Below are positions 1 to 64,000 of a DNA stretch of 64,000 bases, in pieces. Position numbers and translations under genes: made by a program. Origin of the DNA: Ectobius pallidus (lineage: Eukaryota > Arthropoda > Insecta > Blattodea > Ectobiidae); contig CAXKWD010000005.1 in the NCBI GenBank assembly GCA_964059195.1, forward strand, positions 94,377,882-94,441,881, written 5' to 3'. How positions within the stretch are numbered: the first letter of the stretch is position 1; each line of letters opens with the position of its first letter. The notes under the pieces were generated by a model. It did no database searches. It was not told the DNA's origin and saw nothing but the letters and a program-made list of their open reading frames with translations.

Positions 1-965
1 CTTAGAAACTTTTTAATTTTGGACATTAATCTGTGTATATATCAATTATATTTCAATTTTACTACGAGTATATTACAATTTTAACTTTTACGTCACAATT
101 AACAAGTGTTTGATATAACACGATAAGTTATTATAATTTTAGAACTTATTCAGAATTGTAATAATGTAAACAATTTTGAATAAGTGACAACTTTAACATT
201 ACTGAAAAGCTCACTAAGCCTTTGTAAGTATTTAAAAATTATAATTAATCATTTACTACATAATATAAGAATATTAACACTATTCATTCTTGACTTTTAT
301 TTTTTGAAGAAAAAAAAATCAAGTAATAATACTGACCTTACTAACGACTTGGAATATGCATTTTATAAACATGTAACATATTTCCATTATAATTTTTACT
401 TTTAACAGAACACTGTACTTAAATACAAGATAAATTGTTTTAGACACGCATATTCAATCTATTATGCTCTTCTAACCTAACATGTTCATTGACCATATAT
501 TTCTCATATAACCCCCACAATACATTCTATATTTTCAGGCTGCTCGATCCTTCGCTTTTAGGTTTTGATATTTCTTTGAGGGTTTGGGATAAAAATACGC
601 ATACATTATATTCTAAGTTTACCCTCAAATAATAAAGATGAAATTCATTAATACTAACATAAATGGGGATACAGGTCTACAAATAAATCCGACGTGGAGT
701 GGTCTGTTTCTGTAGACAGGCCCTCCCATGAAAACCATTCACGTCAGACAAAGAATAATGACCTCATGCGCGATCTAGCGGCCGAATGACTAATCAAACC
801 GTAACCATATAAACAAAAAGGAGAAAACAAAACATCACAGTTCAGTAAACCCAGGAGAAGGCCACAATATGAGGACCGAAACGTCGGTTTTAGACATGAT
901 GACACGGCGCCACCCGCACAGTCAAGAATGTTCATTTACCCGTGGAAGCCTACGAGAACTATCTG
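1..965. other. AT-rich stretch, no gene recognised
   Basis: I see only short open frames with no family resemblance and low-complexity AT-rich sequence. A slightly GC-richer patch around 700-960 has open frames on both strands but no recognisable domain. The TIR element listed next begins at its right edge. Confidence 0.5.
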
Positions 966-966
966 A

Positions 967-1603
967 TATACCGTATTTTACGGACCACAAGACGCACTTT
1001 TTTTTACCAAGAAAACTGAGCCTTGAAAGTTGGGTGCGTCAAATGGTCCGAAGTACACTAAGAAAATTAAAATTATGGTAAATATTGCCGGAATACCATG
1101 GTTATAAACAAGGTGTTGTAAACGGTAAGATAGTTACAAATTTTGGCACAGACTGTACTTGTGTGCACTTGTCATAGTCGTAAAACGAGGGTTTCTGGAA
1201 GCCAGGTACACAATACAAAAAGAAAGGAATTTTGAGTTATTTTATATGAAAGGAGTTGACTCCGCCGGGTGGTTTAAATGAAGGCAATTACTTCTAAACA
1301 GCCTTGACCCATTACACTTACCGTGTGCTGAATTTGGGGTTAGAGGGTGTAAAATTATTTTCAGTCATTCATGAGAAATCAATTCAGTTGTTAAAATTTA
1401 CGCGATGCTACCTGTACAGAAGAGATTTTCGTACAACGCAGGCTTTACACTGATTCCATTGATTTCATTGTACAATGAAGTATATTATTCCCTATAAAAA
1501 TTTTCATTTAGAATCACATTCAATTTCTTTTACTTTAAACTTCCATCGTAAAATTAAGGTTCGTCTTATGGTCGGAGCGTCTTATAGTCCGTAAAATATG
1601 GTA
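967..1603. mobile_element. Non-autonomous DNA transposon with TIRs
   Basis: The left end (about 967-992) carries CGTATTTTACGGACCACAAG. The reverse complement of the right end (about 1577-1603) carries CATATTTTACGGACTATAAG. These imperfect terminal inverted repeats enclose about 590 bp with no transposase-like frame. The structure fits a decayed MITE-like or internally deleted cut-and-paste element. I cannot assign a superfamily, and no clear target site duplication was identified. Confidence 0.5.
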
Positions 1604-1604
1604 A

Positions 1605-4600
1605 GTTTCCCTACCTTGACTCTGATAAAGGTTTCATTAAGACACATTTAGATCAGTCTAACTAACTTCTTTGGTATCCCAAACTCAATGAGGATATTGT
1701 ACAATTTGTTTCGCAACTGAATCATAAGCTTTTTTAAACTCTATGTATAGCTGATGGACAGACTTATTATATTCCAAATTTTCTCCCAAGATTTGGCGAA
1801 TACAAAATATTATAAACAGATGACTGAAGTTAAAATCATTAGAGTCATTTAGAAAAGATCGAATAACAAAATTTACCCACATAAGGTAATAAAAAAGTTT
1901 ACAGTTGTTTCCAAGCTTCGTGCCAACCCCTTCCCCGGAGAGTATAAATATACCTTGAATATAAACGTTATTTCTTGATACGATTTTTCATTTTCGATCA
2001 CGCTGATCATAGAAAGACAGTGGCTTATGGTCGGGGGGAGTCCACAACTTCATCCAAACATCATCATGTAATTATTATTGTAGTTAGATAGATAGTGGTA
2101 AGGAGTGTTAGGAATGTTTATTCTTTTGGTCTTTGAGGCGAACACATTTATTCTGCATGCTGTTATGATATCCTTTGTCAACTGGAAGCCTCTGGATGTA
2201 GAGGAAGATTGTTAAAATAAAAAAAATTATTTTCTTTAAAACGGTAAATCTTTCTGTATTATTTTTATGAGGTTTGATTTTTTATAAGTTTTAATTTATT
2301 ATTACCTACTCGCTTAAGGGAAGAGCAAATAAATGAGTTACTTGGCCAAGCTGTTGTCAAATTATATCGACTATACACGAACTTCTAAGTAAACGACTGA
2401 ATCAATCATTGTTACTACTTTACACGAACTTCTAAGTAAACAACTGAAGCAATCATTGTTACGAAAAATAATATTCTTTTCTACATACACATTTTCCAAT
2501 GTATCCAATGTATCCAAGTAACTATCGGCATAGCATGATTTTATGAGTACTAAAACTGGATTCTGGAATTGTAAAGATTGCGTAACAGACATTACACAAC
2601 ATTCATTATTACTTTCTCCACCCGGTACCATACGAAATTTGTTTAAGTAATTCTAACAGTACTGGTAATTCTAACAGTTTAAACTTATTAAGTATAAATC
2701 GTCTCTGCTGATTTTTGAATGATCATATTGGAAATATGATTCAATTATTGAATAGAGATACTTCTGCAATAAAAAAAATTTTAATCTGTATTACGTGGCC
2801 AAAATGTATGAATGTCTTATTTTTCTTCTACTGTATTATACATTTTTGGGATCATTATATGGGGAATTGTAACAAAATTCCTAGCAATTTCTAAATTCTC
2901 AAAAGAGAATATTGTTAAGAGTTATATCAAACTCCAGTTTAAATGCACCCTGTAGGCCTATATTTAAAGAGTTAAAGTACAATACAGTAGTTGCAAATTT
3001 GTATACTTTTAAATCACTTTCCGGTATAGACTATAATATGTAAAGACTTATGTGCCTGGCTCACCCTTTGGCACAATTTTAGGCCCACCCTTGCTTTATT
3101 AAAAAATATGACGAACAAGTAGTGGACAAAATTAAGGGAAAAAACTGCAAATGAAGTCATTGAAGACGTTTCGTGCTTATGTGGTCAGCGAGCTTTACAA
3201 AAGTTACGGCAACAGAATTGTGTGATATTTCGGATCGAGAAAAGGCTAGTTCTGGCGTATGCCCGCTTGTCTTTCCACTCTCGTAAATAGGGTGCGTTTG
3301 CACTTCACCAATCAGATAGGCGCCAACCTACATAAATGTAGATAAATTTGTAGTTTCCGATCAGTTCCTTTTTACGAGAATGGTAACGGACAACCCTAGC
3401 TAGTACTTGCTCAGCGGTAGTAAGAACTCTTATCCCTTTCGTGGTTAATTGGAATTACAGGGGAGAAATATTATAACACCTACTTGATGAATATGTTTGA
3501 TTTATTAGTACTTCTTTCTAAGCGACACACTGGTTCGTTGCACAAAGGAGTCTGCGATGCCTATATTCAAATATGCTGACTTATGCTTTTAAATACTGGA
3601 CGTCTCTATATTCATATACGTAAACTTCTATATTCAATTACTATTCTGCTTATATTTTATACTCAATAATAACGCGCCCCGACGATCCATATGACTTGTA
3701 TCAAACACTTCCTCTATTTTTTACGGCACGGAGAGATTCTCAGTCTACGTTTCACAGGTAACAAATATTAAAATGTTCAATTATTACGCGCACGATAATT
3801 CTTAAAACTTGTATTTAAAACTTAACCCTCTATTTCTTTACGGCGCGGGGAAAATTCACATTGTCCTTCTTTTCGGCAACGCTTCCCAGTTAGAACAGCC
3901 CAGTTTTCGTAGTTAATTTTCCCTCACTTGATTTCATTAATTCCTCTCCTCAACATCATTTCATTGGTCCACTTCTTATGCCTATTTGTCTCGCAGCCTC
4001 TTATTGGTCAGCTTGAATGGTATGGTAGTCTTGTCCCTAGCTAAAAGTCAGTTAAAACTGAGTTTCTTCCCCTAAAATCCATTCATCAATCCTGACATAA
4101 ATGACTGGAGTCTATGTGTCCCATACAAAGCCATTAAGCATCCGGTCTTTCAGTAATTGCTTAATAAGTCCAAAGTCATGAGTCTGGTATAAATTTTATA
4201 CGCATATTCTTATAGTATGAAATTTTCCGAATCTTTTGATATTAATCTTCTGTCTGTACGATGATTATTGCTTCTTGTAATTAATTATGATTGAATTTTG
4301 ATATGAAATAATTGATTGATGGTCACATGTTATATGTCAAGTTGTAGGTCCTGTCACTGTCTTGCCGATGGTGTGATTGGTTAAGGGGTCCGACATTCCA
4401 AACGGCTTCAGGCGATGGAGTCTAGTTCCGGTAACACTTTTAAACATTTTAGGGGAAGAAATAGTTTCTGGGAAATAACTTATTGTATGCATGCAAATAT
4501 GAGGTCTTACGAAGATTTTAAAATTGCTTATCTGATCATATTACACTTGAAACGTATTTAACCTACTGTATATGCCATACAGATTTAATTCAAATATGTA

Positions 4601-4960
4601 TCTATATAGGCTATAAGTATAAATTTGGCCCACCTGGAGAAAAAAATTCTTGCGCCGATAGTAGATATGAAGCACTCATATGATCCCCCCCCCCCCAAAT
4701 CCACGCAAACTTTATGACATGCAGGGCCACTAATTAATTTAACCGATTAAACGCAGGGCATATGTAGAATTTAACAAAATCTTAATTTAATAATTTTATG
4801 GAATATCAAAATGGTAAAATTGCGTTTATTTAGTTCTTTTAAATGCAATTTAAACAGCGTATTAATCAAAGTTATTAAAATACATGTGAGTTAAGAAAAA
4901 TGTCACCATAAATGTGATAAAACGCAATTTAGATTTTAATCGTTGTAACTCCAAACCAAC
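1605..4960. other. Intergenic DNA, no gene recognised
   Basis: No supported coding sequence is present. Two approximately 45-bp direct copies of a segment beginning CACGAACTTCTAAGTAAAC lie at about 2376-2462. A short stretch near 3160-3260 has a diverged relative near 39610-39700; both share a GTGATATTTC(C/G)GA...GAGAAAAGGC core, so they are probably remnants of one dispersed repeat. A run of cytosines lies near 4685-4697. Confidence 0.45.
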
Positions 4961-4962
4961 AA

Positions 4963-5075
4963 AAAAGATGCCCTGAAGATGGTGTAAGCTCACCGAAAGG
5001 CCTAGGCGACGATTTACAAAATAAATTATAGCTGAATAGCTGGTGTTACATGTATTTCATTTCAGTGTATTAATC
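4963..5075 (+). repeat. Solo end of inverted-repeat element with conserved hairpin
   Basis: This segment matches the right arm of the inverted-repeat element at 55.4-55.8 kb: GATGCCCTGAAGATGG, then a short hairpin, then CCGAAAGGCCTAGG, then a tail containing AGCTGGTRTTAC and TTTCATTT. The hairpin stem here is GGTG/CACC (4981-4984 with 4991-4994), whereas the related copy has GGCG/CGCC, a compensatory difference. It has no coding content. Confidence 0.6.
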
Positions 5076-5519
5076 GGTTTTGCAGAGTTTTGTGCTGAAA
5101 GTGTAAAAGTGCATTCAAAATTACGTTCAGCACATTCAAATGTTTGGTCATATCGACTAGAAATGCTACGCAGGACAACCAATCCCGGTATTCTAACATT
5201 TCACATGCTTGTCTTTTGTCTTCTATAAATTTGCGCATTTCTGTTGGAGAGTAAAAACTCTATCTTACGTCTGACCACGACTTCAGCTTATTTCTGCATG
5301 TTAAATTACGATATCACTTATTACACCGTATTCGCTATTCATTCCATCTAGAAAAGTCTTAATACTGCTTAAGGCCCTAGTTTGGATGAAATTAAATAGT
5401 TTTGTAAAATCGCGAAAAATGGAATTCCAAGTGATAATAAAGGAAGAGAAAGGCTCCTTTTATCGTTTAAATAAGTTGTACAAATTGTCTGAGGATGCTG
5501 CTTTATATGCTTGCCTTCA

Positions 5520-5751
5520 ACCTGTTAAAAATTAACTCAATGTTGTTGCTCTAGAAACATATTGGTTTAAGTCTCTGACGGGATGAAGTTACTGAGGAAA
5601 CGACGTGCAAAACGATATGAAGGCTACGTAAAAAAACCGTTACATTATAAATTTTAATATTAACTAATAAGAAAATGCTTATGGTTTTTAAGAGGCGGCT
5701 AAAACTTTGCACCTTTTCTTCTGCTTCAGATCATGTAAGTTACAGTAGGCC
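5520..5751 (+). repeat. Left half of dispersed repeat split by the palindromic element
   Basis: This stretch is homologous to about 20280-20517. Shared landmarks are GTTGCTNTAGAAACAT, GAGGAAACGACGTGCAAAAC-like sequence and TCATGTAAGTTA followed by a TAGGCC site. Its continuation resumes at 17396, beyond the 11.6-kb insertion. Together with the 20.3-kb copy it defines the pre-insertion state of the locus. The nature of the repeat itself is unknown. Confidence 0.75.
5746..5751 (+). repeat. Target site duplication, left copy (TAGGCC)
   Basis: TAGGCC directly precedes the left terminus AGTAGTGG of the palindromic element and recurs immediately after its right terminus at 17396-17401. The diverged uninterrupted paralogue near 20511 carries it once. 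A 6-bp duplication is the length typical of Polinton/Maverick integration. Confidence 0.85.
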
Positions 5752-5856
5752 AGTAGTGGTATCCCCGGCATAGCCGATCGATGCCTAGCGCCGCGACGCC
5801 CCAATTCCAACTTAAACTAATTTCAGTTTCGCCTTCCGGACCATCTTGGCTATCAT

Positions 5857-6130
5857 ATGACACCAACCCCACCCCTCTATCATCCCCCTAAACAAAGTTA
5901 TAGCAAATATAAGATTTGGTCGTTAAAAACAGAGACCCGCATTACACAAAACATTTTTAAAAAAATCCTATTTAGGCCTTTTTGGCACCCCCTGGCTCCG
6001 CACTGTGCCGATCCCATTCCAACCCTTGTAAGCCCCAAAATAATAAAAATCTCATCCCCCTAAACAAAGTTATAGCAAATATAAGATTTGGTCGGTAAAG
6101 CAGAGACCTGCAATACCAACCTTGAAACAA
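5857..6130 (+). repeat. Subterminal repeat pair, left arm
   Basis: The segment beginning CCCCCTAAACAAAGTTATAG near 5884 recurs near 6056 with few changes, giving a roughly 175-bp direct repeat next to the terminus. Two further diverged units containing AATTAATTTTCAA and AGGGGTA follow at about 6180-6420. The mirror copies occupy about 17017-17290 in the right arm. Confidence 0.7.
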
Positions 6131-6472
6131 TCAAACTAAAAACAATAAATAAAATTCACAGAAATAAATAAATGTTATACAAATGAGTTAGGCCCTTATG
6201 AATTAATTTTCAATCCCCTAAAGGGGTATTTTTTAAGAAAATAAAAAATAAAAATAATAATTTTTAGAATATATTATTAATTTGTATATCTGACAGAGTA
6301 GTAACAAAATTAAATAAATAAATGTTACACAAAAAAAGAGTTATGCCCTTGTGAATTAATTTTCAACCCACTAGAGGGGTAGTTTTAAGAAATAAAAATA
6401 AATATAAATTTTAAAATCTAGTAGTATAATGTTTAGGTGATAGAATTAAGACCATATGATCACCCGTAACAA

Positions 6473-7440
6473 GAGGGTGGTTTTCACCCCAACTACCAAT
6501 CTAACCCATTTAAAATTGTTTATTCGACATATAAACATCTTACAGAGCAATATTAACTATCTGACATGATTTACACCCCAAAATTATTTAATTTTATGAG
6601 GGGGGTGGTTTTCAAGGTCACCCATGTTTTTGCCGATATGGACCACTTGAGCCACTGTAAATCGTCTGGAGGGTGGTTTTCACCCCAACTACCAATCTAA
6701 CCCATTTAAAATTGTTTATTCGACATATAAACATCTTACAGAGATATATTGACTATCTGACATGATTTACACCCCTAAATGATTTAATTTTATGAAGGGG
6801 TAATTTTTCAAGGTCACCCAGATTTTTGCAGATATGGACAACTTGAGCCACTGTAAATTGTCTAGAAGGTAGTTTTCGCCCCTACTTCCAATCTAACCCG
6901 TTAAAAATTTATTTTTCAACAATAAAAAATCATACTGAGTGATATCAACCATCTGAAACTCCCAAAAAGGATTGATTTTATGTAAGGGGTGGTTTTAAAG
7001 GTCACACAAGTTTTTCCACAGATAGACTAGATAAGCCATTATAAATAATCTAGAGGGTAGTTTTCACCCCTACTCCCAATCTAACCCATTAAAAATTTAT
7101 TTTTCATCAATAAAAAATCATACTGAGTGATATCAACCATCTGACATGATTTAAACTCCCAAAAAGGATTGATTTTATGTAAGGGGTGGTTTTAAAGGTC
7201 AAACAACTTTTTACACAAATGGACAAGTTCAGCCATTATAAATCGTCTAGTGGGTGTTTTTTCATCCCCACAACCAATCTAACCTACAAAAAAATTATTT
7301 TCGATATTAAAAAATCGTAGTATGCTATATCAATTGTCTAAGAACAATATAAAACCCAGGGTCACAAACGTTTTTTGCAAAAATGGACAGTTTAAGCCAT
7401 TATAAATGTTTTTCACCCCTAACGAACTTAAAATTTATTG
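6473..7440 (+). repeat. ~195-bp tandem repeats, left arm
   Basis: Five degenerate units start near 6473, 6669, 6865, 7051 and 7249. Each contains a GGGTGGTTTTCACCCC-like segment, CCAATCTAACCC, a GATATCAACCATCTGACATG-like core and a GGGGTGGTTTT...AAGGTCA segment. There is no conserved reading frame. Subterminal arrays like this may bind element-encoded factors, but that is an inference from position only. Confidence 0.8.
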
Positions 7441-9140
7441 CTTTCTTACATGAAATGTATGACGTGATTGAATAGTACCACTGTAGTCAAAGTGAAACCC
7501 GAGAAAATCCTAAAAATAAATTAACTTATGACGACGAAGTACTAGTCACAACCTCAAAGATGAACTCTGATTGGTTGAACTTTTCGTAGTACCCCATACC
7601 ATTGGAGAGTTATATTTTATTTTTGAAAATCTATTCCCTAATTACAGGATAGGATGAGAGGACACAAAATGTCTGCAAACAAAAAAGAACATATGTAAGA
7701 AAGAGTATGTTGGAACCATTAGGACAAACACAACTCTAAAAGCCTTATCAATACAAAGAAACTGCTTGTAAAATAACAAAGATGCGGGAAAACACAACTG
7801 AAAACAAGAACATGTATAGTAGGAGATGAAATTATTGTCAACTGTGTATTAAAATTATGATTGGACATGTACATCGACAGAGGATATTAAGCCACAAGTA
7901 CACCTTAACAAGAAACACAAATTGCCAAAATTGGTAAAAAAAAAACGACGATTTAATTAAGTATTGTGGAACTTGAGAGCCTCAGAATAAGTTATATCAA
8001 TAAATCATTATTGAACATATCCTATTAACATAGGAAAATTTCGTTTATACATTAAAATGTTAAACATTATATCTATTGCTAAACAATATTAGAAAGGCAC
8101 CCTAAACACTTCCAAAAAAAATTGATTATAAATAGTCAAAGAAATTGCAGAAATTATGATTGAACATATCCAGTCGCGAGAGGAAATGAAATCATTAATA
8201 AACTCATTTAAATTCTGAAATGTATACCTTTTCAGAAAACTTAAAAAATTCAAACAAAATGACTGCAAACTATTAAAGAAACAGAAAAAAATCTCTAACA
8301 TAGGTAAATATTAGGACAAACGCAACTCTAAAAGATTTGCCAGTTTCAGCAATATGGCTGTAGGCTAACAAAGAAATAAGAAAACCCAACTCAATACAAA
8401 GGAAATATATAGAACATGTCTAGCAGGAGATGAAAATATTGGCAATTGTGCATTAAAATTTTAAAAAAATTACATGATAAATCCACAAATCTTGATTGTA
8501 CACGCACATAGACAGAGGAAATGAAGTCCTTTATGCATTAAAATTTCGAAAAGAACACCTATCACTAAACAAAATGACAAATAAATTCCAAAAGCCTTAT
8601 CAATACAAAAAAACTTGATGTCAAATATCGAAGAAATAGGAACAAACATCTGTAAACAAAGGGCATGTTGGAAAGCGAGAGACTCAGGATAGGTGATGTT
8701 AGCAAACTCATGATTCAACAAGTATAGCCGACAGAGGAAACGTGATCGTTTATGCATTTAAAAAGTACACCTATATGATAATGACACTCTTAACAGTACA
8801 TACAAACTGGTTGTAAACTATCAAAATTGGCAAAATTGGTCTAATAAGTTCAAACGTTGGAACGTGAGAACTTCAGAATAGGTAACGTGAACAAAACACG
8901 ATTCATAAAGTACAGACGACAGAGGAAGGTAAATCGTTTATGGGCTAAAATACAAAACAATATGACAATGCCCACCTCAAACAGAGATACAAGTTGATTG
9001 TAAAAATCAAACAGCCAGATAAAAATGGTAATGTATATTTATCCCTTCAGTGACACATGCATCATTTGCTATATTAGGTTTTTGATATAAACTGGAATAT
9101 GATTAGTTGATTGCCTAAGATGGTGTAAGGTTACAAGATT

Positions 9141-9274
9141 GTAAGCGTAAACATAAACACGAATATGAACGTAAACGTGAATGTGAACGTAAACGTAAAC
9201 GTGATCGTCAACGTCAACGTAAACGTGATCGTAAACGTGAATGTGAACGTAAATGCAAACGTGAACGTGAACGG
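9141..9274 (+). repeat. Hexamer minisatellite (CGTRAA)n, left arm
   Basis: About 22 tandem six-base units of the type CGTAAA/CGTGAA/CGTCAA/CGTGAT run without interruption. Variation is concentrated in the fourth to sixth bases while CGT is retained. It repeats exactly in the right arm at 13874-14007. Confidence 0.9.
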
Positions 9275-9794
9275 ATACACTTAATTTGTGGAATTGTTAC
9301 CTATTAATAAACAGTACGACAGAGACAACTCTAATAGTCTTATCAATTCATACAATGTGGATGTAAATTAACAAAGACACAGGAAAAATGATATGTAAAC
9401 AAAGGGAATATATAGAGTGGAGAGGAAAATAATGTCAGTTGTGCATAACAAATTTAAATTACGTAAAACAATCCACAAATCATGACGGAACATGACCAAT
9501 TGACAGACTAAATGACTATTTATACAAAAAGGACACCTATCACTAATCATTATGACAAAAGAAATTCCAAAAAACCTTATCAATTCAAACAAACTGATTG
9601 TAAAATAGGAGAAAACATATGTAAACAAAGATTTTGTTGGAACGTGAAAGCCTCAGGATAGGTGACGTCAGCAAAAACTACAACCAACAGAGGAAATTAA
9701 GTCATTAAATCATAAAAATGTACCCCCATATGTAAAGGACACCTTAAGAAGAAATACAAACTGTCAAAAATTGGTAAAAAGAAGGCATAAAAAA

Positions 9795-9866
9795 TTAAAA
9801 TCCTGTAAAAAATACACAACTTATGATAGGTTGCTTCTCGCTCTCCAACATTTGCCAACGTTCCAT
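9795..9866 (-). CDS. Micro-ORF behind a TATA box, left-arm copy
   Basis: This is the inverted duplicate of the 23-codon frame at 13282-13353, described there. The TATA motif lies at about 9899-9912 on the opposite side of its start. It has no known domain and may be only a 5' leader or first exon. Confidence 0.25.
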   Translation of the reverse strand: MERWQMLESEKQPIISCVFFTGF

Positions 9867-10348
9867 CGTAGCTGATCGTTGTCCAAATGCAACAAGCCTT
9901 TTTTTATATATATCCTGGCAAGGGGAAAAGAAACCTTCACGACCTTGTTACAAGAATAAAACTACGCCACAAAACCTTTATGCACAGTCATGGCCATCTT
10001 CCTCATGACGTATGATCATTATCATACTCGTTCAAGGCTAGTTATACTTTAGTGCATTAAAGCCTTAACTTCATTGACTAGAATCCGAATAAAATGTCTG
10101 TCGTTTCACTAAACTGACAGATAACTTTTGTCTTGCTTTAACATTTCCCTCAGGTTCACCAACAGTATTATAAAATAATATGAGAAAGACTGTAAATTAT
10201 CAAATTTTGGTATGTATTAATCATATCTTACATGTCATACTTGTTGAGTCACGAATATGTGTCATTGGTACAAGATAAAAAGGTGACGTCAGCAAGACAT
10301 GTTTGAACAGGCCTCACTGAGAAAGAATTGGAACACAAGTTGACATAT

Positions 10349-10633
10349 TTAGAATACAGTTTTATTTAACTTTTCTTTAAAAAATGTACAAAATTGTGAG
10401 AAACGTTCGTGGTCCCTCCGAGGATCATCTCCCTCATTCCATTGTCCAAGTTCAACCTTGCAAAAAGCGCAACGAACAATATCATCGTATCCCGTGTAAT
10501 AAAATCCCTCGGAGGCCAAAAGCGTTGGATTCATGAAAGACACAGTCCATCTTCCATATGTTTTCAAACGATCACTTTCCTTTTTCATATTGAGAGCACG
10601 CCACTTTGTACGAGGACAAGCGTTCGAAGACAT
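10349..10633 (-). CDS. Single-BIR (IAP-like) protein, left-arm copy
   Basis: This inverted duplicate of 12515-12799 encodes the same 94-residue protein with BIR zinc ligands C55, C58, H75 and C82. Both copies are open and appear identical, so dosage is two per element. The arrangement is convergent: the left copy reads away from the centre toward the left terminus. See the right-arm entry for the domain description. Confidence 0.85.
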   Translation of the reverse strand: MSSNACPRTKWRALNMKKESDRLKTYGRWTVSFMNPTLLASEGFYYTGYDDIVRCAFCKVELGQWNEGDDPRRDHERFSQFCTFFKEKLNKTVF

Positions 10634-11244
10634 GATGACGTTTCTTCTTCTTCACCTTCTGATCTTCAACTGTTCCAAGATGACTACGTATAGGCGATGA
10701 AAAGGAATATAAATTTGAACAAAAACAGAGAATTGGGTTGAAAAGGGTTGTCTAATACTTCTTGTAGAGCTAGTAATCTAATATAAACATGTTGATACAT
10801 GAGAAGCTCAGGATAGATTAGTACAAAACAAGTATGATTATGTCCGGTCGACAGAGGATATGAATTCTTTTATACATTAAATTGTGCACAAAAATTACGT
10901 AACAATATGACAAAGGTATCTCTTCAATACTGAGTAGAGAGGCTCAGGACAGGTATCAACCGCAAAACATGATTCATCGTGAACAGCAGACAGAGGAATC
11001 GAAACCATTTATGCATTTAAAATGGGCAAAAAATAATGTCAATTGTGCTAAAATGATGAAAAACTACTAAATTAATACACAAATCATGCTTGAACATGTC
11101 CATCGACACAGGAAATGAAGTTATTTCTACATTTAAAATTACGAAAGTCCTCTGGTTGGGTGACGGTAGGAATGAAAGAAAGACAAATAAGTGATGAAAC
11201 AATATTTATTTTGTCACATGATATCGTGAACAAAACTGGAAAAA

Positions 11245-11488
11245 TTAAAATGGGTCTTCATCCAAATTCTTAACACCATTACATTCTGTAGTGCAAATGC
11301 CATATGTGAAGCAGTATGAAAAAAAACATTTGACGTCACATTGTCTTAATTTACTCAGCTTAGGGCAGCTGACATCATCAAGGTTAGTAACACTTCTTTG
11401 CAGTAGTTTTTTTTTAATTTTGCTTTTTCTAGTCCCTTGCAATAAAGTTTGTCTTCACACTGTAAAGCACTCTCTAGTATAGATTTCA
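11245..11488 (-). pseudogene. 5'-truncated copy of the cysteine-rich ORF, left arm
   Basis: This is the inverted copy of the distal part of the frame at 11542-11903. The left arm stops at 11488, so the first 39 codons and the start, present only in the spacer, are missing here. It retains the A-rich shift site and the cysteine-rich C-terminus ending in LDEDPF. One substitution distinguishes it from the right copy (11445 versus 11703). The asymmetry shows that the right-hand gene is the ancestral one and that the fold point fell inside it. Confidence 0.7.
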
Positions 11489-11659
11489 GCGCTACGTTTT
11501 AGGAGAGACGGTGGTAATGTTAATGGAGCGGCAAACTAGCAATGGACTATGGAAAACATTTTGAGTATGAGGATTATTGCATAGCGAAGTGTCAGGAGTA
11601 TGCAGAATCGTATCTTCATGGAATCCCTTGGCAGCTTGGATACATACGATATGTGGCAT
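11489..11659 (+). other. Unique spacer at the palindrome centre
   Basis: These 171 bp are the only part of the element present once. They hold 53 bp of leader and the first 39 codons of the cysteine-rich ORF. Arm pairing ends at TATAGATTTCA on the left and its complement on the right, after which the two sides differ completely. A unique spacer makes a simple sequencing fold-back artefact less likely. Confidence 0.9.
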
Positions 11660-11903
11660 TGAAATCTATACTAGAGAGTGCTTTACAGTGTGAAGACAAA
11701 CTATATTGCAAGGGACTAGAAAAAGCAAAATTAAAAAAAAACTACTGCAAAGAAGTGTTACTAACCTTGATGATGTCAGCTGCCCTAAGCTGAGTAAATT
11801 AAGACAATGTGACGTCAAATGTTTTTTTTCATACTGCTTCACATATGGCATTTGCACTACAGAATGTAATGGTGTTAAGAATTTGGATGAAGACCCATTT
11901 TAA
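11542..11903 (+). CDS. Cysteine-rich ORF with candidate -1 frameshift
   Basis: Frame one starts at ATG 11542 (an in-frame TAA lies at 11521) and stops at 11793 after 83 codons. Codons TTA AAA AAA AAC at 11731-11742 contain the heptamer A AAA AAC (11736-11742) in the correct register for -1 slippage. Slipping would join residue 67 to a second open frame ending at TAA 11901-11903, giving 120 residues. The second frame is rich in cysteine (CDVKCFFSYCFTYGICTTEC) and acidic at its end. A 6-bp stem TCAGCT/AGCTGA with a 6-base loop lies at 11776-11793, 33 bases downstream, farther than usual for a stimulator. AATAAA at 11938-11943 could end the transcript. No family is recognised. The N-terminal codons lie in the spacer and no TATA box is visible upstream, so the promoter may have been lost. 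A simple pseudogene frameshift in the A9 run is the main alternative. Confidence 0.4.
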
Positions 11904-12514
11904 TTTTTCCAGTTTTGTTCACGATATCATGTGACAAAATAAATATTGTTTCATCACTTATTTGTCTTTCTTTCATTCCTACCGTCACCCAACCAGAGGA
12001 CTTTCGTAATTTTAAATGTAGAAATAACTTCATTTCCTGTGTCGATGGACATGTTCAAGCATGATTTGTGTATTAATTTAGTAGTTTTTCATCATTTTAG
12101 CACAATTGACATTATTTTTTGCCCATTTTAAATGCATAAATGGTTTCGATTCCTCTGTCTGCTGTTCACGATGAATCATGTTTTGCGGTTGATACCTGTC
12201 CTGAGCCTCTCTACTCAGTATTGAAGAGATACCTTTGTCATATTGTTACGTAATTTTTGTGCACAATTTAATGTATAAAAGAATTCATATCCTCTGTCGA
12301 CCGGACATAATCATACTTGTTTTGTACTAATCTATCCTGAGCTTCTCATGTATCAACATGTTTATATTAGATTACTAGCTCTACAAGAAGTATTAGACAA
12401 CCCTTTTCAACCCAATTCTCTGTTTTTGTTCAAATTTATATTCCTTTTCATCGCCTATACGTAGTCATCTTGGAACAGTTGAAGATCAGAAGGTGAAGAA
12501 GAAGAAACGTCATC

Positions 12515-12799
12515 ATGTCTTCGAACGCTTGTCCTCGTACAAAGTGGCGTGCTCTCAATATGAAAAAGGAAAGTGATCGTTTGAAAACATATGGAAGATG
12601 GACTGTGTCTTTCATGAATCCAACGCTTTTGGCCTCCGAGGGATTTTATTACACGGGATACGATGATATTGTTCGTTGCGCTTTTTGCAAGGTTGAACTT
12701 GGACAATGGAATGAGGGAGATGATCCTCGGAGGGACCACGAACGTTTCTCACAATTTTGTACATTTTTTAAAGAAAAGTTAAATAAAACTGTATTCTAA
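12515..12799 (+). CDS. Single-BIR (IAP-like) protein, right-arm copy
   Basis: A 94-residue protein consists of essentially one baculoviral IAP repeat. Visible landmarks are R22-W29 leading to LLASEGFYYTG (38-48), DDIVRCAFC (50-58), W65, DDPRRDHERF (69-78) and C82. The zinc ligands are C55, C58, H75 and C82 with canonical CX2C-X16-H-X6-C spacing, so the fold should be intact. There is no RING, CARD or UBC domain, unlike full IAPs, and it is shorter than survivin. BIR domains bind caspases or the N-terminal motifs of apoptosis inducers, or act in chromosomal passenger complexes; which applies here is unknown. A TTTATAT motif lies about 80 bp upstream, and AATAAA (12782-12787) overlaps the last codons, a compact virus-like arrangement. 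Placement inside the mobile palindrome suggests cargo that protects infected or transposing cells. The domain call is firm; the function is inference. Confidence 0.88.
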   Translation: MSSNACPRTKWRALNMKKESDRLKTYGRWTVSFMNPTLLASEGFYYTGYDDIVRCAFCKVELGQWNEGDDPRRDHERFSQFCTFFKEKLNKTVF

Positions 12800-13235
12800 A
12801 TATGTCAACTTGTGTTCCAATTCTTTCTCAGTGAGGCCTGTTCAAACATGTCTTGCTGACGTCACCTTTTTATCTTGTACCAATGACACATATTCGTGAC
12901 TCAACAAGTATGACATGTAAGATATGATTAATACATACCAAAATTTGATAATTTACAGTCTTTCTCATATTATTTTATAATACTGTTGGTGAACCTGAGG
13001 GAAATGTTAAAGCAAGACAAAAGTTATCTGTCAGTTTAGTGAAACGACAGACATTTTATTCGGATTCTAGTCAATGAAGTTAAGGCTTTAATGCACTAAA
13101 GTATAACTAGCCTTGAACGAGTATGATAATGATCATACGTCATGAGGAAGATGGCCATGACTGTGCATAAAGGTTTTGTGGCGTAGTTTTATTCTTGTAA
13201 CAAGGTCGTGAAGGTTTCTTTTCCCCTTGCCAGGA

Positions 13236-13249
13236 TATATATAAAAAAA
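13236..13249 (+). promoter_or_regulatory. TATA box upstream of micro-ORF, right arm
   Basis: TATATATAAAAAAA lies 33 bp before the ATG at 13282 in otherwise mixed sequence. The spacing suits a very short 5' leader. The inverted copy is at about 9899-9912. Its use is untested. Confidence 0.4.
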
Positions 13250-13281
13250 GGCTTGTTGCATTTGGACAACGATCAGCTACG

Positions 13282-13353
13282 ATGGAACGTTGGCAAATGT
13301 TGGAGAGCGAGAAGCAACCTATCATAAGTTGTGTATTTTTTACAGGATTTTAA
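13282..13353 (+). CDS. Micro-ORF behind a TATA box, right-arm copy
   Basis: A frame of 23 codons begins MERWQMLESEKQ and ends at TAA. The first half is charged and amphipathic, and the rest is short and hydrophobic. No family is recognised. It could be a genuine micropeptide, a leader ORF, or the start of a spliced gene, although no consensus GTAAGT donor is visible inside it. The upstream 200 bp are less AT-rich than the repeat field, consistent with a regulatory segment. Confidence 0.25.
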   Translation: MERWQMLESEKQPIISCVFFTGF

Positions 13354-13873
13354 TTTTTTATGCCTTCTTTTTACCAATTTTTGACAGTTTGTATTTCTTC
13401 TTAAGGTGTCCTTTACATATGGGGGTACATTTTTATGATTTAATGACTTAATTTCCTCTGTTGGTTGTAGTTTTTGCTGACGTCACCTATCCTGAGGCTT
13501 TCACGTTCCAACAAAATCTTTGTTTACATATGTTTTCTCCTATTTTACAATCAGTTTGTTTGAATTGATAAGGTTTTTTGGAATTTCTTTTGTCATAATG
13601 ATTAGTGATAGGTGTCCTTTTTGTATAAATAGTCATTTAGTCTGTCAATTGGTCATGTTCCGTCATGATTTGTGGATTGTTTTACGTAATTTAAATTTGT
13701 TATGCACAACTGACATTATTTTCCTCTCCACTCTATATATTCCCTTTGTTTACATATCATTTTTCCTGTGTCTTTGTTAATTTACATCCACATTGTATGA
13801 ATTGATAAGACTATTAGAGTTGTCTCTGTCGTACTGTTTATTAATAGGTAACAATTCCACAAATTAAGTGTAT

Positions 13874-14007
13874 CCGTTCACGTTCACGTTTGCATTTACG
13901 TTCACATTCACGTTTACGATCACGTTTACGTTGACGTTGACGATCACGTTTACGTTTACGTTCACATTCACGTTTACGTTCATATTCGTGTTTATGTTTA
14001 CGCTTAC
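13874..14007 (-). repeat. Hexamer minisatellite, right arm
   Basis: This is the exact inverted copy of 9141-9274, reading (TTYACG)n on the + strand. Retention of every unit variant in both arms shows that the arm duplication is younger than the array's divergence. Confidence 0.9.
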
Positions 14008-15706
14008 AATCTTGTAACCTTACACCATCTTAGGCAATCAACTAATCATATTCCAGTTTATATCAAAAACCTAATATAGCAAATGATGCATGTGTCACTG
14101 AAGGGATAAATATACATTACCATTTTTATCTGGCTGTTTGATTTTTACAATCAACTTGTATCTCTGTTTGAGGTGGGCATTGTCATATTGTTTTGTATTT
14201 TAGCCCATAAACGATTTACCTTCCTCTGTCGTCTGTACTTTATGAATCGTGTTTTGTTCACGTTACCTATTCTGAAGTTCTCACGTTCCAACGTTTGAAC
14301 TTATTAGACCAATTTTGCCAATTTTGATAGTTTACAACCAGTTTGTATGTACTGTTAAGAGTGTCATTATCATATAGGTGTACTTTTTAAATGCATAAAC
14401 GATCACGTTTCCTCTGTCGGCTATACTTGTTGAATCATGAGTTTGCTAACATCACCTATCCTGAGTCTCTCGCTTTCCAACATGCCCTTTGTTTACAGAT
14501 GTTTGTTCCTATTTCTTCGATATTTGACATCAAGTTTTTTTGTATTGATAAGGCTTTTGGAATTTATTTGTCATTTTGTTTAGTGATAGGTGTTCTTTTC
14601 GAAATTTTAATGCATAAAGGACTTCATTTCCTCTGTCTATGTGCGTGTACAATCAAGATTTGTGGATTTATCATGTAATTTTTTTAAAATTTTAATGCAC
14701 AATTGCCAATATTTTCATCTCCTGCTAGACATGTTCTATATATTTCCTTTGTATTGAGTTGGGTTTTCTTATTTCTTTGTTAGCCTACAGCCATATTGCT
14801 GAAACTGGCAAATCTTTTAGAGTTGCGTTTGTCCTAATATTTACCTATGTTAGAGATTTTTTTCTGTTTCTTTAATAGTTTGCAGTCATTTTGTTTGAAT
14901 TTTTTAAGTTTTCTGAAAAGGTATACATTTCAGAATTTAAATGAGTTTATTAATGATTTCATTTCCTCTCGCGACTGGATATGTTCAATCATAATTTCTG
15001 CAATTTCTTTGACTATTTATAATCAATTTTTTTTGGAAGTGTTTAGGGTGCCTTTCTAATATTGTTTAGCAATAGATATAATGTTTAACATTTTAATGTA
15101 TAAACGAAATTTTCCTATGTTAATAGGATATGTTCAATAATGATTTATTGATATAACTTATTCTGAGGCTCTCAAGTTCCACAATACTTAATTAAATCGT
15201 CGTTTTTTTTTACCAATTTTGGCAATTTGTGTTTCTTGTTAAGGTGTACTTGTGGCTTAATATCCTCTGTCGATGTACATGTCCAATCATAATTTTAATA
15301 CACAGTTGACAATAATTTCATCTCCTACTATACATGTTCTTGTTTTCAGTTGTGTTTTCCCGCATCTTTGTTATTTTACAAGCAGTTTCTTTGTATTGAT
15401 AAGGCTTTTAGAGTTGTGTTTGTCCTAATGGTTCCAACATACTCTTTCTTACATATGTTCTTTTTTGTTTGCAGACATTTTGTGTCCTCTCATCCTATCC
15501 TGTAATTAGGGAATAGATTTTCAAAAATAAAATATAACTCTCCAATGGTATGGGGTACTACGAAAAGTTCAACCAATCAGAGTTCATCTTTGAGGTTGTG
15601 ACTAGTACTTCGTTGTCATAAGTTAATTTATTTTTAGGATTTTCTCGGGTTTCACTTTGACTACAGTGGTACTATTCAATCACGTCATACATTTCATGTA
15701 AGAAAG

Positions 15707-16674
15707 CAATAAATTTTAAGTTCGTTAGGGGTGAAAAACATTTATAATGGCTTAAACTGTCCATTTTTGCAAAAAACGTTTGTGACCCTGGGTTTTATAT
15801 TGTTCTTAGACAATTGATATAGCATACTACGATTTTTTAATATCGAAAATAATTTTTTTGTAGGTTAGATTGGTTGTGGGGATGAAAAAACACCCACTAG
15901 ACGATTTATAATGGCTGAACTTGTCCATTTGTGTAAAAAGTTGTTTGACCTTTAAAACCACCCCTTACATAAAATCAATCCTTTTTGGGAGTTTAAATCA
16001 TGTCAGATGGTTGATATCACTCAGTATGATTTTTTATTGATGAAAAATAAATTTTTAATGGGTTAGATTGGGAGTAGGGGTGAAAACTACCCTCTAGATT
16101 ATTTATAATGGCTTATCTAGTCTATCTGTGGAAAAACTTGTGTGACCTTTAAAACCACCCCTTACATAAAATCAATCCTTTTTGGGAGTTTCAGATGGTT
16201 AATATCACTCAGTATGATTTTTTATTGTTGAAAAATAAATTTTTAACGGGTTAGATTGGAAGTAGGGGCGAAAACTACCTTCTAGACAATTTACAGTGGC
16301 TCAAGTTGTCCATATCTGCAAAAATCTGGGTGACCTTGAAAAATTACCCCTTCATAAAATTAAATCATTTAGGGGTGTAAATCATGTCAGATAGTCAATA
16401 TATCTCTGTAAGATGTTTATATGTCGAATAAACAATTTTAAATGGGTTAGATTGGTAGTTGGGGTGAAAACCACCCTCCAGACGATTTACAGTGGCTCAA
16501 GTGGTCCATATCGGCAAAAACATGGGTGACCTTGAAAACCACCCCCCTCATAAAATTAAATAATTTTGGGGTGTAAATCATGTCAGATAGTTAATATTGC
16601 TCTGTAAGATGTTTATATGTCGAATAAACAATTTTAAATGGGTTAGATTGGTAGTTGGGGTGAAAACCACCCTC
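15707..16674 (-). repeat. ~195-bp tandem repeats, right arm
   Basis: This is the inverted copy of the five units at 6473-7440. One substitution near 16201 and the overall one-base register shift toward the terminus are the only differences noticed here. Confidence 0.8.
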
Positions 16675-17395
16675 TTGTTACGGGTGATCATATGGTCTTA
16701 ATTCTATCACCTAAACATTATACTACTAGATTTTAAAATTTATATTTATTTTTATTTCTTAAAACTACCCCTCTAGTGGGTTGAAAATTAATTCACAAGG
16801 GCATAACTCTTTTTTTGTGTAACATTTATTTATTTAATTTTGTTACTACTCTGTCAGATATACAAATTAATAATATATTCTAAAAATTATTATTTTTATT
16901 TTTTATTTTCTTAAAAAATACCCCTTTAGGGGATTGAAAATTAATTCATAAGGGCCTAACTCATTTGTATAACATTTATTTATTTCTGTGAATTTTATTT
17001 ATTGTTTTTAGTTTGATTGTTTCAAGGTTGGTATTGCAGGTCTCTGCTTTACCGACCAAATCTTATATTTGCTATAACTTTGTTTAGGGGGATGAGATTT
17101 TTATTATTTTGGGGCTTACAAGGGTTGGAATGGGATCGGCACAGTGCGGAGCCAGGGGGTGCCAAAAAGGCCTAAATAGGATTTTTTTAAAAATGTTTTG
17201 TGTAATGCGGGTCTCTGTTTTTAACGACCAAATCTTATATTTGCTATAACTTTGTTTAGGGGGATGATAGAGGGGTGGGGTTGGTGTCATATGATAGCCA
17301 AGATGGTCCGGAAGGCGAAACTGAAATTAGTTTAAGTTGGAATTGGGGCGTCGCGGCGCTAGGCATCGATCGGCTATGCCGGGGATACCACTACT

Positions 17396-17401
17396 TAGGC
17401 C
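17396..17401 (+). repeat. Target site duplication, right copy (TAGGCC)
   Basis: This follows the terminus CCACTACT and matches 5746-5751. The flanking sequence then resumes the interrupted repeat. Confidence 0.85.
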
Positions 17402-17835
17402 TACATCATATCTGTTATTTGTACATACAATTGGGGTTATGAATAAAAACTGGAGAATTATGTCAAACACGATGTGAAACATTCACACAACTTTCTCAAA
17501 TAAAAGGATATATTTTGAAATGTTTTGCGTCTCGATGCCGTTTTGCAAAATTTTGCAATACAATGACCCTCTCCTTATGTGGCTTAAAGATAATTATCTA
17601 TCCAATTTGAGGTCCTGGTTGTTGAGACCGCGATGGCTAGCTTGTAACAACAGTTCATAAATGTTCTATTAAACATTAAAATAAAATGAAATCATAAGCC
17701 TAAAATTTTAGGAGTCAGATTACAAAATTAGGAAGAAATTCTTACAGCAACATTGATATGATAGTATAGGGCTATAGTATAATACTATATTTATACCAAC
17801 TTATGGTCTACTCTCTATGTGAAATCAGAATTTAA
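17396..17835 (+). repeat. Right half of the interrupted dispersed repeat
   Basis: Homologous to about 20512-20945. Shared landmarks include GATGTGAAAC, AACTTTCTCAA, GATGGCTAGCTTGTAACAAC-like sequence, ACAAAATTAGGAAGAAA-like sequence and AGTATAATAC. It is continuous in phase with 5520-5751 across the insertion. It has no coding content. Confidence 0.75.
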
Positions 17836-18379
17836 TTTTTAATTTAATTAATTTTGTTACCTTGCAAGTGAGTCAACAATCCAGTGGCAGTGTTGCAATT
17901 AATGCCAGCCATACATATAACAAAAGTGACACACTATACCCATACAGTGTACAGTGGGTACAAATTAAATGTCACATAGCTATCTACATTCCTGATAATA
18001 GCAGGAAACGTTTCGAAGGTTTCTGGAGGTAAGCCATTCCAATCCTAAATCCCTCTATTTAAAAAAGAAAGTTTGTCAATTTTTTCCTCTGAGGTCTACC
18101 CCTGATTTTATGTTTGTGATCCTTCCTACTTTTGTAATCTGGTTCGAGTGCTAATAGCCCCGTGTGCGGTGGGCATAAAGGTTATGGACACACGTAGGCT
18201 TGAGGCAGCCTGTAATGTCTGAAATATATCATAGGTTTAAAACAAAATATATATATATATATATTTTTTGCCACTTTTGTGCCTTAGTTTCGACTGAGTG
18301 TAGGTGAAATCTAAGTTATTTCAAAGTTTCAATGCATATCTGTAAGTTGCGTATGATCTTCATAGTTGGTTTTTATCTT

Positions 18380-19330
18380 GTATATAAATAAAATAAAAAT
18401 AGCCTTTAATCCTTAAAGGGCAATGGCCTCTCCTAAAAGGTGGGTAGCTCGATTGTTCTTCCCACATTTGAGCTAAGAATGTGGAATTTTCCTGTCTTTG
18501 TCCTTGTGAGTTCGTTAGTCTTGGTCTCTGGTCACTTTTAGTCTACACTTTCTCCTTTTCACTCCACTATTCACTTATTTTCACTTTCACTGTCTTAGTC
18601 TGTTCTTAGTATTGTATGAGGTTTTCGTGCTCCTTCCAGACGTCTCGGTTCCTCGCCATCCTAGTCCAGGTGCTGCCAGCGTTCCTCCTTATTTCGTCCG
18701 CCCATCTCGTTCTTGGTCTTCCTGGTCCCCTCTCTCCCTCTCTTGGATCCCACATCGTTGCTATTTTTGCCCAGCGGTTGTTGTTCATTCTTGCTGTGTG
18801 ACCTGCCCATCTCCACTTCGCTACTTGCGCTGCTGTCGCGGCGTCCTTTACTTGTGCCTTCTTCCTGATTTCGGCGTTTCTTATTCGGTCTCTTACTGAT
18901 ATCTGTAATATCTTCCTTTCCATCTTCCTCTGAGTAGTCTGTATTGATGTCCTTTGTTGCTGGGTTGTTGTCCACGCTTGTCCTCCATATAGTATCAATG
19001 TTGGGAGTATGCAGCTGTCTAGGATTTCGCGTTTGACTTTAGCTGTTGCGACTTGTCCATTAGGATGAAACGTAGGCTCCAAAACTTTCTCCAGGCTAGT
19101 GAGATCCTCCTCTTTATTTCTTTGTTGTTGCCGTCTTGAAATGATACGGATACGTATTCCTGGACGTATTCTAGTGCTTCCGATTCCATTTGGATCTGGA
19201 TTTCCTCTCTATTCGTCATTGCTTTTGTTTTCCTGGTGTACATCGCCTCGATTCAGACAAACATCTATTCGAGTTCATAACCTTTATGCCCTCCGCACAC
19301 GGGTCAATTCTTCTGTCAGGCAGCTTGCAG
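18380..19330 (-). pseudogene. Non-LTR retrotransposon 3' fragment (reverse transcriptase C-terminus)
   Basis: Read on the minus strand, about 19330 to 18606 encodes the distal part of a LINE ORF2 in several frames. Visible pieces are TKAMTNREEIQIQMESEALE, then SFQDGNNKEIKRRISLAW...KFWSL (19019-19243). After a frameshift come EILDSCILPTLILYGGQAWT and WRWAGHTARMNNNRWAKIA, then GERGPGRPRTRWADEIRRNA (18606-19082). This order and the WAGH...RW...GRPRTRW motifs are typical of the post-RT region of insect non-LTR elements. It is 5'-truncated and frameshifted, so dead. A 3' UTR continues to about 18380 and ends in an ATTTT-rich tail. Confidence 0.85.
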
Positions 19331-19613
19331 TCTCCAACCATAAAGGAACAAAATCGTTTCAATTTACTCCCTTTTAACTTTTTAGATTTTGTTTCAACCA
19401 TACTACACTAGGCTCATTATATGTGCCGTAAAAGTATCTTAATGACATCCATTCAAGTACAGATATTCATTATAACAGTGGTGAGATATCTATTAATATC
19501 GAACACGGAACAATCTTTAGGCGTTGAGAGCAGCAAATGAAACTGCGTAAAAAAAACCCTGAAGGGGCTAGGCCTACCACCCGATCACTGTATCATTTAC
19601 CATATTTCTTGTA

Positions 19614-19848
19614 AATTGGCAGGATGGCAGGAGATGGCAGGATTGGAGGGCATGTTTTCAGCATGCCGACACCCATGGCTGTTTCCATGACCGGAACCGC
19701 TACTTTTCTATAGAGTAGAGCCTCGATTTGAATCCCGAGGCTGAGTGCATCCGTTCTAGGCCTCTCTACCCCTGAAAAATACGAAGGATCGAACCCAGGC
19801 CGATGGATCTGTAGTCAGCGACGGTAACCACAAGACCAATGGAGGTCT
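19614..19848 (-). mobile_element. tRNA-derived SINE, family A
   Basis: On the minus strand the head reads GGTCTTGTGGTTACCGTCGC (A-box-like), followed by GGGTTCGATCC (B box). The rest of the body matches the copy at 48850-49172, including ACTCAGCCTCG, AGTAGCGG and CCAATCCTGCCATC. RNA polymerase III internal promoters of this type drive SINE transcription. This copy is moderately diverged. Confidence 0.8.
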
Positions 19849-20274
19849 TCATAAACATACTCGTATTTTAATGAATGCATTTGTAGGTTTGTTACATAAT
19901 GTACTACTGTAAAATCAGCAAAGGAAATAACAAAGGAATACATTTTTCCTTTAAGTTTTTTTTTGCTGTTTTCGTGGAAATTTAAAAAAAACCTCAATTA
20001 TTATATGGACCACACCAATCCATGACGGAAGGCAACGTTGGAGCTAGAGTATCGGTCCCTTGTTTTATACGCATGGCAGAAATCATTGCCACATTGAAAC
20101 CTTAGAACCTATATTTTAAAAACCATACACTTAATCACGAAAAGCAAAACAGGTATTGAATTCATTCATGATGTGAACTACTATCCTTTGAATCACCATT
20201 CAACCTGTAACTTGTAATACGAGGAACAAGTATTTTTGAATGGCCTTGTGATTTTTTCCCTCTTATAAACATTT

Positions 20275-20945
20275 CAAAAGTTCAACACATTAATTTACGT
20301 TTGTTGCTGTAGAAACATAATTGTTTAATTTCCAGAAGAGATGAGCTGACATTTTTAAGTTACTGGGGAAACGACATGCAAAACATTATGAAGACCACAT
20401 TTAATAACATTATAAATTCCAATACTAAATGAGAAGAGGATGCTGATGGGGCTTAATAAGTGGCTGTAACCTTGTACCTTCTCTCTTACTTCAGGATCAT
20501 GTAAGTTATAGTAGGCCTATACCTTATATTTATTATTTTTACACACGAATGCTGGTTATAAGTGAAAACTATAGAGTTATGACAAACATGATGTGAAACA
20601 CTCAAATAACTTTCTCAACCAAAAGTATCGAGAGTGAAATGTCTTTGCGTCACGTTGTGGTTTTAGTCTACAGGATTTTGCAATAGCCTATAATGCCTTG
20701 TGTGACGTTGAATATTCATCTATAGAGAATTGCTCTCTTCCTTGTTGTAGCCGAGATGACTAGCTTTTAACAACAGTTCAGAATTATTCTATAAAACACT
20801 ATTAATTGAATATTGTAGACGTAAATAGAAGAGGTCAGAGTTCAAAATTAGAAAGAAACCCCTTACGGCATCGTTAATATACTTCATGACAAACGATTTT
20901 AGTATAATACCACATTTAAGTCACCTTATACTTTCTATTGGTATT
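20275..20945 (+). repeat. Uninterrupted paralogue of the palindrome target site
   Basis: This diverged copy corresponds to 5520-5751 joined directly to 17396-17835. Its central sequence ATAGTAGGCCTATACC carries a single TAGGCC where the other copy holds the 11.6-kb insertion. It therefore acts as an in-window empty site. The two copies are in direct orientation about 2.4 kb apart, so they could be remnants of long terminal repeats or simply one dispersed family. Confidence 0.75.
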
Positions 20946-22886
20946 TAAAAAGTCTTTAAAATGTAAGCGCATAAAGATATTGCTCTACAGAGTGGTAGAA
21001 ACACATAATTTATTATAAATAAACATTTCAATTGCACTACCCCGGAAGACACAAATATAAAGTTTATTAATACTTAAAAATAATTTTTATCATTCAAGAT
21101 AATCTCTCCCCGGCAAGCCAATAGGAAGAAGCAGAATAAGAAGAAGCAATGTGGTGCGGTGCCAGTTTTAAAGGTAAGCTGTTTTACACGTATTATTTGA
21201 TTTGTTCCAATGAACATGGCCTACTCCATTTACCTGTAATGAAAACGATAAGACATGCTTTATATTCAACTCGTTTGCAAAAATGAAGACCGACGAACAA
21301 AATATAAAGTATTCTTTTCCATTGGGTGTCAGTTTATACAACACGAAAAATACAGAGTTAGCAGAAAGTTATTATTAAGCTTTGCGAATTCAATAAAATA
21401 CATACTAGAACAAAAGAAATGTCAAAATTACCGAAAAATTCCCATTTATACTTTGCTGTGGTTATCGCTGTTGTTTAATAACCGTCTACTGTAATGAGTA
21501 AGATAATATTCTAAACTATTAGTGTTGAGAAACGGTTAATTTTGTTATTTATTCACCGTTAAAGACTACCACACATAGCTATGCTATGCTATCAGTGGCG
21601 GAAATAGGGGAATTTTAAAATAAATTTAAATCTGATTGATTCTGCTAATTTCGGCATATTGCAAGTTTTTAACTAGTAACGATTGCGACTGCAATTGCAA
21701 TTAACACAACAAAATAACATATATGAAAATTGCTAAGATGAGTGTCCGTTGAAACTAGAATTTAAATGTTATTTACTGTTCTGTTATTGGCAGGACCATT
21801 ACTTTTAAAATAACAGCATTTTGAGATTTTAAGGAATTCGTTCTGATTATAACTTTGTTTAGTCGTACTTTAAATGTTCACATCCATAGGTATATCATAG
21901 TTTGTAATTCATCATCCTGAATATGGACTATATTAATTATGTTTCATGCTAAATAAAGTGAAAAATACCACAGTATGTACTAAACTCTAAAATATGGGAA
22001 ATATTGAGAATGAAAATACCATTTTAAACGCTGTATAGGCCTCCTAAATAAAAAAAGAACATACAAGACACAATTGCGTTTAGCTCCCTAAATAGGATGT
22101 AAAACCTTTCCCTTTTCATTAGTTTATTCAGCAAGTGTTTTGAATTACAATATCATTGATTGTATTCTTCTAGTTGTAGACCATCAGGATATGTCATGAT
22201 CAGTATCCTAATTGTTATAGATTGTGAATTTTTTCATTTTTATCCTATATGTTTTAGCGATTTAAATTTATTCTCATTATTAAACTTCAGTAAGTTGTTA
22301 AATATTGGTTGTTAAATACTCCTTTTGACCAGGACAGAATGGGTATAGTGATGGAGCTTGAATTGTTTCAATAACTCAGCCCAAATATGAACTATAAGTT
22401 TGGCGCCAGAATAATTTCATTAGATTGATATTACGAAATCAAACATGTTTCAGGAAATAGATTATTGTTTGAAAACTAAAAACATATGAAGTTATCAAAC
22501 GAGAAAACAAATAATCTCGTGATAAGAAATATTAGCAGCAACGACAATGCTCACTACAATACTTCATATTTCAAGTAATTGCGCGGTATATTGTATGACG
22601 TCACATCACGTATTCTTGCAATAATTTTTTTCTATATTCACTGAACTGAAAAATAAACTACCAGTATCACTTACTCGAGGTCCGCCAACAAGTTGCGATA
22701 GTTAGAGAGTTAAAAAAAATATAAAAAAATATTCACACTTCCAGCATTATCACCCAGTTTCTCTTACGGATGTCAACCTGAGAGATTTGCCTTAAAATCA
22801 AACAGAGTTTTTAGATTGTATTCTTGAGGGGAGAATGGGGGGATTAATTAAAGCAAAATCACAACAACCATTCAGACCGCCGCTGA
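20946..22886. other. Intergenic DNA, no gene recognised
   Basis: This is AT-rich sequence with no family-like frame. At 21105-21173 a CCAAT motif and a short frame starting ATG 21149 precede AAAG|GTAAGC, a weak first-exon candidate. One TGACGTCA occurs near 22598. Nothing else is supported. Confidence 0.4.
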
Positions 22887-23341
22887 TCTACACCATTTCA
22901 ACCTCAATTTCGGAAAAAGTAATTTCAATTTCGGAAAAAGTAATTCCAATTTCGGAAAAAGTAATTTCAATTTCGGAAAAGGTAATCTTAATTTCGGAAA
23001 AAGTAACTTCAATTTCGGAAATACGAGGGCTATTTTTTAAAACATTCGATGGGGCATAAAATGAAAACCACAGTGAAAATCAAAACTGTTTTATTTGGAA
23101 CATTTAGGTACACCTTCTAGCTACTTCTCTACATAATCTCGCTCCGATTGAGTCATTTGTCCTAGCGTGGTACCAACTTTACTATACCCTCTTCATAGCC
23201 CTTATATTTCCGAAATTGAAGTTACTTTTTCCGAAATTGAAATTACCTTTTCCGAAATTGAAATTACTTTTTCCGAAATTGAAATTACCTTTTCCGAAAT
23301 TGAAATTACATTTTCCGAAATTGAGGTTGAAAAGGTGTAGA
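22887..23341. mobile_element. Foldback element with 18-bp tandem repeats around a mariner remnant
   Basis: Outer inverted ends read TCTACACC.TTTCAACCTC on both sides. Each arm holds about six tandem 18-bp units (AATTTCGGAAAAAGTAAT type), at about 22905-23021 and, inverted, 23207-23325. The 185-bp centre begins TACGAGGGCTATTTTTTAA, a mariner-like terminus. Read on the minus strand it contains a broken transposase end (GTTGGTACCACGCTAG...GACTCAATCGGAGCGA...GATTATGTAGAGAAGTAG). This is a non-autonomous mariner derivative whose terminal repeats were extended by tandem duplication. Short open frames here (ISEKVISISEKV) are artefacts of the array. Confidence 0.75.
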
Positions 23342-23344
23342 CTT

Positions 23345-24690
23345 TAAAAAAAAAAGATCTGCACATAATGAATGTCAAATTTTATTTCTGAAATGCGTTA
23401 ACATATTTGGATCCATTATATTACTTGTAGATCCCAGCTCTAGGTTTATATAATTTGAAATCTTAACAGTGTAGTTATTAATTTATATTGTTCCCAACAA
23501 AGCACCATTGCTGAAGAAACCGCATGAAAATACTTGCAGGTAAGTGAGCAGGTGTGTGAATATGATAAAATTATATTATGAATCAAGGTAATAAGGTTTT
23601 AAAGTTTTATTCTCTTGTTTCATTAATTTTACTTACAATGTGACTGACTTTTATAACACGTAGGCTAACTTATATTTGAGCAATGTTTACATTCACTTAT
23701 GAAAATAGGTACGCTTTATTTAGATAATATCAGTATGAGATATTCTGTTGAATAGGAGTTTGAACATTGTCAGTTAACAAAATATTCTATAAACAGGAAA
23801 GTGCATTACTTTCCACTCATCTGAGAACGAGCGGGGTAAAATTTCGCATTCACATAGGCAATATCCGCAAGAAAGATGTCTTGACGATAATACCATGCAT
23901 AAATTCCGCAGAGTAAAAAGTTCAATGCTAAAACCCTTAGGTAATGTAAAACTGGAATTTTGAAAGAGGTACCAGTTTCCTTCCACTTTATCCTGACTTA
24001 GAACTGGCTGATGATACAAGAAATCAGGTGGGGGTTAAAAATTGTATTCATCTCTGAGCGTCGGGTATGGTTAAACATGTGAATTTTTCTAAATTAGGAC
24101 TGGCTGATTTGCAAGAAATAAGAGAGGATAAAATTGCGTTTCTGGTAGCAATAGCTCAATAATAAATTTCCTTTACTTAAAATTATATTTACAAGAAACA
24201 AATTTGATTACTGTCATACACTCCCCCTTACAATAACTATAACAATTGAAGTCTTCCTCTTTTCGGATACACTATTTTTCACTATCATTATGACAAGGCG
24301 ACTGCCACAGAGTATTCCAAGCAAATAAAGAAATGGATTACCAAATTTTAAGCGTCTATTGTGGTATTTACCTATGAGGTTAGACGAAACGAAATATTTT
24401 GTGCGGAATTTGTCTGGCCCCGTGGGGAGATCTGCAATTTTCAGTTCAATCATACCAAGGGTCATATTATTAAATTCCAAGCCCACCTGATACCATTTGG
24501 CAACAATATATTCTGTGATTTGGAATTGATAATTCTATGTAAAAAGGGATTAAGTATTTTTAAAAACATTTAATTTTTGGCATTTAGAATTAGAATTTTT
24601 CAAAATCCTTTCTTAGTGAGCACCTACATTATGAAACGAAGGTACTGTCAAAATTCCAAGTCTCTACCTGTTATAGTTTAGGCTGTACGT
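23345..24690. other. Intergenic DNA, no gene recognised
   Basis: A short partial duplication is visible: a segment with GAACTGGCTGATGATACAAG near 24001 resembles GGACTGGCTGATTTGCAAG near 24098. A 90-codon frame on the minus strand at 24214-24486 has no recognisable domain. No other feature is supported. Confidence 0.4.
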
Positions 24691-24696
24691 TGATTC

Positions 24697-24744
24697 CTGT
24701 CATTCAGTCAATCAGTCAGTCATTCATTCAGTCAGTCAGTCAGG
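24697..24744 (+). repeat. (CAGT/CATT)n microsatellite
   Basis: Imperfect tetranucleotide repeats of CAGT and CATT run for about 48 bp just upstream of the sequence leading into the large minisatellite. Confidence 0.8.
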
Positions 24745-24949
24745 ACAGAGCCTTTTATATATATAGAGATTAAATGAATAAGAAATGTTTTAACTACTCT
24801 CTTTATACCTAGGTATAGTGGATTCAAATGGGTTACGGTCAGGACATCAGTTAACTGCTATCAAGTGGGTGTGTGTGTATGTCTGTAACTTCCAAAAACA
24901 CACACGCATAGCATACATTTATAAACACGCTATTCGATTTATTATTATT

Positions 24950-25132
24950 ATGGCACTAGGATTGGAAGAAAGAAGAGAATTGATTTATCGCAGCTTGGGA
25001 CCTCAAGGTAAAAAGAAGAAAGAAAACAGAATTTATTACCTAATCGAAATAACGAGAAATAAGAAACAAAATGTTTTATTACCTAATCCATTTAAGGGAA
25101 CAAGAAGAAAGAAAGAAGTATTTATTACCTAA
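24950..25132 (+). other. Short open frame running into the minisatellite
   Basis: ATG 24950 opens a 60-codon frame beginning MALGLEERRELIYRSLGPQ, after which the sequence becomes minisatellite. CTCAAG|GTAAAA at the junction could be a splice donor, so the opening may be a small exon. The peptide is not recognised and the remainder is repeat-derived lysine/arginine-rich sequence. Confidence 0.15.
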
Positions 25133-28100
25133 TCGAAATAAGGAAAAAAGAAACAAAAAGTTTTTATTACCTAATCCATTTAAGGGAATAAGAAGAAAGA
25201 TAAAGTATTTATTACCTAATCGAAATAAGGAAAATAATAAGAAACAAATTTTTTTATTACATAATCCATTTAAGGGAATAAGAAGAAAGAAAAAGGTATT
25301 TATTGCCTAATCGAAATAAGGAAAAAATAAGAAACAAAAAGTTTTTATTACCTAATCCATTTAAGGGAATAAGAAGAACCAAAAAAGTATTTATTACCTA
25401 ATCGAAATAAGGAAAAAATAAGAAACAAAAAGTTACTATTACCCAATCCATTTAAGGGAATAAGAAGAAAGAAAAAAGTATTTATTACCTAATCGATGTA
25501 AGGAAAAAATAAGAAACAAAAAAGTTTTTATTACCTAATCAATTTAAGGGAATAAGAAGAAGAGAAAAAATATTTATTACCTAATAGAAATAAGGAAAAA
25601 ATAATAAACGAATTTTTTTATTACCTAATCCATTCAAAGGAATAAGAAGAAAGAAAAAAGTTTTTATTACCTAATCCATTTAAGAGAATAAGAAGAAAGA
25701 AAAAGGATTTATTACCTAATCCATTTAAGGGAAAAAGAAGAAAGAAGAATGTTCTTATTACCTAATCCATTTAAGGGAATAAGAAGAACCAAAAAAGTAT
25801 TTATTACCTAATCGATATAAGGAAAAAATAAGAAACAAAAAAGTTTTTATTACCCAATCCATTTAAGGGAATAAGAAGAAAGAAAAGTATTTATTACCTA
25901 ATCGAAATAAGGAAAAAATAAGAAACAACATTTTTTATTACCTAATCCATTTAAGGGAATAAGAAGAAAGAAAAATGTATTTATTACCTAATCGAAATAA
26001 GGAAAAAAGAAACAAAAAGTTTTTATTACCTAATCCATTTAAGGGAATAAGAAGAAAGAAAAAGTATTTATTACCTAATCGAAATAAGGAAAAAATAAAA
26101 AACAAAAAGTTTTTATTAGCTAATCCATTTAAGGGAATAAGAAGAAAGAAAAAGATATTTATTACCTAATCGAAATAAGGAAAAATGAAACAAAAAAATT
26201 TTATTACCTAATCCATTTAAGGGAATAAGAAGAAAGAAAAAGTATTTATTACCTAATCGAAATAAGGAAAAAATAAGAAACAAAATTTTTTGTTACCTAA
26301 TCCATTTAAGGGAATAAGAAGAAAGAAAAAGTATTTATTACCTAATGGAAATAAGGAAAAAATAAGAAACAAAATTGTTTATTACCTAATCCATTTAAGG
26401 GAATAAGAAGAAAGAAAAAGGTACTTATTACCTAATCCATTTAAGGGAATAAGAAGAAAGAAAAAGGTATTTATTACCTAATCAAAATAAGGAAAAAAGA
26501 AACAAAAAGTTTTTATTACCTAATCCATTTAAGGGAATAAGAAGAAAGAAAAAGTATTTATTACCTAATCGAAATAAGGAAAAAAGAAACAAAACGTTTT
26601 TATTACCTAATCCATTTAAGGGAATAAGAAGAAAGAAAAAGTATTTATTACCTAATCGAAATAAGGAATAAATAAGAAACAAAATTTTTTATTACCTAAT
26701 CCATTTAAGGGAATAAGAAGAAAGAAAAAGTACTTATTACCTAATCGAAATAAGGGGAAAATAAGAAACATAATTGTTTATTACCTAATCCATTTAAGGG
26801 AATAAGAAGAAAGAAAAAGGTATTCATTACCTAATCGAAATAAGGAAAAAAGAAACAAAAAGTTTTTTTATTACCTAATCCATTTAAGGGAATAAGAAGA
26901 AAGAAAAAGTATTTATTAACTACTCGAAATAAGGAAAAAATAAGAAACAACATTTTTTATTACCTAATCCATTTAAGGGAATAAGAAGAAAGAAAAATGT
27001 ATTTATTACCTAATCGAAATAAGGAAAAATGAAACAAAAAGTTTTTATTACCTAATCCATTTAAGGGAATAAGAAGAAAGAAAAAGTATTTATTACCTAA
27101 TCGAAATAAGGAAAAAATAAGAAACAAAAAGTTTTTATTACCTAATCCATTTAAGGGAATAAGAAGAAAGAAAAAGGTATTTATTACCTAATCGAAATAA
27201 GGAAAAAGTAAACAAAAAGTTTTTATTACCTAATCAATTTAAGGGAATAAGAAGGAATAAAAAGTATTTATTACCTAATCGAAATAAGGAAAAAATAAGA
27301 AACAACATTTTGTATTACCTAATCCATTTAAGGGAATAAGAAGAAAGAAAAATGTATTTATTACCTAATCGAAATAAGGAAAAAAGAAACAAAAAGTTTT
27401 TATTTCCTAATCCATTTAAGGGAATAAGAAGAAAGAAAAAGTATTTATTACCTAATCGAAATAAGGAAAAAATAAGAAACAAAAAGTTTTTATTACCTAA
27501 TCCATTTAAGGAAATAAGAAGAAAGAAAAATTATTTATTACCTAATCGAAATAAGGAATAAATAAGAAGCAAAATCTTTTATTACCTAATCCATTTAAGG
27601 GAATAAGAAGAAAGAAGAAGTATTTATTACCTAATCGAAATAAGGAAAAAATAAGAAACTAAATTGTTTATTACCTAATCCATTTAAGGGAATAAGAAGA
27701 AAGAAAAAGGTATTTATTACCTAATCGAAATAAGGAAAAAAGAAACCAAAAGTTTTTATTACCTAATCCATTTAAGGGAATGAGAAGAAAGAAAAAAGTA
27801 TTTATTACCTAATCGAAATAAGGAATAAATAAGAAACAAAATTTGTTATTACCTAATCCTTTTTAGGGATCAAGAAGAAGGAAAAAGGTGTTTATTACCT
27901 AATCGAAATAAGGAAAAAAGAAACAAAAGGTTTTTATTACCTAATCCATTTAAGGGAATAAGAATAACCAAAAATATATTTATTACCTAATCGATATAAG
28001 GGAAAAATCAGAAATAAAAAAATTGTTATTACCTAATCCATTTAAGGGAATAAGAAGAAACAAAAAAGGATTTATTACCTAAATGATACAAGGAAAAAAT

Positions 28101-28775
28101 AAGAAACAAAAAAGTTTTTATTACCTATTCGATGTAAGGAAAGAGTAAGAAACAAAAACGTTTTTATTACCTAATCTAAATAAGGAAAAAGTAAGAAAAA
28201 AGTTTTTATTACCTAATCCATTTGAGGGGATAAGAAGAACCAAAAAGGTATTTATTACCTAATCGATGTAAGGAAAAAATAAGAACCAAAAAAGTTTTTA
28301 TTGCCTATTTCATTTAAGGGAATAAGAAGAACAAAAAAGTATTTATTACCTAATCGATATAAGGAAAAAATAAGAAACAAAAAAGTTGTTATTACCTAAT
28401 CCATTTAAGGGAATAAGAAGAAACAAAAAAGGATTTATTACCTAATCGATGAAGGAAAAAGTAAGAAACAAAAAGGTTTTTATTACCTAATCCATTTAAG
28501 GGAATAAGAAGAACCAAAAAGGTATTTATTACCTAATCGATATAAGGAAAAAATAAGAAACAAAATGTTGTTATTACCTAATCGAAATAAGGAAAAAATA
28601 AGAAACAAAAATGTTTTTATTATCTAATCGATTTAAGGGTAAAAGAAGAAACAAAAAGTTTTAATTACCTAAGCTAGAAACAGAAGAGGCTTATTACCCA
28701 ATTCATTTAAGGGAATAAGATGAAACAAAAAAGCTTTTAGTATGTAATCGATTTAAGAAGGTATGGAGAAACGAA
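25029..28775 (+). repeat. 3.7-kb minisatellite with bipartite ~90-bp unit
   Basis: The unit has two half-units. A contains TTATTACCTAATCGAAATAA then GGAAAAAATAAGAAACAAAA. B contains TTATTACCTAATCCATTTAA then GGGAATAAGAAGAAAGAAAA. They alternate for roughly forty units; occasional B-B or A-A adjacencies and single-base indels mark unequal exchange. The array is most regular at about 25.9-27.8 kb and decays toward the right, with variants such as CGATATAAGG and CGATGTAAGG beyond 27.9 kb. One strand is strongly purine-rich. Read in frame the halves give LLPNRNKEK and LLPNPFKGIRRKK peptides, but indels break every frame, so no protein is proposed. Confidence 0.95.
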
Positions 28776-28789
28776 GAAGTTCAACTATT

Positions 28790-30725
28790 TTATGGAAAAT
28801 GTTATGTTACTATTGATGTAAAAGAATAATGAAATTGTGTTAATTTTTATCATAATATGTAAATCTTGTAATGTTGATTATTAAAAACTGAGTTTATTAT
28901 ATATAAAATTAAAATATAACTGAATTTTACAACAAACCTACGAAATATGTTATGTTAGACATGGTTCGTCCTTTACGGTGAATGAAAATGTAATATTTCG
29001 GTTTTGATGTTCGAATAATTTTGGCGATACTTCGGAATTGAAAGGAAATTTCTATGTTATTTAGCACTGAAATAAAATATCATTACAACTTGTGTGGTGA
29101 AACATAAAGGCCATTTCTGCTAACACATGAGGTTTCCACTTTCGTTATGTAAATAGCACCTTCGTCTCGAGAATTACACTACCTGTCCATGCTTAATTCT
29201 TGCATGGAGTTCAGAGTGTTGTTAAATCGCCTAATTTCTCCAGTAGAGGCGACACAGTTCACACCCAGATAGCATGAAATTCCAACATATTTCAGTTTCC
29301 GAGTTTATACTTCAGAGGGCAACGCAGCATACGGTAATGTAAAGGGTATTGCAGCTGGGTGTGAAAGGTGCTGCCATCTGTAATGTCGCCGCGAACGCAT
29401 AATTAGCCGTATAGGACAGGCAATGTATACCCGAGTAATACAGTCTAGAAGGCAGTGGTAAATAGTAACAATATTCTTACATTTGATTGCTTGTACCTTA
29501 CATAAATGGCGCAACAGAAGCTTACTGATCTCTATATAAAGGCTGTTTATAAACGATCCGCATGTGTGGCCGGCTGCAAGAAGGATTGGTCTACTCTTAT
29601 TCTTTAGGAAATTAAAGTTCTATGCGAGGATTCCAGTCATTGCTCGGTTATTTATGCTGCATTTTAGGATACGAAACATTATAGTTACCTTTTTAATGAA
29701 TCACTTAGAAATTACACTGCAAAAACAACTTGTATAAGAAATTACAATCCCCTCATGACAAGAACAGGAGATCATGACTCTAATAATGGTCTTTTATTTT
29801 TAAAAAAGTGTTGCCAAAATATACGCAGATGTCGTATGTACTTTTCTCCTTCCTGCGTTTGCGCCGGGACGACGAAGAGTAGTAGCCAAGGAGGAAGACT
29901 GCAGGATCAATCTGCGATAAATCATAAATAATAAATAATTCTATCTTCTATGGGTCCCCAAATTCAGTTTTAAAGAAATATTCCCTATATTAATATCCAA
30001 TGTTGTTATCAATAGACCTACCTAATTAAGAGGAGTAACTATGGACTTAAAAGTTTGAAATGGATAAATGTTTCCTACAATAAATGTAAATACAAGCGAT
30101 GCTATAGTTATATTGTTGTAAATGCTATTTTTAACAACTGGTTAATGCTAAAAAATTCTTTTTATTTACATGTACTCATAAATTTAGAACATTTTCATGT
30201 GCAGTATACTGTGCAGTGATATGTAGGCCTAAATATATTTATATTAATCTACTATATCCCCTAAACATGAACGTTGCTCATATAGGGGAATGTTTGGATT
30301 TAATTGTATTTACTTGTATTAAATACTGGTATGTAATAATGATAATGATAATAAATTGTGTTAAATAAAATGTAAATCTTGTGTATACATACAAGCGACA
30401 ACGAGACTAGAATGTATCTAGAACTGAATTCTATAGCCGGCCCATCCTTCTTGCAGCCTATTGTAAAAGGTATCGGTACGGAAGACAAACAGAGTTGATT
30501 CGAACCTACTTTCTAGTCGTATTGATCTTAGCACTGCGATCTCACCCGTTTTAAATCCCTGTTTACATGATCGTACTCAATATCAGCATACTAAGACCGA
30601 TTTCAATACAACTCGTAAATATGCTAATTATTTTCAAGACCCATCGAAGAAGTCAAAGTTGGCAGTGAAAACTCAATGAAACGTACGTATTTACATTTAA
30701 TTACTTTAATGATATTCTTTTTGTC
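28790..30725. other. Intergenic DNA, no gene recognised
   Basis: No supported gene is present. The stretch around 29150-29600 is less AT-rich and includes a TATATAAAGGC motif near 29532, but no convincing coding frame follows. Nothing else is supported. Confidence 0.4.
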
Positions 30726-30727
30726 CT

Positions 30728-31521
30728 GGGTCATTCTCAAAAAAAATTGTCGTTTTGGTCTCAGGCCCGAAAAAAGGTATTTTTAGTTGAGATATCAAGG
30801 AATTTATTTTTTGAGATTTCGCTCCAAACCCATGCGAGTTTCTGCGCCACCCTAAATAATTTCTATGTATATATCGTGGAATGTAAGATTCATGTTCATG
30901 TAAAAAAAAAAAACAGGGGAAAAAGTAAGGAGTGTGACTGTCTCACCTCGTGTTCTGGATCCAACATTTCGCTTTTTAACATAAAAAGGCCTAAAATGAG
31001 TCATCATTCGCGAATGAATGTTAGCTCAACATGCAAATGAGACTATCTAGAAGGGATTTCAGAATTAAAAAAGAAAATCCGAGCCAGAAATTTCATTTCA
31101 ATCTTTGTCTCAATAAAGCATGAAAAAAGGCGGTGAGGAGTGTTACCGGGTATAGGACTCCTTACTGAATATGCCGTGCCCGGTCTTTTGTAAACTACTT
31201 TCATTCAGCATTTCAAGGCATTTCAAGGTATTGCTACCTTACAACATCTCAGTCTATTTCTATTTCAAAAACCTGAAAACAAAACGTTGAAGTAGGACAA
31301 CCAAAATGGTAACACTCGTTACAAAGTCAATACGTTCCAAAAACTTCAAAAACTCATATACAATCACAAAACGAGAAAACTCATTATTCCTATGCAGTTT
31401 CGTAGACTACAATATTCATATGATGCCATGGAAAACCAGCTGTTCAAAAAAACCGAAGTTGAATTTTCAATCTGGTGATCCTGTCGAGGAGGCAAAACGG
31501 CAATTTTATTGAGAATGACCC
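30728..31521. mobile_element. Non-autonomous DNA transposon with GGGTCATTCTCAA termini
   Basis: The left terminus is GGGTCATTCTCAAAAAAAAT followed by TGTCGTTTTGG. The right terminus is its near-complement, ending TTGAGAATGACCC (31509-31521). The paired segments extend about 30 bp. TCCT directly flanks both sides (GTCCT before, TCCTAC after), a possible 4-bp target duplication. The 730-bp interior has short frames of no recognised family. This is a mid-sized MITE or deletion derivative; the superfamily is uncertain. Confidence 0.65.
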
Positions 31522-31839
31522 TCCTACAAATTTATAGGTAATGTTGAACTAGAATATATATACACTATGTATTTAAATTTCTGTACAACCAATGTGTTTG
31601 GAAAATTTGCGATAATCCGACAATGTATTGGCATGAATGAAATGTATTTCTTGACATAGAATTGAGAAATCTTAAGGATTGATTTGTTCTGAGATATCAA
31701 CAAATAGATACATATCTGATGACAACAATTTAATATCATGTATTCATAACTGTTAATTTTAAGAACAAATATCTTTAGAAAGAATATTCATTTTAATTTT
31801 TCCTACTGTTTCCACATTTCCTCATTTTGCAATTTTCAA

Positions 31840-32030
31840 ATCACCCGCCATCTACCAAAATACAATATTTTTAATTTTCCCACCTTACGCCATTTGAAAT
31901 AGGAAACGGAAACGTAGCCATTTTTAAATTTAGCGCTATTATGAATTTCCAAATTTTGAATTTCGCGCTTGGTCCGCCATTTTCAATAGAAACCGGAACC
32001 GACGCCATTTTGATTCACGTGATCATGACA
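31840..32030 (+). promoter_or_regulatory. Cluster of CGCCATTTT motifs
   Basis: CCGCCAT or CGCCATTTT-type motifs occur near 31848, 31888, 31978 and 32002, with repeated GGAAACGGAAACG/GAAACCGGAACCG-like segments between them. GCCATNTT is the core of YY1/Pho sites. The stretch leads directly into the CRE cluster. It may be regulatory or a decayed local duplication; no transcript can be shown. Confidence 0.3.
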
Positions 32031-32036
32031 AAGGGC

Positions 32037-32169
32037 ATGACGTCATAGCCACGTCCACTTGTGACGTCATAAGCGACGCCCACCTTCCCCTCCGTGACGT
32101 AAGCGGTGACGTCATAAGCCACGCCCACTTGTGACGTCATCGGCTCCTGCAATGACGTCATATATAAAA
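32037..32169 (+). promoter_or_regulatory. CRE (TGACGTCA) array abutting a TATA box
   Basis: Perfect TGACGTCA palindromes occur at 32038-32045, 32062-32069, 32107-32114, 32132-32139 and 32153-32160, with a near match TGACGTAA at 32095-32102. CACGCCCAC or CGCCCACC boxes (KLF/Sp-like) lie between them. TATATAAAA (32161-32169) immediately follows the last CRE. The arrangement looks like a compact inducible promoter pointing right. The first recognisable coding remnant downstream runs on the opposite strand, so its target is unknown. A decayed minisatellite is the alternative. Confidence 0.4.
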
Positions 32170-32309
32170 CCATACTACTACTTACATTATCTTGTTAGCT
32201 GAATTACATTATACATTACAAAAAATAGTAGAAGTTGTATAAATTATTTACCTACTTAGTTACTCAATGGCAAAAGGCAATTCCTAAGCAAGCTAAACTA
32301 ATATTATCT

Positions 32310-32690
32310 ACTTTATGGAACCGAGGGTTTCATTGCCGCGCTTACTTGAGCCCGCCTTTTAACTCTATTCTGTGCTAACTCCATCCAATCCAATCCCTCG
32401 CAAATACTACTTCCCTTTAATCTACTCTAATGTTGTCCCACGTCTAAGGCTTTAAGTGACCTCTTCCTTTCAGGACTCCCAGTCAACATCGAAATAGGCC
32501 TATGTCTTTCCTTCCCCATGCGCGCAGCATGTCCAGCCCATTTCATCCTCCATGATTTAATTACCCTTGCTATATTCTGTGAAAAGTACAGGTTATGAAG
32601 ATCGTTATAATGCAATTTTCTCCAGTCCCCATTTTCATCCCTCTTAGGTCCAAATATTTTCCTAAGCACCCTGCTTTCAAGCACTCAGAT
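32310..32690 (-). pseudogene. Non-LTR retrotransposon C-terminal fragment
   Basis: The minus strand encodes SRVLRKIFGPKRDENGDWRK, then HNLYFSQNIARVIKSWRMKW and AGHAARMGKERHRPISML (32427-32684). This is the characteristic post-RT region of an insect LINE ORF2. Downstream, in a shifted frame to about 32310, DWMELAQNRVKRRA-like sequence continues the same protein. The fragment is short, frameshifted and lacks the RT core. It belongs to a different LINE family from the 18.4-19.3 kb copy. Confidence 0.8.
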
Positions 32691-33146
32691 TTTGTTTTAC
32701 CCAAAAATGCTCTCACATCAGTATCACAGAAGTTGTATAAATTATATTACAAAACTTAAAAAAAAGGTAATGCAATAAATTTTAGTAAATTGAAAACTAA
32801 TGAAGGGAAACGTTACTTTAATATTATACAATCGGTTCCGGAAACATTAGGCTATTACTCTATTTTTTTCAAAAAGGGGGTGTAGGCATAAAACAATTAA
32901 ATTATGTAATTTGGAACATTACCACACATTCAGAGATAAAAAGACGAACGTATAAAACAATAGCTGAAAGTATTGTGTTCTAAGGTCAGAGTTACGGAAG
33001 GTTTCAAAGAGGAATGAAAATACATTAAAAGCTCTGGAAATAGAGTAATGGAGAAGAAGTTGCTATGTCACTAAATTTCAGAAAATTAGAACTATAGGAG
33101 CTACAGGAAAGTGGATTCATGTAAAAGCAGTATATATAATTGACGC

Positions 33147-33590
33147 AATTGAGTCTAAGTTGGTATGGTCATCTTAGGTAATGTCACTTGAGAGGTGGCC
33201 ATTAATATAACTGGCAGCCTCCTCGGCGAAAGAAAAGAAGAAGACAGAGACTTTTGCGGAATGAGCCAGTCCATGGAAATCAAGCAAATGACGGATGAGG
33301 AACAGGCCATGGTGGCCCAGAGGGTTCCAGAAGGTTGAGGCTCCCAGATTTTTAGACTTCGGAACATGAGGGAGATAAGGTTGTCAGCCTTACGCACCGA
33401 CCGCCTTTACCCCCAAGATTGCTCCTGGTACTCATTTATGTTAGAGACTTAGTCGACCCCAGGGCCATACATAGTGCCGTCAGAAGGATTAGGCCAATTG
33501 AAAAATTCCAACGACCTCATCGGGAATCCAACCCGCGACCTTCCGGTTTGTAGCGCAGCGCCTCAACCACTACGCTACGGCGTACCCCAT
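33147..33590 (-). mobile_element. tRNA-derived SINE, family B
   Basis: On the minus strand the head reads GTAGCGTAGTGGTTGAGGCG (A-box-like), followed by GGGTTGGATTCCCGATGAGG (variant B box). The body includes TTTTTCAATTGGCCTAATCC and a CT-rich 3' half. A diverged copy in + orientation lies at 47150-47390. The 80-codon minus-strand frame at 33155-33397 is incidental. Confidence 0.75.
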
Positions 33591-34439
33591 TATATATATA
33601 TGACAATTATTAGTGTACAGTGGTTTCTATAAATATTCTCTTAGCAAAATATGCTGTAATTGTTTGAATTAACAGAGATATACACAATATTTAAAATATG
33701 TCCTAAATATTTTACAAATTAATAAATAATGCTCAAATACTTTAATATTGAGCAACTATATAATGCAGTATCGCAAAACTAACAAAATATGCAACATTTT
33801 CAAATTGAAACAATCAATTTTATATTATTTCTTTCATGTCTTGTACACATGTTAACACTAGCATGTAATAGAATGCATTATAATAATAAATATGATTTTT
33901 CATAAACTTCCGAGCCCTATTTACCACCATGTCCCAAAGAGTTAAAATGCAAAAACTGACAGATGATGCTATGTTAGAGCTATGGAGTTAGTTAACTACA
34001 TAAATACAGGAGGAGAAACGAGGAAGCAGCAATGGAGTGTGAGCACTCATACAATGGAGGCTATTTTGAGCCCGAGCAGACGCGAGCCCTAACTTTGGCA
34101 ACAGCAACACGTATTTAGTTTCACTCACAACTATTTATTATATGCACATTCTATCTAGGATATTCGAATTCGCATCCCGGAAATGATATTTTATTCCTTC
34201 GTATGCACAACATCTTAAGAGGTCTCCCTGATTTCATTCCTACCTGAACGGCTAGAACATCTGCGCAATCGTGATTCTTCATATTCTACTTACACGATTT
34301 GGAGCAAATAACAGTGGGAATAAAATCATTTGAGTACAGTGTCTAAAACAAAAGCTTGGGAATCTCAGACTATAATATTGTCCTCATATATTGTCACTGT
34401 AGTAAAATGTAAAGTGGCCCTTATACAGGCCATGTAGGC

Positions 34440-34512
34440 TCTTAGGGTTAACACAGCGGTCAGGTGGTAGGCTTTGTCCCTTCTGGGAGGTTAGCGCCAC
34501 GGAGTTAAAAAA
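34440..34512 (+). mobile_element. 5'-truncated SINE, family A
   Basis: CACAGCGGTCAGGTGGTAGG, then CTTCTGGGAGGTTAGCGCCAC and GGAGTT, matches the 3' end of the family A SINE at 49090-49155. The tRNA-like head is absent. Confidence 0.65.
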
Positions 34513-34919
34513 AATCATAGTCAAAATAAAATAATGACAATTATATTAATAAATGAGAAATAAAAATAAAGCTCTTTCGGGAATAGTGAGAAAAGAAACC
34601 GAACAAATAAAAGAAACAGGATGATAATAATAACTTTAAAGTCTTTGAAAATATCATAAGACATCCACAAATGATCGCACAAAATAGAATAAGTATGTTG
34701 AAAATACTCGTATCATCAAAGATCTTAAGAGTAAATAGTTTCAGAATTTAATTCCAAGTACTTCATCTCAATTTCTAACTCGATTTTTCTGAGCCCAGTA
34801 ACAAAAAAAAAATGAAATAGCAAAGACTATTCACAATTTAAAAAACAAATATTCGCATGACATGGATGAAATATCAGAAGTATTAATAAAAAATCATTGA
34901 TCTTATATCGTTTGCTTTA

Positions 34920-36440
34920 GTTGATTTCTGCAACTGCTTACTCAAATCAGAAATTCTTCCAGACTGTTTTAAATAGCCAAATTTGAACCTATATTAAAAA
35001 AGGGAGATAATTACAAAGCAGAAAATTACAGAACAATATCACTTCTATCTACCTTCTTTACAATTATAGAAAAATTCATGCGTTAAAGACTCGTTTCCTT
35101 TCTAAGTACCCATTATATTATTTTTCCCTAACAGTTTGGATTCCAGAAAGAAAAATCAATTAACAATGCACTTTTCACTTTTTTTTATTAAAGTATTCCA
35201 CAAGCATTATACAAAAAAAATAAGACACCATGAATATTGTAGTAGATCTGAAGAAAGCTTTTGAAGTTAACGAACATAAAATTATATGTAAAAAAACTAG
35301 ATAATTATGAAACAGCAGTTGCAAATAAATGGCTAATCTCATAAGTTACTTGCATAACAGAGCGCAGATCTTTCAAATTAAATCAATCGAGCCAACTGCT
35401 GATGGAGTTCCTCAAAGTAGTATTCTAGGGCCGTTACTTATCCTGAAGTGTAATGATCTTCCTTCTAAATTACCCCATGCACACATAATATTATTTACAG
35501 ATGCACTAACTTAGTTTCTAGCGACGCTAACCCAACAGTACTTTTAAGAAAATTGGACGATACAATTTCAACCCTTAAGCATGGCTAAAAGAAAGAAATC
35601 TTCACCTGAACGTTGAAAGAACAGCATTAATGAGATTATATCGAAATAAAATCGACTTTTCAAATACAGTCCACATTAACAGAAAATCTCTTCAGAAGAG
35701 TGAAAATGCCAAATTTCTGGGAATCTGGTTTTACTCAAACCTTTCATGGAATACGCACATAGACTAACTAGAAAATAAGTGGTGTAGCATTCCGTGTTCT
35801 TGCTAGTCTAGTCTCACTTGATGCAATTAAATCTGTGCATTTTGGACAAATATATCGGATAATTTCTTATTGTATTTGTATCTGGGACGTATCACCAAAA
35901 ACAACTATTTTCAAATTACAAAATAAAATAGCAAAACTGATGCTTCAAGTTCCAAACGCACTCCTAATAAAGAAGTTTTCCACGAATTAAAGATTTTGTC
36001 AGTCTCCAGTAGCCTATCTATATTTTGGAAACAGTATATTTCATACATCAGACAAAAGAATTATTTGCAGGAAAGACAAAATATCATAGGCCTACCCATA
36101 ACACCAGGATAACAAACCTCATATTTCTACATAACCATAGACTCACAACCACTTTAAATAGTGTCGCACCAAGGCATAAGTCTTTACGATAAGCTACCCG
36201 AGAAAATATAGGCCCTAAGCGCTTAGCATCAAAATTTTTTTCAAAATCTTACTACTTTACAAATAGGAGAGTTTAGAATATAACTAGAGATTAATCGTGT
36301 ATTAGAAAAAACATTTCATCATAAATTGTAATATATGCACCTAATATCCTTTGAATGTAATATTTACTTCGCTAAGACATTTTGTAATACATACCCTGAA
36401 AATATTCTGTAATATATTCTATAGGTATTAATGTTTTTAT
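34920..36440 (+). pseudogene. Reverse-transcriptase pseudogene of a Jockey-like non-LTR element
   Basis: Pieces of the RT domain occur in order across several frames: KKGDNYKAENYRTISLLSTF (about 35000), FGFQKEKSINNALFTFF (35138), DLKKAFEVN (35247), then DGVPQSSILGPLL (35401), and a broken FADD-box equivalent reading FTDA (35500). After that come LLRKLDDTISTL, SENAKFLGIWFYSNLSWNTH (35698) and a thumb-like tail. Multiple stops, frameshifts and loss of the catalytic aspartate box show it is inactive. It is 5'-truncated near 34.9 kb and its 3' part decays by about 36.4 kb. Confidence 0.8.
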
Positions 36441-36444
36441 AAAT

Positions 36445-37960
36445 TTATATATTTAATAGAAACAATTTGTTTCTATCCTATGTGACGAAGATAGGTCACA
36501 ATCTAAAAGGATTATATTTTTTTGTATGTAGAGTTATACTTTTAATTATTTAAATTTTACCTATATTCAGTGCTTTTTTTAATAAAAAAGATGGCAGTAC
36601 TAATCGAAACTTTTTAACTGAATCTGACGGGAGCTCCCACATTATTTTCTCTCAGAAATCATTTGCCTGAGTTAATGCCCAACAATCGGGCCTATCATGG
36701 CCAGATATATTTATCCCTTGAATTGCAGTAAAATTAACGGTCCTTGCGACGTTCTCTTCAGATTCAGTTTATTCATTGTTTGCAGGTTTATGAAGTATTT
36801 CATAAACATCGTCATTGCGCACTGGTACAAAAAAAATACTTATTTTACTCATTTCACTTCTCTACTTGTGAACCACGTGCACACCTTGTTCCTACAATTG
36901 TACTAAACAACTATGAATTCCCTTGCCTCTGCAATACACACCAAAGGTTTTCTTTTTAAATTATAATTATGTAAGCAACGAATGCAATTAAATTTAAACA
37001 TGCACTATCCCCTTATTAACTATGATGGTTAGCTACTTACTACTTGTTTGTTACTACTTTAGCATTAACTGGACTTGGTGCAATACTTATGCAGTTAGAA
37101 TGACCTTGACCACAGGAGGAGTTTGCTGAGGACTGGAAAAATCAACCCCCAATTCTCTTGCAGTCCAGAAGCCACAGCAATAGACAGAAACTATCATGTG
37201 CTCTTATGTAGGCTATTATGTATGCAGAAATCTAGCAAAACCAACAAAGAAGCTTGATTTCAAGTAATAGGCCATAATTGTATAAGAACAATTGTGATAA
37301 GAATATTCTGAGTACAGTAGTATCCAAATTTTATTTTTTGAAAAAAAAAGTGCCGATACTGGGTACCGTCACAAAAAAAGCACTGCATATTAATATTATT
37401 AAGAATTAAGTGACGAATCCATGAATTTGTACAAATTCTTCTCGTGAGATAAATAATATTTTGATGGTTATGATTTAAGGGAGAGAAGATGGCTAAAATT
37501 TGGATGAATTTTCAACAAAAACTGCATTCTTTTTTGTTGCAAAATTAAATAATTAGCCTAAATAAACAAAATGAAAATATTCACAATTTTTAGAGCCTTA
37601 AGTAACTAGAAAGTGCCGGAAAGTATATCATTTTTAAAAAGCTGCAGGCGTTCTGATCTTTAAATATCATCTCTCCGGACAGTTTTAGTAATCAGATAAT
37701 TCGCCTTATAAATTTAAGCTTAGTTTTGAAAAGTGCAGAGTACTTTTGTTATCCACTAAATCGTTGTAACCAGTCTTATTGAACAGTATTGAAATAAATA
37801 TTGTGACTGACGGCAGATGTGATCAAAAAGTTTTGATTTTGTTTTTTAAGTGCTATGATAATTTTTTAATGTTTTTCTCATACTCTCCTTTTTCATACTT
37901 TCAGCACCCATGCTGTAATAGTAGAATAGAGTGAACCGTGATTGATTAATTGAAATTTAT
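36445..37960. other. Intergenic DNA, no gene recognised
   Basis: No family-like coding frame or clear element boundary was found. TAGGCCTA-type palindromes occur, as elsewhere in the window. Confidence 0.4.
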
Positions 37961-37963
37961 TAG

Positions 37964-38055
<92 letters not shown>
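37964..38055 (+). repeat. (ATT)n microsatellite
   Basis: About 90 bp of ATT/TTA trinucleotides run with a central T-tract at about 37999-38008. The isoleucine- or asparagine-run frames it creates are meaningless. Confidence 0.95.
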
Positions 38056-38056
<1 letters not shown>

Positions 38057-38171
38057 GTGTCGGCGAAAGAAAAATATAAGGTGCAGTTTAAGCTCCGCCC
38101 ACTCAATATCCACATTTTGTATTTCAGCGAAGCATGGTGACAAACTATCCTTGCATGTTGTCGCCGACACT
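38056..38171. repeat. Small inverted-repeat segment (AGTGTCGGCGA)
   Basis: AGTGTCGGCGA at 38056-38066 is matched by TCGCCGACACT at 38161-38171, bracketing 94 bp. It sits directly between the ATT array and the 33-bp repeats. It may be a very short MITE or a hairpin-forming segment; no target duplication was identified. Confidence 0.45.
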
Positions 38172-38496
38172 CCCGACCGTACCAAATATTAAAAATGCGA
38201 GAGTGCCCCTTGTACCAAATATTAAAACTGCAAGAGTGGCCCTTGTACCTAATATTAAAAATTCGAGAGTGTCCCTTGCACCAAATATTAAAAATTCGAG
38301 AGTACCCACAGGTTTGCCTTGTACCCAACGGTTTGTCAGCCTGTTTATCCTCGAAGAATTCGCTAGATCGTGGTATAAAAGAAAGTGCTTCGCTGGGGGT
38401 GGGTTAGGGTGGGATATGTCTCATGCGACGAAAATAAAGTGTCAAACCAAATCATTGAATCAGAGAGGACTTTCGATTCATAGAGATTTCGAATAA
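38134..38496 (+). CDS. Hypothetical ORF with 11-residue repeats
   Basis: A 120-codon frame contains four tandem in-frame 33-bp units at about 38180-38310, each giving a VPNIKNxRVxL-like peptide. The unit length is an exact multiple of three and most differences between units are substitutions, so the frame survives. The rest of the frame is basic and shows no known domain, signal peptide or membrane segment. It could be a rapidly evolving short protein, but a minisatellite with a chance open frame is equally possible. The start codon is uncertain. Confidence 0.2.
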   Translation: MVTNYPCMLSPTLPTVPNIKNARVPLVPNIKTARVALVPNIKNSRVSLAPNIKNSRVPTGLPCTQRFVSLFILEEFARSWYKRKCFAGGGLGWDMSHATKIKCQTKSLNQRGLSIHRDFE

Positions 38497-38499
38497 TTT

Positions 38500-40490
38500 C
38501 TACCGTTTAAATTCGTTTACTTAAAAACTGTATAAAACCAGAAATGCAATATTTACAGAGTAAAGCTGTATACAATATTGTGAGAATTTTTATCCTTGTG
38601 TTACGATTGTAATCCACAGAAACTAGTTATTCTACTGCAATTCTCACCATTGACTTCAAACTTAGATCCCAATGATGGTTTCACGTGAAGATTGCTTATA
38701 TTATTGTATAAATTCAGCATTGTAAAGGTTAAAACTTTAATTTTACATTGTGTAGTGGTAGTAGGTTTAAGTTGTGCAAACATGAACATAAAATAAAATT
38801 GGTAAATTGGGAGAATAGCGGAGTCTTATACTACTCAGGTATACTTATACCTGATTTTTTTAATACTTACGGTACTGATGGCTTAATACATTAAATTCAT
38901 ATCCATCTCCTCTCCCTTAAATCATAATCGCCATAATATTATTTAACTTACGAGAAGAATTGTTTTAAATTATTCAAAAATTAAAATTGAAAAATTTTCA
39001 TATTTAAAAATGAAACTTGTTGCAAAATTTTCCATTAAAATGTCTTAATTGTTTTGATACGACCAAGGGCATATTTGGAAAACTTCACGCATTTGTTTTC
39101 CTATATCGTCACTCCAAAAGGAGAAAAACATTACATTCGATGCATACTTGAAATTAAACAATTTATTGTCTCCTCACATGGTTTATATTTATTTTAAAAA
39201 CTATAAATTTTATCATAAAATCCCACGTGCTATTTTGTTAGGTTTGTTAACCTTACCCTAAAGGACTTACGGTAAAAATTTCAGTCTCCTTGTATTAAAT
39301 CTGTAGAACCCCTTTAGTTCTGAGTAAGTTATATAGAAATGCTGTTAAAATGAACATACGTATGGAAATGACTTAACAGTTTGTTTGCAGTTTCATTGAA
39401 AACTGTGTACATACAGCTTTCTCATAAGTGCCTAGCCATATAACTAATGCCTTCTAAAAATTAAATAGTCTTCAATATTATTTTTTAAGGGGTGGCGCCC
39501 GGGGGATAGGATGGGTAGGCCTAATTCAGTGCCAAAAAATGGATGGAGAAAGGTTAGAGAATTTATATAAAAATGGAAATGAACTTTATTTAAGTAATGT
39601 CTTGTTTTGAAACTTGTGTGGTCTGTATACTTTTCGAAAGCTCCCGCAATACAGCTACGTGATATTTCCGAAAGAGAAAAGGCATCCAGTTCCAGTAATG
39701 ATTCACATTTAAATATTTTAAGAGAGGGGATAGTTGCTCAGAAATAAATTTAATCCAAGGAATCCCAGAGACTAGTGTTCTTGTAAAGATATTTTCATTG
39801 CTTATCCGACCACATTGCAGTGGAAAATACGTTACGATGACACCAATTTAATTCAATTATTTCTAAATTTAGATACATAAATTTACGGCCTACAAGGGGA
39901 GAGGTAGAACTCAGAGAAAGAAGAAGATACATAAATACATACATTTTATTACAAATACGTAGGCCTACCTTCGTGGCCAAACTTTACAATTTTTTGGCTC
40001 ACCTGCAGAAAGAATTCTGGTGCCGCCACTACTCTTTAATCTCTGGGATAGGCCTAATCTTTCGAAGATGGGTTCTTTTTTAAGATAATTTATTTTTACC
40101 GCTAAGATTTAAACATTTAACGAGTGCACCCATTCAAATATTGCGCAATTAGGGAAATTTAAAAGTGCATGAGAGCCCTGAAACTTATATTACGGTACTT
40201 AGTACTTATATTTTTTAAATGCTCAATTTGACCTTCGGCCGCTCACACCATGCTGGGATAGGAAACAAGAAAATCATAAGATGCATGCTTAAGATAACTC
40301 CAAGCCTAAATTAGAGCCTCTGGACAAAATTTCTCGGCCCTTTCACGTCCTAGTAATACCTTAGTTGCCGGAGGGGGTTTAAGGGGCGATGGGCTTATCA
40401 CCTGTCCCTCTGCCCTCTCTAGGAAAATAAGCGTAACAAAATTCACACAGGTACAGAAACCTCCACTTGGAGGCCCTTCGCCCCAACATG
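38500..40490. other. Intergenic DNA, no gene recognised
   Basis: No supported gene is present. About 39600-39700 and 40000-40030 resemble segments near 3160-3260 and 4630-4660, so remnants of a common dispersed repeat occur in both places. Confidence 0.4.
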
Positions 40491-40499
40491 GGGGCACAG

Positions 40500-40501
<2 letters not shown>

Positions 40502-40560
<59 letters not shown>
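40502..40560 (+). repeat. (GA)n microsatellite
   Basis: About 29 uninterrupted GA dinucleotides. GAGA tracts bind GAGA factor in insects, and this one lies about 200-350 bp upstream of the promoter-like stretch and splice donor listed next. The open frame on the minus strand through it is a low-complexity artefact. Confidence 0.95.
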
Positions 40561-40564
<4 letters not shown>

Positions 40565-40659
40565 TTAAGATAAAGAAAGTACTGTGAGTAAATCACTTCA
40601 TTATTTTTTTCTATTTATGAATGAGATCCTTCATTCTTCCAGACAAAGACAAGAATTTT

Positions 40660-40852
40660 CAAATGTGTGTAATTGCATGCGCAGAGTTCTTTGCGGACCG
40701 GCTAGATCCCCGAAAAAGAAATGCATCTGTTTCCCCCCGCCCCTCCACCCAGCAGCTGTAAGGAACTGGACCTCATCTGCATAGCTCCGTCACCAGGCAG
40801 TCGGGGAAACACCAACCATCGGCAACGCACCTCCTGTGACACTTAGGTAAGT
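40660..40852 (+). promoter_or_regulatory. Possible promoter and non-coding first exon
   Basis: This GC-richer island in AT-rich surroundings contains TGCATGCGCAGA (NRF1-like half site) near 40673. It ends in GACACTTAG|GTAAGT, a consensus 5' splice site with the intron starting at 40847. No ATG-initiated frame of note precedes the donor, so the exon would be non-coding. No matching downstream coding exon was recognised within the window. Confidence 0.25.
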
Positions 40853-41599
40853 TCTTTTCATTACTCTGAAGTTAAAAACCGTGAAATACAGGACGACGTA
40901 ACCCAACACGAGCGACATCTCAGGTGTGATGCTAAAAACAATCTGCCCTTCAGTTTACGTGGCATGCCTCGATGTGTTGTTTACTATCGACGGGGTCGTA
41001 AAGACCTCAATGAAGCATTCGTCACTGTGTTAATGATTAGCCTACTGCCTGTCTGATTGACTAACTGTATACATTTGTCTTAAGTAATGACTTCAGCTGA
41101 TAAGTCTTGTTTTCAATGTAGGGTGTTGGCAGAATATTTGACCTCATGTTTGCATATTTATTTAACGATGGACATTTTGCATTGGCGACAGTAGATCTAA
41201 ATATTTGATACTGTCACTTCCAATTAACAAAGCTGTTATTTTAAATCGCGTGCACTGATTGATTGTGTTTGTACTTCTATCTATCTAGATTCGTGAGACA
41301 GTGGAATTAAACTTTTTTAATTAAGCAAAAGGAACGCATTTTTGTACTATAGACCAGTAGCAATAGTTCGGAGAGCCAGATCTGATAAAACGAATATTTC
41401 GGCATCATTACAATGATAGGACTCTGTGCCAAATGAATAGACTGTATGCTGTGTGATATGAATATAAGATCAAAACTAATTAACATGTCATTCACGTAGT
41501 CTGTAACTTATCTTGAAAAAACTAAACATATTTTCTGAAATGATTTAATTTCAATTTAATTTTGCGAAAGCTTTAGCGAAACGCAAGTATGTAGCGCGT

Positions 41600-42125
41600 G
41601 TTCAGTACAATACAATACAATACAAGACAATACAATTACAATATTTATTGGCCTTTAAAGCATAATTACAATCGGCTTCGTCAAAATTTTGTTAATACAT
41701 ACTCATACTTAGACACACAATAAAATTAAATATCAGAATCAGACTTATTAAAGAATTCGTCAAGTGAATAAAATGGATTGCATAGTAACCAGAGGTAAAA
41801 TCTATGTTTAAATCTCTCAGCTAAGTACCTCTTAGGGATTTTATTATATATTTTCATGCCACTGACTTTATAACTATTGTGTGTACTATTTAACCTGAAA
41901 TAGGATATCATAATATTGTCATTATGACGGGTCTTATGTCCATGAGTAGAAGAAACCAAATTGTAATTACGGTATCTAAACGATTCAAAGTGTATACTAA
42001 AACATCAAATATGTACAAATTAATTACAGTTAAATTTCTAATTTCATAAATAGGTTCATATCTGAATATTGACTGAAAAAAAAAGTATCCACATCTAGCA
42101 TATGAAGGAGTAAAGGAGTTCATAA
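41600..42125 (-). pseudogene. Non-LTR retrotransposon 3' end with TATTG tail
   Basis: On the minus strand, about 42120-41910 encodes IFRYEPIYEIRNLTVINLYI then FDVLVYTLNRLDT. After a frameshift, 41959-41726 encodes VSGMKIYNKIPKRYLAERFK and a WLLCNPFYSLDEFF-like end. The K(F/I)YNKIP...FK motif is typical of the C-terminus of insect LINE ORF2. The 3' end carries a (TATTG)n tail (41607-41645, CAATA on the + strand), the usual microsatellite tail of such elements. The copy is 5'-truncated and frameshifted. Confidence 0.75.
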
Positions 42126-42129
42126 TTTA

Positions 42130-45100
42130 TTCCGAATTTGTACATTCTCGAGAGGATTTTAGGCAACAAAGTAAACTACAAAAGACTTCCAAAACTAAAA
42201 CATTAAATTACAATATGAGTCTGCGTAAGTGTAGTAAATGATCTTTAATTTAAATCTCATTTTAGCTTCAATGGTCTTCGTTTTGTATTTGACATTTGAG
42301 ATTAATTTTCATCGCTCTGAATTCATGTCTAATATCATCAGATAAATGAATTATAAATGTTCCAGAACAAAAAAATACTGATTCTACATTGTAAAAATAA
42401 TTGTTATTCTTGATAAAACGTTATTCATGAAATTATTTGAGCGATGTGACAATAATAAATAGGAATAATTATAAGTTAGAAGGCAATGGCCGAGGCTACT
42501 TAATTTTGTGCTCTAAGTGATTATACATACATACTTGGCATAACTGCCATATTACATTTATACTCATGTTCTAATAATAATTATTATAACTCTATCAATT
42601 GATAGATTTTTCTATTTAGGCAAATGCTGTATTTATCTATAAATTTTTTGTTAGTTCTGATATGAAAACTGTATTTAATTATTCCCCTATTCAAAAAGGG
42701 AAAATCCAGTAACCTTATAATTATTGCCTTGTACCTCCTTGGTATAATATCAATTTGTTATATTCTGTACAACTCAGGAGCTGTAACTTGTGGATGTGAA
42801 ACATCTGTTCAAATAATTATCTGAAGCAGTTGTGAGATTATGATTTAGATATATGTACAATTCTAAGCTGAAAGCCGTCACAGATAAATAGTTTCATGCC
42901 GATCTTTCTTAATCTGCATATCACATCCCTCTCTTCGATATAAAGAAAATATAATGGAAACATAATATGCTTTAAATTACTCAAAGCATGGACCTTTCTT
43001 GAAATATCACACTTACAAAACGTAGAATTGTTCAAGAAGAGGATCTTTAGAACAAAATAACTGTCTTCTCTTTTCAGGCAGTTTCTATGGAAAATGTATG
43101 GAGTAAACATTTCGGGTATCAGCAAAAGCAATTAGTGTACTTAAGAAAATCATTAATGACTTTCTAGAAAATATCGCAAGAAACTATGTTCATTCACCCA
43201 AAGCGGTAGTAAAAGCAAGTTAAGAATTATTCGGCATGTAGTATCCTTGAAATACGCCTTACTCTAATACAAAGTTCTTTTGATTATTAATCTTCATGCT
43301 ACGCTGTTCACAAGCAGACAAATAGCAAATCTATTTCTAAAAAATGCTTGCGAAATCAGAGGATATTAAAACGTGTATTTCTGGGGAAAATTCAACAACG
43401 AATTTCAAGCTAATACAATTTTTCCAGTATGGAAACGATATAAAAAGTAAAAAGGGGGACTCAAACATGGAACCTATTATCAACGAGGATTCTTAACTGT
43501 GACCATGAGACTGTAGTCCACGCTTTCTAGGAGCTGATGTAGGAGACAGGTTACTCTTTGTTGTGTGTCTTCAAGTTGCCAACTATGCGATTTTGTTAGA
43601 AACTTCGTATTAACTATTCTTTGTTCAAGAATTAAAAGGTTAAAGTCTCATCTCATTTTTGTCCAGCTTTTGGTGCTAAAATAATGGAGTGAGAACAAGT
43701 TACACTGAAAAAGGAAATTAATATATAAAAATAACAATTCTTCGGGCTTACTTTACATGGAACTACCATAGTAGGATGACTATTTAGATCGAATTATAAA
43801 ATGGAAAAAAATCATTCTGGTTTAAATAACGACTGTTGTTATATCCTTTATCCTCCAGGCTCACTATTGTAAGCTTTCGTCTCCTCGCCATGTATTCGTC
43901 GCCAATAGAAATCACCGTTTCACAAGGAGGGCCTCTAATTAAAGAAGAAGAGAATGTTACGAAAAATATTTTTAGCCGAATGTAGGCCTAATGCAGAAAG
44001 GCTCATTTAAGACATTTTTGCTTTTAAGCGTGGTGATTTATTAAGAGGTTACATCCAGCTATAGTGGCCTAAGAATCGATTTTTAGTTTGTGTCAAATAT
44101 TTCTAGAGTAAACATTCCTCTTTAATGCAAGAAAAAAAATTGTGGTGAAACATTCAATATTTTCTGAGTTATAACCAAAAATGTATTTACATTGTTTTCA
44201 CACCACTCTCTTCCCTCTGTAACTTATGAATGCGATCATAGCTCTTCTCTGCATGAAGAAATCTTCATATGGTATAGGCCTATCGTATTACTGCCGTAAT
44301 TATATTTATTACATCTCCTTACATTACATCTGCCGTAATTACATCTCCTTTGACCCTGTTTCGTTTTTGCATTTGCATATTGTCAATCACCACAGTAAGT
44401 TTGTCCTCGTTTCCTGTAACTTACGCTTTCAGAAACCGTTTCCCTGACAACATCCATAGTTTTCAAAATATTTACATGGGATTTTGTTTGTAGGTTTATT
44501 TTGTTTTGTTCTACAAATTGAATATAATAATTGAGGTATATAGACTAAGTAGTAGAACCATTTAAAAAAATCTTCATTGAACACTTACTGAAAAATGTTA
44601 TAAATCAGAAACATCATTGTATACATTTACTTACAATGCGAATTTTTAAAATCCCTTGATCCCTCTGTTATTTAGGAACATATCAGAACAAAACCATTGT
44701 TATACACCATAATTTATCACTGAAGCATATTACTTGTATCTACTTACTATCTACTATCTATGAGTTCATGCCAGGTTGAGTCACTGGCGAAAATTCAATG
44801 TTAGCCTGAATGTTTGTATATTCTTCAAGAAAGTTGTCAGGGCATTTCTATTTCACGATTAGCCTTCATATTTAATTTGTCAGAATGTGCAATTAAACTG
44901 TCTACTATCTGTCAAATTAAAATGACCTTATGTGCAATGTATTAGCATGTCTCAATATTTCGCCGGCTGCTTTATGTTAAAGCAGAGAATCGGTTGTTTC
45001 GTATGTTCTGGCGGCAGTCCGAGTTGGCCATTATTCAGGCGGTGCTGGTGCTAGAAACTTTGTTTATTGGCTCAATCCAATGTCGTGGAACAACGAGACG

Positions 45101-47145
45101 CCAGAGTGCGAATTTAAAAGAATTCAACATCTACATCGAGTACAGCAAGGTGGTGTTTGACATATTATGTTGTTTTCTTAGAATCGCGTAGAAATGCGGA
45201 AGAATTTATATACACATAAACACATAACAAAAACTATTGATAAGAACTAAAAAAATAATTAAGAACTTGTATGACTCTATTCTAGGGGCCATTTTTCTTT
45301 TATTTTTATTTTATTTCATCGTTTCACATTCCGTTATGAAATAAGTGGTCTCACTGGTCTCACTGCAGAACTTATCACGAAACGGGGCCTATTCTCTTCA
45401 GTATTGTAAGCTGAAACGATTATCACTTAACTGCCGTGCATATAATACGTACGACAAAGGTTAAAGACAGACCCGTAGCTAGGGGTGGGCTAGAGAGGGC
45501 GCTCTCTCCCAAAATTGTTCTTGTCTCCTCTAGATTTTTAGCATTTAATATCATACAAATCTATTGAAGCAGTACTTCGGAAATTATCTTTAAATGGCTT
45601 TTGAAATGCAAAATACATCAGCTTTCGTTTAAAATTTAAAGCTATGTTGGGGGGAAAAAAAAATCGGAACCAGTTGAAAAATATTGGAGCTGAACTCAAG
45701 TTGGTCACAAATCTCATTCTCTCAAACTCAAACAATTTTTAACGGAGTTTGTAAAACACTGAATAAATATTGAGGAGCGTTTCCAGAGTTTCGGGTTTTG
45801 GTTGATGTGGCATTTTGACTATTCCAGCTAGTACTGCCACAGTAGAAATCTGTGTGTGTGTTTTTTTTTTCACATTTAACATCCGTATTACGATCACGTC
45901 ACTTGAAAGGAAGGTGGGGATTGTGCTTTTGAGCTATAATCAAGACTTAAATACCCTTCATGTGGATCGGATTGTATTACAGTTTGCAAAATCAAAGTCA
46001 AGAAAATTAGCTTTAGAAGTATTACGCTTATCTGTTCATAATTTGTACGGTTAAATAAGTTTTTAAATCTTCCACACTTCTTTCAAGAGTAGATAATTTG
46101 TTGTAATTTTCAGTATCTTAATTTAAGTGCCTGTAATTTGTGTTAATAAATTATTTTGTATGGTGGAGTGGTTACGATTCAGTACATTTTGTTTTGGGGT
46201 GGTGATATATATTAACAAACATGCTAAACCTGATGACCCTTTGAAATTCGATTTTCCCCTTCGAAAACTTGACTCTGACTGGTTGAAGATTTAAAGATTT
46301 CGTTTCCACGCTACTGTATCAGTTTTCTTAGATGCTGTCCACAGACTTAGACACAGCACCCACACATTTAGACCCTTTTTATAATAATAGCTTCTGGTAA
46401 ATAATTTACATCGAAATTCAGGGTTGAACACACGAAGACTGGCTTCTCACTACCCTTCAGAAATTTTTACGAAAAATTTATCACAAAAGTTGTAGGCCTA
46501 CCCCTTAGTATAACGACTTTATATAGCTTACAACATTTTAACAAGGCCGTTAGAGCCGTTAAAAATGTGAAAAATGAAAACTGCTTCATGTAGGCCTATA
46601 GTGGTAGTAAAAGTAAGAGATTCTTCATATCACATCCCCAAAAGTTTTCAAATTCAAATACTTTTTTACGACTTTTCGTTCTCGAGCTATCCTGATCACG
46701 TAATCACAGACAAATACACATGCGATATGTTTGGGTTCAGATAACCTGATTACATGTTTTTGTTGAAAACTCTACATCGAATTTCAGAGTCGAACCCAAT
46801 ACTTCCTCTCCTGTAGTACCTACGGTGCGGGTAGAGAAAATGAAAACATGATAAATCGGTAGTGAAATTATTGGTTGCCTTAGCACTGTATCGTTCACAA
46901 CCAGAAAAGACAAGTGCATTGTGTAGTAATAACGAAATATAATAGACAATATTTCGGTTATTATTTATGAATGGTAGGCTAAATCTGATTAAACAAGTTA
47001 TTTTTATAAATACTTAAAAATCCACGTCTTTTATCAGTGTACTAATTTTGATAGCGATAGCGTTAACATGATAATTATTAAATTATAATAAAGTACCGTA
47101 TATTCTTTAATTATAAGTCATATATAATTTTATTACATCACCAAC
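42130..47145. other. Long intergenic stretch, no gene recognised
   Basis: This is AT-rich with many TAGGCCTA-like palindromes. A 63-codon frame at 45003-45191 starts MFWRQSELAIIQ, has a signal-peptide-like hydrophobic stretch, and contains AGCAAG|GTGGTG near its end. It is unrecognised and could be an exon or chance. No other element or RNA gene is supported. Confidence 0.35.
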
Positions 47146-47149
47146 TGGT

Positions 47150-47390
47150 GGACGCCATGGTGCAGTATTACGCTACAAAACGAAGATCAGATTCAGTCCC
47201 CGATGAGGTAATTGGATTTTTCAATTGGCCTAAACCTTCCAGGAAAATATGACCCTGTGGTCAACTCAGCCCAATGCTGACAATCTTACCACCTTCAGGT
47301 TCCGAATGTATAGAAACTCGAGAGCCTTAACATCCTTGAACTCTGAGGATCTCCATCATATTTCTTAGAATCGCTGTTTTCGCCCTAGAG
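47150..47390 (+). mobile_element. Diverged SINE, family B
   Basis: This aligns with the 33.15-33.59 kb SINE read in reverse: TACGCTACAAAACG, CCCCGATGAGGTAATTGG, TTTTTCAATTGGCCTAA, then GCTGACAATCTTACC and TCCGAATGTATAGAAACTCG. The A-box head is degraded, so it is unlikely to be transcribed. Confidence 0.65.
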
Positions 47391-48849
47391 TAAGCAGACC
47401 TTTTAAATAAGAACAAGACATTCTGGTATCTAGGTGAAACATATCAGTAGGGCTATTATAGTACGGCTCGCATTTAATATAACATCAGTTCTTTACACAA
47501 CATCAGGAACCCATATTAACAAGTTCACAGTGTGGAAAAATCCCCGTTTTCCCTTTTTCTTCTTTGTGTGTGTGTGTGTGTTTTTTTCAGATTTGGATCG
47601 AGAACAACGATTCCTTAAAATGTGGTGGTCTTATTGCCAACCATAAAGTTGGGTAAAGGTATTTTACGTTCCTATTGTAAATGAAAACTCATTGTATATT
47701 TTATAAGTAATTAGCAAGTGAAATCATCTGTGGGCTCTAAGCATAGAATCGATTAAAACAATTTTAGTAATATGCAAAAATAAAAATCATAACAGGTGAA
47801 AAGATTCTTCACATTTTACATTTAAAAATAGGCAATTAATTTTATACCATGCTGTTATACAATATTTTTGGGAGACGAATTTACACGTTAGTATCAGTAA
47901 AAAGATCAAAGGAATTAAAAATAAGATCAAGAAGTAATTTTATGATTTTTAGACATTTCTGTAACATTCCTAGCGCTATTTTTGTGAATTTTTAGTGATT
48001 AAGTTATAGAGAAAAGTAGTGTAATATATTAATTTTTCTTCACAAAGAAAGTTAGAGAATCTGCACTAAAACTCCTTGGAAATCCTTTTAACATCTCGCT
48101 AAGTTTATGTATATTATCCTATGAGCATTCGCCAGCTTATTTAATATGCCTAACCTGCGCAACTCCTAAGTGATGCAGACCACCACCCATTAGAAACTTC
48201 TGGATAAATTACGTATGGAGTCTATGGTCTGGATTTGTTTGATTTATATGAAGTTATTATTGATGTAGAAAGTAATAAACCGTCTGAAGAACCTCTTTTC
48301 CAGCGGGAGATTGCTTCTCTAGGGACGTAGCGTTTGTGTTTTTAATTTGCCGATGACTTAGCAGTGAATAGATAGAACATCATTTGACATAATACGAGTT
48401 TATATCCCTGGTCATATTAGCCAGGCTTGTGCAGCACATGGTCCAGCATCGCCAGAAATAACTTAGCTTGGGCAGGGGTGTCCAATAGTCTCCCACTTGT
48501 TCATCTTTTTCTGCATACATAGGAAGAGTACTAGTATATGACATAATTATTACGAGGCATTGAGTGAAATATTGATTACTCTGGATCGAAAATGCATACA
48601 TTTGTAGTATACATGAATCAGTAGACTGTAGTCAATGAACACCCTAACCAAGACTTGAAATTTTACAACGACTACTGTAATAATAAGTGCATCGTATTAT
48701 AGGAATTCGCTGTTTAAATAATCCTGCATAAAAATTTGAAACCTATTTTCTTACATACTATTAATTCGATACTTTTACATGTTTGAAATGGATAGACTTT
48801 TGCAATATTATGTTTAATGAATTTTAATGACTGTAGACCTATAGAAAGA

Positions 48850-49172
48850 CCGCCGGCGTGGTCTTGTGGTTAGCGTCGCTGACTACAGATCTGACGGCCC
48901 GGGTTCGATCCCCATTACCTGCTCGGGTTTTTCTGAGGTGAGGAGGTCTGGCAGGGGTGCACTCAGCCTCGTGATTCAAATTGAGGAGCTACTTGATAGA
49001 GAAGTAGCGGCTCCGGTCATGAAAACCACCATTAACGGCCGTGGGTTTCGAAATGCTGACCACATGTCCCCCAATCCTGCCATCTGCCTGTGGTAGATGA
49101 CGCAGCGGTCGGGTGGTAGGCCAAATCCCTCCAGGGATATAGCGCCACGCAGTTTAGTTTAGTTTAGTTTAG
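48850..49172 (+). mobile_element. tRNA-derived SINE, family A, best-preserved copy
   Basis: The head GCGTGGTCTTGTGGTTAGCG is followed at tRNA-like distance by CCCGGGTTCGATCCCC (B box), then a roughly 200-bp body and a (TTTAG)n tail at 49150-49172. It shares its body with the copies at 19614-19848 and 34440-34512. The intact boxes and simple tail make this the reference copy in the window. A true tRNA gene is excluded because no cloverleaf closes around the boxes and the sequence continues as SINE body. Confidence 0.85.
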
Positions 49173-49174
49173 GC

Positions 49175-50700
49175 CTATAGAAAAAAGCAACTCATCTACC
49201 TGGATACAAGATACATCGATAGACTACAACCTGCTGTGATATAATTGTACATAACAAAAATAATTTTATTTATGTTTATTTGTATTATTTATAGTGATCT
49301 ATGGTTCACTAAATGATTTCAACCTTTTAACATTAAACTAAACGATAATGTAACTTCTAAAAATTTACAATACCTCATATTTGCACGCATGAACTAAGTA
49401 CCTATTGATCAACCGGTTATGCATTGAACATAAAAAACTAACTTATGACTACTTTATGAAGAAAATTCCTCTTCAACATGTAAGACATCTAAATATCTGT
49501 CAAATACTCCAAGACTGTATACAAAATAACCAACAGCGACAACAGTTCCAGATTCGCTTCGATGTAGAAAACGTGACTGTTGATTTATCTATTTGCTATG
49601 AAGTAATATAATTCTTAAAGTCAATTGGACAAATGCCAAATATTCTATAAGTTATATATTTATTGTTTATGTACTGAATTGAACAAAGTGTTATAAATGT
49701 AATTGCGATAATATAAATTATGACTGCCGCGATATGACTTATAGATATAAAGCGACAATAAATCAATAAATGAATTTTAAAGGAAATATCGTAGACAATC
49801 CCAAGAGAGATTTCGAGTTGATCGATATATTTGGGATGAATATCTTATGAACCTCGGAATCTCGTGTCGGATTTATTAAGACTATTCCATGAGTAAAATG
49901 TAACGGATTTTGTAAATAATAATTATTTTCTTACTTCATTGACAACATTGTCAGTCAGGCATATTAAATAAATGAACAGTCCATTAATCGATTCGATGAA
50001 TCGTAGAAGTTCCTTATATCGAAACGCTATAAAAGCAAACGAACTGGCTTGCACCGAATCGAAATTGTGTTTTTAATCAATGGACTTTTATATTATTACA
50101 ATTTACAAACAAGTTATGTTGTATAAAATAATGTGTTCTCATTCTGTTTACTGGCAGCAGGTGACGTATTAATCAGCGCACGTTGATGCCTTACGTGTCC
50201 TGTAAAAAAACCTGATGTTTTATAAGATAAAATTGCATCCTTTCAATCCGAGGAAGCATATTATAACATAAGATCGTGATTGGTCTATATCCGAGGAACT
50301 GCTAAAACTTATTGGTCAGTATCAAACACGCAGCGTATGAATGGAATAGTCACTTTAAAAATAAATTTAACAGTTATAAAATTACAAATTGACCAGTCCG
50401 AAAAATACCGTCCGAAAATTTTGCACATTCAACCTCCCATCACAAAAAAAAAAAAACCTTGAAATTAAATTTTCAGAGAATTGTAGACCCATACACGAAA
50501 TGACAGAGGGTTTATTATATATAACAGTTACTAAATTATAAGCCAACAGGAAAAAGAACTCAAGAACGTCCACCGAAAAGATGGAAATACCAGTTCACAA
50601 TATGAGACCGAACAGGCCAACAGGCCAACAGGCCTAATCCATGAAGGTGGTGGTGGTGATGATTATGATGACAAATTATAGCTCTGCAATAACGAAATAG
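49175..50700. other. Intergenic DNA, no gene recognised
   Basis: Only short unrelated frames are present. A 68-codon frame at 49405-49611 is unrecognised. CAGGCCAACAGGCCAACAGG near 50613 is a small tandem triplication. Confidence 0.35.
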
Positions 50701-51529
50701 AATCAGGTAAACTGATGTAACAAAGTGCCAGTATGCTTTTATTTAATCAGTAAAAAGTTAATTGGAATTATGATATGCAGAGAATAAATTATTTTTGTTA
50801 TCGATTTCCTAGTTAAGCTGCAGATCGATTCATTAAGCAGGACTTACGGAAGAACAAAGGTCTAATGCTTGATACTTAACCTTAATTCAAACTCGTATAC
50901 ACTGATTTAAGACATTCTTAAAATATGCCAACATTTCACAAAATACACTGGCGAAGAACTCCACTTAATGTATGTAGGCCTAATTATTTCAGAGTTTATA
51001 TCTTCTGTATATAACAGTATTCAACTTGATGAACGAAATAAACATCTGACCAGTTTGATAATCAAACCTTCAAATTTACTTCGTTACTATCACCGTATGT
51101 CTCAGCTTAAATGCGAAGGACTGTGTCATGGCTAATAACGAAGTAAATTGGAAGATTTAATTATCAAACTATTCAGTGTTTATTTCGTTCATCAAGTTGA
51201 ATACTGTTATATACAGTAGATATAGCCTAAACTCTGAAATAATTAGGTCTACATACATTAAGTGGAGTTCTTCGCCAGTGTATTTTGTGAAATCTTGACA
51301 TAATTATTTTAAGAATGTCTTGTATCAGTGTATACGAGTTTGAATTAAGGTTAAGTATCAAACTTTAGACCTTTGTTCTTCCGTAAGTCCTGCTTAATGA
51401 ATCGATCTGCAGCTTAACTCGGAAATCGATAACAAAAATAACTTATTCTCAGCAAATCATAATTCCAATTAACTTTTTACTGATTAAACAAAAGCATACT
51501 GGCACTTTGCTACATCAGTTTACCTGATT
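50701..51529. mobile_element. 829-bp foldback (palindromic) element
   Basis: The left arm (50701-51088) and right arm (about 51133-51529) are inverted copies with scattered mismatches. They start and end with AATCAGGTAAACTGATGTAA and its complement, and a roughly 45-bp loop lies between. There is no coding capacity. A related one-armed fragment with the same terminus is at 57239-57397, and a shorter one at 52822-52862, so this is a dispersed family of foldback elements. No clear target duplication was identified. Confidence 0.8.
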
Positions 51530-51531
51530 TT

Positions 51532-53650
51532 ATTTTTATATAGAAAGAATGTATTCATAGCTTTTCTCAGGAATCTGTCTCCTGTGAATGTTAAAGTAAG
51601 GACTGCCTTCATGGTCAAGGGTTAATGTTTCTGTATACAGATCCGGAAGCTCGGGAAAAAGAAGTTGCACCTTTTCTCGATGTAACAATCAGTGGCCATG
51701 CTGACCATATGTCCTCATTTTGCATCTACCAAGAGGTCGAAAAATGGAAGTAGATGGAACGTTCAGGATATAGAGACCTCCAAAACATTGCAAATTAGTC
51801 TTTCCAAGAATTTGAATCTACGAAATATATTACCACCTGGCCAACCAACAGTTACAAATAGCCATAGGAAAGTAATAATAACCTATACCCTATAAAGTAT
51901 TAATGCAATGCGGTATTAAAATAATAAGTAGGCATATTTTTGCTTTCTCTGTCTGTCCAATAGGAACCAGATGTACAGAAAGAATAGTGTTCGTCTCTGA
52001 AAATACATTTTCAGTTTTCATCATTAAACTACACTTTTGAGGTCCTTGAGTAAAAAGTACAACCTTAATTAGTGTTTTGTCTGTTTATCTGTAGAAAGCA
52101 TAGCACAAAAATGAAACAGAACGAAATTCTGTATTCGGGTTTTTAAGTATCTTTCGGAGATTTAGCACGTAGATGACATTGTCTTCCTTTTACACCACCT
52201 TACATTAAGAAGATTTTTACGACTTTCTCGAAAACAGCTCAGACGATTTAGTTCGAAATTTTTACACTAACGCCTTGCAATAGGACTTAAGACTTTTAAT
52301 TGAAACATGTAGGCTATTCACAAATATTCAGGATAAGCAAGTCCCAACTTCCAGAAAATGTCTGTCTGGCCAACAATTTACGGCTTTGCGAGTGGCTGAG
52401 ATATTTCAATACACACTCCCACAATGCGTCCACTTACTATGAAAAGTCATATATCGCAAGTTCCACGTTAGTTTACAGAATGTAATGAAGCGTTTCACAT
52501 CATATTTTTAAGTAGTGTTTCATATTGTAGCGTAGATATAATACGGTATTTTCGGGGATTTGACGACACTCTGCAGCCAACCAGTCTAGGATTCCTTGTC
52601 AAACATAAACCCACGCACATTATTTAATTTCTGAACATATCCGGAAGCTTTAGTAGAAATGATGTAACCTTGCCACCAAGACTGGCAACTCTCCCAGAAT
52701 TCCATATGCCCTGGCTGTCATATCAGCTCACACCTCAGTACTGAACTTCATTCATCACCAGAAGTATGAAAATCAGTGTAGTGTGTAATCGTATTAGACA
52801 TTACGAAATCACTTATTTAAATAAAATCAGGTAAACTGACATAACAAAGTGACAGATGGTGTTATAATAAGCCATGTTTCAGGAACTATTGAGTTTTAGA
52901 CTCTGGTTTCTTGAGGAAGTTTGATAAAGTTTGAAGGAATGTGTGGGATAACTAGAATATTAACAGAACGAATTTGCAACAAATTCCTCACCTCAACAAT
53001 AAGCCTATTCCTTTATTTTTGTCAAAAATTTTACGATTCTATCTGTCCTATAAGAGTGTTAGAAGTTGCATAATGTAAGGAAAATATACAAAAATTTACT
53101 TAAAATAAAAAAAATTTAACTTACTGTAGTCTAAGATATAACCGATGGAAATATGACAAAAAATCATAGGACCAAACTTGTAGTTCTCTCATATTCCGTT
53201 ACTGCTGCTGCAATCGGTGTTTTGGTACGACTTACCATTTAGCTACTTTAAGCCATAAAAGGTCTACACAGACCTTAAAGTTGCGCCCGCCATTTTTAAT
53301 GTTTTTCGGCGATAAAAATGTAAGAATCATAACTTTTTGGGATATTTCTGTCGGTTATAACTTTATAAGCTATACCTAGGTACATTATAAGTACGCATAA
53401 TTTCAAGTTTCAGGTTCATCTGGAAGTGGGCAAACAATTGTGTAAATAAATGAGTTGGCCACGCGGCTTTGTAGCATAGTGTTGATTTGCTATTTTTAAA
53501 CTGTTAACTGAGCGGTACTCTTGTACCGGGTAACTGATTTGGTCCAAAATCAATATTTCTCTCTTTCTTACCTCTCCATTTTAGGGACATTTAAGCGACA
53601 ACGCCGCCCAGGCCTTACAGGGCCGCGACCGGTCGGGAGAGGGATTATCT
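51532..53650. other. Intergenic DNA with a foldback-family fragment
   Basis: A short piece of the foldback terminus (AAATCAGGTAAACTGA...) lies at 52822-52862. Otherwise no coding frame or element is supported. Confidence 0.4.
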
Positions 53651-53659
53651 ATGGATCAC

Positions 53660-53952
53660 ATACATAATTTTTTTGACCAGACAAGATCATGAATGGCCTC
53701 TCCGGATGAGTGACCAGCCCAATGCCGAAGCCACCTCGGAGACAACACGAACACATAGGACGAGACACGCTATTCACCCACATATTCACTCTGAAGGCGA
53801 TGAAAATGACGGCCAGATGATATCCGGGGACCACAAGGGCCTAAAGTTACCCGATATTTGTCTCACATGTGAGAAAAAAAAAAACGAAAAAATCCCACCT
53901 AGGTAACTTGTCCGACCAAGATTCGAACACGCGAGAGAGGAACCACAGTGGC
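53660..53952 (-). mobile_element. Possible tRNA-derived SINE, third family
   Basis: On the minus strand, CACTGTGGTTCCTCTCTCGC and then GTGTTCGAATCTTGG resemble degraded A and B boxes. They precede a less AT-rich body that ends near GGAGAGGCCATTCATGATC. It differs from families A and B. The assignment is tentative because only one copy is present and no tail is clear. Confidence 0.4.
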
Positions 53953-53954
53953 GA

Positions 53955-55405
53955 ACAAAAAGTACACTCTTGGGACAAAAATGGTATTTGAATATTTGTT
54001 TGTTTCTACCCAAGGAATAAACTATTAAACTCTACATAGGTATAGAATATCCACTCCGTATGCGCAATTATCTGTGTGGTGATAATCAATGTGCTAATAG
54101 TGATTCTGAATTCAGTATTCGTTATAATTACGATTTTCACGGGAAGCTTAAAAAATCATCTGTTTCTGTAAATCAGGATGGCGAATAGCATCTTGTAAAT
54201 TGTGAATCTGAACTTACTACGGCAGTATCATTATAACTGGAATGTTTCAGAACTCTCAAAATCCAAAGCAATGTCATCTGTGCAAGAAAATTAGTCGGAC
54301 TAAGCCCGGAAACAGGGGTTGGAATTAGGTGCTGCAAAACATATTATAGACCAACGCTCCAGCGACCGGAAGAGCGTTAGGTTCGCATGGTGAAGAATGC
54401 CAGCGGCACTTTAAAAAAGTGCTTCTTCGTGATGTTCCTCGGATAAGGTTAAAAACAGTGCAAAATACTTTTTCACCCTATGAAAGACGGATAAGTAATT
54501 ATAATTACACAAGAGTGGGCCGTGAAATTATTAAATGTTCATCTTTATACATTTGTGTCAAAGCTTCTTTTAACTGAAATTGAATTTTAATGAATATGGC
54601 ATTCTGCTGTTAAGTGAACTAGCGAAGATGAATGAACGACTACAGTCCTAATTCTTTTCGGGTATAAAAGTTATGCTCATGCATAATTTCAGCTCTATCA
54701 GTTTAATATTTAATCGAAATAGGCAGGAATCACTACGTTATTAAAGAAGTATATCATTAATCCGTACAATCAAATACAATTCACCGCTTCTGATGAATAA
54801 TATGTGTAATGAGATTTTCTATTATAGTTTCGAGTAATCGAGAATTCCAGTGCTGAAAAACTCTGAGCTAGGGACAAAATTACAATACGCTGGTAAAAAA
54901 GCAATAAGGCCAAGGTGCCATGTCAAAGATCAGACCATTGGCTACTTACTGCAGTAAGAAAAAACAATGTCATTGCCGTGAATTGTCATCATTGATAATT
55001 AACGAATTTCAACAGCATTCGGCCTTTGACAATATTCCAGCGAATTCTTCTATACGTTTCTACCTTGGAACGTAGCCTAAGCCAATTAATATAAACAACG
55101 AATCTTTTAGCTTAAAACTATGAGGAAGTTTCTGCTACCCTACTAAAAAATAACAGGAATTTCGATGATCTGAGAAAAGACTCTTATGTAGATCTTGATG
55201 AAAGTGACCGAATTCTAATGAATCTGCCTAAATATAGTCATCAAACGTGCATAAGGTAGACATAACATTGAATTCCAATTTAGGTTAAACTGAAATATTG
55301 AATAGAAGGAAACGGCGATTAGATTTGATTTTTTATACCTTATCCGAACAATAAAGCACATAGTACTGTAAATCGATTAATAAGGCATCGGTTTTGAATA
55401 TTTTC
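53955..55405. other. Intergenic DNA, no gene recognised
   Basis: A GC-richer patch at about 54290-54420 has no recognisable frame. Nothing further is supported. Confidence 0.4.
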
Positions 55406-55407
55406 GC

Positions 55408-55776
55408 AAGTACAATAAAATTGACGTAATAACAGCTGCTCAACAATGTTTTATTTTACAATTCGCCTAGGCCTTTCGGCGTATTTCAGCCATCTTCAGG
55501 GCATATTTTTTACTGGTTTGGATGTCTCAATAATTATAACCAAAACTCCATCTTGACACATTTATAAAATAAAATAAACTTTTTAAAAGGTCTATAAAAA
55601 CACTATCACTGAATCGTCCTGTGTGGGCTCCTCGTTGGTTTTAATTATCGAGACATTCAAGCCAGCAAAAAGAAAAAGATGCCCTGAAGATGGCGGAAAT
55701 ACGCCGAAAGGCCTAGGAGAATTGTAAAATGAAACATTGTTGATCAGCTGGTATTACGTCTATTTCATTTTATTGA
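55408..55776. mobile_element. Inverted-repeat element with hammerhead-like hairpin
   Basis: Arms of about 105 bp (55410-55515 and 55664-55772) are inverted copies around a roughly 150-bp centre. Each arm carries CCTGAAGATGG, a short hairpin and GCCGAAAGGCCTAGG. In the right arm CTGAAGA (55684-55690), stem GGCG/CGCC (55692-55695 with 55702-55705) and GAAA (55706-55709) are ordered like a hammerhead core, with one extra base before the stem. A solo relative at 4963-5075 shows a compensatory stem change. There is no coding sequence. Outer ends share CAATAAAAT and GACGTAATA motifs. Confidence 0.6.
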
Positions 55777-55779
55777 TCG

Positions 55780-56915
55780 AGCTCAATGGTATATAACATG
55801 TATTTTAATAATTTCGCAAGTATGTTACGATAATTTGAAGAATTTTATCTTATTCGCTAGGAAGAACGAAATGGAATAGGTCTAAAGAAAGGTTTATTGA
55901 TTATAGATTAGTGGGACATAAATCAACCTTTAATACTACCTTTTATTCTCGACTCTCTCGCAATTTATCAATTATTGTGAATAGATCATTTATGCTACTA
56001 TCTGATACTGAAAACCTCAACTTTTAATATGAAAGGAAATGTTAATAAAATCTCAAGATTTTCCAGCAGTAAAAATTACTTTTCCTTAAAATTAACTAAA
56101 CTGTTTTCTTGATGATGAATACAATAATGCAATATGAAACAGTACCAGAAAGACATAAATCTAAATAAATTAAATCGTGCATCTTTTGCAAAGGAGAGCG
56201 CATAAAATTGTACACATAATAAGTTTTTCTTTCCAAATATAAGTCGCGTCTGATAGCCAAACCAGGAAACATATAATGGTGTTCCTTAAAAACAATAGTA
56301 AAATAAAGTGTACAGTACTCTTGACTGCGAATGAACTAAACAAAGCAATAAATGTGCCAAAACTTGTAGTATATATATAATTATATGACTATTTTGTTCT
56401 ATGAGTCATAGCTATTACAATAGCATGCTTGTGTACAAAATAGTAGCTGCTTTAAACTCAGAAATGTCTCTGTGAGTCATTGCAATGCTCTGGACAATGC
56501 TCTTGTTTTATTTTGGGTATAATTTTGGTATGATGCTGTAGGTATCATGAATCACCAGTGTTAAACGTAAGAAAATGGGGCAAAAGATGCCCCTAGTATG
56601 CCATATACAAGAAACTTTATTAAAGGAAAACAGATGACAGAAACTAGCATTATTTTTTTATTTTTCTGCAGAATATAAACTTATTTCATGATGCATTTGT
56701 CCTACCGCTTCATAAACTTGAAGAACCCTAGGCATATGCGCCTATTGTGAAAGGTTGAGTTGTACTGTTTCAAGACTCGAATTCATTATGTTTGTAGCTC
56801 AATAGCTGTGAATTAGTGAATAGGTATTATTTCTTATTTTATACCCTGATCTTGATGTAACATGAATTACTGTAGTCCTGGCTTAATTTTTTATTAGCAC
56901 CGTGTGCATCTGATT
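55780..56915. other. Intergenic DNA, no gene recognised
   Basis: AT-rich sequence without family-like frames. A pyrimidine tract ending TTCTTTTCAG just before 56924 resembles a splice acceptor for the THAP-like segment that follows. Confidence 0.4.
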
Positions 56916-56923
56916 CTTTTCAG

Positions 56924-57196
56924 ATGGTCTATTGTTGTGTACCATTCTGCAAAGACTTGAAAGGAAAATCTATAGAAGTCGGTTACCATGAATTTCCGGT
57001 GGACAAGGAACTAAAACTTTCTGGCTTAAAGCAATTTCACACGCCAATTTTGACATTAACAAGTCAAGTGCATCAGTGGTGTGTAGTAAACACTTGCTCG
57101 GAAAATTATTACAGGCCTGGATGTAAACACAAAATACTAAAAAGAGGTGACGATCCAGGTATTTTTCCACATTGTCCTTCTCATAAACGATATTAA
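56924..57196 (+). pseudogene. THAP-domain pseudogene fragment
   Basis: The opening MVYCCVPFCKDLKGKS...YHEFP is the diagnostic start of a THAP zinc finger (C4, C9 as the first zinc pair), and the distal YYRPGCKHKILKRG...IFP matches its C-terminal half. Between them the expected C-x2-H pair is out of frame: bases 57084-57095 read CSKH in a neighbouring frame, so two compensating indels disrupt the finger while leaving an open frame of 90 codons. A splice-acceptor-like TTTTCAG immediately precedes the ATG. THAP domains are DNA-binding modules of transposases and host factors. This copy has probably lost zinc binding; whether it came from a P-like transposon or a host gene is unclear. Confidence 0.7.
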
Positions 57197-57238
57197 AGTC
57201 AATCATATCACTAGCAGATTACGTTCACATTAATTAAT

Positions 57239-57400
57239 AAAATCAGGTAAACTGATGTAACAAATTGCCAGTATGTTTTTGTTTAATCAGTTATGACTGC
57301 AATTATGATATGCAGAATATGTTTTTTTTTAAATTGATTTCCAAGTTAAGCTCCAGATTTACTCATTAAGCAGGGCTTACGGAAGAAGAAAGGTCTACCA
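57239..57400 (+). mobile_element. One-armed fragment of the 829-bp foldback family
   Basis: AAATCAGGTAAACTGATGTA, CCAGTATG, AATTATGATATGCAGA, CATTAAGCAGG and CTTACGGAAGAA follow the same order as 50700-50870. The element stops after about 160 bp with no second arm. Confidence 0.75.
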
Positions 57401-57589
57401 ACTCGGCCACCTGGGTCATTTTAACGGTCTAGTTGGATAAGCGCATGTAAATCAATAGTGTTTTTTGCCAAAGCTACCTGTATTTTAATTTCCAAGGCCT
57501 TATAAGATCACAGTAAAACAATAGGCTATGTTGTCAAGATAACTGATTTTCATTTTTTTTTATAAATTCTTTCGAATACGTATATTACC

Positions 57590-58365
57590 ATAAAATAGGC
57601 ACTAAATTGAGCATTACTCCGAAACAGGTCAACCGATTTTATCCATTATGAATAGACGTCTTCCCATGGACATTATAAATGTGTATACCAAGTTTCATAA
57701 AAATCCGGTAAAGCGTATTTGAGTTACCGCGTCCTTAAAATATACACTAAATTGTGTTTTACTTCGGTACCGGTCTACCGATTTGGTCCAATATCAGTAG
57801 ACGTCTTTCCACGTACATTATAAATGGGTATACAACATTTCAGGAAAATCCAATAAAGCATATTTGAGTTATCGCGACTTCTTATATATTAACATAAAAA
57901 CACTAAATTGGGCATTATTCCGGTACTGGACAACCGACTTGGTCCAATATCAATAAAAGTCTTCCCATGGACATTATAAATGCGTATACGAAGTTTCATA
58001 AATATCCGATAAAGCTTATTTGAGTTATTGCGCCTTTAAAGTAGACACTAAATTGGGTTTTACTCCGGTACCGGTCAACAGATTAGGTTCAAATTCAATA
58101 GGGCACTTCTCATGGACGTCATAAATGGGTGTACCAAGTTTCATGGAAATCCGATACAATCTATTAAAATAAGCACTAAATTGGGCATTACTCCGGTGCC
58201 GGTGAACCGATTTGGTTCAATATCAATAGGGTTCTTCCCATTGACATTATAAAAGTGTTTTCCAAGTTTCATGAAAATCCGAAAAAGCGTATTTGAGTTA
58301 TTGCGCGTACAGACACACGGACGGACGGACAGACGGACAGACATTTTTCGTCCCCACACACAATC
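57590..58365 (+). repeat. ~150-bp tandem repeats ending in a GGAC/AGAC microsatellite
   Basis: Five units begin CACTAAATTG near 57598, 57749, 57899, 58047 and 58170. Each contains TTACTCCGGTACCGGT, a CCGATTTGGTCCAATATCA-like stretch, GACATTATAAATG, CCAAGTTTCAT and TTTGAGTTATTGCG. The last unit runs into CACGGACGGACGGACAGACG repeats. The pattern resembles tandem-repeat-bearing non-autonomous transposons seen in many invertebrates, but termini could not be placed. Confidence 0.8.
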
Positions 58366-58389
58366 TCATAAAGTACCATATTGGCACTT

Positions 58390-59270
58390 AATAATTAAAA
58401 TAATTCAATCAGTTAATTCCGTGGCCGGTCAATTTGAGTGTGGTTTTCTCAGAGGTTCCCCCACTCCAGAAGGAGAATGCCTGATTGAAATTTTGCTACC
58501 CAGAACATTCTCTATCCGTTGTTGTGCATGTTTGTGTGGTCTCAGGAAGTACACCATTCGGATCACATTCAATGTCCTGAATCAACACACGTAATCCTTA
58601 GCTTTGTTCCCTACCCTAATCTGTTGGTCTGTAAGCCCCTCAGAGGGGAGGTAAAGCAGAAAAGGAAAAATGTTTAAAAGTTTGATTATACTCAAACATT
58701 TTTGGGTAGGCAGAGGAGTTAATAAGATATTGTTTGGGGGTACGGGGTGGACAGTGGCTGGATACCACTGCCCTAGAGGATAGAGAAAATTCCACCATTG
58801 TGTGTTGACTATTGAAGCTATTACTACAGTAGACAAAAATAGGATTCAAACCACGGTGGGCCTCCCCTAGACTCTGGAAGAAATGAAGATTGAAATAACA
58901 AGAAAAATACGCGAAATATCCGAAGTAGAGCTGCAAAGAGTATTCTAGAATTCCATACGGCCTTGTCAGATAAGCGCAGAACAGAGAGGGCGTAATTTTC
59001 AACATCTAATTTAACATAATTTAATTGCCAGTGCATTCTGTGAAATCGGCAAATATTTTTAAGCATTTTCTACAAGATTATAAATGACCATAATATAAAT
59101 TTAGCTAAATTATAATTTCCCTGACATTTGTTAAGAGGGGGTAGTGCAAACGTTTTGCATGGATTTCAATAAACGCAAGTTTGAACTTTTACGTTTATGA
59201 ATGTGGTTCTATACATTTAAACCTATTGTTGATATTTCAATAGATTATGTGTTTTCACTCTGGATTTTCT
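58390..59270. other. Intergenic DNA, no gene recognised
   Basis: A 121-codon minus-strand frame at 58640-59005 spans a GC-richer patch without any recognised domain. GTGGTTTGAATCC on the minus strand near 58850 is B-box-like but has no convincing A box. The stretch may hold a decayed SINE. Confidence 0.3.
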
Positions 59271-59319
59271 TATTGATTGCCTTATGTGTTTGAGTCTGTT
59301 TTAACTTTTTTCCCCTCAG

Positions 59320-59555
59320 ATTTCGACTTCAAATTTATGTCAGGTGTATGTATCAGCCAAATGTTACAACTTCATGAACTGGTGGTAGGTCTACTCGAAA
59401 AAGAACATATAAAGCAATTATTGCTCTATTGTTTGCCATTACTATACGCTCCTCTTGACATAAATCATGAGACTAGTGAGATATCCATGAATTTATCACA
59501 TGAAATTAGCGACATGACATTTATTCCTGCCTACTTTACAGCGAGTCGCAGTTAA
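59320..59555 (+). other. Candidate terminal coding exon
   Basis: A polypyrimidine tract and acceptor (TTTTTTCCCCTCAG) end at about 59319. They are followed by 78 open codons to TAA, including QMLQLHELVVGLLEKEHIKQ and YCLPLLYAPLDIN, which reads more like protein than its surroundings. No family is recognised and no upstream exon was found, so this is only a candidate. Confidence 0.2.
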
Positions 59556-59770
59556 TGAAGTTGAAAGTCTTACAGCTACGTCGCGGCAGTGCCAATAAAA
59601 CTACCAGACTTCGGCGTCAAGATCGAACGCTATTTGAAATCTATTTGTACATCTAGGAATAGATGTTCATGTTGAAAGAGTCCCTGGATACTAAAATTCG
59701 CCCACCCCTTCTTCAGGCTCAGGGTCATGACAATTACAAACAAACGGGAGATCCGCCAGTATAGTGACAG

Positions 59771-59817
59771 TCAGTGCCTTCAACAGTTGTAAGTGCCATG
59801 GAGCTCGTTAGGTATGT
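59771..59817 (+). promoter_or_regulatory. Possible TSS and short first exon
   Basis: TCAGT (59771-59775), the arthropod initiator consensus, is followed 27 bp later by ATG (59798) and then CTCGTTAG|GTATGT, a good splice donor with the intron starting at 59812. The coding part would be under five codons. No downstream exon was identified in the remaining 4 kb. Confidence 0.2.
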
Positions 59818-59819
59818 TT

Positions 59820-62800
59820 CCTACAAGTTGCTTCATATTTTCATACTACAATGAACGTATTGTATTCTGAGTTTTCTGCATGCTTTTATTTTTACGTTTC
59901 CATTCATTACAGTAAACAAAAAAGTACTGAAAATGAATGAACACACCCTCATGCTAATGCTATTTTGTCAATAACACTTGCCTGCATTCAAATGAAATTT
60001 TAAATGTTAGGTGCACAAACTCTAATATTACTATTGTCTTTTCATTGGAGAATATTCATTTGGAAGTAAATTGCAATTGCCAATTCCCCATTTTTCATTT
60101 AAAAACAAATTTCCTTTTGTCAATTAATATGTCTGTTGATTCGAGACATAAATGAAATTTTAAATATCTACCTTAGGTCTATTTAACGAAGTTTTTTCAA
60201 ATTATAACTATATAGTATATTTGCAATTTAAGTGAAACCATTTTAATGTATTAATATCAATTAGTTTACAAGTGCTTTGAATTTCATGTTTTATTGCATG
60301 GAGACATAAAGGTAGACATAAACGTAGAATAATTTGTGGCATTTTTATTAATAATTTATTCTTTATTTATCGGAAAGCCCTTTCTGCAAAATCAAATATT
60401 ATATTTGTTGCACTGATTCTGATCGTAAATATGAATTTTTATGTTTGGCTATTACTTTTGTTTAATTTTCTGAAGAGTCTTATATTAAAAATTGTATATT
60501 TAGCTAATCAATAGCTTTCTAAATAAATCGATGGCATTGTCGTTAATGGTAATTTTTTTTACCAACGTAGGAATTTTGTTCAAATTGGATAGAAGTAATC
60601 TAAAAGGAGCCTGTTATAAAGTTAAAATGCTAATAAGAATAAGAAGGAGAAATAAAATCTAAGTGCTCTGATCGCAGATCATATTTCATATTTTAAATAA
60701 ACATACCAGCGGTGATGCCTCTTTTCTATCACTCGAATGCCTTTATTAGTTAGCATACTTACGATAATTATAATACGATGTCATAATAGGAAACTAAAAA
60801 GCCAGATCCGATTTCCGCCCGGAACATTTTGTATAATAGGGAGTAAAAAGTACCATATTATAAAAGTTAACTGATTCATTGGAAAACGTTCTTGTTGAGT
60901 TTAATGGTGGAGTTAAAATTGACAGAGATAATTCTAAAATAAATTGTGTTCTATAAACTATGAACTTGAAAGTTAATCAAAAAGTGTTCCTATAGTGTTG
61001 TGGTTCAAAGCCTTGGAAACTAAATAAAAGTAAAACAAATATTAAGATTTTACTTATTAAGGGAAACTTAATCAAACTCATCTGAAAATTATTTTAAAAA
61101 CTAAAATAAAACAATTTTGATATGTTTAAATAACTAATAGAGGATTTATACAAGCCTTAATATCCACAATTTTACAGCAATCTGGGACAGTATCATGGAC
61201 GTGGAAATGGATTGAATTAGAGTGGTTTTAATTGATCAAACTTAAAGTAAATAAATCCTGTGTATTACATTTCTAACTTCGTTCTGGGAACTCCACAACC
61301 TATGTGGAAATTCAAGGAAATCAGGCAAAATTGTTAATGCAATTAGTTGCGGATGATTTTATGGAAAAATAACATCATTAGTTAAAATTGAAACAAAATG
61401 TTGAATGGTGAATCCATACGTAATGCAATAAGTGTATTTCATAGTTTACTTTCTCTCATGCGTAAAACATGTGAATACTGACTGGTACTTATAAAAAGAT
61501 AACTTTTAAAATATTCCAAGGATTAACAATCTACTTACAGAACACTTCAATTAGGCCCTTAAAAATATCACTACACATAAATGATACATGTATAATATTT
61601 AACATATTGTTCTTTGTTGTCGTTTAGCCTAGTTGAAGACTGAAAATAAATGATTAGTACATGTTCCGTCTGTAAGCCTGAGCAATATTTCTTCTTTCTA
61701 CTGAACATCTATTTTAGGTTAATTTTCTGTATGAAAACCATTATAAGATAGGCATATTAATATCTACATATTATAATAATATATTGTAATATAAAATACT
61801 TCATCCTATTTTTATATTTATTTCTCCTATGGTATAATGGGTTCTATGGGTACTATTATAAATAAAATATGGTACTTCGAGCTAATGTATATTCATCCAT
61901 TAAGGTTTACATGTAATTTAATTTTTATGAGTACCTCATGAACCTCATGGACTCAAGAGAATTTGATAATTTTATTTATATGTGTTAAAATATCTCCATA
62001 GGACATACCGATGGGTCCACAGAAGAACATGGACACGACTTACTAGGATATTGGTCCATTATGATTAATTACTATGATTTAACAAACTTATGATTGTTGA
62101 CATTTCCCAGACAACACAATGAAATCAAAATTCTAGTTTGAAAGATTTTTAAGTTCAAAACATGGCCAGATAAGACCCAAACGTTTCAATTCTGAACAAA
62201 GGTTCCAGTTCTGCAGAAAGAACTTGGGATATGGCAAAGGTGTTTGCAAGGGTTCATGGTATGCCATTGTAGTAATTAATTACATTAGGAACAGGAATTA
62301 CAGTTTTAGTGATTGATTTAGAGGCATTACAAAACATGCTTTGAATTCCGTTACAGAATATGTACAACAGCAACAAAATTTACAACTGAGAAATGAAAAG
62401 TCACAAGTCACAGACCTGCTCCTCAAAAGGTAACATTTTTAAATTCCAAATATTGTTGAATATGGAAATACGGGTGAGCAACCAACCAACTAAACAGTAT
62501 TTTTCTTTCTTAAAAATGTTTTCAGGTATGCCGTGTTTGACAGTTGTTATACAATTTCATGCCAAATTAAGGGATGTCTGTTTAAAGATTTATTTAAATA
62601 TGGAATGTGGTAATATGGAATATGTGACAGCATGGAATGTCAGAATATTCGAGTGTTGTAGCAATGTATATCACTTCTGGATTGTATATTACTAATGCGT
62701 TCATAACATGGATTACTGAAACATATACAGTCGAACCTGTGTATAACAAAGATCGATAGCCTATAAGGATAAACCCACATTTAATGTTTCATATTTGAGT

Positions 62801-64000
62801 TGTCCCCTCAAAAACTTGACCCTGGCTATGGACCTGTGTATTTGAGCAACTACATTGCAAACATGTAAGATTTAAAGATTTCTTAATATAGGCCTAAGCT
62901 GTCAAAATTGTTCATGTGCTGGAAAAAATCATAACCTAAGATATAGGCTATATACGTATACATGCAAACATTTCTGCAAACGTCTGATTTGTATATAGAA
63001 GAAAATAACCGCAAACTCACAGAGTAAAAAAACCACAAGTCAACCCTAGATATACACAAATAACTACATGCTACCGAAGTGTTCCTCATAGTTAAGTGTA
63101 GGCGTACATACATAAAATGTAATGCATGCATCTGTGCATATGTGAGTTGGGTGTGAGGGAGTATGAGTGTATGAACATGGCTATAATATGTGTCTGCGCG
63201 ATTTGCAAAGCCAAAACAATGTTTATGACGAGTTCTTCCTAAATGAAAAGTCGTACTCTTTATTTCTAATACCTCTTTTTGCCTGATATACCTAAATAAT
63301 CATAACAGTAGGCCTATAGCTTGTGTCGGAAAAATGTTAAAAAGAAACTATATTGTGCGCCATAATGTGATTTACCAGCTCTCGGTGGACTTCTGAAAAT
63401 AAAAACTGAGTCCAGTATGTACAGCTGCTAAAATATGACTTGAAAAGTTAGGTGATATCGTCGGCGCATAGCAATATAACCGTTATCTGCTTATTGCAAA
63501 GGTACCGATTGAAGATATTATCGGGGGTAAAAATTGGGTTTTTAATAGTTATATATAGGCCTTAAATGATACAATCTTAAATGCTGGGGGGGGGAGCAAA
63601 GTACGTTGTCCCTCAATGTCGGTGCCTATGGCTTATAGTATCATGGTCCCCTGAAAATGAAAGCTAACAGGACTAGGCCTATACAATAGGGCTTCTGTAT
63701 TCGCAAATAAACCTATTTTTAAATTAAGAGGACCCCACGTGAAACCGAATAAACACGAATTTAACCGAAACGAGAGCAAGGGATGGTGACCCTACTTCAT
63801 TCTATTCTTGTTACATTTGTACATGGACTGTTCAAGTGATCACCACTTGATTTATTGAATGTAGTGCAGCTGCTGGTGTAATATTGTGTGCTAGCAGCGT
63901 ATGGATCACTAGTTCAGGTATTGATTGTACATATGCACCGACACGATGATTCTATGTCTCATAAAAGTGTTATGGGACCTATTACTCACTATCTTCGGTC
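59820..64000. other. AT-rich stretch, intron-like, no gene recognised
   Basis: Very AT-rich with only short frames. A 100-codon frame at 62393-62695 and an 82-codon minus-strand frame at 62883-63131 show no domain or family resemblance. A G-run lies near 63587-63596. If the exon candidate at 59.8 kb is real, this could be its first intron. Confidence 0.35.

Follow-up and report, generated by a model that had tools for sequence, protein, structure and literature searches.

The window (the whole 64,000-bp stretch of Ectobius pallidus DNA that was analysed) contains an 11.6-kb palindrome with the termini AGTAGTGG...CCACTACT and with TAGGCC abutting both outer sides (Table 1). It belongs to a family of palindromic elements. 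These are probably palindromic Polinton satellites: non-autonomous derivatives of Polintons in an old lineage with many copies. In eukaryotic chromosomes, a long palindrome that is nearly perfect is expected to be unstable; despite this, the present mobile lineage has one of ~14 kb as its normal form and has spread to dozens of copies.

Through end-to-end alignment of the two arms of the window copy, we found three substitutions and one 1-base indel. The near-perfect palindrome proposed in an earlier sequence-only reading was therefore upheld, and so was its exact 6-bp duplication with Polinton-type termini, TAGGCC being present on both sides of AGTAGT ends. The window held 320 AGTAG...CTACT pairs spaced 8-16 kb, and equal flanking 6-mers were revealed in one of them (1/320), the element itself. 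The flanks match two sides of one host repeat, and TAGGCC is located at the junction of an uninterrupted paralogue. The tandem-array region with the 196-bp unit was matched in all ten other members that were fetched.

Table 1. Features of the palindromic element and its target site (positions in the window)
Feature	Position	Strand	Remarks
Target-site duplication TAGGCC, left copy	5746..5751	.	6 bp
Left arm	5752..11488	+	5,737 bp; terminus AGTAGTGG; arm alignment
Tandem array, 196-bp unit	6472..7316	+	4.3 copies; mirror at ~15863-16675
TGAACG-like 6-bp repeat array	9150..9273	+	mirror at 13875-13998
BIR-domain gene, left-arm copy	10349..10633	-	Pfam BIR 1.1e-16; points away from centre
Centre-proximal gene, broken remnant, left arm	11245..11454	-	ORF list compared with intact members
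Centre	11489..11659	+	171 bp; deletion remnant of intact palindromic centre
Centre-proximal gene, broken remnant, centre into right arm	11524..11793	+	ORF list compared with intact members
Right arm, inverted copy of left	11660..17395	-	5,736 bp; arm alignment
BIR-domain gene, right-arm copy	12515..12799	+	position computed from arm alignment
Target-site duplication TAGGCC, right copy	17396..17401	.	
Insertion-free paralogue of target repeat	20301..20929	+	junction 20512-20517

A genome search showed evidence of both arms at 55 or more loci of the same 2.12-Gb genome, and four places without a scored partner arm. Terminus pairs of wider spacing, 16.7-30 kb, were also recorded. Ten relatives (A-J) were fetched and all ten were palindromic, with sizes of 8.7-15.4 kb; the six with an intact centre measured 13.5-15.4 kb. 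Palindromic copies elsewhere in the genome, for which the sequence-only reading had suggested a search, do exist. The inverted arms of family members ranged from ~2.3 to 7.7 kb. An exact 6-bp duplication was found in nine of the ten relatives (10/11 including the window copy), element J being without it. All 11 elements had AGTAG termini, exact AGTAGT in six (window copy, B, G, H, I and J) and AGTAGG in five. The longest common block between elements showed 76.7-97.5% identity. In the BIR-region tree one of eight inner branches was well supported; the left arm of A and the right arm of J were dropped from this comparison by coverage, and B and E had no match there.

The intact members have one common asymmetric centre of ~48 nt. 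Of 299 candidate centre loci, 40 were scored, using 82 of 90 match rows (the eight weakest, all less than 1 kb from listed centres, were dropped); 26 of them were full-length centres and the other 14 were partial. All five asymmetric centres were made of one-armed sequence from an intact centre region. In the window copy, bases 1-97 of the centre match the centre of intact members and bases 101-171 match one arm side farther out. The "171-bp unique centre" of the sequence-only reading was thus correct in length and not in uniqueness, being a deleted remnant of a family-wide centre. The common centre and the constant position of the axis argue that the palindrome is ancestral to the family. The palindrome would therefore not have been made for the window copy, as first supposed; this copy is better described as a centre-deleted descendant, and the family offers a natural series of palindrome-centre decay. 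The two orientations of the centre (flip/flop) were also considered as a replication signature; this reading was dropped, since insertion of a palindrome in one or the other orientation looks alike.

Another explanation is that the palindrome is not inherited and arises de novo each time, a single-armed progenitor (a Polinton end) snapping back repeatedly at the same fold. In its favour, the arms are nearly identical at birth, the centre region is predicted to fold into a strong hairpin, and symmetric snapback defective genomes offer a parallel, snapback genomes being known for AAV, as described in an excerpt of PMC8235507. However, all 40 scored loci (of the 299 candidates) were two-sided, matching on both strands, with no single-armed progenitor among them, and the axis was at an identical sequence position in 26/26 full-length centres. 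We regard repeated snapback as unlikely.

The arms inside one element are mostly 99-99.9% identical. We counted 91 clean arm differences in nine elements (B and E were left out, the inner arm ends trimmed, and 26 'messy' substitution columns set aside): 67 were private (present in a single arm), 18 had both alleles elsewhere and six were uninformative, and no site recurred in two elements. B and E had identical arms in the TIR-proximal region, yet they were 8.8% from their nearest relative. The arms of A differ by one 196-bp unit. In H and J the old terminus is internal in both arms and a new outer end has been added on both sides; in H the 6-bp duplication is directly outside the new end, and the double gain therefore predates insertion. 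The private, non-recurring differences together with the two-sided end gains indicate that the arms were re-equalised before insertion. On this comparison, the two halves seem to regain their identity at each move, and arm divergence is a possible clock for each insertion. Both alleles were present in other elements for 10/33 arm differences of I, 4/14 of D, 2/8 of A, 1/4 of G and 1/6 of J; therefore either some elements start out with unequal arms, or the elements recombine. Among young relatives, arm-arm and element-element distances overlapped in I (BIR region, 0.0042 and 0.0042) and in D (TIR region, 0.0057 and 0.0057).

These both-allele differences would also suit a single origin followed by chromosomal gene conversion that kept the arms equal after insertion, a process established for sex-chromosome palindromes. 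Most arm differences are private, however, and the outer ends of H and J were gained on both sides, in H before insertion, so that we consider this explanation improbable.

Several genes were found on the arms. The BIR frame in the left arm of the window copy covers 94 aa from the first ATG, plus stop, and a BIR ORF of at least 90 aa was present in nine of 11 elements. The centre-proximal gene is a 165-aa frame in intact members and is broken in the window copy; its predicted structure is of low confidence (mean pLDDT 59.6), and the predicted order of strands and helices recalls an RNase-H-like fold. A matrix metalloproteinase (MMP) gene is frequent on the family arms: 75 matches (75 of 92 rows; 17 second stretches of counted matches were dropped, and stop counts refer to the first stretch) formed 32 divergent and no convergent pairs, with 11 matches unpaired. 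Pooled dN/dS was 0.58 for MMP, 0.47 for BIR and 0.49 for the centre gene, which, with few changes and non-independent pairs, is weak evidence for constraint on the three genes. The protein search, also against viral contigs, revealed no relatives of the BIR protein. The viral contigs likewise contained no match to the centre gene or MMP and no terminus pattern, and the centre gene had no match in PHROGs.

Two PolB-bearing Polintons of 15.6 and 17.6 kb were examined in the same genome, and both had AGTAGT ends and 6-bp duplications; PolB frames in Polintons of this genome are open up to 1,515 aa. One of the two encodes integrase and a chromodomain, with a packaging-ATPase match just below the cut-off; the other contains a gene homologous to the centre-proximal one (31% identity in ~153 aa). 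Beyond AGTAGT, no TIR similarity was found between the palindromes and these two Polintons. Six-frame Pfam scans of the window copy, B, half of C and half of E gave no PolB, integrase, ATPase or capsid domain, in a scan that diverged capsid proteins could escape. For the unit of the window copy this agrees with the reported absence of Polinton core genes, and the description "only cargo genes" was nearly right, except that the centre-proximal gene has its homologue inside a PolB-bearing Polinton. Among the literature matches listed there was no palindromic or non-autonomous Polinton of such kind.

A foldback or MULE-type family unrelated to Polintons would also be expected to show long inverted repeats, and Pfam revealed no transposase in the four members that were scanned. 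We give this very little credence: the AGTAG termini and 6-bp duplication are those of the two examined Polintons, one gene is common to the palindromes and a Polinton, and the duplications of Foldback/P-type elements and MULEs have other lengths (for FB/Galileo more than 6 bp, with their own terminal motif, against 6 bp in 10/11 here). Missed-adapter or folded reads are known to produce palindromes, but the flanks differ and carry duplications, the arms are not identical and the same build occurs at many loci on several contigs, and an assembly artefact is therefore very unlikely, close to negligible.

As palindromic Polinton satellites, the elements would have a genome in which a ~7-kb unit is present twice, in inverted orientation, on the two sides of the ~48-nt asymmetric centre, with Polinton-type termini as outer ends. 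Polinton machinery probably moves them, and the proteins of autonomous Polintons (protein-primed PolB and integrase) may act in trans on the AGTAG termini. A displaced strand could fold back to a ~7-kb hairpin whose single duplex end would serve once more as a replication origin. The arms would become equal in each cycle when this hairpin is copied and repaired, or when synthesis primes itself at the central fold, and integration of the duplex palindrome would then create a 6-bp duplication. Once inserted, the arms would drift apart slowly, and deletions on one side would remove the centre, the window copy being an example. Re-equalisation most likely runs through such a self-complementary (hairpin) intermediate, and to this extent the snap-back step first proposed gains support, by inference. 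More tentatively, the elements may be true satellite viruses of polintoviruses, self-complementary, replicating through a giant hairpin, doubled to about the helper packaging size (the 13.5-15.4 kb of the six copies with an intact centre compare with 15.6 and 17.6 kb for the two Polintons) and carrying host-modulating BIR and matrix metalloproteinase genes. If the elements are satellites that are packaged, their helper viruses are the Polintons, and this would be, to our knowledge, the first lineage with palindromy as an inherited genome state. The family is a natural example of a self-complementary genome and a way to seek Polinton replication intermediates.

Foldback elements (FB, Galileo) have very long inverted repeats and few or no genes. 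The palindromes resemble them in these respects and differ in duplication length, termini and gene content. With virophages and transpovirons the likeness, by analogy only, is a proposed dependence on the machinery of another element, whereas the palindromes have a palindromic genome, and no capsid or polymerase of their own was found.

Polintons/Mavericks are similar to the palindromes in AGTAGT-type termini, 6-bp duplication and size class, and have one homologous gene. An excerpt of PMC8097293 describes Maverick ends as commonly (AGT)2 with 6-bp duplications, and gives for vertebrate Mavericks an average of ~17 kb in size, as well as '402 +/- 276 bp', which we read as the TIR length. Polintons encode the core domains, of which Pfam revealed none in the window copy, B, C and E. 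Their TIRs of hundreds of bp surround a gene block, whereas the inverted arms of the palindromes are kilobases long and account for most of the element or for its entire length.

AAV snapback (self-complementary) defective genomes, in an excerpt of PMC8235507, consist of one genome end copied head to head on either side of a turn, with helper-dependent replication, and were found in virus stocks. By sequence structure the palindromes are self-complementary too, and their duplex end, a Polinton-type terminus, may serve as origin. In contrast to the AAV genomes, they form a lineage with one ancestral centre, which has endured and diverged in the host genome with genes of its own.

W, the palindromic element of the window, is its one dominant repeat in self-alignment, the tandem satellite aside. 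Its left arm (5752-11488), when inverted, differs from the right arm (11660-17395) at three substituted positions and by a single-base indel. Its termini are AGTAGTGG...CCACTACT, TAGGCC stands immediately beyond each, and among 320 AGTAG...CTACT pairs lying 8-16 kb apart in the window, only W has equal outer 6-mers. The flanks match the two sides of one host repeat, an uninterrupted paralogue of which lies at 20301-20929 with TAGGCC at its junction. Because TAGGCC stands on both sides and the paralogue of the target repeat is uninterrupted, W is an inserted element with a 6-bp duplication. Other repeats of the window are tabulated.

Other repeats and frames in the window
Feature	Position	Description	Remarks
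Frame like a non-LTR retrotransposon protein (C-terminal part)	18606-19082	resemblance	read by eye
Inverted 147-bp arms	22887-23341	short TTTCGGAAAAAGTAA-like repeats, centre about 160 bp	
AT-rich tandem satellite	25005-28757	~45-bp units, 3.7 kb	strong strand asymmetry
Second palindrome	50695-51535	841 bp, self-inverse at about 90% (self-alignment)	partly repeated at 57236-57397; looks like a small foldback/MITE family; no duplication established from its flanks
Imperfect palindrome	55411-55772	362 bp, about 76%	related pieces at 4908-5062

In the 2.12-Gb genome (410 contigs), a search with the initial 3 kb of the W arm as query, in which 29 of 1,381 candidates were scored, yielded 12 plus/minus pairs besides W, and four places at which no partner was scored. 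Of the twelve pairs, ten were retrieved as pieces (elements A-J), and all ten are palindromic (8.7-15.4 kb). Within one element the arms share 98.9-99.9% identity across the largest blocks; lower values were found in the outer 1.4 kb of A (91.6%, one side having one extra 196-bp unit), the outer 564 bp of H (98.2%) and an inner block of J (98.1%, with 30 positions gapped). From one element to another, the longest block common to each pair is 76.7-97.5% identical. All 11 elements (W and A-J) have termini starting with AGTAG, and all except J have an exact 6-bp duplication. The bases just after AGTAG (first 5-30 bp) differ much even among elements similar farther in, and the two ends of any one element match almost completely, with 0-2 mismatches across their first 100 bp. 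Counting 40 centres, 11 pairs of matrix metalloproteinase (MMP) genes whose centre was not scored, and also W, A, B and E, at least 55 loci have retrieved arms, a pair of divergent genes or a two-sided centre.

Opposed family termini were also detected 16.7-30 kb apart, wider than in A-J, on contigs C2 (156852952-156883136, family centre near the middle), C379 (210134-230929), C356 (2420102-2437903, holding a divergent MMP pair) and C354 (731038-747705); such spans could contain insertions nested in one another, or bigger relatives that have additional genes. Contig C114 has four same-orientation matches to the family terminus, at 7708, 87213, 98661 and 150100, perhaps a tandem array.

The W arm contains one BIR frame (94 aa, Pfam 1.1e-16), and 9 of the 11 elements have a frame of this family. 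An MMP frame occurs in C, G, H (broken), I and J; that of C contains PG_binding (6e-5), M10 (1e-24) and hemopexin (5e-6) by Pfam, and the best database match of the G protein is 31% identical. The arm gene nearest the centre is present as a frame in C (165 aa), D, F, G, H and I, and is broken in W; it had no Pfam match, and two database proteins are 52% identical to it. Six-frame Pfam scans of W, B, C and E revealed no polymerase, integrase, ATPase or capsid domain, and those of E and B no BIR or MMP either.

With 401 bp around the axis of element C as query, all 40 scored loci (of 299 candidates) matched on both strands, 26 at full length and 14 partially, and in all 26 full-length loci the axis is at the identical sequence position. 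By manual count, ~48 nt of asymmetric sequence separate the arms at the intact centre. A 101-nt piece of D folds into a strong hairpin (z -9.9 against shuffles), largely owing to the arm sequence included. The centres of C, D, F, H and I are recognisably alike, as is the more diverged one of E, and sequence comparison indicates one ancestral centre for the family. The main rival explanation is that palindromes form anew, over and over, by snap-back at a single hotspot. The non-palindromic centres of W (171 bp), A (679 bp), G (977 bp), B (4,137 bp) and J (about 2,885 bp) are made of one-armed sequence from an intact centre region; therefore one-sided deletions across the axis explain all five, that of W needing a further loss of about 330 bp.

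Across 18 aligned arms of nine elements (B and E left out, 26 differences of unclear alignment set aside), 91 clean arm-arm differences were found, and no site differed between the arms in two elements. One allele was private to that element's arm in 67; both alleles occurred elsewhere in 18 (10 in I, 4 in D), and 6 were uninformative. The 10 are among 33 arm differences of element I (C1:53351144-53365506), hinting at exchange between elements; in one region each of I and D, arm-arm and between-element distances overlap. The arms of B and E are identical across the region next to the terminal inverted repeat (TIR), the nearest other element being 8.8% away, and those of W differ by 0.1%, against 1.2% to the nearest other element. 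H and J carry the old terminus AGTAGGGATATGCC ~0.8-1.0 kb inside both arms (in H's right arm placed by alignment, at 924), with an extra end module and a new terminus beyond it on both sides; the 6-bp duplication of H sits outside the new end. This double gain looks as if it had been copied between the arms prior to integration. In the MMP protein search, 64 of 75 scored matches (3,275 candidates) formed 32 divergent pairs, none was convergent and 11 were unpaired; the number of in-frame stops, counted in the first stretch only and compared by number rather than position, was the same in both arms of 26 pairs, 13 of which had one stop or more. Because of the private differences, the distances in B, E and W, the double end gain and the divergent MMP pairs, the arms are considered to have been made equal before insertion. 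Gene conversion after insertion could keep arms equal but does not explain the double end gain.

Polintons (Mavericks), virus-like elements with protein-primed PolB and integrase, were sought through PF03175, which gave at least 151 matches across the genome (75 scored of 1,705 candidates), many of those listed within open frames of 1,300-1,515 aa. Two such elements, of 15,563 bp and 17,594 bp, were bounded via inverted repeats; their ends are AGTAGTAT and their duplications TAGTAG and GCAACA. Among the frames scanned, the shorter yielded an integrase core plus chromodomain and, slightly below the curated cut-off, a match to a packaging ATPase. The longer contains a gene homologous to the centre-proximal one of the palindromes (31% identity across about 153 aa; tblastn against twelve loci, E 1e-17), and the six-row alignment of this gene has 37 invariant columns. 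The TIRs of the two Polintons showed no similarity to those of the palindromes past AGTAGT, and at the nucleotide level J alone gave matches, all of them in short simple repeats.

The best reading is that the palindrome family is a satellite of Polintons. Polinton integrase and protein-primed polymerase, provided in trans, might work on the AGTAG ends; the displaced strand would fold into a ~7-kb hairpin with just one end, which would serve as an origin once more, and the arms would be equalised when this hairpin is copied or its mismatches are repaired. The palindromes may also be packaged. Among the literature matches listed, no such palindromic element was found. On this reading the family belongs to a known kind, Polinton-derived elements, and differs from it in having a palindromic genome as the inherited state. 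Vertebrate Mavericks commonly end in (AGT)2 or (AG)3, tied by the authors to protein-primed replication; their target duplications are 6 bp long and their size is constrained to near 17 kb (PMC8097293). AAV snapback yields self-complementary half-genomes able to replicate given helper functions (PMC8235507).
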